A DNA stretch of 61,557 bases from Tepidisphaeraceae bacterium (GTDB lineage Bacteria; Planctomycetota; Phycisphaerae; Tepidisphaerales; Tepidisphaeraceae), in contig DASYHQ010000024.1 of NCBI GenBank assembly GCA_035998445.1, positions 1-61,557 on the forward strand. Reading direction: 5' to 3'. Shown piece by piece: positions 1 through 61,557 of the stretch. The position numbers and the translations under genes were made by a program. The notes under the pieces were generated by a model that worked only from the letters and a program-made list of their open reading frames with translations, did not search any database and was not told where the DNA came from. The stretch's first letter is position 1; every line of letters starts with the position of its first letter.

Positions 1-1
1 G

Positions 2-490
2 CCCAAGCTGGCGGTGAACGAGACGGAGGCCGAGCAGGTGCGGCGGATCTTCGCGACCTACCTGGAGAACCGGGCCCTGATCCCGGCCGTCACGGCGATC
101 ACTGCCCTCGGGTGGACGACGAAGGCGTGGGTCGGCCGGGACGGCACGCCGCGGGGTGGCCAGCCGTTCAACAAGTCAACGCTGCACCAGCTGCTGACCA
201 ACGTCGTGTACACCGGCAAGGTGCGGTACAAGGACGAGGTCCACCCCGGGGAACATGCCGCGATCGTGGATGAGGAGACGTACCAGAAAGTCCAAGCGGT
301 GCTCGCCCGCAACGGCAAGACGGGCGGTGCCGCCGTCCGCAACCGCTACGGCGCCATCCTCAAGGGGCTCTTGCGGTGCAGCCCCTGCGACTGCTCGATG
401 GGCCACACCTACACCAGCAAGGGGAGCAAGCGCTACAGCTACTACATCTGCCTCAACGCCCACAAACGGGGCTGGGACACGTGCCCGAGC
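2..490 (+). pseudogene. Serine site-specific recombinase, C-terminal fragment
   Basis: The reading frame is open from the window edge and shows the 'recombinase' domain of large serine recombinases (helical part with RRIFATYLEN, then the conserved segment around VVYTGKVRY and the IVDEETYQKVQ stretch), followed by the zinc-ribbon segment with CSPCDCSMGHTY, YYICLNAHKRGW and DTCPS. In this family the zinc ribbon is followed by a long coiled-coil tail. Here similarity stops at about base 487-490 and the frame runs on into the complement of another gene. The catalytic N-terminus would lie outside the window. It is read as a broken or rearranged recombinase marking an integrative element. The family call is confident; whether the upstream half is intact cannot be seen. 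Confidence 0.8.
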
Positions 491-834
491 TTGCCCTTGC
501 GGGCGTCCTCCTTCGGCTGCTCAGCCTCCTTGGCGGGCGCTGCCACCGTCGTCTTCGCCTTTGCGGGCCGTTTTGCGGCTGGTGCGACCTCGGCGGGCTC
601 AGGGTCGCCTGCGGGCGCGATCGCCTCGTGTTGGGCCTCTGGCGCGCGTTGCGGGGCCTCGGGTTCCGCAGCCGCCGGGCGCAGGTGGCGCACGTCATTC
701 ACCCGCACGGGCTTGCCCATGTCGCTGACGGCGTTCCACCCGGTCTTGGCCGGGCCGAGGATGGTCACCCCTACCCACCGGCTGCTGACCTTCGCCTCGT
801 ACGCTTCGCCCACTTGTACCTGGTCCTTCGTCAT
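442..834 (-). pseudogene. Small basic/Ala-Pro-rich protein, 3'-truncated, antisense to the recombinase end
   Basis: ATG at 834 has a good AGGAG ribosome site upstream (complement of 844-848). The first 50 residues are protein-like (MTKDQVQVGEAYEAKVSSRW, then GVTILGPAKTGWNAVSDMG), followed by a low-complexity Ala/Pro/Lys linker ending KGKL. Planctomycete proteins of this kind usually continue into a C-terminal DNA-binding-like region. Here the frame passes at about base 487 into the complement of the recombinase zinc ribbon, so the native C-terminus is lost. The convergent junction implies a deletion or inversion that fused two element genes tail to tail. Function unknown. Confidence 0.55.
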
Positions 835-961
835 GTTCGCTCCTGCGTTGAACTCCTGAAGGGGCCGGCCATCCCGGCCCCGGTGACGGACATGTGTCCA
901 TGGGTGCCAACACACGTCAAGTCATTAATCTGGTTATCCCGGCCCGGGGGCGGGAGGGGCT

Positions 962-1420
962 GTGGCGCGTGGTAATCAGCCGCCGCAATCCACGGCAGAA
1001 ACCGGCGAGGTCGTCGCCGACTACCCCGGCCTCTCGGCCCGCCAGGGGCAGGCGATCGAGCAACTGCTGCAGGGCCAGACGATGGAGAAGGCGGCCATGG
1101 CGGCGGGCGTGTCGTCCCGGACACTGCGCAGCTGGATGCGACGCGAGCGCTTCCGCAACACGCTGCTGGCCGCCCGCCGCGAAGCGTTCGGCCAAGCGAT
1201 CGGCCTGACACAACGCTACGCCCCGGTCGCGGTGGCGACGCTGGTGAAGATGATGAACGACGCGGGGGCATCGGCCAACGCCAAGGTGGCCGCCGCGGCG
1301 GTGCTGCTGAAGTTCGGCCGGGAGGGGATCGAGCTGGACGACCTGGCGGTGCGGGTCGAGGTGCTGGAGCAGGCACTGTCTCAGCCGCCACAACCGCGCG
1401 CATTGGAGGACCAGTCGTGA
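962..1420 (+). CDS. Terminase-small-subunit-like / phBC6A51-type HTH protein
   Basis: GTG start at 962 with a strong purine-rich ribosome site (GGGAGGGG) just upstream. The 152-residue product has an N-terminal helix-turn-helix at roughly residues 23-60 (LSARQGQAIEQLL, EKAAMAAGVSSRTLRSWMRR), then an Ala-rich helical segment and a C-terminal coiled coil (LDDLAVRVEVLEQAL). The layout matches the small HTH proteins that resemble phage terminase small subunits or insertion-element HTH proteins and that in planctomycetes often sit beside serine recombinases. It probably binds DNA, but no large terminase follows, so a packaging role is unlikely. It overlaps the next gene by four bases (GTGA), suggesting translational coupling. 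Confidence 0.65.
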   Translation: MARGNQPPQSTAETGEVVADYPGLSARQGQAIEQLLQGQTMEKAAMAAGVSSRTLRSWMRRERFRNTLLAARREAFGQAIGLTQRYAPVAVATLVKMMNDAGASANAKVAAAAVLLKFGREGIELDDLAVRVEVLEQALSQPPQPRALEDQS

Positions 1421-1716
1421 ACCTCGTTCGCCGCGTGGAGAACCTGGAGTTGCTGCGGCGCCGTCAGGTGCCACCACCGCCCCTGCCGCTGGATACGCCC
1501 GCCGACGTGCTCACCATCCTGGCCGAGCAGGCGGGGGCGGTCCGGGGCGACGTCGGTGCCGACCCCACAGAGAAGGCTAGAACGCTGGTGGGGCTGTCGG
1601 CGGTCGTTCTACGTGCGATGGACAGCCGGGACGTACAGGATCGCCTCGAAGCGGTGGAGCGGGTGCTGAAGCTGCGGGCGAGGGAACAGCGGCAGGCGAA
1701 CCAGAAGCGGAGTTAG
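1417..1716 (+). CDS. Hypothetical small helical protein
   Basis: A 99-residue product starting at a GTG that overlaps the stop of the HTH gene by four bases. It is basic at both ends, with a Pro-rich stretch (RRRQVPPPPLPLDTP) and two predicted helices (VLTILAEQAGAVRG; QDRLEAVERVLKLRAREQRQ). No family recognised. Position and coupling imply it works with the HTH protein upstream, perhaps as an element-encoded accessory DNA-binding protein. Coding status is supported by the overlap, codon pattern and tight spacing to the next gene (4 bases), not by homology. Confidence 0.55.
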   Translation: MNLVRRVENLELLRRRQVPPPPLPLDTPADVLTILAEQAGAVRGDVGADPTEKARTLVGLSAVVLRAMDSRDVQDRLEAVERVLKLRAREQRQANQKRS

Positions 1717-1720
1717 CACG

Positions 1721-2506
1721 ATGGACACGTTGTACGACCAGTTCACGCCGACGGAACGATTGTCGTTGCTGATGGAGGCGATGGCGCGCGAGGACTGGGC
1801 GGAGGTGAAGAAGCTGCGTTATTCCTGCCCACGTGCCGCCTACAAGATCGACGACCCGGCGTTCGAGGAGCGGCGCCTGTACATCGGCGTCCTCGCCCTG
1901 GCCATCTCGGCCGACCTGCGCGTGATGCTCGCCAAGCTGCGCATCTTCCAGTCGGTGGAGGAGATGACACCGTACCTGACCAGCCCGCACGCGATGGCCG
2001 CCGAGTTCTGCTTCCTGGCCGGCTGGCGATTGGGGCAGGGGTTGGAGCCGCTGCAGTCCCCGCCGATGGAGGTGGGGGACGAGGAGGGCGACTACCTCGA
2101 CGTCGACGCGTACCTAGCCGAGGCCCGAGCGGGCACGGGCCTGTCGGTGTTCACCGAAGAGGTCGACGAGACGTGGGAACCGACGCCGAAGCAGCTACGC
2201 GAGCTGGACGCGTGGGACGCACCGAAGCTGTGGGTCGAGCTGGCCAACAAGCGAGTGGCGGGGTTCCACCGGTCGATCGTGCGGCGGCTGGTCGGCAACG
2301 TGCTGGGCACCTGGGCGGCGTGGGACGCGTTCTGCACCACCCACGTGGGCGTGAGCGGGGATGTCGTGATGCGGGCACACGTGCCGACGGTGGTGGAACA
2401 GGTCGAGGCGATGCGGGCGAAGCGCCCGGCCGTTCAGCCGCGGGACGATTGCCGGGCGGAGTACGAGCAGCTGCTGGCAGACGGGTGGGGGAAGCGGTTT
2501 GGGTGA
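1721..2506 (+). CDS. Hypothetical protein of the recombinase-associated cluster
   Basis: ATG at 1721, four bases after the previous stop, giving 261 residues. The sequence is globular and mostly helical, with an N-terminal LSLLMEAMAREDWAEVKKL segment and a Trp-rich C-terminal half (LGTWAAWDAFCTTH, LADGWGKRFG). No signal peptide, membrane segment or catalytic motif is visible. It closes a three-gene run (962-2506) with no gap, so the three are probably co-transcribed parts of the same element. No family recognised; a phage or integrative-element accessory role is inferred from neighbours only. Confidence 0.55.
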   Translation: MDTLYDQFTPTERLSLLMEAMAREDWAEVKKLRYSCPRAAYKIDDPAFEERRLYIGVLALAISADLRVMLAKLRIFQSVEEMTPYLTSPHAMAAEFCFLAGWRLGQGLEPLQSPPMEVGDEEGDYLDVDAYLAEARAGTGLSVFTEEVDETWEPTPKQLRELDAWDAPKLWVELANKRVAGFHRSIVRRLVGNVLGTWAAWDAFCTTHVGVSGDVVMRAHVPTVVEQVEAMRAKRPAVQPRDDCRAEYEQLLADGWGKRFG

Positions 2507-2707
2507 GGGGCGACGGGCAACGAGGATCAGCTCGTTGCCGATACACCAGTCGTTGGCAACGGACGCGATTGGTGCCGTGTCCAGCCACACGACCACGGGA
2601 CTAAACGCAGGGCGCCTTCATGTCTTGCACTCACTACCCGGCCACTGGCTTGCCGATGTTCCGTTCCGTCGCGCACTTATAGGACTTGCGGATCAACGAG
2701 GTTCCTC

Positions 2708-3796
2708 GTGGTGGCCATGGGGCCTAGACGCTATGATTATCCTAGCGGTACGACAGTCCAGTCGAACTTACCGATCCCCGGATTTGGAGCAGCATTGGCG
2801 ACCGCTGAACAATTGAAGGCACTGCTCCGTAGTCATGCCGATGGCGACGATGATCGGTTCCGATCAATCGCCATGCAGATCGCTTCGCACGCCTCTCGTA
2901 AGGGTAACACGCAGCTAGCTCAAGAACTCAAGACGCTGGTCGACGACCTGCAACGTGTCCAATCGGCTGCGGCTGGCCCTCGGGCAGTTCCCATTGCTAG
3001 GCCCGCCGGTGAGTTGACGGGTCTCGTGGAGGCGTCCTATCCGACAACCCGACTTTCGGACATGGTGTTGCCCGGTTCCATTACCAATCGCCTTACAGAG
3101 GTGGTGCGACAATACAAGCAGAGGGATCGGCTACGCTCCCATGGACTTACGCCGAAGCGAAGGTTGCTGCTAATCGGAGCCCCCGGCTGCGGCAAAACGA
3201 TGACCGCTTCGGCCATAGCGGGTGAGTGCAAGTTGCCCCTAATGTTCGTTCAGCTTCACAGCCTGATTACACGATATATGGGCGAGACCGCAGCCAAGCT
3301 TCACCTCGTCTTTGAGGCCATGGGGAGGGCTCCGGGCGTTTACCTCTTTGACGAGTTCGATGCGATCGGTGCGACTCGTGCAGCACGGAACGACGTTGGA
3401 GAGATTCGCCGCGTCCTCAATTCGTTCCTTCAGCTACTAGAGCGTGATGACTCGGACAGCATCGTCGTCGCCGCTACGAACTTCGTCGGAATGCTTGACG
3501 AAGCCCTGTTCCGTCGTTTTGATGACGTCATCGAGTACGGCTTGGCCACGGGGCCGATGATTCGGACCTTGATCGAGAACCGGCTTGGCAGCTTTAACAT
3601 CTCTGGTCTGAAGTGGAACGCGATAGCGAGGGCGGCGCGCGGGTTGAGCCACGCGGATATCGCGCGAGCATGTGACGAGGCGGCGAAACAAGCGGTCATG
3701 AGCGACTCTCGCGAAATTGACCCAGCCTTGTTGGCCGCCGCACTGCTTACGCGTCAGGCGATGCACAAGACACGGACTCAGGGTCGGGGTAGGTAA
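2708..3796 (+). CDS. AAA family ATPase paired with S8 protease
   Basis: Single AAA domain with Walker A GAPGCGKT (residues 157-164, K163), Walker B VYLFDEFD (D215, E216), sensor-1 region VVAATNF and an arginine-finger-type segment LFRRFDD. The N-terminal 60 residues are helical (AEQLKALLRSH; LAQELKTLVDDL). It resembles soluble AAA proteins encoded immediately before subtilases in accessory islands, where the ATPase is thought to sense or unfold a target for the protease. GTG 2708 follows a GAGG; a TTG at 2795 after GGAG would give a shorter protein starting ATAEQLKALL, which fits related proteins well, so the start is uncertain. The stop overlaps the next start (TAATG), indicating coupling. 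GC is visibly lower than in the flanks. Confidence 0.85.
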   Translation: MVAMGPRRYDYPSGTTVQSNLPIPGFGAALATAEQLKALLRSHADGDDDRFRSIAMQIASHASRKGNTQLAQELKTLVDDLQRVQSAAAGPRAVPIARPAGELTGLVEASYPTTRLSDMVLPGSITNRLTEVVRQYKQRDRLRSHGLTPKRRLLLIGAPGCGKTMTASAIAGECKLPLMFVQLHSLITRYMGETAAKLHLVFEAMGRAPGVYLFDEFDAIGATRAARNDVGEIRRVLNSFLQLLERDDSDSIVVAATNFVGMLDEALFRRFDDVIEYGLATGPMIRTLIENRLGSFNISGLKWNAIARAARGLSHADIARACDEAAKQAVMSDSREIDPALLAAALLTRQAMHKTRTQGRGR

Positions 3797-5961
3797 TGAG
3801 CGAGAAGTCGCACCTTCGGATTGCTGCAAAGCCTGATACACGTCGCTACAAGTACGCCGGGGGCGGAGGAGGCGTAGAGTTCAAGCTGCCCCCACGCGAT
3901 CGTTTAACACACGCTGCCAAACTTGAAGGCGAACTCTTTCAGGCTTCTGTTGCAGCACGTCAGGCTAGCGAGGAACAAGGCATCGAAGGCGGCGCCAAAG
4001 CGTTCGTTTACACGTTTCGCAGCGAGCCCGGCCACAAGCTTATGCTCAGCAGCCTCGAACGTCCTGCTCAAGGCATTGAGCTTCAGAGCGTCAAGAACGA
4101 CGGTGATGTTGAGGTTGCCACGATCCGAGTTCAAACCGGGCAGCTGCGAGTCTTCTTCAATTTGATAAAAGCTTATAAGAGGAAAGCGTCTAAAAGCGGC
4201 AACTATCGCAATAAGAACCTGATCGAAAGCATCAGCAACATTAGCCTCGCTGCCCTGCGGGATCTATGGCAAGATCCCTCCGCGTTCCCGGCGCCCAACG
4301 AGCAGGTCTGGTGGGAAGTTTGGATTCGGCTCGGTCCAGGCGGGGCCAGTGGCACGTTTAGCCGTTTCAGGAGCCAACTTGTGGCTGCGGGTCTTCGGAC
4401 CATCGATCAAAGCATTTCATTTCCCGAGCGGGTCGTCACGTTAGCTTGTGGCACTCAGGAACAGCTCAGCAGTTCGTTAGACCTTCTCGCCGAACTTGCC
4501 GAGCTTCGTCGTGCAAAGGAGTTAGCGTCAGAGTACGTGACGCTACCACCGCGCTACCAACGTGATTACATCGAAGATGCTGAGCAGAGGATTGTGAAGC
4601 CTGCCCCAGATGCACCTGCGGTCTGCTTGCTGGATACTGGTGTCAATCGCGGCCATCCGCTTTTGGCAATCGCTCTAGACGAAGACGACGTTCAAGCACT
4701 TCGCCCGGAATGGGGTAGTTCCGACCACGACAGTGGGCAGCACGGTACCGCCATGGCGGGTGTCGCGCTTTACGGTTGCCTGACTGACCTCTTTGACAGT
4801 ACCGGGCCCTACGTCCTGCGGCATCGGCTCGAATCGGTCAAGCTTCTCCCTCCCGTAGGTAGCAACGAACCCGACCTGTACGGCGCTTTGACACAGGAGG
4901 CGGTCGCCAGAGCCGAGGTGCAAGCTCCTCAGCGACTGCGAAGCATCTGTCTTACGATCACGAGTGACACCGATGATAAGGCGTTGCCGTCCTCTTGGTC
5001 GGCGGCGATCGACCAGATGTGTTCGGGGCACCTCGACCAAACTAGACGCCTGATGTTCATTGCGGCAGGTAACGTCGGCAGCGAGTTCTCAACGGTCGGC
5101 TACAAGTACCACCAGTGGAACTGCGAATGCGGAGGACTCGAAGATCCCGGGCAATCTTGGAACGCGGTCACCGTAGGTGCGATTACCGAGAAAGCGTTCG
5201 TCAAGGACCCGGATTACCGGGACTGGCAGGTCATGGCCGAAAGCGGTGACCTGGCTCCTGCCAGTCGCACCTCGTTAGCATGGCCTGAGCAACTGCACCG
5301 AGGTTGGCCGTTGAAGCCAGACCTCGTGCTGGAGGGCGGGAACTATATCGAGAAAGACGGCGATCGGACGAGCCTTGACGATCTGTCAGTGCTGACCACA
5401 GTGATGAAATCCGATGGAAAACGTCTCGCGACAACCGGTGACACGAGCGCGGCTACGGCAGCGGGTGCCCGGCTCGGGGCGATCATCGCGAGCCACTATC
5501 CCCGCTACTGGCCAGAAACGATTCGCGCGCTGCTCGTACATTCGGCAAGGTGGACAGACGCAATGAGGACTCGTTTCCCGGGTTCGGCTCGCGCTAGCGT
5601 GCAACAGCGACTTCGCTGTTACGGCTACGGCATTCCGCGACTGTCGAAGGCGTTGTGGAGCGCCGAACATTCAGTCACGATGATCTTCGAAGGCGATTTA
5701 CAGCCCTACACGAAGGTCGGCGACGATGTGCAGACGAATGAGATGCACATCCACCAGCTTCCATGGCCGCGTGAGGCGTTGCTGGGTCTGGGGGACACGC
5801 AGCTTTCGATGCGAGTAACTCTATCCTACTTTGTCGAACCTAGCCCGGGTCGGATCGGCTGGCAGAAACGTCATCGATATCAATCACACGGTTTACGCTT
5901 CGACGTCATTCGCCCACTGGAGAACGAGTTCGAATTCCGGCAACGAATCTCACGTAATTAA
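3796..5961 (+). CDS. S8 (subtilisin-like) serine protease, interrupted by an in-frame stop
   Basis: The 721-residue open frame begins at the ATG overlapping the ATPase stop. The catalytic triad is complete: D280 in VCLLDTGVN, H316 in SGQHGTAMAG and S551 in GDTSAATAA, with the oxyanion Asn N426 in FIAAGNVGS. A helical N-terminal region of about 270 residues precedes the protease domain and a beta-rich tail follows. There is no signal peptide, so it acts in the cytoplasm, presumably regulated by the upstream ATPase. The frame ends at TAA 5959-5961, but recognisable S8-tail sequence continues in the same frame to 6285, so the protein is truncated or needs readthrough. All catalytic residues precede the stop and could remain active. 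Confidence 0.85.
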   Translation: MSEKSHLRIAAKPDTRRYKYAGGGGGVEFKLPPRDRLTHAAKLEGELFQASVAARQASEEQGIEGGAKAFVYTFRSEPGHKLMLSSLERPAQGIELQSVKNDGDVEVATIRVQTGQLRVFFNLIKAYKRKASKSGNYRNKNLIESISNISLAALRDLWQDPSAFPAPNEQVWWEVWIRLGPGGASGTFSRFRSQLVAAGLRTIDQSISFPERVVTLACGTQEQLSSSLDLLAELAELRRAKELASEYVTLPPRYQRDYIEDAEQRIVKPAPDAPAVCLLDTGVNRGHPLLAIALDEDDVQALRPEWGSSDHDSGQHGTAMAGVALYGCLTDLFDSTGPYVLRHRLESVKLLPPVGSNEPDLYGALTQEAVARAEVQAPQRLRSICLTITSDTDDKALPSSWSAAIDQMCSGHLDQTRRLMFIAAGNVGSEFSTVGYKYHQWNCECGGLEDPGQSWNAVTVGAITEKAFVKDPDYRDWQVMAESGDLAPASRTSLAWPEQLHRGWPLKPDLVLEGGNYIEKDGDRTSLDDLSVLTTVMKSDGKRLATTGDTSAATAAGARLGAIIASHYPRYWPETIRALLVHSARWTDAMRTRFPGSARASVQQRLRCYGYGIPRLSKALWSAEHSVTMIFEGDLQPYTKVGDDVQTNEMHIHQLPWPREALLGLGDTQLSMRVTLSYFVEPSPGRIGWQKRHRYQSHGLRFDVIRPLENEFEFRQRISRN

Positions 5962-6285
5962 TGGGATGAGGCAGCTGGGCGACCGAAGCCTGTCGGCGAA
6001 AGCCGTAACTGGGTCGTCGGCGAGAATGGCCGGACACACGGCTCTCTCCATTCGGACTGGTGGGAAGGTTCAGCGGCGGAACTGGCAGATTCAAACCGGT
6101 TGGCCGTTTATCCTGTGACCGGGTGGTGGAAAGAACGGCCGCACCTCGAACAGTGGACGAGTCGGGCGAGGTACAGCTTGGTCGTTACGATCGAGACACC
6201 GAAAGCGGACGTGAATCTATACGCGCTTATCGAGGCTGAGACGGCGATTTCCACGGAAGTAGGCGTCGAAATGGACCTCAGTTAG
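5962..6285 (+). pseudogene. C-terminal remnant of the S8 protease, same frame after the TAA
   Basis: Translating straight through the TAA at 5959 gives another 107 residues ending at TAG 6283-6285, with no further stop. It includes GESRNWVVGENGRTHGSLHS, DWWEG, LAVYPVTGWWKERPHLEQW and YSLVVTIETP. This looks like the conserved tail of proteases of this ATPase-linked group: Trp-rich, compatible with a beta-sandwich and ending in acidic residues. No start with a ribosome site precedes it. A single base change restoring a sense codon would rebuild an 829-residue protease. Confidence 0.7.
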
Positions 6286-6658
6286 CACACCCTCGTATTC
6301 ATAGATTTCGCTGTATCCACATTCAACTTGCTGTCCCGCCCCACATCGAGCAATGTCCCGCCAGCGCCCGGCAGCGTGCCGCGCGCAACAAAATGGCCTC
6401 GCGGTGTTACAAGCACCCGAGGCCGTGGCCATCGCTTTCTGAGGAGCGACGACATGCCAGAGCATACCGAAGAGTCCTCGTCTCCCGTTGCCTTGCTTGG
6501 CTCATAAATCGGGTCGCGGAACCCGCAGCGTTCGGAGCGTCTTGCGTGCCCATCCCGCTGCGTGTAATAGGGAACTCGCAATCCAAGGCTTGCCACGCGC
6601 ACGTACACCCAGGCCGCCGTCGTCAACTTTATCTGGAATATCCTTACGCGAGGTCATT
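6286..6658. other. Intergenic region after the protease module
   Basis: 373 bases with no convincing gene. It returns to high GC and contains one strong hairpin at 6395-6424 (listed separately). Short open frames here have no ribosome site and look like chance. Confidence 0.5.
6395..6424 (+). terminator. Candidate terminator hairpin downstream of the ATPase-protease pair
   Basis: GGCCTCG (6395-6401) pairs with CGAGGCC (6418-6424), and GGTG pairs with CACC inside, leaving a seven-base loop TTACAAG and one bulged C. No U-run follows, as is common in this GC-rich genome. It lies 110 bases after the protease tail. Confidence 0.4.
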
Positions 6659-7831
6659 ATGCCAACGCGAAACTTTCTGTACCCCATCCGCCGGTGCTTC
6701 AATCTGCAATTTGCCTGCGTGCTGTTGGCGCTGCTGATTGGTCCCATGTCGTCCGTGTTCGGTGAGGAGGTGGGTGAGCTCACGATCCGCGACCTGTTGC
6801 CGTTGGACGCGGCGGAGCGCCAGCGGTTGCGGCTGATCGTCGCTGGCGACCCGGACGCCGGCGCGCTGTTCGATCGGCGAGCGGCCGAGGCACGAAGGCT
6901 GCTCGACGCGACGCCCAGGCCGCTGGCGAAGATCGAGTACGAGGGGCTCGTGAACACCGACCCGCGCCGTGTGCGGACGGTCGAGCACCTGGCGGACATG
7001 GACGCGCTGGCGGCGATGTTCGAGTGGTGGCAGGCGTCTGACGACGCGCGGGCCGCAGCCAAATGTGTCGAATACGTTGCCGCGTGGACGGCGACGTACA
7101 CGCCGACCGGCAATGACGTCAACGACAACAAGCTCCTGCCGGTCATCATCGCCGGCAGTGCCCTGCGCGGCCGGATGACCGACGCGCAGGCCACGCAGTT
7201 TCAAACTTGGTTGAACGAGATGGGCCGCAAGCATCGTGCGGCCGCCCGGGAGCAAACGGAACGCCGTACGAACCGCTATACGAAGCGCCTGCGCCTGATG
7301 GCGCTGGTCGCCCTGTCGCTGGACGACCGCGACCTGCTGCGCGACGTGCGGGTGGGCTTCGAGCAGTTCGTGACGACCGGCCTGTACCCCGATGGCACCA
7401 GCGAGGACCTGAAGCGGCGCGACACGCTCACGTATCACAGCAGCGCGCTGGCCCCGCTGCTGGACATCGCGACGTTCGCCCGTGGGGACGACCGAGACTG
7501 GTATCGCTGGGAATCGCCCACCGGCAGTTCGGTGAAGAAAAGCTTGGACTACCTCGTTCCTTACGCCGACGGCACCCTGACGCGGCAGGAGTGGGTCAAC
7601 ACGACCGTCGACCTCGACCGTCGCCGCGCGGCGGCTGGGTTGTCGGCGTATCAACCGGGCAAATTGTTCGACCCGCAGGACGCGCTGGACGAGTTGGAGC
7701 AGGCGTCCTACTTCGATCCCAACCTTCTACCGCTGGTGGCCAAGCTGGCGGGTTCGCCGTCTACCCGGTTCCCGACGTGGAGGACCCTCGTTCAAGCCGC
7801 GGCCCGCCCGGAGCCGCAGATCGAGAAGTGA
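6659..7831 (+). CDS. Secreted alginate-lyase-like polysaccharide lyase
   Basis: ATG 6659 follows an AGG ribosome site, and the first 37 residues form a signal peptide (hydrophobic FACVLLALLIGPMSS, then Ala/Gly before EEVGEL). An in-frame upstream extension is not protein-like and was excluded. The alpha-helical body resembles the alginate lyase family PF05426: LMALVALSLDDRDLL, LYPDGTSEDLKRRDTLTYHS and LAPLLDIATFA match the second half, with Y259/H260 in the catalytic-type YH. The usual NNHG.W motif is not evident; the equivalent place reads RRTNRYTKRLRL. It begins the carbohydrate locus and probably cleaves or binds an acidic polysaccharide outside the cytoplasm. The family call is moderate and the substrate is unknown. 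Confidence 0.65.
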   Translation: MPTRNFLYPIRRCFNLQFACVLLALLIGPMSSVFGEEVGELTIRDLLPLDAAERQRLRLIVAGDPDAGALFDRRAAEARRLLDATPRPLAKIEYEGLVNTDPRRVRTVEHLADMDALAAMFEWWQASDDARAAAKCVEYVAAWTATYTPTGNDVNDNKLLPVIIAGSALRGRMTDAQATQFQTWLNEMGRKHRAAAREQTERRTNRYTKRLRLMALVALSLDDRDLLRDVRVGFEQFVTTGLYPDGTSEDLKRRDTLTYHSSALAPLLDIATFARGDDRDWYRWESPTGSSVKKSLDYLVPYADGTLTRQEWVNTTVDLDRRRAAAGLSAYQPGKLFDPQDALDELEQASYFDPNLLPLVAKLAGSPSTRFPTWRTLVQAAARPEPQIEK

Positions 7832-8225
7832 TGATACCCCCATGCGCATCAGCGACTAACGTAGGGCAAATGTACTCTTCCTGGCAAACCATTCACAATG
7901 GTGCTGTACTGGTAGTAGACCGAACGGTGGCTGGACACGCTCACAGCACGATTGATTCGGTGACCCGTCTCCAATCCAAACGTAAGTTCATGCTGCTTCG
8001 GTCGATGAAAGGCTGGGTTGGGTGGTCGATGTTCGAGTGGTAAGTATATTTTCAGAAAAGGATTATGATTACCGGAATGGCGGGGTGTGGGACCTCTGAA
8101 GCAGCGTCGGCGGAAGGGATATACCGTTTATAGACTGAAAATGTACGATCGGTTTGCTTTTAGTCTAGGATGTTGTATGGTGTCGTTGTGTAGTCGGCGC
8201 CAAGTATGACCTCGTGGGGCACGCA
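7832..8225. other. Intergenic region upstream of the regulator
   Basis: About 390 bases without a gene. From 8041 to 8190 it is clearly AT-rich compared with the surroundings, as expected for a promoter and operator zone of the regulator that follows. No perfect sigma-70 promoter or long palindrome was found. Confidence 0.45.
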
Positions 8226-9425
8226 ATGCCGTTGCAAACTGATAACGACATTATTACGGGTGAGACCGCGGGGGGGCGAGCGTTGCGGTCGTTGCGCCGC
8301 TGGATTGAGGAAGGGTTGTTTGTGCCTGGCGGTCGCGTGCCGTCCGAAGAGGCGCTGTCCCAGCGGTTGGGGGTTGCGCGGATGACCGTGCGGGGGGCGT
8401 TAAGGCAACTCGAGTCAGAGGGACTGGTGCGGGTCGAAGGGCGGGGGCGGGTTCTCACCGACAAGGCCGGGCCGGTAGAGGTGCGGGGGATCATGGGCGA
8501 CACGATCGCCATTCTCGCCGATCCTCCGTCGCCGGACGCGCCTCTGCGGCCGCAGCCGGGCTTCAGTCATCATATTAGTCTTGGTGCCGTCGAGGCGATC
8601 CGCGGTGCAGAGTTGCACGCCCTGACGTTGCAGCCCAACCGTTTGGACGGCGCGCGCCTGCGTCGCCTGCTGCACGAGCGCCCGCGCGGGGTGATCGCTT
8701 TTCGCTATGACGGCGGGTCGATGGCCCGTCGAGACGTGCTGAGCGCAGTGGTGGCCGCGGGTGTGCCTGCGGTTGTGTACGGGCACGATCCATCGGTCGA
8801 CGAGTTCGACACGGTCAGTTCCGACCACGAGTCGGGCGAGTATCAGTTGACGCGATTCCTGATCGGTCGGGGTTGCCGCCGAATACTTCGATGTTGGGAC
8901 TCTCCCGATACGCCGGGCCGGCTGGCTTGGGTCGCGCGCCGGGATGCTGGTTACGAGCGGGCGATGCGGGAAGCGCGACTCGATGTGTTGCCGCCACTGG
9001 GCTTTTCCAGGTCGCCCGATTACGGGATCGAATCGCTGCGCCACCGGTTCGAGACCACCAAGCGCCTTTTGGCGGGGTATCTGGCGGATCACCTCCTGGG
9101 GCCCAATCCGGTGGACGCGCTGATGGTGCTGACCGATGCGCAGGTCCTGCCTGTGGCCGCGGCCTGCCGCGTGCTCGGGAAGGATCCGCGTCGCGACGTG
9201 ACGATCGTGGGCTACGACAACTATTGGTCTGGTGCCGCAGAGCGTGAGTGGGAGCCGACGGTCCCCGCGGCGACGGTCGACAAACTGAACCCGAAGATCG
9301 GTCGCGCCCTAGTGGACATGATTCTGGCCCGCGGACGTGGTGAACTGCCGGCGGGACCGCAGCACGCGCTGGTCGAGCCCGAGTTGGTGGTGGTCGAACC
9401 GGCGGCGGGAGACCGGACGGCTTGA
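8226..9425 (+). CDS. GntR-type winged-helix / LacI-type sugar-binding transcriptional regulator
   Basis: The N-terminal 75 residues are a GntR winged helix (LRRWIEEGLFVPGGRVPSEE, LSQRLGVARMTVRGALRQLE, GLVRVEGRGRV). The remainder is a LacI/periplasmic-binding-protein-like effector domain with SLGAVEAIRGAELHAL, RPRGVIAFRYD, VPAVVYGHD, DHESGEYQLTRFLI, the DALMVLTD segment and VTIVGYDNY. This GntR-LacI fusion is typical of regulators that sense a sugar released by the enzymes they control. ATG 8226 is used; a GTG at 8214 is an alternative. Its place inside the locus suggests local control of the lyase, hydrolase and binding-protein genes, though the operator cannot be identified here. Confidence 0.85.
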   Translation: MPLQTDNDIITGETAGGRALRSLRRWIEEGLFVPGGRVPSEEALSQRLGVARMTVRGALRQLESEGLVRVEGRGRVLTDKAGPVEVRGIMGDTIAILADPPSPDAPLRPQPGFSHHISLGAVEAIRGAELHALTLQPNRLDGARLRRLLHERPRGVIAFRYDGGSMARRDVLSAVVAAGVPAVVYGHDPSVDEFDTVSSDHESGEYQLTRFLIGRGCRRILRCWDSPDTPGRLAWVARRDAGYERAMREARLDVLPPLGFSRSPDYGIESLRHRFETTKRLLAGYLADHLLGPNPVDALMVLTDAQVLPVAAACRVLGKDPRRDVTIVGYDNYWSGAAEREWEPTVPAATVDKLNPKIGRALVDMILARGRGELPAGPQHALVEPELVVVEPAAGDRTA

Positions 9426-9550
9426 CGATCGCATTCGGACGGCGACCGGCTTGCTGGCCGCCAGTGCCCGTGGCGCCGTCATTTGAGTCCGGCTGGTTCC
9501 CTCGGCCCTCGCTCCGTGTCGAACATGTCGGACTGTGGGCATTAGTTATT

Positions 9551-9579
9551 TTTGATAGCCTCACCCATCAAATTGGGTG
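9551..9579 (+). promoter_or_regulatory. Two overlapping, mutually exclusive short hairpins
   Basis: CACCCA (9562-9567) can pair with TGGGTG (9574-9579). TTTGAT (9551-9556) can instead pair with ATCAAA (9567-9572), which lies mainly in the loop of the first hairpin. The site sits between the regulator stop and the pseudopilin start. It may be an operator or a small attenuator; evidence is structural only. Confidence 0.3.
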
Positions 9580-9677
9580 CGGCAAAGAACGAACCTCGGC
9601 CGATCTCACGGCTCGCGCGGCACGTCCTGCCGGTCCAACGGGTCCGGCTACTTGATAACGTCGGAAGGAGACACGTC

Positions 9678-10499
9678 ATGTCACGCACCCCTACCTCGGA
9701 ACATCGTCACGGCTTTACGCTCGTGGAACTGCTCGTCGTCATCGGTATTATCGCCTTGCTCATAAGCATTTTGCTTCCCGCGATGAACAAGGCGCGCATA
9801 TCGGCCAGATTGTTGGTCTGCCAGTCCAACGCTCGGCAGATCGGGGTCGCGCTGCAGGCTTACGCGAGCGAACACCGGGGGTTCTTCCCTGCGGCACGCG
9901 GGCAGGATTACGAGCCTGTGCCGGGCGGTGAAGGCTACTCCTATAAGGGCACGGGCTGGGACGAGGCGATCGCCGGCAATCTCGGGACCCGCGTAACTTG
10001 GAACGTAAACGCGGCGCCACCGATCGGCGACGCCATGCGGGTCTGGCAGTGCCCGTTCGACGAGGAGCGTGGGTCGGCGCAGGGTGCGTCGCAGCGACGG
10101 TCGTACTGGTTGAACACCGGGAACCGGGCCGCGACGGCCAACACGAGCTCGCCGGCATGGGACGCCGACGAGGCGATCAACTCCGTGCGGATAAAGCCGT
10201 CGGGCTCCCGGATGTCGGGTCGCAGCGACATCGCCATTCTCGGCTGTCGCCGCAGCACGGCCGCCAGCATCTCCAACACCTTCGGCTACAACGCCAACAA
10301 CCAGCCCGCCGAAAACTGGCCGTCGGAGAAGGGGAGCGCGACGGCACTGGCCTCCATGCACCCGCTCAAGGTCCCGAGCCGGTCACTCCTGTTTCTCGAC
10401 GGACGGGTGACGGTGATCAGGTGGGACGAGTTCGGCGGCTCGAGTGCCCGCCAGGTCTACATGATGTACGACCACCCGGGATGGAATGACGGTAAGTAG
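9678..10499 (+). CDS. Type II pseudopilin-like protein (prepilin N-terminal methylation domain)
   Basis: ATG 9678 is preceded by GGAAGGAG. After a short basic leader the prepilin peptidase motif [20 protein letters not shown] appears, with Glu at +5, followed by the single N-terminal membrane helix. The periplasmic part is of the planctomycete type that follows FTLVELLVV with [11 protein letters not shown] and a Cys/Gln-rich stretch ([20 protein letters not shown]), plus a glycine-rich globular end. Such proteins are abundant in planctomycetes beside carbohydrate-active genes and are thought to build a secretion pseudopilus or a substrate-contact structure. Total length 273 residues. The gene is isolated by about 250 bases on each side, so it probably has its own promoter. 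Confidence 0.88.
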
Positions 10500-10760
10500 A
10501 CGTCGCTCCCGCTCGAGGTTGGGCTGATCACATGAGGACTATCCGCAGATGCCCGGTGAGGTTCCCGCGGCGTATGCCTGGGGACCGTTCGAGGAGTGAA
10601 CCGGAAGTCAGCTTGTTCTATAGCGGCATATCGTGTGCGGCGTCCGCCAACGCTCTCCACTAAGTCTGAGCGAGCCGCTCGATCCCGTGCCCCGTCGACC
10701 GTGAATCTGATCTTGCCGCTCGCGCGCATCGTCATGCGTCGTGTGGCATCTGGAGAAGGC

Positions 10761-12617
10761 ATGCAAAGTTACAATCATACCAAGTTCGGTTTTCTCGGTG
10801 TCGTCCTGGCCACCTCCGTCGCGGGCAACGCCCTGGGTGCCGACGCTCCACCGATCGCCGATGCCCTGCGGCCGCTGAACATCGAGGAGGTGAGTTCGCC
10901 GGGGGAGATGCGGAGCGGGTACGCCTGGCAGAAGGTCTTCTGGGAGAACTACGACCCGAAGGCGCTCGCCGACGCGAAACGGCGGAACCTCGGGAAGCGC
11001 GGCGAGACGCCTTACGTCGACGCGGGATTGATGCAATGGGTGGGCGCCTTCTATGGGCAGGCCCAGAAGGAGGCGGCAGCCAAGCCCGACGACTGGGCGG
11101 CAGACTTCGTGAAGTGGATCGACGCGCGGCCGCACTACCAGGCGCGGCGTGCCAACGGTGAGCTGGTCGCGCGCGGCTGGGTGTCGCCAGCGATGCCGCT
11201 CGATGAGCAGGACTGGCCCGAGGGGGTGAAGAACGCCACCTTCGCCGACTGGTCCGCCGCTAGGCTGACCGACTTCTCGAGCCGTGGCGGCTTCAACGCC
11301 TTCAGCCTCGCCGACGGTTGGAACGGCATTCCCAATGGGGACGCATTCGTCGCCGACTTCAACCCGCGGGTCGTCGCCGCGTTCGCCGAGAAGAACGGGC
11401 TGTCGATCCCGACCGGATCGGTCGAGGAGCAGGCGGCGTACATCCGCCAGCACCACATGACCCTCTGGGTCGACTACATGGCCAACTCGTGGGCGACGTG
11501 GATGCAGCGCATGATCGACCTGCATGCGCAGAAGACGGACGGCGAGCAGCTGCTCTTCATCTTCCAGACCGCGCACAACGCGATCGCCGCCGACCGCAGT
11601 CGCGGCATGGACCTCCGGCTTCTTACCGAGAAGATTGGCCAAGCGCACATCCTGCCGCGCATCGAACTGCAGGCCGAGCCGGAGCGCGGCCTGAAGGACA
11701 TCTCGATCGCCACGCCCCGCATGGCGCTCTTTGCCGCGCGCGAGCCGGACCTGCTGGCCGGCGTGCAGATATCGTCGCCGGAGCGCGACCCGAACCCGGT
11801 CACCTACCACAAGGGCGAGAAGATGTCGACGGCCATCGACAAGCGGTCGGGCCTGACGTTCGCCAGCGACGAGGAACGCTCCGAGTTCATGTACAAGTTT
11901 ACCAAGCAACACTGGCTGGGCGTGATGTGGGCGCACGTCGCGACGCGCGACGGAGACGTGCGGCGTGCCGCAGCGAGTTGGCACGGCAATCACGGCAACA
12001 AGGGCCGCGCGCCGAAGAACGTCAACGACCTGGTCATGGCCCGCGTGCCGAGCGCTCCCTTCGGCCCTGCGGTGTACTGGTCGGTGGCGATCGAGAAGGC
12101 GCTGGAGGAGGACGCGAAGACGTCGCGGTTCGACTTTGACATCCAGAAGTTCGCCGACCGCGGTTACACGCCGGCCTTCGGCGTGAGCGATGTGGCGCTG
12201 GACAACATGAAGGTCGCCCCCTCCGCCTTCATCTCCTCCCATCTGGATCTGATTCCCGCCGAGGAGCGGAAGCAGATCGAGGCCATCGCGCCGTTGCTCG
12301 ACTACGAGAAGGCCGACCGCGTCCCGATGCCGATGCGCGTCGAGGGGGCCACGGGGTTCGGCTTCGTCGACCAGAACGGCAAGACGATCCTCGTGGTCGC
12401 CCGCCCGCAGTCGCAGTGGAAGGACCGCGTGAGCGGCGACATCACGATCCAGTTCGAGGGCGTCGCCGATGGCAATTACACCGCCCGCGAGCTGATCGAC
12501 GGCAACGAGACGCTGAGCTTCGTGGTCAGCAATGGCCGCGGCAGCGTCACGCTCCCGCTCGAACACTGGGACAGCCGCGTGTTCGAGACCGACCTACCGG
12601 CACCGACGGCCCGATAA
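10761..12617 (+). CDS. Secreted protein, possible glycoside hydrolase of unknown family (paralogue 1)
   Basis: ATG 10761 lies behind GGAGAAGG and is followed by a signal peptide (FLGVVLATSVAGNALGADA). The upstream in-frame extension from 10596 is not protein-like. The mature part, about 590 residues, carries GWVSPAMPLDEQDW, TFADWSAARLTDF, AFSLADGWNGIPNGD and HMTLWVDYMANSWATWMQRM, and ends in a beta-sandwich-like region with VSNGRGSVTLPLEHWDSRVF. The gene at 13614 encodes a paralogue with the same order of motifs. The alternation of strands and acidic/Trp motifs suggests a TIM-barrel hydrolase plus beta domain, but no family is recognised. It sits between a pseudopilin and a PEP-CTERM protein in the polysaccharide locus. 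Confidence 0.65.
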   Translation: MQSYNHTKFGFLGVVLATSVAGNALGADAPPIADALRPLNIEEVSSPGEMRSGYAWQKVFWENYDPKALADAKRRNLGKRGETPYVDAGLMQWVGAFYGQAQKEAAAKPDDWAADFVKWIDARPHYQARRANGELVARGWVSPAMPLDEQDWPEGVKNATFADWSAARLTDFSSRGGFNAFSLADGWNGIPNGDAFVADFNPRVVAAFAEKNGLSIPTGSVEEQAAYIRQHHMTLWVDYMANSWATWMQRMIDLHAQKTDGEQLLFIFQTAHNAIAADRSRGMDLRLLTEKIGQAHILPRIELQAEPERGLKDISIATPRMALFAAREPDLLAGVQISSPERDPNPVTYHKGEKMSTAIDKRSGLTFASDEERSEFMYKFTKQHWLGVMWAHVATRDGDVRRAAASWHGNHGNKGRAPKNVNDLVMARVPSAPFGPAVYWSVAIEKALEEDAKTSRFDFDIQKFADRGYTPAFGVSDVALDNMKVAPSAFISSHLDLIPAEERKQIEAIAPLLDYEKADRVPMPMRVEGATGFGFVDQNGKTILVVARPQSQWKDRVSGDITIQFEGVADGNYTARELIDGNETLSFVVSNGRGSVTLPLEHWDSRVFETDLPAPTAR

Positions 12618-12780
12618 CGTGAAACATCACGCCCGCGACGCGGCTGGCACCGTGTGGTGTCGGTGCCGCAGGCGGCCAGGTCTTTACGCGCTCGCGTTGT
12701 GATCGCAGCGCGACGCCCGCACGTTGACGCCGTTGTCGATGGGCGGGATTCCGATCCCCAGACTCGAAGGAGAAATTTGC

Positions 12781-13500
12781 ATGTGGAAGAACAACGCAGG
12801 TTTGTGTCGAACCGTTCTCATGTCAGCTGCGGTCGTGGCTGCCGTCCCGGTCATGGGTGAAGCTGCCGTCATTCCGATCAGCGGGAACACCGCCGATGCG
12901 GCGCCGCGGTCCAACAACTCCGTCATCGACGCTACCAACGCCACCTTCTTCGTCGGCCATGGCAGCGATAACAACGTCGGGTCGCCGGTGTTCGTCTTCC
13001 AGCTGCCGGCGCTGCCTGCTGGCGAGGGCGTAACGTCGGCTGTGTTTGACGGTCGCTACTCTGCGGATGATTCGGAAGACCTACGGGTCGATCTCTACGC
13101 TCTGGCGGTCCGGAGTTCAGCGACGGTCCTCGCGAGCGACTTCGGAGAGGGCGAGACGCCGGCCGGGCCGGTGGGGCAGACGAAGATCGCCGACGACTTC
13201 GTGACCGGGTCAACCTCCCAAGGCCGGCTCACCACGAACGCATCCCAGTCCCTCGTGCTCGGCGGCTTTCTCGCGGCCAACTATTCTGCAGGCGAATACC
13301 TGTTCGTCCGTCTGACGCCGGTCAACCCGGATAGGGACGGCACCAACGACCGGTACCGTTTCAACACCGCCAACGATCCGGATCTTGGTGATCAGCCGAT
13401 CCTGACGTTGACCACGGCGGAGGCGGTCGTTCCCGAGCCGACGTCCTTTGCGCTGGCCGCAGCTGGCGCGGGATTGCTCATGGTTCGGCGACGCCGGTAA
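12781..13500 (+). CDS. PEP-CTERM anchored secreted protein
   Basis: ATG 12781 follows GAAGGAGA. A signal peptide (TVLMSAAVVAAVPVMGEAA) leads into an all-beta body of about 190 residues that looks like a lectin or cohesin-like fold (VFVFQLPALPAGEGVTSAVF, SAGEYLFVRLTPVN). The C-terminus is a PEP-CTERM sorting signal: VPEPTSFALAAAGAGLLMV followed by RRRR. Such proteins are processed by an exosortase and displayed on the outer surface or in exopolysaccharide. The exosortase itself is not in this window. Between two paralogous enzyme-like genes, it probably contributes binding or display of the polysaccharide-degrading machinery. Confidence 0.8.
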   Translation: MWKNNAGLCRTVLMSAAVVAAVPVMGEAAVIPISGNTADAAPRSNNSVIDATNATFFVGHGSDNNVGSPVFVFQLPALPAGEGVTSAVFDGRYSADDSEDLRVDLYALAVRSSATVLASDFGEGETPAGPVGQTKIADDFVTGSTSQGRLTTNASQSLVLGGFLAANYSAGEYLFVRLTPVNPDRDGTNDRYRFNTANDPDLGDQPILTLTTAEAVVPEPTSFALAAAGAGLLMVRRRR

Positions 13501-13512
13501 TACGTCCTCCTC

Positions 13513-13544
13513 GGTGGGGGCCCGTGTAAACACGAGCCGCCGCC
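13513..13544 (+). terminator. Weak candidate terminator after the PEP-CTERM gene
   Basis: CGTGT (13523-13527) pairs with ACACG (13530-13534), with imperfect G-rich and C-rich arms outside it (13513-13522 against 13535-13544). There is no U-run. It lies in the gap before the next start. Confidence 0.3.
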
Positions 13545-13613
13545 TTTGCACAGGTCGGTGTGGGCGCGCGATCTCCTGCCGCACACCGTCGTCAGATCAC
13601 CGGAGGGCATTCG

Positions 13614-15623
13614 ATGCCGAACGTCTCCACTCTCGAACGGTCCGGCGTTATGCGGTTGTCTGCCGGCTTATGCATGCTCGCACTGTGGGCCTGTGGCGGA
13701 TCGGTCGCGTTGGGTCAAGTGGTGCCCAATCCTCAATCGCCTCCGCTGCTGAGCGACATCCGGTTTGACGGTCGCGGCGGTGGGGGCCTGGGGCCGAGGA
13801 AGCTCCACTGGGACGACGACACGGGGTTCGGCGATCCGTCGGTCGGCTCCGCCAACCGCCGGTGGAACCTGCAGCAGATGGCGAGCACCGGCCGCATCCC
13901 GTTTATGGGCATGATCCGCTGGACCTCGACCTATCACGACAGCAGGCCGAGCGGCCCGGAAACCAGCCAACCCTCGATGGTGGCGTGGCATGGCTGGCTG
14001 ACGGATCGCAAGCCTCTCTGGTCCATCAAGAATGATGGAAGTCAGTTCACCGAAGGCACGCGCGAGCGGGGCCACGTCAGTCCTGCCATGCCGTTGAACC
14101 AGGCCGACTGGCTCGGTGGACAGCCCACGACGTACGGCGAATGGACGAGCGCGCGCCTCTCGCAGCACATGGTAAACCAGGGGCTGCGGGGCCTGAGCGT
14201 GGCGGACTACTACGACAGCATTCCGCACGGCACCACGAGCACGCTCGACTTCAACCTTGGCATAATCGACCGCTTCGAACAGTTACACGGCGTGACGGTG
14301 CCCGGGGCAACCTCGGCGCAGCGGGCGACGTACATCCGGAGCGCGCACAACAAGTTGTTCGCGCAGTGGAACGACTTCTGGGGCAAGGAGTACGCCCAGA
14401 TGTGGGGCGGCACGCTACGTCGGGTCAAGGCGGCGACGGGCGACCCCGTGGCGTTTCAAATGCAAGTGGTTCACCTGCCCGGACAGGCCCGCGACAACGG
14501 GGTGGACTTCCGGCAGATCCATTCGCAGATGTCGGGCGTCGCCGACTGGACCTTCGTGTCGGTCGAACTCCAGGGCGATCACGTACGAAACCTCAAGCGG
14601 TCATTCGAGACCGCGCCGCGGCTCGGGATGCACGCCGCCTACGAGCCGGATCTGAAGATGAGCATGATCATGAGCGCGCCCAGCTCGCTCACCACCCACA
14701 ATAGCAAGGACGCGTTCTGGGCGAGCGTCGACCGAACGAGCGCCAACGAGGGGCTGAAGCTAAGCTTGGACCAGAAAGTTGAGTATGGCCAAAAGTACCT
14801 AAAGGAGGGCTGGCTCAGCGCCGGGTGGACCCACGTCGCCGGACGCAACGGTGACGCGCGGCGGGCGGTGCAGGGCGTGCAGCGCCATTACCATGACAAC
14901 GGGCGCGTGCCAGACGCGGTGTGGAACCTGTTTCAGGACGTGCGTCCCGTCAAGCCGTTCGGGGCTGCCGTCTACTACTCCGAGGAGGTGCAGCGCTCGT
15001 TCGAGAACGATCGCATGAACTGGACGCTGCACGACCAGGTGCGAGTCGCCGGGAAGAACGGCTTCATGCCCGGCTACTTCGTCAGCGATGCGGCCCTGGC
15101 AAGCCTCGACGGCGACTCGCATCCCACCGCGTGGATCACGAGTGGCCTTGAGCGAATGCCCGCCGCGGAGCGTGCGCGCCTTGAGGCCATCGCGCCGATC
15201 TATACCCCCGCTCAGTGGGATCTGGTCGATGCGCCGATCCGCTTCAGCCAGGGGGCGAGCGGCTTTGCCTTCATCGACCAAGAGGGGCGCCTCGTGGTGT
15301 TAGCCAATCGCACGGACGTCAACAATCAGGCAACCGGAATGGACAGCCGCACGGTCACGGTCACCCTCTCGGTCGATCCGGCCTTTACCGGCGAGGGCAG
15401 CGTCGCGACCGACCTGCTCGGTTTCGACGCTACGTATAACCCGTACGACCAACTCAGCTTCGAGTTCCTGTTGAGGGACGGAAGGGGTTCCTTCGAGTTC
15501 GAGTTGGACCGCTGGGACACCCGCGTCTTTGCGGTGAGCCTCGTGCCCGAGCCGTCGCTCGTGTTGCTTCCGGTGCTGTGCGGAGCGGCCATGTTGTGCC
15601 GCCACCGCCGCCGCGCGCTTTGA
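13614..15623 (+). CDS. PEP-CTERM secreted protein, possible glycoside hydrolase of unknown family (paralogue 2)
   Basis: ATG 13614 follows GGAGGG. A signal peptide (AGLCMLALWACGGSVALG) is followed by a body sharing the order of motifs with the 10761 product: RGHVSPAMPLNQADW, TYGEWTSARLSQHM, SVADYYDSIPHG, YIRSAHNKLFAQWNDFWGK, GWTHVAGRNGDARRAVQG and RDGRGSFEFELDRWDTRVF. Unlike paralogue 1 it carries a PEP-CTERM anchor (VPEPSLVLLPVLCGAAML, then basic residues), so one copy is probably released and the other surface-held. The family is unrecognised; an acidic-residue hydrolase acting on a long polysaccharide is inferred from context. Confidence 0.68.
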   Translation: MPNVSTLERSGVMRLSAGLCMLALWACGGSVALGQVVPNPQSPPLLSDIRFDGRGGGGLGPRKLHWDDDTGFGDPSVGSANRRWNLQQMASTGRIPFMGMIRWTSTYHDSRPSGPETSQPSMVAWHGWLTDRKPLWSIKNDGSQFTEGTRERGHVSPAMPLNQADWLGGQPTTYGEWTSARLSQHMVNQGLRGLSVADYYDSIPHGTTSTLDFNLGIIDRFEQLHGVTVPGATSAQRATYIRSAHNKLFAQWNDFWGKEYAQMWGGTLRRVKAATGDPVAFQMQVVHLPGQARDNGVDFRQIHSQMSGVADWTFVSVELQGDHVRNLKRSFETAPRLGMHAAYEPDLKMSMIMSAPSSLTTHNSKDAFWASVDRTSANEGLKLSLDQKVEYGQKYLKEGWLSAGWTHVAGRNGDARRAVQGVQRHYHDNGRVPDAVWNLFQDVRPVKPFGAAVYYSEEVQRSFENDRMNWTLHDQVRVAGKNGFMPGYFVSDAALASLDGDSHPTAWITSGLERMPAAERARLEAIAPIYTPAQWDLVDAPIRFSQGASGFAFIDQEGRLVVLANRTDVNNQATGMDSRTVTVTLSVDPAFTGEGSVATDLLGFDATYNPYDQLSFEFLLRDGRGSFEFELDRWDTRVFAVSLVPEPSLVLLPVLCGAAMLCRHRRRAL

Positions 15624-15817
15624 GGCGACCGTGTCACTTTCGAGGGCCAGCGCAATCGCTGCTGCGCGGTGTTGCCGCACAGTCGTAGAGGCCGATCGCG
15701 GTGCGGCCAACGGTCCTGCCACTTCGGTCCGAAATCGGTAGCGCTGCACGCGTGTGCAGCCATCGGGCCGGCCACTGATCCGTTCTGGTCATATCTACGA
15801 TACGGAGGATACCGATC

Positions 15818-18800
15818 ATGTCTTTCGCCCCACGATTCGCGTCCATCGCCAGCCTGTTCGGTTCGTCGGCCACCGTTGCCTCGGCGACGCTCGATGCCAC
15901 GCGCGCCGGCACGTCCCACGCGGCGCGTCCTTTTGCGGTCGAGCGCTTGGAAGAGCGCGTGCTTTTCGCGTTGCCGACGGGCTGGTCGGTGGCGGACGTC
16001 GGCGTCGATGGTATGACCGTCGCCGCCGACTACGCCGATGGCACGTTCACCGTGGCCAGCAACGCCCGGACGTTGGCGCCCAACCAGACGAGCGAGAACT
16101 TCCGCTTCGTCTACCAAGAGCGGACCGGCAACTTCGAGATCGTCGGCCGCCTCGACACGCTCTCGCCGACCAAGTCGGACTCGGCCCGGTTCGGGCTGAT
16201 GGTCCGCGAGACGCTCGCCGCCGACAGCCGCTATGCCTTCACGTTCCACCGTGGCCGCGACGGCAACACGATCGTCCGCGACGCCCCGGGCGGCCCGTCA
16301 AGGGAGATCAAGTACTTCAACACCACCGATCAGACGAGCGTTGAACTCAACGGCCCCAACTGGTTCCGCATCATGCGATGGGGTGACCACGTCAGCATCT
16401 ACCGCTCCGACCACCCTGGGAACTGGGGGCGGCCCGCCAGCGCAATCCAGCTAACGGACATGAGCAGCACGATCCACCTCGGGCTCGCCGTCGGCTCCAC
16501 GCACTCCAGCGCCACCACTGTCACGGGCACCGCCAGTGACGTGACGGTCAGCGAGCTCAGGCCCCAGCACAAGACGTCCTGGCTTGGCAACACGTGGGAG
16601 GGGGCGAACCGGCAGGTGCCGATGAACCTAAGGTCGATGTACGTCGATCCCGCCACGGGCACAATTTACACCGCCGGCGGCCCCGACGAGCAGGGGCCCG
16701 AGGGCGTCGTGATGGACACCGACGGCAAGTGGAAGGCGAGCCTGTACGTCACCGGCAAGTCGATCGGCGTCGGCGACGGCCGCCTGTACGTGGACCGGAA
16801 CTGGACCAGCAATGGCGTCACGCATTACGGCATCCGTCGCTTCGATCCCGACGGCAGCAAAGCCAACTTCACCGGGGCGAGCGACGGCAACTTCCTGCCC
16901 GTCTCCACCACCGGCAAGGTGCGCGGGGTCGCCGTCAGCGAGTCGGCGGACGAGCTTTACCTCAGTACGTACTCCGACTCGCTCGGGGACACGGGGACCA
17001 TCCACGTCTTCGACACCAACAACCTCGCCGCCGGGGCCAAGCGCACGTTCGCCGTCGCCCGGCCGGCGCAGCTCGCCCTCGACGCGGGCGGGAATCTCTG
17101 GGTCACGCAGACGGGCGACGCCGCCAGCGCGCCGCGCGTACTCCGGTACTCGGCAACCGGGACGCTCCAGCGGACTGTCAACGGACCGTCGGGGTGGAAC
17201 CCGCGCGGACTGACCTTCGACGCCGGCAACGGCCGGCTGCTCGTGGCCGACTCGGGGCCCGACCAGAACGTCAAGATCTACAACAGCGCCACGCTCGGCT
17301 CGTCGACGATCAGCTCCGCATCGAGCACGTTCGGCGACACCGGCGGGGTCTTCGGCGGCGCCACGCCTGGCGCGTGGGGCCCGAAGAAGCTGTGGTTCCC
17401 CTACGCCGTCGGCGTCGACAACGCCGGGGCGATCTACGTCGGCGGTGGCGGGACCGGTTTCGACGCGAACGACCTCAAGGACGGCAGCGAGATCCGCAAG
17501 TTCGCGTCCACGTCGGCCAGCACGCCCACTTGGGCGCGGTATGGGCTGGAAGGGATGACCAACGCCCACGTCGACCCGGCGGCGGACACGAACGCCCACT
17601 CGCCCCTGCACCGCTACAGCCTCAACTACGCCAACACCGCCCCGGGCGGCGAGTGGGGCGGCCGCTACCAGGCGGTCACGCTCGACCCGTTCCGCTACCC
17701 GCACGATCCCCGGATCGGGAGCAACAACGAAGACCTCGGCGGCGGCGTGCAGGTCGTCAACAAGGGCGGCGCCAAGTTCCTCTTCGCCTACTCGCAGGGA
17801 TGGAACGGCGGCCAGAAACTCTCCGCCTACCGCTTCGACGGCGAGATCGCGGTGCCGATGAGCCTCTTCTACGGCGACGCCCCCGACGACGTGAGCAAGT
17901 GGCCCTTCAACCGTGCCAACGTCGCGGCGGAGAAGACGTCGATCCTGTGGCAGGACGACGGCGACGGCCAGATGGAGGCCGGCGAGTACACCGACATCAG
18001 CGCCGTGCTGACGTACACGAAGTACAACGCGCAATGGTTCGTCGACGGCAACGCCGACGTCTGGTTTTACCATGGCGGGCGCGCGATGGAGCGTTGGGTC
18101 TCGACGCTCACCGCCGACGGCCGGCTCACGTACGCCCTCGACCCAGTCGCCTACAGTCGGCCCGCCGAGGTGGACTCGATCTACGGGCGGTCAGTGTTCT
18201 ACGACGCGGCCAACGACCGCATGTACTTCCTGGCCAGCACCAAGCTCCGGCCCGACAAGACCAACCCAGCGTACATCAGCGCGCACAACACCGAGCTCAT
18301 GCGCTACGACGGCTGGCTCACCGGCTCGCCCGCCCTCGCGTGGCGTGCCGAGATGCCGACGCGCGAACTCAAGGGACGGTTTGTCAACGGGCACGAAGTC
18401 GACGTCCCGGCACAGGTATCGGTGGCCGGCGGCTACGTGTTCGTCGCCAACCAGCCCGGGTACATCACGGCCTTCAGCAACGAGACCGGCGCCCGCGTCT
18501 CGGTCATCGCGCCGGGGCCAGAGGTGGGCGAGTCCACGGGCCTGTACGACACGGCCCGCGCCATCAACGCCCACCAGCGGTCCAACGGCGAGTACGTCCT
18601 GCTCGCTGAGGAGAACGAGTGGGGCAAGGTCATGCTCTACCGTGATGCCGGCCTGCCGCCCTCCACGCCCGACACGCTCGTCCCCAAAGCGGTTTCGTCC
18701 ACCCGCATCGACCTCACCTGGACGGACCGGTCGACCGTGGAGGGCGGGTTTAAGGTCGAGCGGGCCACCGACCCGCTGGGCCTCTGGAAACAGGTGGGCG

Positions 18801-19861
18801 CGAACGTCGCGGCGTCGTCGGGTGGCGCTGGGGGCACGGTGAGCTTCTCGGACACCACCGTCGCGGCTGGGCAGACCTACTACTACCGCGTCCGCGCGTA
18901 CGGCAGCACGTCCGGCGACGCAATGGCGTCGGTCCCGGTGGGGGTGACGAGCCCCCCGACCTCCTCCGCGTTCTCGTCCGTGAAGGTCAACTTCCAGCCT
19001 GACGTCAAATCCGACGCCTCGGGCAACGCGACGACGGTCGAGGTGCCGACCGGGTTCTTGGCCGACAACGGACTGTTCTACGGCGACCGCGGCAACGGAT
19101 ACACCTACGGTTGGGACAGCAGCCAGCCGCGGTACTACGCGGTCGACGAGGACAGCGCCAACGCGCCTGACCAGCAGCGGGACACGCTGATCTCCCTGCA
19201 CACGGCGCCAGGCCGGCGGTGGGAAATGGCGGTGCCCAACGGCATTTACCGCGTCCGCATCGTCGGCGGCGACCCCCGCGCCTCGGGCACCAGCACGTAC
19301 AAGGTCGCCGCCGAGGGTACGCTCGTTTTGGATGGCACCGTCACCAGCACCAACAGGTACCTCGACGCCACGCGGGACGTGACGGTGACCGACGGCATGC
19401 TCACCGTCACCGCCGCCGCTGGCGACGGCAACAACTCCAAGATCAACTTCATCGAGGTGACCCAGGTGATGACGCAGGCGCGTCATCAAGCCGAGGACGC
19501 GACGCTCGCCGGCGGCGCCGTCGTCGCGAGCAACCACGCCGGGGCCGAGGGCACGTTCGTTGACTTCCCCACCAACGGCGGCACGGCGACGTGGTCCAAC
19601 GTCAGCGCTGCCACCGCGGGCAGCTACACGCTGAAGTTCCGCTACGCCAACGGCGGCTCGTCGGGCGCCCGCACGGCAGGGCTGAGCGTCAACGGCTCGT
19701 CGATTGCCGGGGGTGTTACGTTCGCTTCAACCGGGTCGTGGAGCACGTGGACGACCGTGAGTATCACCGTCAACCTGCTCGCCGCCAGTAACTCGATCGT
19801 CCTCTCCAGCATCGGACAGGATGCCGGCAACGTCGACTGGCTGGAGGTCGTGCCGGCATAA
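15818..19861 (+). CDS. Large secreted multidomain protein: beta-propeller, FN3, malectin-like and CBM6/35-like modules
   Basis: ATG 15818 follows GGAGG. 1,347 residues. The N-terminus bears the planctomycete surface-protein motif VERLEERVLFAL (about residues 41-52). Then come a concanavalin-like domain (about 52-255, with RFGLMVRETL), a long NHL/beta-propeller region (about 260-940, with repeated Gly-Asp strands), a fibronectin type III domain (about 948-1045, with RIDLTWTD and YYYRVRAY), a malectin-like domain (about 1050-1215, with WEMAVPNGIYRVRIVGGDP) and a C-terminal CBM6/35-like domain (about 1220-1347, starting ARHQAEDATLAGG and ending VDWLEVVPA). No catalytic motif is obvious, so it is read as a carbohydrate-binding scaffold or a propeller-fold lyase. 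The malectin-like module is shared with the giant RHS protein. Confidence 0.8.
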   Translation: MSFAPRFASIASLFGSSATVASATLDATRAGTSHAARPFAVERLEERVLFALPTGWSVADVGVDGMTVAADYADGTFTVASNARTLAPNQTSENFRFVYQERTGNFEIVGRLDTLSPTKSDSARFGLMVRETLAADSRYAFTFHRGRDGNTIVRDAPGGPSREIKYFNTTDQTSVELNGPNWFRIMRWGDHVSIYRSDHPGNWGRPASAIQLTDMSSTIHLGLAVGSTHSSATTVTGTASDVTVSELRPQHKTSWLGNTWEGANRQVPMNLRSMYVDPATGTIYTAGGPDEQGPEGVVMDTDGKWKASLYVTGKSIGVGDGRLYVDRNWTSNGVTHYGIRRFDPDGSKANFTGASDGNFLPVSTTGKVRGVAVSESADELYLSTYSDSLGDTGTIHVFDTNNLAAGAKRTFAVARPAQLALDAGGNLWVTQTGDAASAPRVLRYSATGTLQRTVNGPSGWNPRGLTFDAGNGRLLVADSGPDQNVKIYNSATLGSSTISSASSTFGDTGGVFGGATPGAWGPKKLWFPYAVGVDNAGAIYVGGGGTGFDANDLKDGSEIRKFASTSASTPTWARYGLEGMTNAHVDPAADTNAHSPLHRYSLNYANTAPGGEWGGRYQAVTLDPFRYPHDPRIGSNNEDLGGGVQVVNKGGAKFLFAYSQGWNGGQKLSAYRFDGEIAVPMSLFYGDAPDDVSKWPFNRANVAAEKTSILWQDDGDGQMEAGEYTDISAVLTYTKYNAQWFVDGNADVWFYHGGRAMERWVSTLTADGRLTYALDPVAYSRPAEVDSIYGRSVFYDAANDRMYFLASTKLRPDKTNPAYISAHNTELMRYDGWLTGSPALAWRAEMPTRELKGRFVNGHEVDVPAQVSVAGGYVFVANQPGYITAFSNETGARVSVIAPGPEVGESTGLYDTARAINAHQRSNGEYVLLAEENEWGKVMLYRDAGLPPSTPDTLVPKAVSSTRIDLTWTDRSTVEGGFKVERATDPLGLWKQVGANVAASSGGAGGTVSFSDTTVAAGQTYYYRVRAYGSTSGDAMASVPVGVTSPPTSSAFSSVKVNFQPDVKSDASGNATTVEVPTGFLADNGLFYGDRGNGYTYGWDSSQPRYYAVDEDSANAPDQQRDTLISLHTAPGRRWEMAVPNGIYRVRIVGGDPRASGTSTYKVAAEGTLVLDGTVTSTNRYLDATRDVTVTDGMLTVTAAAGDGNNSKINFIEVTQVMTQARHQAEDATLAGGAVVASNHAGAEGTFVDFPTNGGTATWSNVSAATAGSYTLKFRYANGGSSGARTAGLSVNGSSIAGGVTFASTGSWSTWTTVSITVNLLAASNSIVLSSIGQDAGNVDWLEVVPA

Positions 19862-19947
19862 GGGCGCTACCTGAGCGACCGTGCATCGTGCCGATAGTCG
19901 AAGAATGGGACCGGCCCCACCGCCCGGCCCGCGAAAACGGAGATTTG

Positions 19948-22900
19948 ATGACCGTCATACGTACCCTCCCCTGTGTTGCCATGATGGCTTTCGCGTTGCT
20001 AACTGCGTCGCCGGCGGGCGCGCAGATGAAGCAGGCGCTGCCTCAGGCGAAAGGCTATTTCGAGCAGTTCGACCTGAAGAAAGATGCGAAGCTGTCTTAT
20101 AAGGTCGCTCTCATCGGTCAGAGCGCGCCGGCGAACGTGTTTCATCCGGGCGAGACGCCGGAGTTGGAGTTTCAGATCGAGAACACTTCGGACCGGCCGC
20201 TCGAATTGCGAGGGCACGTCGAGGTGATCCGTTATGGGCAGCACGGCACGCCGGGCGACATCTGGGTGCCGACCGTTCGCAGGATCGAGAAGGTCGGGCA
20301 GATTCCGCTGAACGTCGACGTAGCGGCTAAGGGGTTTAAGAACGTCACGTTCCGGCCGGACATTCCTGAGACCAAGGGTGGCTACGCGCTGATTTTCGAC
20401 TTCGGCGAGCAAGGCCGAACGTTCGGCACGTCGCTGGTGCGCACGTTCGAGCCGAGCAGCCGTGGCGTGCAGTACGGCAAGCAGGCGCTGGACGCGCTAC
20501 CGGCGGAGGTGATGAGCCGGTTGGGCTTCAACGCCGTCGGTCGCATGGGCTTCAAGTACTGGCCCGCGGGGCCTCAGCGCGAGAAGTACCTTGCCGACCT
20601 CGACCGGCAGATGCGCCAGTACCACGAGCGGGGCATCACGGTGATGGCGGAATGGGGGGTCGGGCCCAACAGTGGCGAGCACCAGCCGCTCGGCCGGCCC
20701 CGGCCGCACCTGAGCGACGAGAACGTGATGCTCGACACGAAGTCTGACATGGTCTGGCTGCCGTCGTACGACGACGACTACGAACAGTTCGTCTACGAGG
20801 TGACGGCCAAGTACGGCTGGCCGCACGGGCCGGTGACGGCCGTGGACCTCTGGAACGAGCCGTGGGAAGGCATCAGCATCAGCGGCTGGGGCGCCGACAT
20901 GCTCCGCTACCGCGAGCTGTACAAGCGGACGGGCGACGCCGTCTTCCGCGCGCGGCGGGAGGCGGGCGTGGAGGTGCTGATCGGCGGCGCCGACAGCGGG
21001 TCGAACACCTGGGACAAGCTCTTTCCCGAAGGGCTCGAGGCGAGCCCGTTCTGGCCGGAGTACCTCGATTTCTGCGGCATCCACTACCAGGGCTTCGGCA
21101 CGCCCGCGCTGCATCCGGAATGGGTGAACCGCAAGCACTACAACGGACGCGTCCTCATCTGGGACACCGAGAGCTGGGTCGCCAACGCCGACGACCGCTA
21201 CGCCGCCGTCGTCGCCGGCAACCGGGCCGCCGGCTACGACCGCGCGCTCGGCACGCGCTGGGATTACGCGATCGCCAACGCCGAAACGGATCTGGAAATC
21301 CGAACCGACGCGGGCACGCGGAAGGTACACGGCGTCGCCGAGGCCCGGCCGCTGGCGGCGGCATACGGCGCGGTGCAGCACTTCATCGGCGACCGCGAAT
21401 TCAAGGAACTGCTGTTCCACCAGAGCGTGCCATCGGTCGTCGTGTTCGACGGGTACGACGGCAACCCCGACGATGGGACCGTCGTCATCGTCGGCGACAT
21501 CGCCGGCGCGTTCGGCATGCGGCCCGACCGCCCGGTGCCGGTCAACGCCCACGCCAAACCGCTCGAACCGTCCCGGCCACCGACGATGCGGATCGACGCG
21601 CGAAACGCGCCGTTCTCCCTCTACGACTTCTACGGAAACGCGCTTCCGGCCGAGGACGGCATGATAGTCGTCCCGCTGGACGAGCGAGGCTATTTCCTGC
21701 GCGCTAGCCCGGTCGAGCCTGGGTCCTTCGCCCGACTGCTGGAAGCCGTGACGTCTGCCAAGCTCGTCGGCCTCGAACCGATCGAGGTCGTTGCCCAAGA
21801 TATGGTCCGGCCAATTGATCAGCGCCCGACCGTGCGGCTGCGGCTGACGAACCAGCTCGAGCGGCCGGTGACGGCGGCGCTTGACGTCAAGCTTGGCGAT
21901 CTCGAAGTCGAAGCGCCGCGGGAGGTGTCGCTGGCCCCGCGCGAGCGGAAGTGGGTGGACGTGCGGGTCCGCGGTGGGCAGGCGGCGCAAAGCAACCTCT
22001 ATCCGCTAATGGTGCGCCTTGATGCCGGCGACGCGGGCAAGGTCGCGCACGACGAGACGATGCGGGTGAACTGGATCAGCCGTAAGACGATCGCGGTCGA
22101 CGGGGACCTGAGCGACTGGTCCGGCGCGCTGCCGCAAACAGTCGATGCGCGGGGCGAGACGGCCCAGCGGAGCTTTGAGGAGCAGACGTGGCTGCCGTTC
22201 GAGAGGTTCGACGGTGAGCAGACCGCCGACGGCGTCGCCATTGGCTACGTCGCCCACGACGACGATTACTTCTACTTCGCGGCCAAGGTGGCCGACGCCA
22301 CGGAGCACCCGGGGGCGATTCGCGTCGCGACGCGCGACGACGACGCCTTCTTCTACCCGGAAGTGTCGCAGGAGTTCGACCCTGACAAGACCATCCTGAC
22401 AAGAGAGATCGCTCTCGCCGGCGACGCGCGGCAATACGCGCTACAGCGGCCCGACTCGGAGGGCGGCGTCGACAAGCTTTGGCGCCCGATGGCTGCCAAG
22501 GTCGGCTTCGACCTGGCGTTGCCGACCGATCGGGCGACGCGGGTGTCAATGTACCTGCTGGACCCCGACGACCTTGCCCGTCGTCAGCAGGTCGTCGAGG
22601 TTCTCGATCCTGCCACGGGCAAGCAGTTGGCCCAGACGCGGGTCCGGAAGTTCGGCAAGGGCGTCTACGTCAACTTTGTTGCCGCCGGCGAAGTGCGGGT
22701 GGTCGTGCGGTCGACGATGTGGTGGTACCCCACCGTGGCCGGCGTCTTCCTCGATCCCGGTGACGGCCAAGCCACAGCGGGAGCCCCGCTCGCCCGTTTC
22801 ACCGGCCCCGACGAAGAGACGGGCGGCAATTGGAAAGGCCGCTACGGCGAGACCGCCCACTTTCTGCCCGGCGTCGAACCCGGCGGCGCTGGCGCGTCGA

Positions 22901-23523
22901 TGATCGCGCTGACGAAGGTGGAGGCCATGACCGAGCATCGCTGGCCGGAGAACGTCCGCCGGTTCAGCTACCGCAAGCGCCCGGAATTGCCCAGCAGTGA
23001 CGGCAGCGTCCGGCTCGACAACGTGCTGATCGGCTTCAACCCGATCCCCACGGGCGAGGACGGCTGGCTCGCCCACCTCCCGGGCCGGCCGCCGAAGCTC
23101 ACCGTCTACAAGAGCACCGACTACGAGTACGCGCTGAACAAGGTGGCCGACGAACACGGCGGCGGGACCGAGGTGTGGCGGCTGGAGGTGCCGGGAATGC
23201 CCCGCAAACACTTCTACCCTCGGCAGCCCGCTCACGCGAAGGACGGACCGGTCAGCGCGGCCAGGCTCGCCATCGCGCACGACGGTGGCACGCGCTACGT
23301 CGAGGCGGCCATTCCCTGGGCCGAGATCCCGCACGTCCGCGAGCGGATGCAGCGCAGTGAGCCCCTGAAGTTCAGCTTCCGCGTCAACAACGACGCGGGC
23401 GGGCCGGACATGGAGCTGTCGATGCGGCGCAGCATCGCCGAGGGGATGAGTCGTTCGTTTCACCCCGACTGGGCGACGCACTGGCCCAACGAGTTGGAGT
23501 TCGGCTGGGAGCCCGCCCGCTGA
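19948..23523 (+). CDS. Secreted GH-A-clan-like glycoside hydrolase with CBM9-like modules
   Basis: ATG 19948 follows GGAG. 1,191 residues. A signal peptide (MMAFALLTASPAGAQ) precedes an Ig-like N-terminal domain (residues about 35-170). A TIM barrel follows, with the acid/base candidate E304 in DLWNEPW and the nucleophile candidate E408 in IWDTESW, the pattern of clan GH-A retaining enzymes. After it come a beta-sandwich region and CBM9-like segments: VDGDLSDWSGALP, YVAHDDDYFYFAAKV and a terminal part with RYVEAAIPWAEI and FSFRVNNDAGG. It probably hydrolyses a polysaccharide backbone outside the cytoplasm while the CBM9-like modules hold the chain. The exact GH family cannot be fixed by eye. 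Confidence 0.75.
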   Translation: MTVIRTLPCVAMMAFALLTASPAGAQMKQALPQAKGYFEQFDLKKDAKLSYKVALIGQSAPANVFHPGETPELEFQIENTSDRPLELRGHVEVIRYGQHGTPGDIWVPTVRRIEKVGQIPLNVDVAAKGFKNVTFRPDIPETKGGYALIFDFGEQGRTFGTSLVRTFEPSSRGVQYGKQALDALPAEVMSRLGFNAVGRMGFKYWPAGPQREKYLADLDRQMRQYHERGITVMAEWGVGPNSGEHQPLGRPRPHLSDENVMLDTKSDMVWLPSYDDDYEQFVYEVTAKYGWPHGPVTAVDLWNEPWEGISISGWGADMLRYRELYKRTGDAVFRARREAGVEVLIGGADSGSNTWDKLFPEGLEASPFWPEYLDFCGIHYQGFGTPALHPEWVNRKHYNGRVLIWDTESWVANADDRYAAVVAGNRAAGYDRALGTRWDYAIANAETDLEIRTDAGTRKVHGVAEARPLAAAYGAVQHFIGDREFKELLFHQSVPSVVVFDGYDGNPDDGTVVIVGDIAGAFGMRPDRPVPVNAHAKPLEPSRPPTMRIDARNAPFSLYDFYGNALPAEDGMIVVPLDERGYFLRASPVEPGSFARLLEAVTSAKLVGLEPIEVVAQDMVRPIDQRPTVRLRLTNQLERPVTAALDVKLGDLEVEAPREVSLAPRERKWVDVRVRGGQAAQSNLYPLMVRLDAGDAGKVAHDETMRVNWISRKTIAVDGDLSDWSGALPQTVDARGETAQRSFEEQTWLPFERFDGEQTADGVAIGYVAHDDDYFYFAAKVADATEHPGAIRVATRDDDAFFYPEVSQEFDPDKTILTREIALAGDARQYALQRPDSEGGVDKLWRPMAAKVGFDLALPTDRATRVSMYLLDPDDLARRQQVVEVLDPATGKQLAQTRVRKFGKGVYVNFVAAGEVRVVVRSTMWWYPTVAGVFLDPGDGQATAGAPLARFTGPDEETGGNWKGRYGETAHFLPGVEPGGAGASMIALTKVEAMTEHRWPENVRRFSYRKRPELPSSDGSVRLDNVLIGFNPIPTGEDGWLAHLPGRPPKLTVYKSTDYEYALNKVADEHGGGTEVWRLEVPGMPRKHFYPRQPAHAKDGPVSAARLAIAHDGGTRYVEAAIPWAEIPHVRERMQRSEPLKFSFRVNNDAGGPDMELSMRRSIAEGMSRSFHPDWATHWPNELEFGWEPAR

Positions 23524-23630
23524 TTCGGTCCCACGGGCCGCGGGACCGGCGTAAGCTTGGCGTGAACGATCGGATGAGGCGGATGCAGAGCGACGACATG
23601 ACCGACGATCTTGGGACGCTGGAGCGGGGC

Positions 23631-26159
23631 ATGGCGATAACCATGGCCCGGTCGGTCGAACTGTCGGCTGTGCTTCGGCGCGACGACGCGGGCGACGTGC
23701 TGACGTTCGACCTTCGCCATGAAGGTCGGACGTTCGCCCGCGGGCGGTTCGTGCCCCAGGGAAGGGTGGTGGGGCACGCGACCCGGCGGCGGTCGCGCGG
23801 CGGGCTTCGGTTGCGCCTGCGCATACAGGACGAAGGCAGCACCGCGCACTGGTCCATTGCCTTTGTCTCAACCGCGCTGGGCGATCGCGAGGCGGGCGTG
23901 GGGCTCGTACAGGTCGTCGAGCGGGCGCGGGCACGCGCGGCTCAGTGGGTCTGGCGGTTCGATGGGCAGACCATGCACACCCATCGCCAGTTGGTCGCGC
24001 TGTCGGAACCGGCGGCCGAGGGCCGGTCGGTGCGGCTCGGCGCCTTTACGCAGTACGGGCAGCTCTACGATTTGCGGGACTGGGTCTTCGCCGAACAACG
24101 TGACGGCGACGACGACGGCGACGGTGGGCGCTGCGCCGGAATGATCGCGCTGCGCTCGGGCCGCTGGTCGCACCCGCGCTACAGTCTTGCCGAAGCGCGG
24201 GGCGATGGGGCGCTGGAGAACGAGGCCGCCGGGGACCGCGTGCCAGCGGGCGTGTCGGTCAACATGGCCTACCGGGCCGAAACGCTGCGGCGCACGTACC
24301 TGCTGGCCACGGCTCCGACCGAAGTGGCGCTGAAGGACGAGAAGCACGCCGACGCCCCCACCGATCTGGGTCGAAAGCGATTCACCGCCTGGCCAGCGCA
24401 GCAGATCGCGCGCTACGGCTTCGCTCGCCCCGAACGCCTGACCAATCAACAGCGGCTGGCAGATCGGATGCCGTCAAACCGGCCGCAGCACTTCGCCTTC
24501 GGCGCGGCGGGCGAGTTCGAGGCCGCGCGCGATCGTGTCGGGCGTGAGCCCGGCTTGGCCGCTGAGAATCCCTTCTGGCTCGGCGACTTCGACCAGGCCC
24601 GGCGGCAAGTGCTCGACACGCTGCGCCGATTCAGCGCCGCTCTGACCGGAGCTGCGTTTCTTAGCCCCTTGGGCAACCCGGTCTCCGCGCGCGTGCTGGG
24701 GCCGACGGCTGCGATGGTCCACCTGCTCGACTTCACCGGCCACCTCGGCGACGCCGACCGGCGCGAGGCCGTCGGGCTGATCGCCGATCTGGCCGAGTTG
24801 CTGCGCCGCCGCGACTTCTACCCCTGGCACATCTGCCACCGCCCGCCGGAGGTGCCGTACGACGACTACGACGCCCACACGTCCGATCACCACTCGCTGT
24901 ACCGCGGGATGATGAACCAGAACTTCCACACCGACGCCTACGCCTTCGTCGGCCTGGCGGGTTGCGTGCTGCCGAACCACCCCTACGCCGCCCGCTGGCG
25001 GCGCCACGCGGTCGAGCAGTTTCACGGGCAGATGCGCAGCTTCGTGTGGCCGTACCCCGACGGCTATGGCTGCTGGGAGGAGAGCCACACCTATGCCAAT
25101 CACGTGAAGTTGTGCCTGCTGCCGCTGGCACTGGCGATGCGTCACGCGCCCGAGCCGGTGGACCTGATGGCCGACGCGCGGTTCCTGGCGATGTGCCGGT
25201 ACTTCGTGCCGCTTCTATCGCCACCGGACCCGATCCATGACGGCGATCGCGCGATCCCGGCGATCGGCGACCACGGCTATTCCCACAAGGGGGGTTACGG
25301 TTACCTGTTTGGCTGGCTGGCGACGCTGGTGCCGGCCGAACGCGAGGCGTACCTGTGGGCGTGGCAGGCCATGGGCGCCGAACTTGGCAAGCCGGACCGG
25401 CAGTGCGATACGTTCGGCCCACTGCTCCAGGCCAACCCCAAAGCGGCCGCTGGGGCCGCGCCACCAAGTGTGCCTCCGCTGTTGCACCTGCCGGGATTCG
25501 GCGCCGCCGCCCGCCGGCGCTTCGGCACGGCAGACGAGGCACTGCTGGTCATCCGTTGCGGCGATGCGTGGGGCCACTATCACCCGGACGAGAGCAGCTT
25601 CTGGTGGTGGCAGGGCGGCCGTCTGCTCGCCTGTGACGCCGATCTGGGGGACGGGCCGTTGAAGGTGCGACACGCGGGGCACAACGTGCTCGGCTTCCCG
25701 GAACTCGAACCCCTGCAGCACCTCGACCGCCACGGGTTCCACGTCGACCGGTGCGAGCAACAGGACGACGGCGCGGTCGTCGTCCGATGCCAGGTGCCGT
25801 TCAACGCCCAACGCGAGGGCACCCGGTACGAGCCGATCCCATACGATCACCGGCCGCACGTCACTCGAACGTTCCGCTGGCGACCTGACGGCACGCTGGT
25901 GATCGACGACGAGCCGACGCGCAGCCCCGATGGACGGGTGGAGTGGCGGCTGCACGTTCCGGCCCTGAGCGCCCAGCGCGTCGGACCGCGCGACGTCGCG
26001 TTCGACATCGGTGCGGGCGCGCGACTCGTCGTGCGCCTGCCGGCCGAGCCGCAGCGCCTCGAGCTGGAGCCGGGCAAGCTGACGTGGCGATTGTTCTGCA
26101 CCTACGGCGAGCAATCTCTGCGGCACGAGTTGACGCTCGTGGCGCACGCGGCACGATGA
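23631..26159 (+). CDS. Heparinase II/III-like polysaccharide lyase
   Basis: The C-terminal half shows the heparinase II/III signature CGDAWGHYHPDESSFWWWQG, with H649, H651 and D653 counted from ATG 23631, then ACDADLGDGPL, followed by a beta-sandwich with THTFRW-type strands. The N-terminal half is an alpha/alpha toroid with WEESHTYANHVKLCLLPLA and YDAHTSDHHSLYRGMMNQNF. It would cut uronic-acid-containing polysaccharides by beta-elimination. ATG 23631 has a well-spaced GGAG; earlier starts at 23562, 23574 and 23598 are possible and would add up to 23 residues. No signal peptide is visible for any start, so it may act in the cytoplasm on imported oligosaccharides. It follows the GH-A gene by about 100 bases. 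Confidence 0.78.
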   Translation: MAITMARSVELSAVLRRDDAGDVLTFDLRHEGRTFARGRFVPQGRVVGHATRRRSRGGLRLRLRIQDEGSTAHWSIAFVSTALGDREAGVGLVQVVERARARAAQWVWRFDGQTMHTHRQLVALSEPAAEGRSVRLGAFTQYGQLYDLRDWVFAEQRDGDDDGDGGRCAGMIALRSGRWSHPRYSLAEARGDGALENEAAGDRVPAGVSVNMAYRAETLRRTYLLATAPTEVALKDEKHADAPTDLGRKRFTAWPAQQIARYGFARPERLTNQQRLADRMPSNRPQHFAFGAAGEFEAARDRVGREPGLAAENPFWLGDFDQARRQVLDTLRRFSAALTGAAFLSPLGNPVSARVLGPTAAMVHLLDFTGHLGDADRREAVGLIADLAELLRRRDFYPWHICHRPPEVPYDDYDAHTSDHHSLYRGMMNQNFHTDAYAFVGLAGCVLPNHPYAARWRRHAVEQFHGQMRSFVWPYPDGYGCWEESHTYANHVKLCLLPLALAMRHAPEPVDLMADARFLAMCRYFVPLLSPPDPIHDGDRAIPAIGDHGYSHKGGYGYLFGWLATLVPAEREAYLWAWQAMGAELGKPDRQCDTFGPLLQANPKAAAGAAPPSVPPLLHLPGFGAAARRRFGTADEALLVIRCGDAWGHYHPDESSFWWWQGGRLLACDADLGDGPLKVRHAGHNVLGFPELEPLQHLDRHGFHVDRCEQQDDGAVVVRCQVPFNAQREGTRYEPIPYDHRPHVTRTFRWRPDGTLVIDDEPTRSPDGRVEWRLHVPALSAQRVGPRDVAFDIGAGARLVVRLPAEPQRLELEPGKLTWRLFCTYGEQSLRHELTLVAHAAR

Positions 26160-26257
26160 GCAATAACAGTGCGGCGGGCGAGTCGACTTGGACGGGCGAA
26201 ATCGGTGGCCGTGTGGCGCGTTCGGTGTGTGGAACCCTGCATCCAGAAGGTGACGTG

Positions 26258-27121
26258 ATGACCTGCTTGAACGTCGATAGCCGCAAACGTGACGGAGGGA
26301 CGCGCTACCTACCCCGCCTTGCGCGTGGCGCGTCGGCGCTGATGATCGGCGCCGCACTGACGGCCACGATCGGCACCATGTTCGCCCAGACGCGGCCAGC
26401 GGAGCACGCTGCGCTCGCCGTGCCGCGCGGAGGCGTGGCGCCACGGATGGACGCCTCGGCCGACGATCCCGCGTGGCGCGACGCCGCCCGCATCGAACGC
26501 CTTGCGCTCGCCGAGGGCCCGCAGGCGGAATCGGTCGAACCGGTGGCCACCGAGGTTCGGCTGCTCTGGCGGCCGGAGGCGCTGTACGTTCGATTCATCA
26601 ACAAGGACGATGAGCCGTACGCCCCCCACGAGGGCCGGGACGCGATGCACCACGACGGCGACGTCGTGGAGGTCTTCGTCGACCCCGTCGGCGACGGGCG
26701 GCAGTGGTACGAGATCCAGGTGTCGCCGGCCAACGGGGTCCTCGACAAGCTCTACGTCATGACCGCGCCGCCAACGACGGACGACGACGGCCGGCTGACC
26801 GGCCCGTCACGACGGGAGCTGTGGCAGCTGCTCGAACATGACATCCCCGGACTGAGGACGGCAGCGGGCCCCACCGACGGCGGGTGGATCGCGGACGTGG
26901 CGATCCCGGCCGGCGCGCTCGTGAAACGCACGGGGGGCAAGGCGCTGGCGCCCATCGCGATGCGACTGAACCTCGTGCGCTACGATCGCCCGACCGCCGC
27001 CACCGACGGCACCCGCGGGGCGGTGTTCATGAACTGGGTGCCGGCGCGGTGGGGACAGCCCCACGTCTCACCGGCACGGATGGGTCGGATCGAACTGCGA
27101 GAGACAAGCGCCGCCCGCTGA
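26258..27121 (+). CDS. Secreted CBM9-like carbohydrate-binding protein
   Basis: ATG 26258 follows AGAAGG, and the open frame extending further upstream overlaps the lyase gene and is discarded. A basic leader and hydrophobic segment (ALMIGAALTATIGTMFAQ) form a signal peptide. The rest, about 240 residues, matches a CBM9-like domain (PF06452 type): RMDASADDPAWRDAA, EVRLLWRPEALYVRF, DGDVVEVFVDPVGDGRQWYE, GGWIADVAIPA and MNWVPARWGQPHVSPARMG. The fold binds sugar ends in xylanase-linked modules. Here it stands alone, which suggests a soluble binding protein for the locus. It is followed after 35 bases by the GH35-like gene. Confidence 0.75.
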   Translation: MTCLNVDSRKRDGGTRYLPRLARGASALMIGAALTATIGTMFAQTRPAEHAALAVPRGGVAPRMDASADDPAWRDAARIERLALAEGPQAESVEPVATEVRLLWRPEALYVRFINKDDEPYAPHEGRDAMHHDGDVVEVFVDPVGDGRQWYEIQVSPANGVLDKLYVMTAPPTTDDDGRLTGPSRRELWQLLEHDIPGLRTAAGPTDGGWIADVAIPAGALVKRTGGKALAPIAMRLNLVRYDRPTAATDGTRGAVFMNWVPARWGQPHVSPARMGRIELRETSAAR

Positions 27122-27156
27122 GGGGCGCGAACGAGCTGACACGACAGGACCCTGAG

Positions 27157-28800
27157 ATGCCCTTGCCCGAAACCGTTGCCCATTCCGTTCCCCGCCTCGT
27201 CCGCGACGCTGCCGGCGCCACGCGCCTCCACGTCGCCGGCCGGCCCGTCACGCTGCTGGCGGGCGAATGCCACAACTCGGCCTCGTCGTCCGTCCGGCAC
27301 ATGGACGAGGTCGTCTGGCCGGCGGCGGTGGCGATGAACCTCAACGCGCTGCTGGCGCCAATCACGTGGGAACTGACCGAGCCCACCGAGGGCCACTTCG
27401 ACCTCACGCTCCTGGACGCCCTCGTCGCCGGCGCGCGGGCTCGCGGCACGTACCTCGTTCCGCTGTGGTTCGGCGCGTACAAGAACACGTGGAGCACCTA
27501 CGCGCCCGCGTGGGTGCGGACGGACCTCGGCCGCTTCCCGCGCACGGAGGTGCCGGCGGGCGAGCCGCGCGGCCAGCAGTCGGTCCTGGACCCCAACGTG
27601 CTCGCCGCCGACGCGCGGGCCTTCGCCGCCGTCATGCGGCGGGTGAGGGAGCTGGACCCGGGCGGCGCGGTCGTCCCGATGGTGCAGGTGCAGAACGAGG
27701 TTGGGCTGCTCGGCTCGGCCCGGGACCGTTCGCCGGCCGCCGACGCGGCGTTCGCCGGGCCGGTGCCGCGCGAGCTGACGGCGCATCTCGCTGCGCACGA
27801 GGGGGAGCTTCGCGAGGAGGTTGCTGCTCCCTGGCGGGCGGCGGGGCGGCGGGCCGAGGGGTCTTGGACGCAGGTCTTCGGATCGGGACTTGACGCCGAG
27901 GAGTTCTTCAGCGCCTGGCACTTCGGCCGCTACTGCGCGACCGTGGCGGCGGCGGGACGGGCCGAGCACGACTTGCCGATGTTCGTCAACGCTTGGCTGG
28001 TGCAGCACCCGGGCCAACAGCCGGGCGGTTACCCCAGCGGTGGGCCGGTTGCTCGGGTGTGGGACGTGTGGCGCGCCGCGGTGTCGAGCGTGAGCGCCGC
28101 CGGGCGGCCGGTCGTCGAGTTGACGGCGCCCGACATCTACATCGACGACTTTGCCGACGCTTGCGCCGACTACGTCCGCGAGCGTAACCCGCTGTTGGTC
28201 CCCGAGTCCAAGCCCGACGAGCACGCGGCGGCCCGTGCGTTGTATGCGGTGGGCGAGCACGCGGCGATCGGCTTCGCGCCATTCGGCTTCGAGGGCATGA
28301 GCGGCCGGGCTGCGGCGCAACTCGCCGAGGTGTACCGGTTGCTGGGCGAGCTTGCGCCGTTGCTCGGCGCGCGGGAACCCGGCCGCGTTCGCGGAGCGCT
28401 GATTCGTGACGGGGAGGCGACGGAACTGGACGTGGGGGGGTACCGCCTGCGCGTCGCGTCGCCGCGCGCCTCCACTGGTGGCCAGGCGAATCCGGTGGCC
28501 GGCGCCGGCGGCGCGGCCATCGCCGCCGATGCTGCCGGTGAACACCGGCGCGCCGCAGTCGACGGTGGGCTGCTGGCCATCGCGCTGGCGGACGACGAGT
28601 TCCTGCTGATCGGCTACGGCGTGGTCGCCAGGTTCCTGCCGGCGGCCGCGTCGTCGCCGCGGGTGGACTTCCTCGAACTGTGGGAGGGCGATTGGCGCGA
28701 GGGCCGCTGGTTGCCGGGCCGCTGTCTCAACGGCGACGAGCGTCACCTGCGCCTCGACCCCGACGTCGCCGTCCGGCGATGCAGGGTTTACGCCTATTGA
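27157..28800 (+). CDS. GH35-like beta-galactosidase (DUF5597 type)
   Basis: ATG 27157 follows an AGGA. 547 residues without a signal peptide. The TIM barrel shows AGECHNSASSS, NALLAPITWELTEPTEGHFD, LVPLWFGAYKNTWSTYAPAW, VPMVQVQNEVGLLG with acid/base candidate E181, and NPLLVPESK with nucleophile candidate E350. This matches the GH35-like group that carries a DUF5597 C-terminal domain and removes terminal beta-galactosyl residues. The C-terminal 150 residues are beta-rich (LLAIALADDEFLLIGYGVV). As an apparently cytoplasmic enzyme closing the locus, it would trim imported oligosaccharides produced by the secreted enzymes upstream. Confidence 0.82.
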   Translation: MPLPETVAHSVPRLVRDAAGATRLHVAGRPVTLLAGECHNSASSSVRHMDEVVWPAAVAMNLNALLAPITWELTEPTEGHFDLTLLDALVAGARARGTYLVPLWFGAYKNTWSTYAPAWVRTDLGRFPRTEVPAGEPRGQQSVLDPNVLAADARAFAAVMRRVRELDPGGAVVPMVQVQNEVGLLGSARDRSPAADAAFAGPVPRELTAHLAAHEGELREEVAAPWRAAGRRAEGSWTQVFGSGLDAEEFFSAWHFGRYCATVAAAGRAEHDLPMFVNAWLVQHPGQQPGGYPSGGPVARVWDVWRAAVSSVSAAGRPVVELTAPDIYIDDFADACADYVRERNPLLVPESKPDEHAAARALYAVGEHAAIGFAPFGFEGMSGRAAAQLAEVYRLLGELAPLLGAREPGRVRGALIRDGEATELDVGGYRLRVASPRASTGGQANPVAGAGGAAIAADAAGEHRRAAVDGGLLAIALADDEFLLIGYGVVARFLPAAASSPRVDFLELWEGDWREGRWLPGRCLNGDERHLRLDPDVAVRRCRVYAY

Positions 28801-29369
28801 TGTGCACCGTCGTTGGGCCCCGCCGTCACAGCACCGCGGTACCGCCCACGGCGGCCCTCTGCGGGAAAGGGCGTCCGGTGCGTCGAGAGCGGTCATCGTT
28901 CGGCCAACAGCATCTTCAAGCCAATGTGACCGACGCGTAGGTTTTCGACATGCAGAGAAAGTTCCAAGAGGGTCAGGCACGGGAAGCTTCATAACTTCTT
29001 GTACTGAAATGTGTTATATAATTTACCGCGAACTCTGTTAATTCCAGTTAACAGGGTTCGCTCGTTTTCGCGCTGGTTTTGCGGTGCTTTCGTGTTGGGG
29101 TGGATGAGAGAGGGGAGGGGAGAGGGCTCGCTTCAACTGCCATCTGACACTCTGGGCCTTCCGCACCCCAGAACTCTCGGACTCTCCACTCTATCTTTGG
29201 CCGCCAGTTAACAACCGCGTCGGGTTCGGACCCCGTGCCTAACCCGGTTCGGAATGGTGGGTGGGGTGGACCTGCAGCCATTGATGGGTGCCGTGGCCGC
29301 GGCTAGCTTGATCGCGGCCACAGTTATGGCAGAGCGATCAAAGTCGCCCGTACGACGGAGGAGGTCCCC
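28801..29369. other. Long intergenic region with AT-rich promoter-like patch and hairpin
   Basis: 569 bases without a convincing gene. Bases 28985-29062 are the most AT-rich part, with a perfect TATAAT at 29017-29022 and a long hairpin directly after it. Downstream to 29369 is a GC-rich leader that could carry the 5' UTR of the desaturase gene. Confidence 0.5.
29028..29061 (+). promoter_or_regulatory. Strong 34-base inverted repeat
   Basis: GCGAAC (29028-29033) pairs with GTTCGC (29056-29061), and CTGTTAA (29035-29041) pairs with TTAACAG (29048-29054) with one T-G pair between, giving 14 consecutive pairs round the loop TTCCAG. It begins six bases after a TATAAT and is followed by TCGTTTTCG. 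It may be a terminator of the carbohydrate locus or an operator at a start site. Confidence 0.5.
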
Positions 29370-30185
29370 ATGTCCGAAGCACCGCCTGCAACGCAGCTCC
29401 CAACGATTGGCGAATTGGGCGCCGATCTCTTGACGATCACTCGCGAGCGGCGAGCCCTGACGCTGGCAACGCCCTTCATCTGCGTGGCCGCCTACTTCGT
29501 CCTGGCATCCGTGCGGCTATGGCCGCTGGCCGTGCTGTCGCTGATGTACCTGAGCTTCGTCACCTATGGGTCGATCTCTCATGACCTCGTCCACCGCACG
29601 CTAGCATTGCCTCGGCGGTGGAACGAGTTCTTTCTGACGACGATCGAACTGCTCGCGTTCCGCTCCGGACACGCTTATCGCCTGGCGCACCTGCATCACC
29701 ACGCGCGGTTCCCGCACGACGACGACATCGAAGGCACCGCAGCGAAGATGTCGTTCTGGCGGACGCTCCTGGAGGGCGTGATTTTTCAGCCGCGGATCAT
29801 GTGGTGGGCGCTGGCGCACAAGCATCAGTTACGGCACGTTGTGGCGATGGAGGTAGTCGCTGCCCTGGGCTTGCTGCTGATCTGTCTGGTGACGCTGGCT
29901 TGGACGCCATTGTTCGGCGTCTATGCCGTGCTGATGGTGATGGGCGCGTGGGTGATCCCGCTGGTCACGTCGTACCTGCCGCACAACCCCGAAGGGGCCA
30001 CGGCACTGCTGCAGACGAAGCTGTTTCGCGGAAAGGTCGCGTCGATCATTGCGATGGAGCACCTCTACCATCTCGAGCACCACCTCTACCCGATGGTGCC
30101 GCACCACAACTGGCCCGAGCTGGCGCGACGGCTCGATCCGGTGTTCAAGTCAGCCGGCATCCGGCCGATCGTGTTGGGCTTCTAA
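29370..30185 (+). CDS. Fatty-acid-desaturase-family di-iron membrane enzyme
   Basis: ATG 29370 follows GGAGGAGG. 271 residues with four or more membrane helices and the three histidine boxes of the family: HDLVH (71-75), HLHHH (107-111) and HLYHLEHHLYP (231-241), which bind two irons. The short length and box spacing resemble beta-carotene hydroxylase/ketolase-type and small acyl desaturases (PF00487). It would use O2 to hydroxylate or desaturate a membrane lipid or carotenoid. The next gene, an uncharacterised membrane protein, starts 18 bases later and is probably in the same operon. No carotenoid biosynthesis gene is in the window, so the substrate is open. Confidence 0.78.
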   Translation: MSEAPPATQLPTIGELGADLLTITRERRALTLATPFICVAAYFVLASVRLWPLAVLSLMYLSFVTYGSISHDLVHRTLALPRRWNEFFLTTIELLAFRSGHAYRLAHLHHHARFPHDDDIEGTAAKMSFWRTLLEGVIFQPRIMWWALAHKHQLRHVVAMEVVAALGLLLICLVTLAWTPLFGVYAVLMVMGAWVIPLVTSYLPHNPEGATALLQTKLFRGKVASIIAMEHLYHLEHHLYPMVPHHNWPELARRLDPVFKSAGIRPIVLGF

Positions 30186-30203
30186 GAGCCGACTTTGCTC
30201 CCC

Positions 30204-31166
30204 ATGATGACACCCGTACACGATCAGCGTGGCTTGTTGAGGGCGCTTGTCGGCGACGGCCGCCCGCTGCTGGCGTTGACCGGACTGGCGCTGATCTTCA
30301 GCGGCGCCTTCGCGATCTTCCAATCCGCCACGGGTCACTTCCTGCCGCAGGACGTGCACTACCTGGGGATGACGAAGGAGGAGCTGTGCGACATGAACCA
30401 GTGCCGCATCGTGCACTTCATGTTTCACGACCGCGTGAGCTTCGGCGGCGTGCTGATTGCCCTCGGCTCGCTGTACATGTGGTTGGCCGAGTTCCCGTTG
30501 CGTCAGGGTGCCCCTTGGGCGTGGTGGCTGTTCGCCCTCACTGGTGTAACCGGTTTCGGCAGCTTTCTGGCCTACCTCGGTTATGGCTACCTGGACCAGT
30601 GGCACCTCGCGGCCACGCTGGCGCTGTTGCCGGTGTACGGGGTTGGCCTCTTTCGCTCCTACCGGCTCGTCGCGGGCCCGGACGCTTCGCCCGCCAGCCT
30701 GGTACGGCCGGCGCTGCTTGTCCGCTGGACGTCAGGGTACGGCCTCGGCCGCGCGTGCCTGCTGGTCACCGCGGTCATGGTCATCGTTGGCGGCGCGGTG
30801 ATCACGTACATCGGCATGACCAGCGTCTTCGTGCCGCAGGACCTGGAATACATGGGCATGTCCGCCGATCAGTTGGCAGCGATCAACCCGCGGCTGGTCC
30901 CGCTCATCGCCCACGACCGCGCCGGGTTCGGCGGCGCGTTGTTCACGACGGGCGTGGCCGTGCTCGTCTGCACCTGGTGCGGCCGGCCGAGCCGGAGCCT
31001 GTGGCAAGTGCTGCTGTGGGCGGGTGGCGTCGGGTTCGCGACGGCCATCGCGGTCCATCCCGTCATCGGCTACACGAGCTTCACCCACCTGGCGCCGGCC
31101 GGCGTCGTCGCAGCGCTGTTCGGGGTGGGCATGACGCTGTGTTACCGGCCCATGATGAGGTCTTGA
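30204..31166 (+). CDS. Polytopic membrane protein with an internal two-fold repeat
   Basis: ATG 30204 is chosen (TTG at 30195 possible). 320 residues with about eight hydrophobic segments. The two halves repeat one another: FLPQDVHYLGMTKEELCDMN followed by HDRVSFGGVLIALGS in the first half, and FVPQDLEYMGMSADQLAAIN followed by AHDRAGFGGALFTTGV in the second. Each repeat joins two membrane helices through a conserved soluble loop with PQD and HDR motifs. The invariant Asp, His and Arg residues suggest a functional site at the duplicated interface. No family is recognised. Co-transcription with the desaturase-family enzyme suggests a partner, electron-supply or lipid-handling role. Confidence 0.65.
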   Translation: MMTPVHDQRGLLRALVGDGRPLLALTGLALIFSGAFAIFQSATGHFLPQDVHYLGMTKEELCDMNQCRIVHFMFHDRVSFGGVLIALGSLYMWLAEFPLRQGAPWAWWLFALTGVTGFGSFLAYLGYGYLDQWHLAATLALLPVYGVGLFRSYRLVAGPDASPASLVRPALLVRWTSGYGLGRACLLVTAVMVIVGGAVITYIGMTSVFVPQDLEYMGMSADQLAAINPRLVPLIAHDRAGFGGALFTTGVAVLVCTWCGRPSRSLWQVLLWAGGVGFATAIAVHPVIGYTSFTHLAPAGVVAALFGVGMTLCYRPMMRS

Positions 31167-31255
31167 ACATCGGGCGTGGGCGGGTCGGTCATCTCGCGAC
31201 TCGGCCTGCGAACACGACTGCGAGCCACGGTAACGCCGCGCGGGCCAGCTACAGG

Positions 31256-31528
31256 CTATACGATGGCCCGCCCCGTGCCGCACTCGGGGCAGCGGGCCGG
31301 GGTGGCGCGCAGATCGTAGCCGCAGGTGGGGCACAGCCCTGATCGCCCGCGATGTTCCACGCGTCGCAGGTCAGCAACCGCCAGGAGAATAACGCACAGC
31401 GACGGCGGGATCGCGAGCAGTAGCCACATGCCGTTGCCCTGTTGCATTGCGACGCACGGCCCGCAGCACGAGAGGAGGAACATCGATGCGACCAGCAGGG
31501 CGAGTAGTGACTGGTTCCGTCGTCGCAT
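31256..31528 (-). CDS. Small membrane protein with C-terminal zinc ribbon
   Basis: About 90 residues, starting at ATG 31528 (a 17-residue longer frame exists). Two hydrophobic segments (LLALLVASMFLLSC; WLLLAIPPSLCVILLAVADL) precede a C-terminal zinc ribbon LCPTCGYDLRATPARCPECG. This exact ribbon style, CPxCGYDLRAxPxRCPECG, is widespread in planctomycetes at the ends of small membrane proteins of unknown role. It is convergent with the two-fold-repeat membrane protein gene. The zinc-binding assignment is from the four Cys; function unknown. Confidence 0.72.
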   Translation of the reverse strand: MRRRNQSLLALLVASMFLLSCCGPCVAMQQGNGMWLLLAIPPSLCVILLAVADLRRVEHRGRSGLCPTCGYDLRATPARCPECGTGRAIV

Positions 31529-31768
31529 AACGCAAGGCCGATCCGTGCCAGAGGACGGACGACCGTGTACTTGGCCCACCCCGCCCCGGCGTCGCCCGCC
31601 ATCGTACCGTCTCGGCCGGGAGGGGGCGGGGGGTGCGCCCGGCCGACAGGTTACTCTGGGCGACTACATACTAGACTCATCATCAGGACTTATGGTCGAC
31701 GAAAACAGCAGTGTCCGAAGATTGTAAGCGTTGAGTTCGCGCCTGAATGAGTCAAGTATGTATATGCC
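31529..31768. other. Intergenic region between two zinc-ribbon genes
   Basis: 240 bases with no convincing gene or structured element; somewhat AT-rich from 31668 to 31760. Confidence 0.4.
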
Positions 31769-31990
31769 TTACTCTGCCTCTGCCCACACCCTTGGCGGCT
31801 CCTCTGGGCCAAGGAACTCAAGGTGGATCACGTTCGGGTTGCAGCACACGGGACAGTCCTCGACGTACACTTGGTCGCTGCCCGCCGAGGGGTCGAGCGG
31901 GATCTCAATCTGCTCGCCGCAGCTCGGGCAGACGTAGGCGCCCTCATCGATGAGACGCCGGCGCTTTCGCTTTTTCCGTTTCTTTCGCAT
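31769..31990 (-). CDS. CPxCG-motif cysteine-rich protein
   Basis: ATG 31990 begins a 73-residue product: a very basic lead (MRKKRKKRKRRR), then YVCPSCGEQIEIPLDPSAGS and YVEDCPVCCNPNVIHLEF. The two Cys pairs form one small zinc ribbon, the arrangement of the CPxCG family (PF14255), conserved but uncharacterised. The frame extends upstream but that part is not protein-like. It is divergent from the SGNH hydrolase gene, 47 bases apart, so the two promoters would overlap. Confidence 0.75.
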   Translation of the reverse strand: MRKKRKKRKRRRLIDEGAYVCPSCGEQIEIPLDPSAGSDQVYVEDCPVCCNPNVIHLEFLGPEEPPRVWAEAE

Positions 31991-32037
31991 CGGGCTCCCA
32001 TCGGCTTCCGTATCATAGCACGGGCGAGGACACGCAC

Positions 32038-32805
32038 TTGGACACGGGCACGAGCCAACGGAACGTTCTGAACGGGCGCACGGTCGCGGTGGCGATCGTC
32101 GCGTTGGCGGTCTTCGCGGCCTGGTGGACGCACGGCCGTGCGGGGCCAGCGGGCAGTGTATCGCCGTCTCAGCGTGCTCAGCCGCTCGTGCCAAGCGGGC
32201 GCGTCGGGGAGTTTTCGTTCCTCGCGCTCGGTGACTCCTACACGATCGGTCAGGGCATCGCCGCAGTCGACCGCTGGCCCATGCAGGCGGCGGCAGTTCG
32301 AGCGGCCGGGGTCGACTTGGCGGACCCGGCCATCCTCGCCCATTCGGGGTGGTCCACCGGTGACCTGCTTCGGGCGATGGACGCCGCGCAGCTCGCGAGC
32401 CATTACGACTGCGTGACGTTGATGATCGGGGTGAACAACCAGTACCAGCGTCGGCCGGTGGAGGAGTATCGCCAGCAGTTTCAGACGCTGCTTGACCGCG
32501 CGACCCGATTGGCCGGCGGGAACGCGCAGCGCGTGGTCGTGCTGTCGATCCCCGATTGGAGCGTGGCCAACGGTATGTCCGGCGGCCACGCCGGCGGCGG
32601 TTCGCCCGACATCGACCGTTTCAACGCGGCGTGCCACGACCTGACGAAGAGGGCCGGGGCAGCATGGGTCGACGTGACGCCGATCAGCCGGGACGCGGCC
32701 GGTGACGAGGCGATGTTCGCGGCCGACCGGCTGCAGCCGTCGGCGAAACAGTACGCGTTGTGGACGACGCCCGCTGCGGCGGCGATCGCAGCATCGCTGA
32801 AGTAA
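32038..32805 (+). CDS. SGNH/GDSL-family hydrolase with substituted catalytic His
   Basis: 255 residues from TTG 32038, with one N-terminal hydrophobic segment (AVAIVALAVFAAWW) that could be a signal anchor. Block I is FLALGDSYTIG with nucleophile S67, block III contains N133 in MIGVNNQY, and block V reads ADRLQPSAKQYALW with D230. In the family block V is D..HPS, so Gln (233) stands where the catalytic His should be. The fold is therefore clear but esterase activity is doubtful unless another His serves. Substrates of this group are acyl or acetyl esters on lipids or sugars. Confidence 0.8.
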   Translation: MDTGTSQRNVLNGRTVAVAIVALAVFAAWWTHGRAGPAGSVSPSQRAQPLVPSGRVGEFSFLALGDSYTIGQGIAAVDRWPMQAAAVRAAGVDLADPAILAHSGWSTGDLLRAMDAAQLASHYDCVTLMIGVNNQYQRRPVEEYRQQFQTLLDRATRLAGGNAQRVVVLSIPDWSVANGMSGGHAGGGSPDIDRFNAACHDLTKRAGAAWVDVTPISRDAAGDEAMFAADRLQPSAKQYALWTTPAAAAIAASLK

Positions 32806-32910
32806 CGCGACTGGGCGGCCGGGTCGATCTAAGGTGCCCAGCGCTGTGAGGCCACCGCTTTGCAAGTTTGATGTAGAGCTGACGGCAGCGGGCAGATTTA
32901 CTCCACCGTT

Positions 32911-33038
32911 CCCACCCCTTCCACCCGCCAACCCGGTAGCTAACCGGTAGGGGACCTCGCACGTCGCGGGTCCCCGCACAACCCGTTGCCAGGCAGCACG
33001 CCGGTCCCCGAGGGAAGGTCGTTGCGGGTATCGGTCCC
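32911..33038. repeat. Dispersed structured element, copy 1
   Basis: About 130 bases closely related to 38362-38495. It can fold into stem A (CCGGT 32933-32937 with ACCGG 32943-32947), stem B (GGGGACC 32950-32956 with GGTCCCC 32969-32975, plus CGC/GCG) and stem C (ACCCG 32981-32985 with CGGGT 33025-33029) that encloses stem D (TCCC 33005-33008 with GGGA 33012-33015). Changes in copy 2 keep the pairing. It lies between two convergent genes. Strand of action unknown. Confidence 0.65.
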
Positions 33039-33141
33039 CACTCTCGCCCGACGTCTGGGGCTCTCCACAACTCGTTGCCGATTTCACCACCGCCAACGGG
33101 GCTGCGTTGGCTGCTGAACGAGCAGTTGGTGCAGGAATGAC

Positions 33142-33175
33142 AACGTGCGGCGCCCGAGATCGGGCGCCGCACGTT
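33142..33175. terminator. Bidirectional terminator hairpin between convergent genes
   Basis: A perfect 15-bp stem (33142-33156 with 33161-33175) around the loop AGAT, with T residues after the plus-strand arm and A residues before the other. It lies 34 bases beyond the stop of the minus-strand CHRD gene and downstream of the SGNH gene, so it can serve both. Confidence 0.75.
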
Positions 33176-33208
33176 TGAAGGATCGAACTTATCGTTGCGA
33201 GAACCTCG

Positions 33209-35239
33209 TTATACCTCCTCGTCCTCGTCCTCGATTTCGATCACCGAGAAGATCTCGCCGGTGGCGACCGGTAGTGTCGGGAGGTAACCGCCGCTGCCGT
33301 TGACCTCTCCCGTGGTGCCCTCGCCCACGCCGGCCGGCACGAAGCCACCGTGCAGCACGATCTCGCGCAGGGGCAGGGGCAGCACGTCGTCGCCGTCGAA
33401 GTCGATGCCGTTTAACGGGTCGAAGAACTGTTGCTCCTTGCTGAGGTCGTAGGTCTGCGTGAAGCGGATCGTGCCGCCCGGCGCCGTCGGGAACGACTGC
33501 GTGATGGGCATCGCGTTGTCGTCGATCGGTGGCGAGGTGATCGGCAGGAGGATGGGCCCGTAGGCCGCCGTGCCCTCGAGCACCTCGATGAACCCGTCGC
33601 CATCGGTGTCGGCGGTGGGGGGTGGCGTGACCGAGTTGCGCGCCTCGCGCGGCTCGGTCGCCGGGTCGCCCTCGAACCGGCCGTGGATGTGCTGGGCGTG
33701 CGGCTTGTCGGGCGCCAGGCCGGTCGCGTTGATCGTCACGGTCAGCTCGTCGCCATCGCGCGTGACGTGGGCCACGCCGGTCACGCCCGACGCGTTGAGC
33801 GTCTCAATCACCGCCGCGAAGGTCTCGACGTCGGGGTCGGCCGCCGGCGCGCCGGCGGGGACGACGTTGATCGGGAAGACGACGTCGTTGAAGTCGCGGT
33901 CGCCGAGGTTGGTCAGGTCCTCCCAGCGGAACTCCAGCAGCCCGCCGCCGGTCTTGCTGACGCGCACGTGATCCGCATGGTCGGGGTTGGCTTCGGTGAC
34001 GCTGAAGAAGGCGAGCGGCCCGTCACCGCCGAGCGAGTTGTCCGGGTTGTCGGCCAGGAACTGCTGCGTGCTGGCGTCCTGCACGATGTAGAACACGATG
34101 TTCTGGTCGGCGCCGACCGTGGGGGTGGCCAGGGCGCCCTGGCCCGTGCCGGCCTCGAACAGCACGTGCCGCGACGACGAGCGCAGCGCCGCCTCGGCGT
34201 ACCCGTCCTCGCCGGGCGCGATGCCGTCGATGCTGCCGTCGGCCTCGGTGACGAAGAAGCCGGTCTCGTTGTTGAAGGTGGCGTCGCGCTCGAGGTAGAT
34301 CGTGGGCAGCGCCACGTTGCCCATGCCACCGGGACCTGGGCGGTAGATGCCGCTGTCGATGCCGGTCACGGCGCGGATCTCGCCGGCGGCGACCGGGGCG
34401 ACGATGCGGAACGACTCGCCGTTGTCCAGCGGCACGCCCGCCTGCGGGTTGCCCGCTGGCACGCCGGCGGCGTCGTCGATCGCGTCGGAGATGCCGGTGG
34501 GCACGGTCAGCCCGTGCAGGACGATCAATCGGTCGTCGAGGAATTGCCCGTTCTCGCCGACCGTGTTGTGGTACTGGCGGTGCTCGTCGGGGTCGCTCAG
34601 GTCAAACACGTACGTCGTGTCGAGGACGAACTCGGTCCCACGGGGGAACAGCATCGCCGGGTTGATCGTCCCCGCTTGCACGCCGCTGACGAACTGCTCG
34701 GTCGGCGAGACGCCGTCCGGCGGGGCGGGCAGGTCGGTGTTCGGCAGGTTCATGACGACCGGGCCGTAGTCGGGCAGGCCCTCGAAGAAGTCGAGGTACC
34801 GGGTCGAGCCCAGCCCCAGCGCCGGCTCGTCGACCAGCCGACCGCCGTCATCGGCGCTCGTCGGGACGGTCGAGTTGACCGGCGCGAACCCGCTGCCCGG
34901 CAGGCCGCCGTCACCCGAGAAGAACGGGCCGACGAGCTGCTGGGGCAACGCCTCGGCGGCGTTCCCCTCGAACTGACCGTGGATGTGCGCCAGGTGGACC
35001 GCGCCCGGGATCGCCGTCAGGTCCTGAAGGCCCGTCGCGTCGATGCGCACGCGGAGGGTGGGTTTCATTGGATCGGTGGTGTCGAGCGTGAGCCGGGCCT
35101 CGCCTTCGGCATTGGATCCGTAGGCCGCGTTGAGCGGTTGAAAGTCGACCTCGAACTCCTGAATGCCGCTGGCGACCGACAACAGGCGACGGGTCTCCAG
35201 AGCTTCGATCATGCGCACGGGGCGCGATTGAATCGTCAT
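33209..35239 (-). CDS. Secreted protein with two CHRD-like domains and a DUF4114-like domain
   Basis: ATG 35239 is preceded by GGAGAGGAAG on the coding strand; the longer frame upstream is not protein-like. The N-terminus carries the planctomycete export-type motif MIEALETRRLLSVA. A first CHRD-like domain (about residues 25-270, with AVHLAHIHGQFEG and RLIVLHGLTVP) precedes a middle region with the DUF4114 hallmark FRWEDLTNLGDRDFNDVVF, and a second CHRD-like domain (HAQHIHGRFEGDP, REIVLHGGFVPAG) ends the protein with an acidic tail. 676 residues. CHRD domains are beta-structures whose bacterial role is unknown; HIHG His pairs could bind metal. Surface or extracellular location is inferred. Confidence 0.78.
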   Translation of the reverse strand: MTIQSRPVRMIEALETRRLLSVASGIQEFEVDFQPLNAAYGSNAEGEARLTLDTTDPMKPTLRVRIDATGLQDLTAIPGAVHLAHIHGQFEGNAAEALPQQLVGPFFSGDGGLPGSGFAPVNSTVPTSADDGGRLVDEPALGLGSTRYLDFFEGLPDYGPVVMNLPNTDLPAPPDGVSPTEQFVSGVQAGTINPAMLFPRGTEFVLDTTYVFDLSDPDEHRQYHNTVGENGQFLDDRLIVLHGLTVPTGISDAIDDAAGVPAGNPQAGVPLDNGESFRIVAPVAAGEIRAVTGIDSGIYRPGPGGMGNVALPTIYLERDATFNNETGFFVTEADGSIDGIAPGEDGYAEAALRSSSRHVLFEAGTGQGALATPTVGADQNIVFYIVQDASTQQFLADNPDNSLGGDGPLAFFSVTEANPDHADHVRVSKTGGGLLEFRWEDLTNLGDRDFNDVVFPINVVPAGAPAADPDVETFAAVIETLNASGVTGVAHVTRDGDELTVTINATGLAPDKPHAQHIHGRFEGDPATEPREARNSVTPPPTADTDGDGFIEVLEGTAAYGPILLPITSPPIDDNAMPITQSFPTAPGGTIRFTQTYDLSKEQQFFDPLNGIDFDGDDVLPLPLREIVLHGGFVPAGVGEGTTGEVNGSGGYLPTLPVATGEIFSVIEIEDEDEEV

Positions 35240-35996
35240 CTTCCTCTCCAAGATAGGGTGGACAGAAGGGCCATCGCGACGTGCGGTGGTGATAGTCGCG
35301 GCCACAGCAATAAACGGACCAGCCGACGATGCGGCGTCGCAGGGTGGCGCGTGACGAACGAGGCAGTAAGGACCTGCCTTACCGGCATTGCGGCAATGCC
35401 TGTATCGAACGTGGCCGCTGCAGGGGAATTGCGCGTCAGCAACTCGCGCGGGGCGTGAGGGTGGCGTGAACTCGACGCGCGGCTTCGGCGGGGCTGAAAG
35501 CGCCGACAAATCAACCCACGTCGGGTCGCCGCCGCTTTGCCAATACACCGAAGAACGGTTCTCCGTACGCTTTGTTGCCCGATGACCTTGCGTCCGCGGT
35601 GAATTTCCGTGCCACCACCACGTGCAGCGTTTAGGCCGATCACCCGCGTGTCACCTTCGGGCGTCGGTCGGTTTTCCCGTCGGTGGGGCGGCGGTCGATC
35701 CACGGTGATGCGGTTCTCGTGGCGGAAGCTGACTTCGGAACCCGCCTTAACGCGGAATTATTCTTCTACGATATCCTTAGCCGCGTCGGACAACGCCGGC
35801 CGATCGCCATTGTGTCGGGTTGCGCTCGCCAAGTTGGCCACGCTGGCGTCGTACGGCTACGGCGGGCGAGCGCACCTGAACGCGATATTCCGGAGCGGCT
35901 CAGTCTCGATGCTCAATAGCGGGCCCGTGTCACGAAGGAGGATCGAGACAGAGTCCAGACGTTCCCTTTTCGCTGCCCCGGCGGTTCGCAACGACA
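35240..35996. other. Intergenic region with leader hairpins upstream of the CHRD gene
   Basis: 757 bases without a convincing gene. Near the CHRD start are two adjacent inverted repeats: AGGCAG/CTGCCT (35361-35379) and GGCATTGC/GCAATGCC (35384-35400). Read on the minus strand they would lie in the leader of that gene. From 35401 to 35996 nothing else is recognised. Confidence 0.45.
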
Positions 35997-36029
35997 GCGA
36001 GGGGCGGTCCGATCGGGACCGCCCCTCGC
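35997..36029 (-). terminator. Terminator hairpin for the exported hypothetical protein gene
   Basis: A perfect 14-bp stem (35997-36010 with 36016-36029) round a five-base loop, 48 bases after the stop of the minus-strand gene at 36078. There is no long U-run, as with the other hairpin terminator in this window. Confidence 0.7.
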
Positions 36030-36077
36030 CTTGGTCATCGGATTTTGACGGACCGCGATGAGGCGGTCATCAGGCGG

Positions 36078-36833
36078 TTACTGGCCACCGCCCGAGGGCT
36101 TCTGCATGACGGACTGGTCCGGGTCGCCGGCCTTTTGTTGCGACTGCGGCTGGAACATCAGCTTCTGGGTGATCTCGGGCTTCTCGTTGCCCATCATCAC
36201 CTTCTTCATCGTGTCGGCGTACATCTGGCGGGCCTCGTCGACCGAGCGCTTGCCCTCGACGATGTCATGGGCGAGGTTCAGCGCCAGGTAGTTGGCGGGC
36301 TCTTTGTCGCACCGGGCGGCCATCGTGCCCTTGGTGCGCTCGACGATCACGCTGCCGTCGAACTGCGCCAGTTCGTCGAACTTGTCGGCGGGCACCTGGT
36401 AATAGATGACCTGCTCGAGCACGTCGGGGTGCTGAACCGGGAAGCTGTGCGACACCTCGTTCTTGTAGACGATGATCTCCGCCCACGGTTGCTGGTCGGT
36501 CCAGACCAGCCGGCTCGGCGTCACCCCCGTGGGCTGGCCGTACTGCTTCATCATCATCTTCGCCGCGTCCTGCGAGCTCTGGGGCCACGACGAGATCATC
36601 TGCTCGACGTTGGCGCTGCCACCCGGGCTCATCGGGGCCCCGGCCGGTTGGGCATTGGCGGCCGCGTCGGTGTCGTTGGAGACCTCGGCGTTCATCGGGG
36701 GTTGACCGGCGGTCTTGCCAAACTGTTGTCCGGTGCCGCCCGGTTGAACGGCCGCATCGTCAGCCATCAGAACGGCCCCACCGACCAAAACGGACGTCAC
36801 GGCCACGCTTAACATTCGCATCTGGCGAACCAT
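36078..36833 (-). CDS. Exported hypothetical protein
   Basis: ATG 36833 has an excellent ribosome site (GGAAGGAGG on the coding strand). 251 residues: a signal peptide (MLSVAVTSVLVGGAVLMADD), a low-complexity Gln/Gly/Asn linker, then a folded region from about residue 80 with MISSWPQSSQDAAKMMMKQY, WAEIIVYKNEVSHSFPVQHP and VIYYQVPADKFDELAQFDGS, and a Gln/Pro-rich end. The folded part, about 140 residues, contains a conserved-looking TKGTMAARCDKEPANYLAL segment. No family is recognised and there is no membrane anchor, so it is probably periplasmic. It stands alone with its own terminator. Confidence 0.7.
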   Translation of the reverse strand: MVRQMRMLSVAVTSVLVGGAVLMADDAAVQPGGTGQQFGKTAGQPPMNAEVSNDTDAAANAQPAGAPMSPGGSANVEQMISSWPQSSQDAAKMMMKQYGQPTGVTPSRLVWTDQQPWAEIIVYKNEVSHSFPVQHPDVLEQVIYYQVPADKFDELAQFDGSVIVERTKGTMAARCDKEPANYLALNLAHDIVEGKRSVDEARQMYADTMKKVMMGNEKPEITQKLMFQPQSQQKAGDPDQSVMQKPSGGGQ

Positions 36834-37013
36834 GTCCGCCTCCTTCCTTTGTTGGGTGACCGATACGCGGCCACGGTAAACCGGACGAGTTCGCAATGGT
36901 CGTGCCGTCCTTCATGATCTCCGGATTTCGTTGAATAGGGTGGGAAACGCCTACCGAAGCTTTCGCTCCGTATGCTCGGAGTCCTCTGTGGTTCAACCTC
37001 TTTGGGCGGGGCG

Positions 37014-37892
37014 TCAGGCGCCGGAGGCGTGGCCGGTCGGGGCGGATTGGGCAAGCCTTGGGTTGACCAGTCGGGCCACCACGTCGACGTCGCATTGCTT
37101 GGATGCGACGTGCAGCACGCTGACGTCGAGCGACATCCGTTGCAGGGCGGACTGCGAGTGCGCCTGCCGCAGGAAGCCGCGCGACATGTCGCGCAGCACC
37201 GGTTGGCGGCGAAGGACGTCCAGGACGAACATCGTGTAGAGCGTCCACTCGCCGAACCGCTTGTGGTTCCGCGCGCTCGTGCCGTACCGATGCAGCAACG
37301 CGTGGTAGGCATCTGCGCCGTGCAACGCGGTCATCCGATCGTCCAGCGCCATCAGGTCGGCCCGGTTGAAGGTGAACAGGTCGGCGATGAAGTCGACGTG
37401 GCGCAGCGTTCGCGTCGGCAGCGTGCGCAGGATGCGCGCGAGGCTCAGGGTGCGAAACAGCTCGTAGCGGTAATGCGGGTCGGCAATCGTGCGCGGTCGG
37501 GCGGTGTAGTAGGCGATGGGGTACCCGTCAACCAGCAGGTCGTCCAACTCGATGGCGCGCAGCAGGATCGTGTCGGCGCCGAGGTTACAGAAGTTGGCCG
37601 TGCTGCAGATTCGGTACGCGCGCAGCTTGATGAGTTGCTGGCGGTACCAGCCGTGGAGCGACAGTTCCTTTGCCGAGAGCCAGTCGGCGTCGGTGCTGAT
37701 GACCGCGACGTCGGACAGGTCGTTTCGATCGACGAAGTTCTGAATGGGGTGGCGTTGGTTGCAGATCAGGTACAGCCTGCCCTTGGGCCTGAAGTTGATG
37801 CGCCACGACCGCACCGCCAGTTCCAACAGGTAGGGGACGTCGCTCGAGTGCACGCACATGAACGTGTCGATGGCTTCGGCGTTGTGGGTCAT
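37014..37892 (-). CDS. DUF6492-like glycosyltransferase-type protein
   Basis: ATG 37892 gives 292 residues; the open frame upstream to 38639 is a GC-driven extension without protein character. The N-terminal region is Rossmann-like (IDTFMCVHSSDVPYLLELAV, GRLYLICNQRHPIQNFVD). A GWYRQQLIKL motif and FCNLGADTILLRAIELDD follow. This order resembles DUF6492-type proteins, which are placed with nucleotide-sugar glycosyltransferases: GWYRQQ..KL and the acidic DT.LL pair would face the donor and metal. Domain recognition is moderate. It may decorate a cell-surface polysaccharide. The neighbouring genes give no substrate clue. Confidence 0.65.
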   Translation of the reverse strand: MTHNAEAIDTFMCVHSSDVPYLLELAVRSWRINFRPKGRLYLICNQRHPIQNFVDRNDLSDVAVISTDADWLSAKELSLHGWYRQQLIKLRAYRICSTANFCNLGADTILLRAIELDDLLVDGYPIAYYTARPRTIADPHYRYELFRTLSLARILRTLPTRTLRHVDFIADLFTFNRADLMALDDRMTALHGADAYHALLHRYGTSARNHKRFGEWTLYTMFVLDVLRRQPVLRDMSRGFLRQAHSQSALQRMSLDVSVLHVASKQCDVDVVARLVNPRLAQSAPTGHASGA

Positions 37893-38361
37893 TGATCTGC
37901 AGGCTTCGAGTCCCGGATCGTGTCGTCCGAGCGCGCGATGAGGATGGGGTCCGGATTGCCAGGTGCAGTTGTGGGATGGCCGATCATCAGAGGGGGGGAA
38001 CGGGAGCCAATCGCACTTCATCAGAACCCCTGGCAGCGTTTGCAACATGCCGGCCAAACGCGAACCGGGAACGAACGGTCGTCCTCGAGAAGGTAGCGAT
38101 GCCGATTCGCAATGGCGAGCCCGTACGTCTGTCCCGCGAGGTCGAACTGGAACGGCGTTGCCATCGCGAAGACGCGCTCCCGTGCGACGTAACATCTCAT
38201 TACCTCGAACGCAGTCCATGTAGCAGGAAACGTTCCCACCCCGGCCCACGCACCAAGAGGTTATCCCGCCGCGGGTTACACGCCAAACCTTTTCCCGCGG
38301 CGCTCCGCGTATTCTGGAAACGGGTTTGCGCGAAGTTTGGTTGCCAGCGTTCTCCCGCCTT
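37893..38361. other. Region upstream of the glycosyltransferase gene
   Basis: 469 bases. It holds one weak minus-strand frame (38021-38239, listed separately) and otherwise nothing recognisable. Confidence 0.35.
38021..38239 (-). CDS. Possible small hypothetical protein
   Basis: A 72-residue frame from GTG 38239 with fairly protein-like composition (RERVFAMATPFQFDLAGQTY, RHRYLLEDDRSFPVRVWP). No ribosome site of note, no family recognised, and an internal ATG near 38197 is an alternative start. It may be a decayed gene piece. Confidence 0.25.
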   Translation of the reverse strand: MGTFPATWTAFEVMRCYVARERVFAMATPFQFDLAGQTYGLAIANRHRYLLEDDRSFPVRVWPACCKRCQGF

Positions 38362-38495
38362 CCCCACCCCTTCCGCCCGCCAACCCCGTAGTTAACGGGT
38401 AGGGACCTCGCGCACCGTGCCGAGCGTCCCGCCGATAACCCGTTGCCAGGCAGCACACCCATCTCCAAGAGAAGGTCGTTGCGGGCATCGCCTCC
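38362..38495. repeat. Dispersed structured element, copy 2
   Basis: Related to 32911-33038 over its whole length. Pairing is retained with different bases: stem A is CCCGT (38385-38389) with ACGGG (38395-38399), stem B is GGGAC/GTCCC plus CTCG/CGAG (38402-38430), stem C is CCCG/CGGG, and stem D is TCTC (38462-38465) with GAGA (38469-38472). The longest unpaired block shared by both copies is GTTGCCAGGCAGCAC. The small frame at 38509 begins 14 bases downstream. Confidence 0.65.
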
Positions 38496-38508
38496 ACCCG
38501 GAGTCCCG

Positions 38509-38775
38509 ATGTCGTACCTCGACCCGACCGACCCGTCCCCGATGTCCGCAGAAGACCGCCTCCGCGAGGTTGCCGCGATCCTCGCCAAGGACGTGCTGCG
38601 CCCCTGCACCGCCGCGGTGCGCTGCGCTCGGGCAGCCACTCCAATCTTGGTCCTGTTTCACGCTCGGAATCAACCCCCGATCGACTTGATGTGTCGGCCC
38701 GGATGGAGCACATGGGACACCGTGGTTAACACGCTCAGGACGAAGGAGATGAGCATGAGCATCGCCGTGAATTGA
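38509..38775 (+). CDS. Small protein with the SAEDRLREVAAILA motif, possibly decayed
   Basis: The first 30 residues (MSYLDPTDPSPMSAEDRLRE, VAAILAKDVLR) match a short planctomycete protein pattern often found beside recombinases and DNA-binding element genes. The remaining 58 residues have no such character and may be a shifted or unrelated frame. There is no strong ribosome site. It is best taken as a remnant of the same class of mobile element as at the start of the window. Confidence in the N-terminal motif is moderate; that the whole frame is expressed is doubtful. Confidence 0.4.
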   Translation: MSYLDPTDPSPMSAEDRLREVAAILAKDVLRPCTAAVRCARAATPILVLFHARNQPPIDLMCRPGWSTWDTVVNTLRTKEMSMSIAVN

Positions 38776-38870
38776 AACCGGGGGTGGCAAGACCTCCTCT
38801 TTCCGAAAGAAGGCGTCGAGGTCCCATAAACAGGGCGGCGTGGAATGATAGAACCGTCGCGTCGGCCCAA
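38776..38870. other. Short spacer before the tandem duplication
   Basis: 95 bases with no gene or structure recognised. Confidence 0.3.
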
Positions 38871-39570
38871 GAATTTTTCTCGACACCGGCCCTTTTCGGC
38901 GGACTCATCAGCGCTACAGGATAGACCCGCCCGGGGGGCGCTTATCTGCGTCAGACCGTTGCGCCTCGCCCTGCCCTACCCCCGTTCTTCGCTTGCAAAG
39001 CGACCGGGCATACAAGGACTCCCCCGGCCCCGCCTTCGAGCGTCCGGACGGCGGCCGTGCCGTGCCAATCTTCGATCCAAATTTTCCAGGATCGACATGA
39101 CGTGCGCGGTTCCTTCGAGGCCTCGCAGCGCATCTTCTTCGGAGGCTTCTGATGAAGGCTTTAGAAGGTCGACTCCGTTGAGCGCGGGGTGGAGATGCCG
39201 TGGGACAGTACGACGTGCAGCGTACCGTGGACAACCGGTCCGGTAGAGCGGCACGGGATCATTCACAGTCTCGCGGGCTTCGAATGCTACCCCTAGGCGA
39301 GTCGCGCATTTGCATTAGCGATTCCGACGCGCCGTGCCGGATGTCGTTCGGTCGGGCCGTGATGGCCGCCTCTCAATACACGCCGTAGGGTGGTGACGGC
39401 CACCCTCCGTGTCTCCACAGAGCGAGACGTGATCGGTGAACGGCCATCGCAGCTTACGATGCTCCGAACTGACGTGCGTGTGGCGGCCGTGTGGACCAGG
39501 GGGCGATGGGCTCGGCGATCGACGTGCTCCTGATCGCGAGGCGTCCCGCCCTAGGCTCTGCGAGGCGTTA
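38871..39570. repeat. Diverged tandem repeat, copy A (about 700 bp)
   Basis: Starts at GAATTTTT and aligns with 39713-40420 through a series of shared blocks: GCGCCTCGCCCT, GAGCGTCCGGACGGCGGC, CAGCGCATCTTCTTCGG, CAGCTTACGAT and others, separated by substitutions and small gaps. No frame is conserved across the whole repeat on either strand. On the minus strand a short translated stretch with WHGTAAVRTLEGGAGG is shared. Non-coding or a decayed gene pair. Confidence 0.6.
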
Positions 39571-39712
39571 TCGGCGTCGATCACATAGGGCTGCGTAGCC
39601 GACAGCGTGCCGATCCACGAGTTGGCCACCTCCTTCCCCACACGCGGTAGCGAATGCTTCGGCGTCCGATACTCTCTAACTTCGCGCAAGGGTGCCATCC
39701 TCGTCGACCCCG
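39571..39712. other. Spacer between the two tandem repeat copies
   Basis: 142 bases with nothing recognised. Confidence 0.3.
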
Positions 39713-40420
39713 GAATTTTTTTCACCGCCCCCTCCGCGATCGCTCTGCCCCTTTGTCGGCTACGGCACCACCCCCCCGGGGTGCTCATTTGCGTTCTGCC
39801 TCTTGCGCCTCGCCCTTCCATATCCCTCTTCTACCCCCTGCAAAGCGAAGGGCGTTCTAAAGCCCCCCGGCCCCTCCCCAGAGCGTCCGGACGGCGGCTG
39901 CGGCGTGCCAATTCTCGATTCCGATTTTCGAATACATCAACCCGGCATGTGCGGGCACTTGGGTCCGCACAGCGCATCTTCTTCGGCGGCTTTGAGCAGG
40001 CGATTTGGAGAGGTGACGCGTCGGGCGTTGAACGGAGACGCCGTGGGGCAGAAGGGTGAGCAACGTCGGATGGAATAAGGGTCCTGTAGAACGGCAGCCA
40101 GTCATTCGCAGCCTCGCGCGACTTCGGAATGTCCCCATAGGCGGACAGCGCACCTGCACCAGCAGTACCGACGCGACATGCCCGGATGCCGTGCGGTCCA
40201 GCCCTAATGGCCAACCCCTCAGTCGAGGCGAGAGCGCGGTGACTGCCACGGTTCGTGCCTCCCCGAGGCGAGCTGACAGCGGGGACCGGCTTCGCAGCTT
40301 ACGATCCTCCGCGCTGACGCGCGTGCGGCGGCGTGGCCATCGGGCGAGGCGATCGGCGGCGGGGCGGCTAGTGACGTGCCCGTGGCGGGGGCGTCGCGTC
40401 CGACGCATCGGCGCGGTGTT
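39713..40420. repeat. Diverged tandem repeat, copy B (about 708 bp)
   Basis: Second copy of the 38871-39570 sequence in direct orientation, beginning at GAATTTTTTT. Collinear over its full length with many substitutions. The minus strand has the related translated stretch WHAAAAVRTLWGGAGG. No ribosome site supports a gene in either copy. Confidence 0.6.
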
Positions 40421-40885
40421 AGGGGCCGTGTATGGGACATGCCCCACGTGGGCGCGAACCGTCACGTCATGCTGCGGCAGATCAACCGTAGGTTGTGGCC
40501 GTACTGCCGATTGTGGGAACCCAATCACGTGGTGACACCATGGGCGACCCCCTGCGCCGCTAGACGGGGGTCGTTGGCAGTTCGGTGGATCCGCCCAGCT
40601 GGTGCGGTGCCTCATCCCTCTGCGAACGCACCTGCGCGATGTGTTGCTCGCTAGGGTCGGTAGCTAAAGGATGGAAGGTGCCGCGTCAGGTGCGGCTAAC
40701 GCGCCGACGACTCGGCGTCGCGCAATCCGTCCCACATCTGCTGCAAAGAGCGCCACAAGCATTTCCGGGGTGCCCCCTTGCCAAACGTGAATTTGGGTGT
40801 ACCTTTTCGCCTATAGCGGCTTCATCGGGGGGCCGCTGAATGGGCAGGGCAGCAGCAGCAGCACGCAACTTCAGGGCACAACTCA
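40421..40885. other. Leader region of the giant RHS gene
   Basis: 465 bases without a gene. AGCGGC (40815-40820) pairs with GCCGCT (40832-40837), a hairpin about 50 bases before the start codon that could lie in the 5' UTR. No clear promoter was found. Confidence 0.4.
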
Positions 40886-43800
40886 ATGAGCTTACGCAAG
40901 ATTCTCGGAATCGGTCGGGCACGGTCCGCGCGCACGCGTCTCCAGCAGAACATCTTCGAGCTCCAGCCGCTGGAGCAGCGCCTGCTGTTCGCGTTCCAGG
41001 CCGGCGTGAACTTCCAAGTGGAGGAGAGCGGCACCCCCGCCGGCTACTACCGCGACTTCGGCCAGACCTACCGCGCCCACACGAATGGCCTGACCTACGG
41101 CTGGAACACGTCCAACAGCGCCAACGCCTTCGACCGCGGCAGCACGGCGGCGCCCGACAAGCGATACGACACGCTGGCTCGCATGCAGGCGAGCGGCGGG
41201 GCCAGCACGTGGGAGATCGCCGTCCCCAACGGCACCTACCAGGTAAAGGTCGTCGCCGGCGACCCGACCGTCACGAGCGGCGCAACGTACAAGATCAACG
41301 CCGAGGGCACGCTGCTCGTCAACGGCTCGCCCACCAGCAGCAATCGCTGGGTGACGGGCACCGCGAACGTCAGCGTGAGCGACGGTAAGCTGACGCTCAC
41401 GAACGCCAGCGGCGCGGTCGACAACCGTATCGCGTTCGTCGAGATCACCGACGCCTCGCGCACCTCATCCGTCCCAGCCGTGCCCACCGGCGTCCGCGCG
41501 CGCGGCGCCAGTGCGACGAGCGTCGATTTGATCTGGAACGACGCCAGCGACAACGAGACGAGCTTCAAGGTCTACCGCAGCACCAGCAGCGGCGGCACGT
41601 ATTCGCTGATCGGCACGACCGGGCCGGGCGCGACGTTCTTCAGCGCCGGCGGCCTGCCCAGTTCGGCCACGCCCGCGACGTACTACTACAAGGTCGCCGC
41701 CTCGAACGCGGCTGGTGACTCGGCCATGAGCGGCTACGACGGGCGTAAGGCGCTGGCCAACAACGTCAGTCAGGTCGCCTACACGTCGTCCAACGCACCC
41801 TGGGCGGTCGGCCCCGCCGCCGGCACGGCCGGGATGCGCGTCGAGGCCGAGGACTTCGACGCCGGCGCTCAGGGCATCGCCTACAACGACGGCAACGGCG
41901 CCAACATCGGTGGCGCGTACCGCGCTGGCGGCGTGGACATCGCGCGTTACCCGCTCGTCAGCAGCGAGTACTTCGTCGGCTGGACGGTGCCAGGCGAGTG
42001 GGTCGAGTACACGGTCAGCATCGCGACCGCCGGCACGTACCGCCTCGACGCGCTCGTCGGCTACCAGAGCACGGCCGGCACGTTCCACGTCGAGACCGGC
42101 GGCATTGACCTGACCGGCGCGATGCAGGTGCCCACGACCGGCGCTGCGACGACGTTCTCGACCGTCACCCGCAACGTCGTGCTATCGGCGGGCACGCACG
42201 TCCTGCGCGTCGTGGCGGACACGGAAGGCACGGCCGGCAACGGCGTCGGCAACTTCAACGCGATGACGCTGACGTACCTGCCGGCGCTGGCGACGCCGAC
42301 GAGCTTCAACGGCACGGCGACCTCCCCGACGCAGGTCAACCTGACTTGGACCGACAACGCGAGCGGCGAGAGCGGCTACGAACTGCAGTACAGCGAGAGC
42401 AGCACGTTCGCCAGCGGCGTCACCACGGTCGCGCTTGCCTCCAACGCGACGAGCCGCAGCGTGACCGGGCTCACGGCCAGCAAGACGTATCACTTCCGCC
42501 TGCGGGCCATGAACGGCACGGCCGGCGGGGTGCACGCCACGACGAGCGTCACCACGCCGGCGCTGGCGACGGCGCCCGCCGCGCCCAGCGGGCTGGCGGC
42601 GACCGCGATGTCGGCCACGCAGATCAACGTCAGCTGGACCGACGCCTCCTCGAACGAGACCGGCTTCGTGATCGAGCGAGCGACGAACTCGACGTTCACG
42701 CAGGGCCTGACGTCGGTCGCGGCGACAGCGGCGAACGTGACGAGCCACAACAATACGACGGGCCTGAGCCCGTCGACGACCTACTACTACCGCGTCCGGG
42801 CGATCAACGGGGCCGGCGACTCGGCCAACAGCAACACCGCCAGCGCGACGACGCAGCCGGCGACGCCGGGGGCGATCACGACACCGCTGTCGCCGACCGA
42901 CGACACGTACGTGCAGGACGGCGGGAACTCCGGGAACTCCTACCCCATCTCGACCGAGCTGTTCGTCAAGACCTTCGGTTACGGCGGCAACCGTAACGCC
43001 TACCTTAAGTTCGACATCAGCGCGCTGAGCACGACCAACTCGGCGACGCTGCGCCTCTACGGCCGCAACTCGAGCTCGACGCCGGAGAACGTCGTCGTAC
43101 ACGTGCACGAAACCCTCAATGACGGATGGCAGGAGGAGACGCTCACGTGGAACAACCAACTAACCGAAGCCGGATACTCCAACACCAGCCTGGCCAACGT
43201 GACGGTGCGGGACAACGTGATGCGCTGGTACGAGTTCGAAGTGACGGCGCTCGTTGCAGCGCGCAAGGCAGCGGGCGCTAGCGTGGTCAGCCTGGCACTG
43301 CGCAGCCCGGACTACACCACGAGCGTGCCGATCTTCAACAGCAGCAACGCCACCAGCAACCAACCGCAACTCGTGGTCGTCTCTCATCCGCCGATCGCGC
43401 CCAGCGGGCTGTCGGCGACGGCCGTGTCGCCGTCGCAGATCAACGTCAGCTGGACCGACGCGTCGGCGAACGAGACCGGCTTCATCGTCGAGCGCAGCAC
43501 CAGCACCGTGTTCCCGGTCGGCGCCGAAACCGTGGTCGTCACCACCACTGCCGCCAACGTCACGAGCTACAGCGACACGGCGGGCCTGAGCCCGTCTACC
43601 ACGTACTACTACCGCGTGCGGGCCAAGATGAGCGAGACGCTCGCCTCGGCCAACAGCGCCATTGCCACCGGGACCACGTTGCCCGACGGGCCGGCGACGA
43701 CGCTCGGGGCCGTGGCCGACGCGTACGTGCAGGACGGCACGACGAACGAGGACGAAAACTTCGGCGGGTCCGCGCAGCTGCTGGCCAAGACGACGGGCAC

Positions 43801-46800
43801 CGGCGGCAACCGCAACAGCTACCTCCGGTTCGACCTGACGACGATCACAACCGTCGAAGACGCCAAGCTGCGCCTCTATGGCCGCAACAGCGATGCGGCG
43901 CCGGAGAACGTGGTCGTCCACGTCTATCAAGCGGCGAACGAAACGTGGCAGGAGATGTCGATCGACTGGCTGAACCAGCCGGGATTCACGGGCTCAAGCC
44001 TCGACAACGTGACCGTGCCGGACAACGTGCTGCGCTGGTACGAGTTCGACGTGACCGCCGTCGTGGCGGCCCAGAAGGCGGCAGGCGCGACGAGCGTGAG
44101 CTTCGAGCTGCGCAGCCCGTTCTACAGCACGAGCCTCCCGATCTTCAACAGCAGCGATGCCAGCAGCAACCAGCCCCGACTGGTTGTCGTCGCTAGCAGT
44201 CCGGTAACGACGCCGCCCACGGCACCGTCGAACCTGACGGCCACCGCCGCGTCACCGACGCAGGTGAACCTGGCGTGGACCGACAACGCGAGCGACGAGG
44301 GCGGGTTCCGCGTCGAGCGTAGCACCGACGGCACGGCCTTCACGCCCTTGCCCGGGATGCCGCTGGCGCCCAACGTCACGACGTACAGCGATTCGACGGT
44401 CGTGGCGGGCACGCGGTACTGGTACCGCGTCGTCGGGACCGGCGCGGCTGGCGCGCCAGACTCGCCACCGTCCAACACCGTTGACCTGACGACGCCGAAC
44501 ACGCTAAACGTGAGCATCGATGGCCCCTCCTCGATCGACGAGGGTGGGGCGTACACGTTGTCGCTGTCGGTCAGCGGCCAGGGTAGCGATCCGGTCGATC
44601 ATTGGTCGATCGATTGGGGGGACGGCGTGGTGGAGACGCTTCCGGCCTCCGCGTCGCAGGCGACCCACGTTTACGTCGATGGTGACATCAACGCGACGAT
44701 CGTCGCAACCGCGGTCACGGTCGGCGCCCAGTCTGCCGCCGACTCGCTGGCGGTCGACGTCGAGAACGTGGCGCCGACGCTCTCGGCGATCGGTCCGAGC
44801 GCGATCAACGAGTTCGAGACGTATGCGCTGACGCTGGCGCGCTCGGACCCCGGCGCGGACACGATGACGTGGACGATCGACTGGGGCGATGGGTCGGCCG
44901 TTCAGGTGTTGCCGGGTGACACGACGTCCGTCGAGCACGCGTACGGCCCGGCGACGACGGCTGGCGTGGTGACGATTACGGCATCCGATGAGGATGGGAC
45001 CTACAGCGTCCCCAGCGTCGCGTTCGACGTGGCGCCCGCGAAGCCCGTCGGCCTCACGGCCACGGCGCTGAACGGCACGCAGGCCCAATTGCAGTGGCTG
45101 GCGTCCACCGCGATCGGCGACAGCATCGGGATCGAGATCTCCAGCGACGGTCTTTCGTTCGTCCCCCTCGCGACCGCGACCGTAGGTGCGGGCGGCTACC
45201 TCGCCGATAACCTGGCGCCGGGCGCCGACGTCTACTTCCGCACGAACGCGGTCCGCGCCGGCGGCGCGGCCTCCGCGTGGTCGAATACCGCGTACGTGCG
45301 GACGCCCGGCTCGGTCGTCGCGACCGGTGCGGCGGCGGTGGACGAGGGGGCCACCTATCAGCTGGCGCTGCACGCGAACGCCTCCGGCGTGTCCGGCTGG
45401 ACCATCGATTGGGGCGACGGCTCAACCGAGTCGCTTCCCGGGACCGCCACCAGCGTCTCCCACGTCTACGCCGATGCAGCGCTCGGACGTGAGATCAACG
45501 TCGCCGCCAGCGCCGGCTCCACAAGTTACGAGGCGGATCCGGTCCACGTCGACGTCGGCGAGGTGCCGCCCACGGTGGCGGTGAGCGGCGCCGTGACAGC
45601 GACTGCCGGGGACACGTACCAGTTGGGCCTGCACGCGTCGGATCCCGGGACCGACACGGTCGTCGAGTGGCGCGTGTCCTGGGGCGACGGCTCGGCCGTG
45701 CAGGTGGTGACGGGCAACCCCTCGTCGGTCACCCATGTCTACTCGGCCGCCGGCCAGTTCGCGATCAGCGCGGTCGCGATCGACGAGGACGGCAGCTACC
45801 GCGTCGAGCCGCTGGTTCTGGACGTCGCTCCCGCACTGTCATCCATGGCGATCATGGGCCCGTTGCCCATGTTGATCAGCAGCTCGTCGACCGTCGCGGA
45901 CGGCGTCCTTCGACTGGACGGGAACGACTGGGTGGCGGTGACGTCGCCAGCGGCGGCCGACCCAGGGACGGCACTCGCGGAGGGGGCGCACTGGGTGCTG
46001 CGCGAGGGGGCATCGTTCCTCGTCGGCATCGAGCGCACACTGACCGTTCCGTCCGGCGTCGACACGCTCGCGCTCGTGTACGAGGGGCTGACGTTCGACG
46101 GGACGAGCCAGGGCCGAATCAACGACGCGCTCGAGGTGGCGCTGCTGGCGGCCGACGGTCGGCCGCTCGCGAGCTTCGCGGCCGACCGTGATGCGGCGTA
46201 CAACGTGACGCACACGGTGTCCGGACACGCGGCCGGCGCCGGGGTCGTGGCAAGCGACCTAGGCAACGGGCGGACCGAGCTGCAGTTGGACGTCGCGGCC
46301 CTGCAGGGACAGCAGGTGCGCGTCCAGTTGCGCCTCGTCAACGCCGACGCCGACAACGATTCGACCGTCCGGCTGGTCGGGAGCGAGGCGCCACAGGCGA
46401 CGCGTCCGCAGCTGGACCCGATAGCGCCGATCACCGTGGACGAGGGCGGTCGCGCCACCCTCGTCGCCACGTTCAGCGATCCGGACGCTGGCGATTCGCA
46501 CGCGGCGATGATCGATTGGGGCGACATGAGCGGCCCGCAGCCGGCCACGATCGACCCGGTCACCAAGACGATCACCGCCGAGCACGTCTACGCCGACGAT
46601 GGCAACCGGACCACGGGGCAGGGAACTTACCACCCGCGCGTCCAGTTGACGGATGGCGTGACCGAGCCGGTAACGGAGTTGGCCACGGCAACCGTCCAGA
46701 ACGTCGCGCCGCGCCTCGACGCGAGCATCCGGTTCGAGCCGATCGTCCAGAAGAACGCCCGGCAACTGGCGACCGTGATCTCCGGGACGTTCGCCGATCC

Positions 46801-49800
46801 GGCGTTCAACAATCCGTCGGCGGGCACGAGCGAGACGTTCACGGTCACGATCGACTGGGGCGATGGGACCGCGCCACAGCGCGTCGCCGCCTCGGTCGTC
46901 CCGGGCGCTGCCGGCACCGAGACGGTCGGCACGTTCACGGCGACCCACGTGTACGCCAACGCGCCGTCGTTCGCCGGGCAGCGGTTCTTCAATGCGACCG
47001 TGACGGCCGCCGATGACGACCAGGGCGCCGCGACGCGGTCGTTCGGGTTTGGCCTCGTCGACATCCGCGTCGTGCCGACGGTCAACGTCGGCAGCACGGG
47101 CGTCACCTCGGTCCACATCTACAAGCGCCCCTGGTTCGAGCCGGACGAGATCGACGTCGACACGCTGCGGTTCGGCCCCGGCGGCGCGCCCGAGGACGAC
47201 GGCCAACTCGAGTCGCAGGGGAACAACCCGTTCCGGCGCGCCGACTTCCGAACGGCGCTGAGCGGGATCCGACTGGGCGACACGGAGGCGTTCGTCACCG
47301 GCCAGCTCAACGACGGCACGTTCTTCGTCGGCATGGACGAGATCAAGACGAACGGCTCGCTGCCGACCCGAGCCCATGGCGCGCTCCCCGGGTCGCCGAA
47401 GTTCTTCGTCGTCAATGACGGCGCGGCCGCGTCGGGCGACAATGCGTATCGCTACACCGCCGCTGGCGGCGCGATCGGCTTCTACGCGATGGACGCGACG
47501 ATGCGCCAGCCACGCGGCGTGGCGTCCAATCCTGTCGGCGACCTGCTGTGGACGATCGACGGGGCCGGGCAGGTGCAGGTGACGAACGCGGGCAATGGCG
47601 CGTTCCTGGGCGCTTGGCGGGCGGCGCAGGTCGAGCGGGCGAGCGGCATCACGACTGACGGCACGAACATCTGGGTCGTCGACGATGTCCAGAAGCGCGT
47701 CCGCCTGTACGCCAACGCAGCGGGCCTGCGCAAGGGCATCGCGTCAGAGGCGTCGTCGTTCGCGCTTGCCGCGGCGAACGCGAGCCCGACCGACGTAGTA
47801 ACGGACGGGACGACAATCTGGGTTACCGACGACGCGACCGACAAGGTGTTCGTCTACGCCCGGGACGGGCAACTCCTGGGCCAGTGGCAGCTCGACGCGG
47901 CGAACGCCAACGCGTCGGGCATCACGTTGGCCGCTGGCGAGGACGACCTGTGGGTCGTCGACCGCACGACGCGGCAGGTGTACCACTACGCCGGCGCCAC
48001 CGACTGGCGCGACGGTGCGCGTTCCGCCGCCGGCACGTTCGCGCTGCAGACCGCCAATACGACGCCCGAGGGCATCGCGGACCCGCCGACAATGCCTCCG
48101 ATGGTGTCGAGCACGCCGGGCACCGTACACAGCGTTCCTGGCGTCGGCGATCTCTGGGACGTGACGTCGGCGTTCGAGTTCGGGTACGACCGCACGAGCC
48201 TTTACGATGCAGATGACGCTCTGTTCGCGGGCCTTTCGGTCGAACGAAAGGCTGGCGACAGCACGTTCATGCGGAACCGCTTGCTCTTGGTCGTCCGCGA
48301 CATCAGCGAGCCCGGCATCGTCCTCCCGAATGCTCACGGACTGACCGCTGATGGTCATCCGTACTACGATCTGACGGCAGCCATCGGATCCAGTTCTGCA
48401 GGGCAGTTCCCTGCTACGGCTGCGACGCAAGCTGTGCTCCAGTTCCTCAATCCCGGGCGCCAGCGCTTCGGTTACACTCTGCAGATCCTGTCCGGTGGGA
48501 ACACGGCGCCTCGCTTCGCGTCCGACCCGTACGCCGGCGACCAAGGGCATGCGTACTCCGTGGAAGCGGCCGGCGGCAGTGTTCTAGAGATCGTCGCGAA
48601 GAGCGACAACACGCTTCGGTATCCCCTGGCAGGCGACGATCGTGAACAGGACCCGGTCCGCTTCGAGATCGTCTCCGGCCCGGCCGGCATGACGGTCGAA
48701 GACGTCGATGGTCAGCCCGTACTAACGTGGCAGCCGACACTTGCGGGCACGCATACGGTGCGGCTTCGCGTGTTGGATCAACCGCACGGCGCTACAGATC
48801 GCGCCTACGACCAGATATTCACCGTTCGCGCCGTCACAAACGTGCAGAACCGCCCGCCACGGTTCACCACCACGCCCGTGGTCGTGGCCTACGCCGGTGA
48901 GGAGTACCGCTACGACGCTGACGGATTCGACCCGGACGGCGACACATTAGCGTTCTCGTATCTGCCGGATGTGGACGAAACGTTGCGGCCGGGCGGGGAC
49001 TTCGCCATTGCGCCAGGCAACGGCGTGGTGACGTGGCGACCGACGTACGCGGACATCGGTAAGACGTTCACCGTCCGCCTGCGCGTCAGTGACCAGCAGG
49101 AACCGGCCCTCTACGGCGAGCAAGAGTATCAGATCGAGGTTCGCCGCGGCGTGATCCCCGGGGTGTCTGGCACGCCCGACCTTACGGTCACCAACGTCAG
49201 CGCCGAGGGTGTCCGTTTCGACCCGCAACGGCTCCGTGCCGAGGGCGTTGTGACGGCCACCATATCGAACATTGGCCTCGGCTCGGTGAACGACCCGTTC
49301 GACGTGCTGTTTTTCGAGGACCTCAACTTCGACGGCCAGTACACGTCATCTACCGATAATGTCCTCGGCTCGACTCGCGTGGAACAACCATTGATGCCGA
49401 CAGAACCGATCGCGGTCGCTGCGGCGATCTCCGGCGCGGTGCAGTTTGCCGGCGGACACATCTGGGCGTTCGTCGACAGTGGCGGTGTAATAGCGGAAAC
49501 AAACGAACTCAATAATGCGGACCGAACTAAACGGGACTGTCGGCTGCTGGAGACGACGGCGCCCGGCTATACCTTTTCGATAGCCGACGGCTATGACAAC
49601 GAGGGCAACTTTACCAACGTGGGTAATCATTTCCATGCGGGTGCCACCATTCCATTCGGTAACCCGCCGGGATCAGCCGAGGTCGGCGGGTTCGAATACA
49701 GCGAGTCCGTCCGAGGGCTTACGGAATTTGCTATCGACGGCCTCGCAGGCGAGGCGAGCATTGACTTTCGGGTCGGGATCATGGGCGGGCTGTTCTGGCA

Positions 49801-52800
49801 GGGGCCGCTGTTGAACCACACTATTCAGGTCGACGCCTATGCCGGCAACGGCGCCGAGGATATCACGGACTACGAGGCACCGTCGCTAGGTGTCGTTGGA
49901 ACGTTCGGTACTAGTGACCTTGCACTCCACGACGTGTTGTCGTTCGATCTGACTAACATCCTCGCTACGGCAGTTGCGAGTGAGCTCGACTGGCTTGGCG
50001 TACGCCTCTTGGTCCTGCCAACGGTCCGAGATCACGTCGCACTCACGTTCGACCAGTTCCACCTACACACCGCAGGCGGCGAAGCACCCGACCTCATCCC
50101 CTCGTATCTCCGGACGTCGCAAGAGTCCGGTAACACCTCATATACTGTCCGCGTCGGTAACGCGGGTAACGTCCAGGCTCCTACGAATGTACGAGTTGCG
50201 TTCTATGATGGCGATCCAAACGCTGGAGGAACATTCCTTGCCACGAACGCAACTCTAAGTACGATCGACGCAGGCCGGTACCAAGACGTCAGTGTGACCG
50301 TGCCAAACGCGCCATCCGATGATCTCTGGGTCGTCGTGGACGACAACGAAACTGTGGCTGAATGCAACGAGACGAACAACAGCTACAGCCTCGTTCTGGG
50401 ATCCGCGCCGCTGGCATTGAACGAGAACCCAGTGATCACCTCGGTGCCGGCGTGGGCCGTCCACGAAGGCGACGAGTACGAGTACCAAGTCGTCGCGACC
50501 GATCCAAACGGTCACGCTTTGGCGTACGAGCTCGTGACGAAGCCGGTGGGCATGACGATCGACGCCGTCACCGGTAAGGTCACGTGGCAGCCTCGCCCGA
50601 CGGACGTGCGCGCGCACGTCGTCCTCGTCCGCGTTAGCGATGGCCGCGGCGGCACCGCGATCCAGCGTTACGAACTCGACGTGCGCACGACGAACCTGTC
50701 CCCGGAGATCACATCCCGGCCTACCGGGCCAGCGGCGCTCGATCAGCCGTACCGCTATCAATTGTCAGCGGAGGACGGTAACGGCGACAAGCTCATGTGG
50801 GCGCTGGATGCAGCGTCGCGCGCACTGGACGTAACCATCTCTACGTCCGGGCTACTATCTTGGACGCCGGAGGAAGTCGGCGAGTTCCGCATTGCCGTCT
50901 CGGTGTCCGATGGCCGCGGCGGCACGGACGTACAAACGTTCTGGCTGTCGGTCGTCAACGAGAACACGCCGCCCCACATTGCCAGTGCGCCGGAGGGGCC
51001 GATCTTCGTCGATGAAGAGTGGTCCTACGATCTGCTCGTCAGCGACATCGAGGACGGCGACAACGCCGCAGGCGCGAATGACAAGTTCACGTTCTACCTC
51101 GACGAGGCCGCGACCGAACTGGGCATGGCGATCGATGCGGCGGGGCGGTTGACGTGGACGCCGCGCGTCGGCGGTACGTTCGTCGTCACCATCAGTGTCC
51201 AGGACAGCGGTGGTGCGACCGCAAGCCAAACGTTGACGTTGCCGGTCGAGAACCGCCCGACCGTCAACCGGTCGGCCGACATCTACAGCGAACCGACCGG
51301 GCCTGCGCTGGTCGGCAGTCCGTGGCAGTACCTCGTCAAGGCGCGCGACCTTGACGGCGACGCCGTGACAATGTCGGTCACGAAGTTCCTCGACGCCGAC
51401 GGTACGCCCATCACCGGTTACACAGAGACGCAGGTCAAGCCCGGACAACTGCTGATCGAGTGGACACCCACCGCGGCCGTCAAGGGCCCGGTGCGCGTCG
51501 AGGTTAGTGCCGCGGATGTGCCCGACGGCGCCGGTGAGGTCCAGTCCTTCGACTTGGCGGTGCTACAGACCCGTCCACCGAACAACCCGCCGACGATCAC
51601 ATCGACGCCGCCGCTGCCGGGTGTGGGCGGCGCGGATTACGTGTACGTCGTCCGAGCGACTGACGCTGATGGAGACGATGTGACGTTCACGCTCGGCGGC
51701 GCCGACGCGGGCGGCTTGACGATCGTCCGGATTGATGGCCAGAGTGCGCGGGTCCGGTGGGCCAGCCCGCAGCCAGACACGCAGCGTGACTTCACGATCC
51801 GCGCGTCGGACGGTCAGGGCGGTTGGGCTGAGCAGCGGCTGGTCCTGCGCACGGGCTCCGGCACCGGCGCGGGCACGGCCGACACGCCGCCAACGATCAC
51901 GAGTGAGCCGATTTACGCCGTTGTTGCCGGGCAACCATACCGGCAGAAGGTGACCGCCACCGACGCCGATGCGTCGACGACCGCACCCATCAGCTACGGC
52001 CTCCTAGCGCCGGCCCGGCCCGGACTGCAGGCATCGATCAATACCGCTACGGGCACGATCGATTGGCAGACGACGACGGCGGACATCGGCGAGTTCGACG
52101 TGATCGTGACCGCATCACAGGCCGGTGCAACTGCTTCCCAGCGATTCCGCGTCCGCGTCACCGATCCCGCGGCCAGCAACGCACCCCCGACGATCCAGCC
52201 CGCCACGGGCACATTGCGCGCCGTGCCAGGTGGCACGTTCGAGTACCGGGTCTTCGCGGTCGATCCAGACGGGCATGCGTTGACGTTCTGGCTAATGGAC
52301 GGAGACAATCCCGTAAGTGAACTGGACGGTCTTCGCATCGACAATCAGGGCCGGGTCGAATGGGCGGTGCCGCCCGGCGCCCAGCCACGTAGCTTCACCG
52401 TGCGAGCGGTCGACCCGCTGGGCGCGACTGACGATCAGAACTTTGATGTCGGCATCGGGACCGACCTGCCGCCCACGGTGTCGCTCGCCGCATCTACGAC
52501 CTCCCCAACCGCTGGTAGCGAGGTCCGCTTTTTCGTCCAAGCTCAGGACGACTTGGGCATCGCCGCCCGTCAGGTGACCCTCACTGCGCCTTGGCTTACC
52601 ACGCCGCTGGTGATCGACGTCGGCACCGACGGGATAGCTCGCTACACCCTGCCGACGAGTTCGACGATTGCCGGTCAATCGTTCAGCATTAAGGCCACGG
52701 TACGCGACACCGGCGGGAACGTCGTAACCACCGGGGCGCTGCCGCTCGCGGTAGCTTTTGCGGGCACCGCGTCGCCGGCCATCGCGCTCTACGGCGTTGG

Positions 52801-55800
52801 TAACGGCGTTGTATTCGACCAACCTACGGACCTGGCCGGCCGCGTCACCGACACGGATGGAGACCTCGTCTACTGGTCGCTCGTCGCCACGCCGAGCGAC
52901 GGCCGCGCGCCGATCACGCTGGCGTCCGACGGAACGCTCAACGGCACCACGCCGATCGACTCGGTTGACGGGTTCCTCGCGACCGTGAACACGAGTGAAC
53001 TGGCGAACGGCAACTACCTTTTCCAGCTCTTCGCTCAGGACGCTAGCCGCCGCGAGCGAAGCCTCAGTTTCACCGCCGCCGTCAAGAGCAATACGGCCGA
53101 CAAGGTCGGCGACTTCGCCCTGAACTTCACAGACCTTGAGACGACCGTCGGGCCCGTGCCGATCACGATCCAGCGCACGTACAGCAGCAACCGTGCGGAC
53201 CAATCTGGCGATTTCGGTTTCGGCTGGGACCTGACGGTCAGTCGCGGCAAGCTGGAGGTCGATGTCCGCGCCGGCGAGGATCCGTTCTTTGATGGTTATC
53301 TGCGAGCCTACGCGACGGGTACGCGCGTCACCATTACGCTGCCCGACGGTAGCACCCGTGGGTTCACCGCGGTGGCGCTGCCTGACACGTCAGGGGATTT
53401 TGGAGCGGGTGGGTTCCTCAGCTTCGCCAGCCTGTACACGATCGCCTTCATGCCCGATGACGACAGCCGCGACGTCCGCCTCGAACTTGCCTCGGGCGAC
53501 GTCAAACCGCTGAACGTCGGGCCCGGGCAGGGCTTGCCGCTCGATCTCGGGTTGCCGCCGGCGCTGACGGAGAACGGGTTCGTCACGACGACGCTCTACG
53601 TCGATGACAACGGAGAGTTCCGCGAGCCCCTTATGGGCGGCGGCCTTCCGTGGAACCCGGCCACCCACGGCGTTGACTTCCAGGTCGAGACGCTCGACGG
53701 TACCAAGTACACCTACGACTCCGAGACCGGCGAGCTCATTGGCCAGTCCGACCGCGTTGGCAACAGCGTTACCTATGCCAACGACGGCGACGTCATCGAG
53801 TCACGCAAGAACGGCACGCTCACTGGTAAGGTCGAGATCGTCCGCCTGCCGTCGTCGCACCTCGTCGACAAGATCACGTGGTTCCACAGCGGCGCCCAAG
53901 GTACGACGAGCGACACGATCGAGTACGACTACGTCAACGGGGAACTCGTCACCGTCACCGACCAGACCGGTAAGGCGACGCACTACGGGTACAATGAGAA
54001 GTGGGAGCTGGTTGACGGCCAATGGGTCAAGTCGGACGGTCTGCTCGGCCGCCCGCACTTCCTGACGCGCATCACGGATGGGACCAACGGCGTTGATGTC
54101 ATGCGCGCCATATTTGACCCGGCTACGGGCCACCTTCAGAAGTTTATCGATGCCGACGGAAACTCTGCGGCCGTCTCGGTGTCGACCGCACTGCCGGGCG
54201 GGCTGACTGCTGAGATTGTCCGCAACACTGCTGGGTACGCGACCGAAACCGTTCGCGACGGCCGCGGGAACGTCGTCCGTCAGATTCAACAGACGGGAAC
54301 ATTGACCTATCTCGTGACCGTCTCGGCCTACGACGGCGAGGACAACAAGATCTCCGAAACCCGCCCGTTCTCGATTACAGAGAGCAGTGGGACCACGACG
54401 CTCCGATATACGACGACTCCAAGCGGCACGGCCGTCCACGCCTATCGGGGCGAGTACAACGACGATCGTCACCCGCACCTGCCGACGAAGGAGGTCGACG
54501 CGGCCGGCGTCGAGACGACTTACGTTTATAACGGCCGCGGCGACGTCATCTCGATGACCGAAGGCGGTGAATTGACGACGAACACGATCGACAGGACAAC
54601 GGGGCAGTTGACCCAGTCGGTCGATCCGGCCGGCAACCTCACCATCTATCACTACGAGCAGGGCAACCTCGTCCGCGTTGAACAACGTACACCGTCCGGG
54701 CAGGTGCGCGATCTGGTGAATACCGGGTACAACTTGCTCGGACAGATGACGTCGAGCACCGATTCGACCGGCGTGGTCACGTCGTACGGCTACGACGCCC
54801 GCGGTCGCCTGAAGTCGACCTCCTACGTCGCTGCGAACGGCACGGTCGTCCGCTCCGAGACGGACTATGACGCGGCCGGACGCATCACCGGGGTCCGCAA
54901 GTTCGTCAATGATGTGGAAGTGACGGAAGACGCCGCTTCGTTCGATGCGGGCGGACGAATGCTGACTGTCGTCGACCGCTTCGGGCACGTCACGGTCAAC
55001 CGATACGATGCCCGCGGCAATGTCGTTGAATCTCGCAGCCCCGAGAAGGACGCACAGGGCAACGACGTCGTCGTGATCGTCCGGACCGCGTACGACGCGG
55101 ACGGTCGCGTCATCGCCCGAACCGATCCCTACGTCGAGGGAACCGCGACTACGAACGTGCGCGTCACGCATACGCTATACGACAACGCAGGCCGCGCCCA
55201 TGAAGTCCGACGGATCGGTGGCGTGGACGTCGCGTTGACGCATGTGACGGGCGGTACGGGTTCTGATTACCTGGGAGGTCTGTTCCGCACCACGTTCCAG
55301 TACGACCGAGTTGCCGACACCTACGCCGGCACGCCGGCCGCGGACCGCGTCATTTCCGCCTCGTCCACGACCTACGACGGTCGCGGGCGCGTCGAGACGA
55401 CCGTCAGCGAGACCGGGCTCGTCACGCATCACGAGTATGACGACGCCGACCGAGAGAAACGGGTCTGGTTTGAACTGGACATCGACGGGGACGGTGACGA
55501 CGACCTGCACGAGACGACGTTCGCTTACGATGCGCAAGGGCGCCAGACGCTCGTCCGCGACGCCGCTGGACGCGTGACCGAAACCCAGTACGACGCCCAA
55601 GGACAGGCCACTCACACGATCCTCCGGGGGCTCACGCCGGCGAACGTGACGCCGGGGTCGCCGGCCGACACGAGTACGGCCGACGACATCGTGCTCGAGC
55701 AGGTTTACGACGAGCGCGGTCGGCACCTTGCCGACGTCGACGCGCTCGGCCGGCGCACGGACTACGAGTACGATGGGGACGGCCGACTGATCGCCGTCAC

Positions 55801-58648
55801 CCAGCCTGCCGTTGACGTTGACGGAAGCGCCACCGGCACGGCGGATCGCCGCCGCCCGCGGTACGAGTACCATTACGACGCTCAGGGCAACCGCACGCAC
55901 ATCGTCGCGCACGCATTCCTGGACGACGCGACCGCTAAGGTCGTCTACGTTACCCGCGACGCCGCCGGCAGCACGACGGAGGTCTCACGACCGTCCAACG
56001 CAGCGTACGGCACGTGGCCCAAGGACAAGGGAAGCGTCACGCGGTTCACGTATGACGGCGAAGGGCGGCAGCTGACGCGCACGCTGCCGCTGGGCGTGCA
56101 GACGACCGGGGACGCCAATGATTTCGTAGAACGCTCCGTATATGTGACGACGTTGGGTCCCGGTTACGGCCAACTGAAGTACGAGGTCGACTTCGAAGGG
56201 CGCGTGACGGCGTACGATTACGACAACACGTCGACCGGCCGCGGGCGCGTGAGTGCCGTACGTTATTACAACACGCTCGCTGCCTACACCGCCGACACGA
56301 ACGGCACTGCGGCGGTACGCAAGATCAGCTCCACCTACGACGCCTTCGGGCGACAGACAACCGTCAACGACTCGGCGTTCGCGCCGGCCGTCAACCAATA
56401 CGTCTATGATGTAGAGGGCCGGCTCACGACGATCGACAGCCCGCAGGGCACGCTGCACTACGCGTACGACGCGCTCGGTCGCAAGGTCGCCACCTGGACC
56501 GGCAGCGAGAGCACCCTCGCCGCCGCCCGGACGGGCGCGACGACGCTGACCGAGTACGGCTACGACGACCTGAACCGCCTGACCAGCACCAAGGCCGTCC
56601 GCCGGTTCGATGCTCCGATCGACGTCGACTCGGGCGCGACGGGCAATCAGCCCGAGCGTACGGACACGGTCTTCGCCGTCGACGGCCAGATCGACTACGA
56701 GCTGACCTGGACGAAGAGCGGCGGCGTGAAGGTCACCGAAGACCGCACGTACGACACCCAGGGCCGCGTCGCCTCCGCCCGGCACTTCGTCGACGCGAAC
56801 GACAATCACGCCTACGACACGGGCGAGTCGCTCGTCGAAGGCCTCGTCTATACCTATGACAAGGACGGCAGTCGCCGCAGCGAGACGCGGACGAACGCCG
56901 TCGGCACGACGGCGGTCATGTGGGCGTACGACGGGCTGGGCCGAGTGGCGCGCGAGGCGCTCGCCGGGCTCGACGGGTCGGGCGACCCGCTGACGTACGT
57001 CGACCGATTCCGGTACGACTTCTCGGGCAACCGGATCGAGACCGCGCACGACGACCAGACGGCCGGCGGCACGCCCGGCTCGGCCGGTGCCGACGCGGTG
57101 GTGACCGCGACGTACGACGGCAACGACCGGCTGCTGCGCGAGGTGAAGGACAGCAGCGCCGATGCTGAGGACCGCCATACCACGTTAGAGTACGGGGGGC
57201 CGACGAACCCGGGCACCGACCAAACCAAGAAGGTTGTTCGGGCGGGCCTGACCTCTGGTGGCACGATCACCGAGTCGACGACGTACGGCTACGACGTGGC
57301 GGGTCGCATGTCCTCGGTGGCGGTCACGAGCGGGTCGACCGCGACGACCGTCACCTACGCCTACGACGCGGGCGGCTTCCGCGTGGAGCGGACCGAGGGC
57401 GGCCAGACGACGGTCTACCACGCCGACCCGGCCAACCCGACCGGCTACGCGCAGGTGCTGGAGGAGGGCGTCGATGACGACGGCGACCGGGAGCTGGACG
57501 CGAACGAGGTTGACGTTGCCTACACGCTGGCGGCCGAGGTGCTAACGCAGGCCACCCGGTCGCAGGTGCTGCACCTGGTGACCGACCCACGCGGGACGAC
57601 GCGGGCGGTGCTGGACATTGCCGTTAATCCAGCGACGGCCGCGGCGATGAAGGAGCGGTACGCGTACACCGCCTACGGCGTCGACCTCGGTCTGGGCACC
57701 AATCCGCTGACGGCGGTGCGGTACGTCGGGCAGATGATCGACCCGACGAGTGGGTTGAGCTTCAACCGCGCCCGCTGGTACGACCCGAGGCAAGGAAGGT
57801 TCACGCAGGCCGACCCGTGGGCGGGGGACGCGCAGAACCCATCCAGCTTCAACAAGTACGTATACGGGCATGGGAATCCCGTCAACGCAACCGATCCGAC
57901 CGGAGGATTTGCGCTTCTAGAACTACTGGTTACAGCCGTAGGAGGCCAGGGACTTGAGAAGTTGGGGCAAGCGTATCGCGGTGCTAAGGGGACAGTAGAA
58001 GCTGCCAAGTTCCTTGTGCGACTTGGTTTAGTGCAGATGCAAGTCTACTCTTTCCGCTTGGAAGCAATGAACGGAAAGCATCTATTCATAGCTGCGTACT
58101 ATTTTTATGAATGGACCGCGTTCGAGAAGCGGGTAAGTGGTGCTAAGGGTTTTAAACTGATCGACGATGTGAGTTCGTTGTCAAAATATGTCGCGGCAAT
58201 ACCGGGCGCAGCTGCACAAATGGATCGTCACGATTACGCTGACCCGGGAAAGCTGAAGATCGGGTTTCTGCCGGAGGCAGGCAAAGGTGACAAGGATGAG
58301 GTTGTATTTGTTCCCCTAACCGGCCGTCGATCGTACGATTTCTTTCTATCTACCGCCGCCTCACTCGGCCCTGAGCTCTTTAGCTTCGGGGAACTTGCTG
58401 TATCGTTGCGAGCCGGCGCGGTCGATTGGGATGCCATCAAAACCTTAGCTGCTAATGCTGTCAGGAAGGCAGGCATAGACATATCAAGCAGTGGAAAAAT
58501 TGAAGGGCGAACATGGCATCACCACGAGATTATGGGGATCATGGAACTTCTGGACGAGAAGAAGCACAATCCCAAATACACTAAGCAGTTCCATACGGGT
58601 GGCGCCAAGTTTTGGAGCATGATACATGACAAACGATATGGAAAATAG
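40886..58648 (+). CDS. Giant secreted RHS/YD-repeat polymorphic toxin with C-terminal WHH nuclease domain
   Basis: 5,920 residues. The planctomycete N-terminal motif LQPLEQRLLFAF is at about residues 26-37. Modules follow in order: malectin-like (38-185), FN3 (195-290), CBM6-like (316-465), two FN3 (468-660), DNRLRE-like (665-830), FN3, second DNRLRE-like (938-1105), FN3, PKD-like repeats (1206-2000), propeller-like (2160-2400), and Ig/cadherin-like repeats with CARDB-like parts (2535-4040). An RHS region (4069-5672) starts with ITIQRTYSSNRADQSGDFGF and has many YD repeats. The RHS core RYVGQMIDPTSGLSFNRARW and DPTGG end marks precede a C-terminal toxin of about 245 residues ending GRTWHHHEIMGIMELL (W5877-H5879) and QFHTGG, the WHH family of HNH/Endo VII nucleases. 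The toxin segment is visibly AT-richer. Confidence 0.88.
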   Translation: MSLRKILGIGRARSARTRLQQNIFELQPLEQRLLFAFQAGVNFQVEESGTPAGYYRDFGQTYRAHTNGLTYGWNTSNSANAFDRGSTAAPDKRYDTLARMQASGGASTWEIAVPNGTYQVKVVAGDPTVTSGATYKINAEGTLLVNGSPTSSNRWVTGTANVSVSDGKLTLTNASGAVDNRIAFVEITDASRTSSVPAVPTGVRARGASATSVDLIWNDASDNETSFKVYRSTSSGGTYSLIGTTGPGATFFSAGGLPSSATPATYYYKVAASNAAGDSAMSGYDGRKALANNVSQVAYTSSNAPWAVGPAAGTAGMRVEAEDFDAGAQGIAYNDGNGANIGGAYRAGGVDIARYPLVSSEYFVGWTVPGEWVEYTVSIATAGTYRLDALVGYQSTAGTFHVETGGIDLTGAMQVPTTGAATTFSTVTRNVVLSAGTHVLRVVADTEGTAGNGVGNFNAMTLTYLPALATPTSFNGTATSPTQVNLTWTDNASGESGYELQYSESSTFASGVTTVALASNATSRSVTGLTASKTYHFRLRAMNGTAGGVHATTSVTTPALATAPAAPSGLAATAMSATQINVSWTDASSNETGFVIERATNSTFTQGLTSVAATAANVTSHNNTTGLSPSTTYYYRVRAINGAGDSANSNTASATTQPATPGAITTPLSPTDDTYVQDGGNSGNSYPISTELFVKTFGYGGNRNAYLKFDISALSTTNSATLRLYGRNSSSTPENVVVHVHETLNDGWQEETLTWNNQLTEAGYSNTSLANVTVRDNVMRWYEFEVTALVAARKAAGASVVSLALRSPDYTTSVPIFNSSNATSNQPQLVVVSHPPIAPSGLSATAVSPSQINVSWTDASANETGFIVERSTSTVFPVGAETVVVTTTAANVTSYSDTAGLSPSTTYYYRVRAKMSETLASANSAIATGTTLPDGPATTLGAVADAYVQDGTTNEDENFGGSAQLLAKTTGTGGNRNSYLRFDLTTITTVEDAKLRLYGRNSDAAPENVVVHVYQAANETWQEMSIDWLNQPGFTGSSLDNVTVPDNVLRWYEFDVTAVVAAQKAAGATSVSFELRSPFYSTSLPIFNSSDASSNQPRLVVVASSPVTTPPTAPSNLTATAASPTQVNLAWTDNASDEGGFRVERSTDGTAFTPLPGMPLAPNVTTYSDSTVVAGTRYWYRVVGTGAAGAPDSPPSNTVDLTTPNTLNVSIDGPSSIDEGGAYTLSLSVSGQGSDPVDHWSIDWGDGVVETLPASASQATHVYVDGDINATIVATAVTVGAQSAADSLAVDVENVAPTLSAIGPSAINEFETYALTLARSDPGADTMTWTIDWGDGSAVQVLPGDTTSVEHAYGPATTAGVVTITASDEDGTYSVPSVAFDVAPAKPVGLTATALNGTQAQLQWLASTAIGDSIGIEISSDGLSFVPLATATVGAGGYLADNLAPGADVYFRTNAVRAGGAASAWSNTAYVRTPGSVVATGAAAVDEGATYQLALHANASGVSGWTIDWGDGSTESLPGTATSVSHVYADAALGREINVAASAGSTSYEADPVHVDVGEVPPTVAVSGAVTATAGDTYQLGLHASDPGTDTVVEWRVSWGDGSAVQVVTGNPSSVTHVYSAAGQFAISAVAIDEDGSYRVEPLVLDVAPALSSMAIMGPLPMLISSSSTVADGVLRLDGNDWVAVTSPAAADPGTALAEGAHWVLREGASFLVGIERTLTVPSGVDTLALVYEGLTFDGTSQGRINDALEVALLAADGRPLASFAADRDAAYNVTHTVSGHAAGAGVVASDLGNGRTELQLDVAALQGQQVRVQLRLVNADADNDSTVRLVGSEAPQATRPQLDPIAPITVDEGGRATLVATFSDPDAGDSHAAMIDWGDMSGPQPATIDPVTKTITAEHVYADDGNRTTGQGTYHPRVQLTDGVTEPVTELATATVQNVAPRLDASIRFEPIVQKNARQLATVISGTFADPAFNNPSAGTSETFTVTIDWGDGTAPQRVAASVVPGAAGTETVGTFTATHVYANAPSFAGQRFFNATVTAADDDQGAATRSFGFGLVDIRVVPTVNVGSTGVTSVHIYKRPWFEPDEIDVDTLRFGPGGAPEDDGQLESQGNNPFRRADFRTALSGIRLGDTEAFVTGQLNDGTFFVGMDEIKTNGSLPTRAHGALPGSPKFFVVNDGAAASGDNAYRYTAAGGAIGFYAMDATMRQPRGVASNPVGDLLWTIDGAGQVQVTNAGNGAFLGAWRAAQVERASGITTDGTNIWVVDDVQKRVRLYANAAGLRKGIASEASSFALAAANASPTDVVTDGTTIWVTDDATDKVFVYARDGQLLGQWQLDAANANASGITLAAGEDDLWVVDRTTRQVYHYAGATDWRDGARSAAGTFALQTANTTPEGIADPPTMPPMVSSTPGTVHSVPGVGDLWDVTSAFEFGYDRTSLYDADDALFAGLSVERKAGDSTFMRNRLLLVVRDISEPGIVLPNAHGLTADGHPYYDLTAAIGSSSAGQFPATAATQAVLQFLNPGRQRFGYTLQILSGGNTAPRFASDPYAGDQGHAYSVEAAGGSVLEIVAKSDNTLRYPLAGDDREQDPVRFEIVSGPAGMTVEDVDGQPVLTWQPTLAGTHTVRLRVLDQPHGATDRAYDQIFTVRAVTNVQNRPPRFTTTPVVVAYAGEEYRYDADGFDPDGDTLAFSYLPDVDETLRPGGDFAIAPGNGVVTWRPTYADIGKTFTVRLRVSDQQEPALYGEQEYQIEVRRGVIPGVSGTPDLTVTNVSAEGVRFDPQRLRAEGVVTATISNIGLGSVNDPFDVLFFEDLNFDGQYTSSTDNVLGSTRVEQPLMPTEPIAVAAAISGAVQFAGGHIWAFVDSGGVIAETNELNNADRTKRDCRLLETTAPGYTFSIADGYDNEGNFTNVGNHFHAGATIPFGNPPGSAEVGGFEYSESVRGLTEFAIDGLAGEASIDFRVGIMGGLFWQGPLLNHTIQVDAYAGNGAEDITDYEAPSLGVVGTFGTSDLALHDVLSFDLTNILATAVASELDWLGVRLLVLPTVRDHVALTFDQFHLHTAGGEAPDLIPSYLRTSQESGNTSYTVRVGNAGNVQAPTNVRVAFYDGDPNAGGTFLATNATLSTIDAGRYQDVSVTVPNAPSDDLWVVVDDNETVAECNETNNSYSLVLGSAPLALNENPVITSVPAWAVHEGDEYEYQVVATDPNGHALAYELVTKPVGMTIDAVTGKVTWQPRPTDVRAHVVLVRVSDGRGGTAIQRYELDVRTTNLSPEITSRPTGPAALDQPYRYQLSAEDGNGDKLMWALDAASRALDVTISTSGLLSWTPEEVGEFRIAVSVSDGRGGTDVQTFWLSVVNENTPPHIASAPEGPIFVDEEWSYDLLVSDIEDGDNAAGANDKFTFYLDEAATELGMAIDAAGRLTWTPRVGGTFVVTISVQDSGGATASQTLTLPVENRPTVNRSADIYSEPTGPALVGSPWQYLVKARDLDGDAVTMSVTKFLDADGTPITGYTETQVKPGQLLIEWTPTAAVKGPVRVEVSAADVPDGAGEVQSFDLAVLQTRPPNNPPTITSTPPLPGVGGADYVYVVRATDADGDDVTFTLGGADAGGLTIVRIDGQSARVRWASPQPDTQRDFTIRASDGQGGWAEQRLVLRTGSGTGAGTADTPPTITSEPIYAVVAGQPYRQKVTATDADASTTAPISYGLLAPARPGLQASINTATGTIDWQTTTADIGEFDVIVTASQAGATASQRFRVRVTDPAASNAPPTIQPATGTLRAVPGGTFEYRVFAVDPDGHALTFWLMDGDNPVSELDGLRIDNQGRVEWAVPPGAQPRSFTVRAVDPLGATDDQNFDVGIGTDLPPTVSLAASTTSPTAGSEVRFFVQAQDDLGIAARQVTLTAPWLTTPLVIDVGTDGIARYTLPTSSTIAGQSFSIKATVRDTGGNVVTTGALPLAVAFAGTASPAIALYGVGNGVVFDQPTDLAGRVTDTDGDLVYWSLVATPSDGRAPITLASDGTLNGTTPIDSVDGFLATVNTSELANGNYLFQLFAQDASRRERSLSFTAAVKSNTADKVGDFALNFTDLETTVGPVPITIQRTYSSNRADQSGDFGFGWDLTVSRGKLEVDVRAGEDPFFDGYLRAYATGTRVTITLPDGSTRGFTAVALPDTSGDFGAGGFLSFASLYTIAFMPDDDSRDVRLELASGDVKPLNVGPGQGLPLDLGLPPALTENGFVTTTLYVDDNGEFREPLMGGGLPWNPATHGVDFQVETLDGTKYTYDSETGELIGQSDRVGNSVTYANDGDVIESRKNGTLTGKVEIVRLPSSHLVDKITWFHSGAQGTTSDTIEYDYVNGELVTVTDQTGKATHYGYNEKWELVDGQWVKSDGLLGRPHFLTRITDGTNGVDVMRAIFDPATGHLQKFIDADGNSAAVSVSTALPGGLTAEIVRNTAGYATETVRDGRGNVVRQIQQTGTLTYLVTVSAYDGEDNKISETRPFSITESSGTTTLRYTTTPSGTAVHAYRGEYNDDRHPHLPTKEVDAAGVETTYVYNGRGDVISMTEGGELTTNTIDRTTGQLTQSVDPAGNLTIYHYEQGNLVRVEQRTPSGQVRDLVNTGYNLLGQMTSSTDSTGVVTSYGYDARGRLKSTSYVAANGTVVRSETDYDAAGRITGVRKFVNDVEVTEDAASFDAGGRMLTVVDRFGHVTVNRYDARGNVVESRSPEKDAQGNDVVVIVRTAYDADGRVIARTDPYVEGTATTNVRVTHTLYDNAGRAHEVRRIGGVDVALTHVTGGTGSDYLGGLFRTTFQYDRVADTYAGTPAADRVISASSTTYDGRGRVETTVSETGLVTHHEYDDADREKRVWFELDIDGDGDDDLHETTFAYDAQGRQTLVRDAAGRVTETQYDAQGQATHTILRGLTPANVTPGSPADTSTADDIVLEQVYDERGRHLADVDALGRRTDYEYDGDGRLIAVTQPAVDVDGSATGTADRRRPRYEYHYDAQGNRTHIVAHAFLDDATAKVVYVTRDAAGSTTEVSRPSNAAYGTWPKDKGSVTRFTYDGEGRQLTRTLPLGVQTTGDANDFVERSVYVTTLGPGYGQLKYEVDFEGRVTAYDYDNTSTGRGRVSAVRYYNTLAAYTADTNGTAAVRKISSTYDAFGRQTTVNDSAFAPAVNQYVYDVEGRLTTIDSPQGTLHYAYDALGRKVATWTGSESTLAAARTGATTLTEYGYDDLNRLTSTKAVRRFDAPIDVDSGATGNQPERTDTVFAVDGQIDYELTWTKSGGVKVTEDRTYDTQGRVASARHFVDANDNHAYDTGESLVEGLVYTYDKDGSRRSETRTNAVGTTAVMWAYDGLGRVAREALAGLDGSGDPLTYVDRFRYDFSGNRIETAHDDQTAGGTPGSAGADAVVTATYDGNDRLLREVKDSSADAEDRHTTLEYGGPTNPGTDQTKKVVRAGLTSGGTITESTTYGYDVAGRMSSVAVTSGSTATTVTYAYDAGGFRVERTEGGQTTVYHADPANPTGYAQVLEEGVDDDGDRELDANEVDVAYTLAAEVLTQATRSQVLHLVTDPRGTTRAVLDIAVNPATAAAMKERYAYTAYGVDLGLGTNPLTAVRYVGQMIDPTSGLSFNRARWYDPRQGRFTQADPWAGDAQNPSSFNKYVYGHGNPVNATDPTGGFALLELLVTAVGGQGLEKLGQAYRGAKGTVEAAKFLVRLGLVQMQVYSFRLEAMNGKHLFIAAYYFYEWTAFEKRVSGAKGFKLIDDVSSLSKYVAAIPGAAAQMDRHDYADPGKLKIGFLPEAGKGDKDEVVFVPLTGRRSYDFFLSTAASLGPELFSFGELAVSLRAGAVDWDAIKTLAANAVRKAGIDISSSGKIEGRTWHHHEIMGIMELLDEKKHNPKYTKQFHTGGAKFWSMIHDKRYGK
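57206..58045 (+). repeat. RHS core/pretoxin direct repeat, copy 1 (inside the giant gene)
   Basis: Encodes NPGTDQTKKVVRAGLT through the RHS core, the DPTG motif and the pretoxin segment YRGAKGTVEAAKFLVRLGLV. It is collinear with 59363-60202. Parts, such as 57289-57490, are nearly identical at the DNA level apart from one ACG insertion and single substitutions. Confidence 0.85.
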
Positions 58649-59213
58649 CGGACTTGAGTCGACCCGTATTGGTTTCGAACTCATGTTTGTCGGCGGCTTT
58701 AGCACCCTTCGGCCGGATGGTCAAATTAAGGCAGACCTCAGATCGGCACAACTAGAACGCGCAATGCATCCCAGCGAAGTCGCTCGGCTCCACATTGCGA
58801 CGCACGCAGCAGATGGTAAACGTGGTCCCGGCTTTGTCCTGGATGGGTTCCAGATAGCATCGATAGCGGAATTTCTGGAAAGTCAGTCGCATGTTTTCCA
58901 GGCGATTGGGGCCGAACTGCGCGAGGAACAGTTGCTGCTTGAAGATTCTGACCCCATGCGTAGTGGTGACGTATGGTCCTATGTACAGATCGACTATATC
59001 CTAATTGAGCCCCGACGAGTGCCGACGCCGGAGGGACTTGCCAAAATGAAGAAGTGGTATCGCGATAAAACGCTAGAGGAAATCGCCACGATGCATGACA
59101 CACCCGAAACGCGTTCGCGCTTCGACCTGTATTTAACCGTGGCATGGGACGACGAACACATCCGGCTCGCGAGATTCCGTGACGGACACTTTCGAAGTTT
59201 CTCCTCCGAGTAA
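58626..59213 (+). CDS. Probable immunity protein for the WHH toxin
   Basis: ATG 58626 lies inside the toxin gene (23-base overlap) with GGAG at 58614-58617, so translation is coupled. 195 residues, no signal peptide or membrane segment, rather acidic, with IGFELMFVGGFSTLRPDGQI, SEVARLHIATHAADGKRG and RSRFDLYLTVAWDDEHIRLA. No family is recognised. Position directly after a polymorphic-toxin C-terminus, the overlap and the matching AT-rich composition are the standard arrangement of a cognate cytoplasmic immunity protein that blocks the nuclease in the producing cell. The role is inferred from context only. Confidence 0.7.
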   Translation: MTNDMENSGLESTRIGFELMFVGGFSTLRPDGQIKADLRSAQLERAMHPSEVARLHIATHAADGKRGPGFVLDGFQIASIAEFLESQSHVFQAIGAELREEQLLLEDSDPMRSGDVWSYVQIDYILIEPRRVPTPEGLAKMKKWYRDKTLEEIATMHDTPETRSRFDLYLTVAWDDEHIRLARFRDGHFRSFSSE

Positions 59214-59362
59214 ATCCGAAGTTGGCAGAAGTGAGGGGTTGCACGAAGCAATGGGCCTAGGAGTCTTTGTTGAGGCATTTCTCGGGTCTGGGTAGATTAT
59301 CCGTTTGCCCTGTCACCTTTGCGACACCACCGGTGGTCTCGCCTACCAACGGCGGGGCGGCG

Positions 59363-60207
59363 AACCCCGGGACCGACCAGACGAAGAAGATCGTCCGAGC
59401 GGGTCTGACGGACGCGGGCACCGTGACGGAATCCACGACGTATGGCTACGACGTGGCGGGTCGCATGTCCTCGGTGGCGGTCACGAGCGGGTCGACCGCG
59501 ACGACGACCGTCACCTACGCCTACGACGCGGGCGGCTTCCGCGTGGAGCGGACCGAGGGCGGCCAGACGACGGTCTACCACGTCGACCCGGCCAACCCGA
59601 CCGGCTACGCGCAGGTGCTGGAGGAGGGCGTCGATGACGACGGCGACCGTGAGCTGGACGCGAACGAGGTTGACGTCGCCTACACGTTAGCCGGCGAAGT
59701 GCTGACGCAGGCGACGCGCCAGAAGGTCCTGCACCTGGTGACCGACCCGCGCGGGACGACGCGGGCGGCGCTGGACATCTGCGTCAATCCCGCGACCGCC
59801 GCGGCGGTGAAGGAGCGCTACGCCTACACGGCCTACGGGCTCGACCTCGGCTTGGCTGCCAACCCGATGACGGCCGTTCGGTACGTGGGGCAGATGATCG
59901 ACCCCGTGAGTGGGTTGAGCTTCAACCGGGCACGGTGGTACGACCCGGGGCAGGGGCGGTTCACGCAGGTCGACCCGTGGGCCGGGCAGGCGCGCGAACC
60001 CAGCACTTTAAACAAGTATGCTTACACCCATGGTAATCCAGTTAACTCGTCCGATCCGACAGGAATGTTCTCGGTGCTGGAAATACTCATCTCGAACTTT
60101 GGCAGTGTGGGCGAGAAGCTAGTTCAATCGTACCGTGGAGCTAAAACGACCTTCATCGCGGCTCAAATGCTCGTTCGCTTAACATTGGTCCGGATGGAAA
60201 TTGTGAC
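59363..60207 (+). pseudogene. Orphan RHS core plus alternative CT start, cut by insertion sequences
   Basis: A headless copy of the RHS C-terminal core: NPGTDQTKKIVRAGLTDAGT, RYVGQMIDPVSGLSFNRARW, NPVNSSDPTG, then a different pretoxin (MFSVLEILISNFGSVGEKL, SYRGAKTTFIAAQMLVRLTL). The open frame starts at 59267 without a credible start codon, and it is broken at 60208 where the IS630 element begins. This is the layout of a silent displaced CT cassette that can recombine into the full-length gene through the shared core. The alternative toxin domain itself is missing. Confidence 0.8.
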
Positions 60208-60209
60208 TA

Positions 60210-61416
60210 GTGTTCCGTCACACATGAATTGATTAATGTGTCGGCTCCCCTAGCACGGAGGCTGACATGCAGAAGAAGTACCATGTGACGTTAACGCCGG
60301 AAGAGCGTTGCGAGCTGGAAGCGATGACGCGTCGCGGGCGGGTGGCCGCCCGCGCGTTGGTGCGGGCGTGGGTGCTGCTCAAGTGCGACGAGTCCAACGG
60401 TGGCGGCCCGTCGCCCGCCGACGATGAGGTGGCCGAGGCGTTGGAGTGCGGGACGGCGACCGTCGCCCGCGTGCGCCGGCGGTTCGTGGAGGACGGCCTG
60501 GGTGCGGCGTTGCGGCCGCGGCCATCGACGCGGTCGTACGCCCGCCGCCTCGACGGCGACGGCGAGGCCCGGCTGGTCACGCTCGCCTGCTCCGCGCCGC
60601 CCGCGGGGCGCGACCGTTGGACGCTGCGGCTCCTGGCCGACCGGATGGTCGTGCTCGGCCACGCCGAGGGGCCGCTCAGTTACGAGACGGTCCGGCGCGT
60701 CCTCAAAAAAACGAGTTGAAGCCCTGGCTGCGCAAGATGTGGTGCATCCCGCCCGAGCGCGACTGCTGCTTCGTCGCGGCGATGGAGGACGTGCTGGAGG
60801 TGTACAAGCGCCCGGCCGACCCGCGGCGTCCGCTGGTGTGCATGGACGAGACGAGCAAGCAGCTCATCGGCGAGATCCGCGTCCCGCTGCCGATGCGCCC
60901 GGGCGAACCCTGCCACTTCGACTGCGAGTACGTCCGCAACGGCACGGCCAACCTGTTCGTCGCCTTCGAACCGCTGGCCGGCGTGCGGCACGTCGCCGTG
61001 ACCGAGTCGCGGACGCGCCGCGACTGGGCCTGGTTCATCAAGGACCTGCTCGACCAGCGTTACCCCGCGGCCGACTGCGTGGTGTTAGTGATGGACCAGC
61101 TGAACACGCACTCGGTCGCCAGCCTGTACGAGGCGTTCGACCCGGCCGAGGCGCGCCGGTTGGCCGAGCGCCTGGAGGTGCATCACACGCCCAAGCACGG
61201 CAGCTGGCTGAACATGGCCGAGATCGAACTGGGCGTGATGGCCCGGCAGTGCCTCGGCGACCGGATCGCCGACAGGAACACGCTGGACGAACGCGTGCAG
61301 GCCTGGGCTGACGCCCGAAACCACGCACGCCGCCGCGCCGACTGGCAGTTCACCACCGCCGACGCCCGCATCCGCCTCAAACGGCTCTATCCGTCAATGC
61401 AACCGTGACAGAACAC
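60210..61416 (+). mobile_element. IS630-family insertion sequence, complete
   Basis: The 1,207-bp element is bounded by inverted ends GTGTTCCGTCAC (60210-60221) and GTGACAGAACAC (61405-61416), 11 of 12 matching, and flanked by the TA dinucleotide duplication typical of IS630/Tc1-mariner (60208-60209 and 61417-61418). It carries one frameshifted transposase gene. It sits between the orphan RHS cassette and an IS5-like element. Confidence 0.9.
60267..61408 (+). CDS. IS630-family DDE transposase, made by -1 frameshift
   Basis: Frame 1 (60267-60719, 150 residues) gives the HTH part: LTPEERCELEAMTRRGRVAA, ATVARVRRRFVEDGLGAAL and YETVRRVLKK. Frame 2 continues from the same point to 61408 with the DDE catalytic core: VCMDETSKQLIGE (first Asp), VVLVMDQLNTHS (second Asp) and WLNMAEIELGVM (Glu). 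The junction is an A7 run at 60705-60711 in the context CTC AAA AAA ACG; slipping back one base yields KKNELKPWL, a standard programmed frameshift for this family. Both parts look intact, so the element may be active. The product is about 380 residues. Confidence 0.88.
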
Positions 61417-61425
61417 TAGAGCGTG

Positions 61426-61557
61426 TTATGCACTTTTCTCCCAGTTCACGAGTTTCGCGAGCATGAGGATCGCGAACGCGATCAGGTGCATCCCTCTCAA
61501 CGTCGACGCCAGGCGTTCGTAGTCCTTGGCCAGCCTTCGGAAGCGCGCCATCCACGC
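61426..61557 (-). CDS. IS5-family transposase, C-terminal end (continues beyond the window)
   Basis: Read on the minus strand, the last 43 residues are [43 protein letters not shown], ending at TAA (61428-61426). This matches the conserved C-terminus of IS5-group transposases ([11 protein letters not shown]...[11 protein letters not shown]). The element's end, with sequence starting GAGCGTGTTATGCA, lies at about 61419-61432 and abuts the IS630 target TA. The rest is outside the window. Confidence 0.8.

Follow-up and report, generated by a model that had tools for sequence, protein, structure and literature searches.

A structured leader RNA of phages, its remnants in a Tepidisphaeraceae contig and its probable action as a refolding switch

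The window (the whole stretch of 61,557 nucleotides analyzed here, contig DASYHQ010000024.1 of the Tepidisphaeraceae bacterium assembly GCA_035998445.1) carries two homologous repeats, which the original prediction had placed at 32911-33038 and 38362-38495 and which we confirmed. Both copies and the recombinase fragment described below lie on the forward strand. The limits of both copies were set by blastn with the intact cassette on contig C23 of the same genome as the query. Copy 1 (32902..33033; R1, 137.2 bits) is a truncated type 1 leader, i.e., a leader that stands before a small ORF, a DUF2924 gene and a serine integrase (recombinase) gene. Within it, the 5' strand of helix E (AACCGGT, 32942..32948) faces its partner at 32981-32987 with a central C-C mismatch, as read from the sequence and from pair counts. 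The stem B hairpin (GGGGACC.CGC/GCGGGTCCCC, 32950..32975), obtained by folding, is optional and lineage-variable. Hairpin 1, the conserved 42-nt core, occupies 32988..33029 (53.9 bits with R2 and E 6.4e-10 when the whole genome was searched), and its 3' strand is the putative switching strand. Homology to intact cassettes stops at about 33033, 5' of the Shine–Dalgarno hairpin and the start codon.

Copy 2 (38350..38730, 80% identity to the C23 cassette) is the longer remnant and comprises the leader and a decayed small ORF start. Its helix E is fully paired (AACGGGT, 38394-38400, with ACCCGTT, 38438-38444) and encloses stem B, the whole spanning 38394..38444. Hairpin 1 follows at 38445..38486 (R2, 59.9 bits, E 1.6e-11), and hairpin 2 (CATCG..CTCC/GGAG..CGATG, 38486..38511) contains the Shine–Dalgarno sequence (38500-38503) and the start codon (38509-38511) in the same layout as in relatives. 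The small ORF (MSYLDPTDPSPMSAEDRLREVAAILAKD..., 38509..38640) has a decayed start when its translation is compared with the intact copies. At the contig edge (2..490), tblastn (95% identity, E 2e-106) and blastn located part of a serine recombinase gene (recombinase residues 183-345) that belongs to this family of cassettes. Just 3' of copy 2 lies a second, unrelated repeat pair of 66 bp (39021-39086 and 39864-39929, 82% identical). The stretch 40886-58648 encodes a 5920-aa surface protein with RHS-type repeats; part of the 3' region of its gene (57192-57641) is duplicated downstream at 59349-59801, as in alternative RHS tip cassettes.

A search of the Tepidisphaeraceae genome yielded 12 full copies (E 1e-55 to 6e-17), far above chance, and 2 copies with the 5' part only. 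The element had been described as intergenic; this held for both window copies, but most of the 12 copies lay directly 5' of the start of a small phage ORF. No element inside a coding frame was found among the genomes examined. When the aligned copies were extended downstream, most led to a start codon that opens a small ORF (MSYLDPTDPSxMSVEDRLREVAAILARGVLRLHRR...), followed in 4 of the genome's copies by a DUF2924 gene and then a serine recombinase gene. The complete cassette (leader-sORF-DUF2924-recombinase) measures about 2.1 kb. With the intact C23 cassette as the blastn query, the left end was common to all copies and the 3' end of similarity varied: it covered 132 bp in copy 1, 385 bp in copy 2, 138-550 bp in other copies and 2.1 kb in the complete copies on C23 and C36, and in 2 further copies the contig ended after 1.3 kb of the cassette. 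The shared left end, together with similarity stopping at different distances, indicates that the window copies are truncated remnants of a phage integration cassette; both are decayed remnants of type 1 leaders.

The copies differed further at their 5' side. L004 and L012 had more than 100 bp in common upstream of the shared left end, unlike the other copies. The 5' leader block (CACCCCTTCC..GGTAGTTCACC..GTAGGGG) also occurred alone, without hairpin 1, at G000:C23:114204-114231 and C40:4095-4122 (L013 and L014), between a sigma gene and the next phage gene, suggesting that the 5' block is a separate module. As a phage-wide promoter, this block (GAACTYCCGCCGGGTAAGTAA-like) was rejected; in 15 scanned loci it was almost restricted to type 1 leaders.

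The truncation of the window copies and their lack of intact downstream genes would also fit a repetitive mobile element that at present serves no function here. This is likely true of the two window copies themselves, but in intact phages the family shows selection on its structure, and intact cassettes persist in the same genome (C23 and C36). A mobile repeat leaves the structure unexplained, and as the whole explanation of the window repeats we give it little credence.

The expectation of an undescribed structured RNA selected for pairing was borne out by a hairpin in 100 copies, 90 of them distinct, with 97.4% of cells paired. The conserved core is the 42-nt hairpin 1, GCCaGGCAGC..GTTGCGGGC, with three asymmetric (two-against-one) internal loops; its conservation is inflated at the positions fixed by the DNA pattern with which much of the sample was collected. 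Among the 90 distinct hairpins, 126 double-change cells were counted against 26 expected from shuffles, and 9 of the 15 pairs had changed on both sides. None of 500 shuffles matched the paired or the double-change measure, and sliding the partners by one column lowered pairing to 33-39%. Similarly, 8 of 15 pairs carried changes on both sides in 17 diverse seed hairpins, and no shuffle reached their score. The compensatory change in the hairpin thus exceeded that of all shuffles. The covarying pairs 1:42, 13:32 and 20:26 were free in the DNA pattern, and pairs beyond the fixed positions still covaried. Relatives showed compensatory changes in the 3' hairpin from GCAGC/GTTGC to ACAGC/GTTGT and from ACC/GGT to GCC/GGC, as well as the variants TCCC/GGGA, TCTC/GAGA and TCGC/GCGA. 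A covariance model built from the 12 copies reached other families and classes of the phylum.

The stems proposed in the original prediction fared differently. Stem D was real and forms the tip of the larger hairpin 1, with strong covariation; stem B was real as well (32950-32960 with 32966-32975 in copy 1), but optional. Stem A (CCGGT/ACCGG) had to be given up: its central pair was present in only 4 of the 12 copies, the structure was no better than shuffles, and the 3' strand assigned to it pairs instead with ACCnGTT upstream of the hairpin (helix E, AACnGGT/ACCnGTT). The blocks GTTGCCAGGCAGCAC and AAGGTCGTTGCGGG, taken to be single-stranded, are actually both arms of the main hairpin. A model of helix E, stem B and the 3' hairpin gave 92.4% of cells paired in the 12 copies, which was better than shuffles; the 5' block, like stem B, varies among lineages. 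Two other helices were discarded: CCCGC(c)AAC/GTTGCGGG, a long closing helix from single-copy folding, is lost in relatives with a differing 5' region, and CCCCT/AGGGG, obtained with RNAalifold, is weak.

A DNA pattern for the hairpin matched 73 stretches in GTDB genomes and 39 in IMG/VR. Judged by record title, the GTDB matches came mostly from Planctomycetota and also from Desulfobacterota, Acidobacteriota, Myxococcota, Nitrospira, Anaerolinea, Calditrichaeota and others. Outside the Tepidisphaeraceae genome, 111 of 126 hairpin model matches preceded one of two phage gene sets, related phages being counted as separate; in 7 of the remaining 15, the sequence ended within 300 nt. One set is the type 1 context. 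The other, type 2, consists of a gene for a sigma-70 region 2 protein, then a conserved ~100-aa protein and then, where loci were read, genes of phage replication, among them those for a Sak4-like protein, SSB, helicase and primase. Pfam identified DUF2924, resolvase/recombinase and sigma-70 region 2 domains, and PHROGs identified integrase, sigma factor, terminase large subunit, primase and Sak4-like protein; the viral contig L208 also bears a terminase gene. The RNA is thus a structured family in phage leaders with two gene contexts, and the window holds decayed copies of it.

Both contexts occurred together. At least 13 viral contigs had a type 1 hairpin and then, at a distance of about 2.4-6.3 kb and on the same strand, a type 2 hairpin; as a rule, one phage has a single copy of each. 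In four Desulfobacterota genomes (three of Desulfosarcina, one of Desulfobacterium), 2-3 hairpins each were present genome-wide, two of them sharing a strand at a spacing of 3.6-9.5 kb. In the Tepidisphaeraceae genome, C23 carries a type 1 leader and, 4.8 kb downstream and just 5' of the sigma gene, a weak type 2 hairpin; C36 carries a type 1 leader and a type 2 hairpin as well. A pattern-free search gave matches in 29 of 392 genomes of the phylum. Of 20 new loci inspected from this search, 10 had marker genes downstream (a count that includes one with the small ORF only, one with a late recombinase and one with a weak DUF2924 match), and at least 3 looked like chance matches. Twelve type 2 matches scored identically (53.1 bits) on contigs assigned to several phyla (L109, L110, L114, L115, L117, L126, L135, L151, L167, L169, L170 and L172), and their surroundings were nearly identical where read; this may reflect a broad host range, recent transfer or assembly contamination. 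Downstream of the hairpin in L110, a Desulfosarcina widdelii prophage, we observed a large ORF with a terminase-like N-terminus and a weak match to an intein splicing domain.

The hairpin adjoins the integrase gene in type 1 loci, near the fixed left end of the element. This position would suit a DNA site, namely a dyad-symmetric operator or a serine integrase recombination site, in which the covariation would reflect half-site symmetry. The three conserved asymmetric internal loops break such a dyad, and G-U pairs are common at two hairpin positions (27 and 31 of 90), so that an RNA fits better than a symmetric DNA site. The hairpin is equally present before sigma genes 2.4-9.5 kb away, far from the element end, which is not the placement of an attachment site, and its 3' strand has further complementary partners with terminator and anti-Shine–Dalgarno features. 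We regard a DNA site as very improbable; on context and asymmetry, an integron attC-like or integrase att site was ruled out.

These partners were most evident in type 2 leaders. The 3' strand of hairpin 1, here called X (GCGGAGGTCGTTGTGGG), is complementary to Y (CTCGCAACACCTCCGC), located 25-60 nt downstream, and in 31 of 36 type 2 leaders the X:Y duplex outdid 95% or more of the dinucleotide shuffles. The region from X to Y folds into a single long hairpin (mean z -6.0), with 31 of 35 leaders below -3. A T-rich stretch, as found in intrinsic terminators, follows Y in only about half of the type 2 leaders (L137, L191, L219, L207 and L212 among them); therefore, termination is not assured for every one of them. 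Z (CACCCACACGAGCTCCTCC), just 5' of the sigma gene, is also complementary to X, the X:Z duplex beating at least 95% of shuffles in 27 of 36 type 2 leaders, and the CTCCTCC of Z faces the Shine–Dalgarno sequence of the sigma gene. In the complete leaders that were folded as examples, the free minimum was reached via X:Y or X:Z, and the best fold in which hairpin 1 was enforced was 5-21 kcal/mol less stable. By these computations, X would be one strand with mutually exclusive partners.

Between type 1 and type 2 leaders, X is almost unchanged in sequence, and both Y and Z are its complements. Hairpin 1 might accordingly be the body of a short RNA that is made from one leader and pairs with the other via X, as a trans-acting small RNA or antisense RNA. 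Each type 2 leader, however, has a Y and a Z of its own in cis, which vary in step with the X of that leader (e.g., in L213, L182 and L188); pairing in cis therefore suffices, and a role in trans seems improbable to us.

The start codon of type 1 leaders lies about 20 nt downstream of the end of hairpin 1, and the Shine–Dalgarno sequence tends to sit in a small hairpin (mean unpaired probability 0.36). According to computation, the GGG of X can pair with a CCC just 5' of the start codon, closing a hairpin around the Shine–Dalgarno sequence. A CCC within 7 nt of the start was found in 50 of 72 type 1 leaders, as against 79 of 989 control ORFs (8%). The duplex of X with the start region beat shuffles at the 5% level in only 14 of 66 leaders, and the z of the hairpin was modest (-2.0). 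Since pairing was significant in so few single sequences, the type 1 platform rests mainly on the CCC enrichment and the modest z. The type 1 pairing is the weaker half of the argument for a switch.

We consider it probable, with some reserve, that the two window copies are what remains of a switch RNA that acts in cis in the leaders of a temperate phage group, with two expression platforms in two operons. We assume that hairpin 1 would form first during transcription and that a trigger would hold it, such that X is kept from Y or from the start codon and the operon is on. Without the trigger, X would refold, and transcription would stop (type 2) or translation would be blocked (type 1). In type 2 leaders, X may also pair with Z, which would otherwise pair with the Shine–Dalgarno sequence of the sigma gene. 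The most likely trigger would be a phage or host RNA-binding protein that recognizes the conserved internal loops; alternatively, it may be a small ligand. Integration and replication operons would then be set jointly by one signal.

The same placement could be explained by a put-like antiterminator, in which hairpin 1 acts directly on RNA polymerase and causes read-through of terminators, the X-Y terminator being the first to be overcome. Such an RNA would head two operons of one phage, as seen here, and the highly conserved unpaired bases and the terminator-like hairpin directly downstream in type 2 leaders are in line with it. Nonetheless, X is itself a strand of that terminator, which fits refolding better than action on the polymerase at a distance, and the type 1 leaders show a platform of Shine–Dalgarno sequence and start codon rather than a terminator. 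We hold antitermination to be unlikely, while taking it more seriously than the DNA site or the RNA acting in trans.

Beyond the window, the refolding reading can be widened, more tentatively, to a phage-borne class of RNA switch in which one sensor hairpin would serve a transcriptional platform (sigma and replication genes) and a translational platform (integrase), co-setting integration and replication by refolding in hosts of several phyla; we treat this as a possibility that falls short of even chances. Control of lysis and lysogeny is known mostly through repressor proteins that act on DNA, and a shared leader RNA, if true, would be a different layer of control. It would be common to two operons, one for integration and one for replication, in a widespread, uncultivated and little-known phage group, and the hairpin sequence would serve to recognize such phages as well as their remnants, including many short fossils in planctomycete genomes.

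As had been anticipated, the element could be assigned to none of the RNA families in Rfam 15, which gave no match in the window at gathering scores. At permissive thresholds, Rfam 15 gave no match over the leaders in the tested planctomycete, type 1 and type 2 loci, returning only chance matches and tRNAs. INPHARED contained neither a DNA match nor a match to the sigma protein. Papers that mention DUF2924 describe no such leader as judged by their titles and abstracts, and within the literature collection covered, searches on phage leaders, riboswitches and serine recombinases and on put RNA found no description of it. The Rhodopirellula-1 candidate RNA motif (Weinberg et al. 2010, PMC2864571) is listed in that paper as possibly cis-regulatory, with Proteobacteria and Planctomycetes as its sources, and stands in its table without an Rfam number; by description, the only basis of comparison, it resembles the hairpin element in phylum listing and cis-regulatory label, and identity is neither claimed nor excluded.

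Among known phages, Acidithiobacillus phage AcaML1 and Wolbachia phage WO have homologous serine integrases (about 50% and 44% identity, respectively) preceded by small genes in a similar order; in AcaML1, the integrase operon runs small ORF, small gene, large subunit, small subunit. The hairpin model matched neither of the two integrase stretches. The operon can therefore work without the hairpin, as its absence from AcaML1 implies. Moreover, the hairpin stood upstream of only 7 of 30 DUF2924 loci, which, taken with AcaML1, indicates a feature of one phage group and not of DUF2924 genes. HK022 put RNA acts at the left and right early operons, letting polymerase read through terminators. Like the put RNA and the nut sites of lambda, the element is a short structured RNA heading at least two operons of the same temperate phage (in at least 13 viral contigs and four Desulfobacterota genomes), with terminators downstream, a likeness of placement; unlike them, it contributes the 3' strand of hairpin 1 itself to the terminator-like hairpin, and one of its platforms is translational. 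With riboswitches and attenuator leaders, it shares a position in 5' leaders or just upstream of genes and a conserved sensor domain whose 3' strand doubles as part of a terminator in some leaders and serves to sequester the start region in others (X with Y and Z, and more weakly in type 1). It differs from them in its genes, which are those of phage integration and sigma/replication operons instead of metabolic ones, and in having a single small hairpin in most lineages, compared with a multi-helix aptamer; a ligand role of the hairpin is putative. By analogy, the element would work like a riboswitch or attenuator and is placed like the put and nut sites, any membership in a ligand-binding riboswitch class or in the put family being no more than putative.
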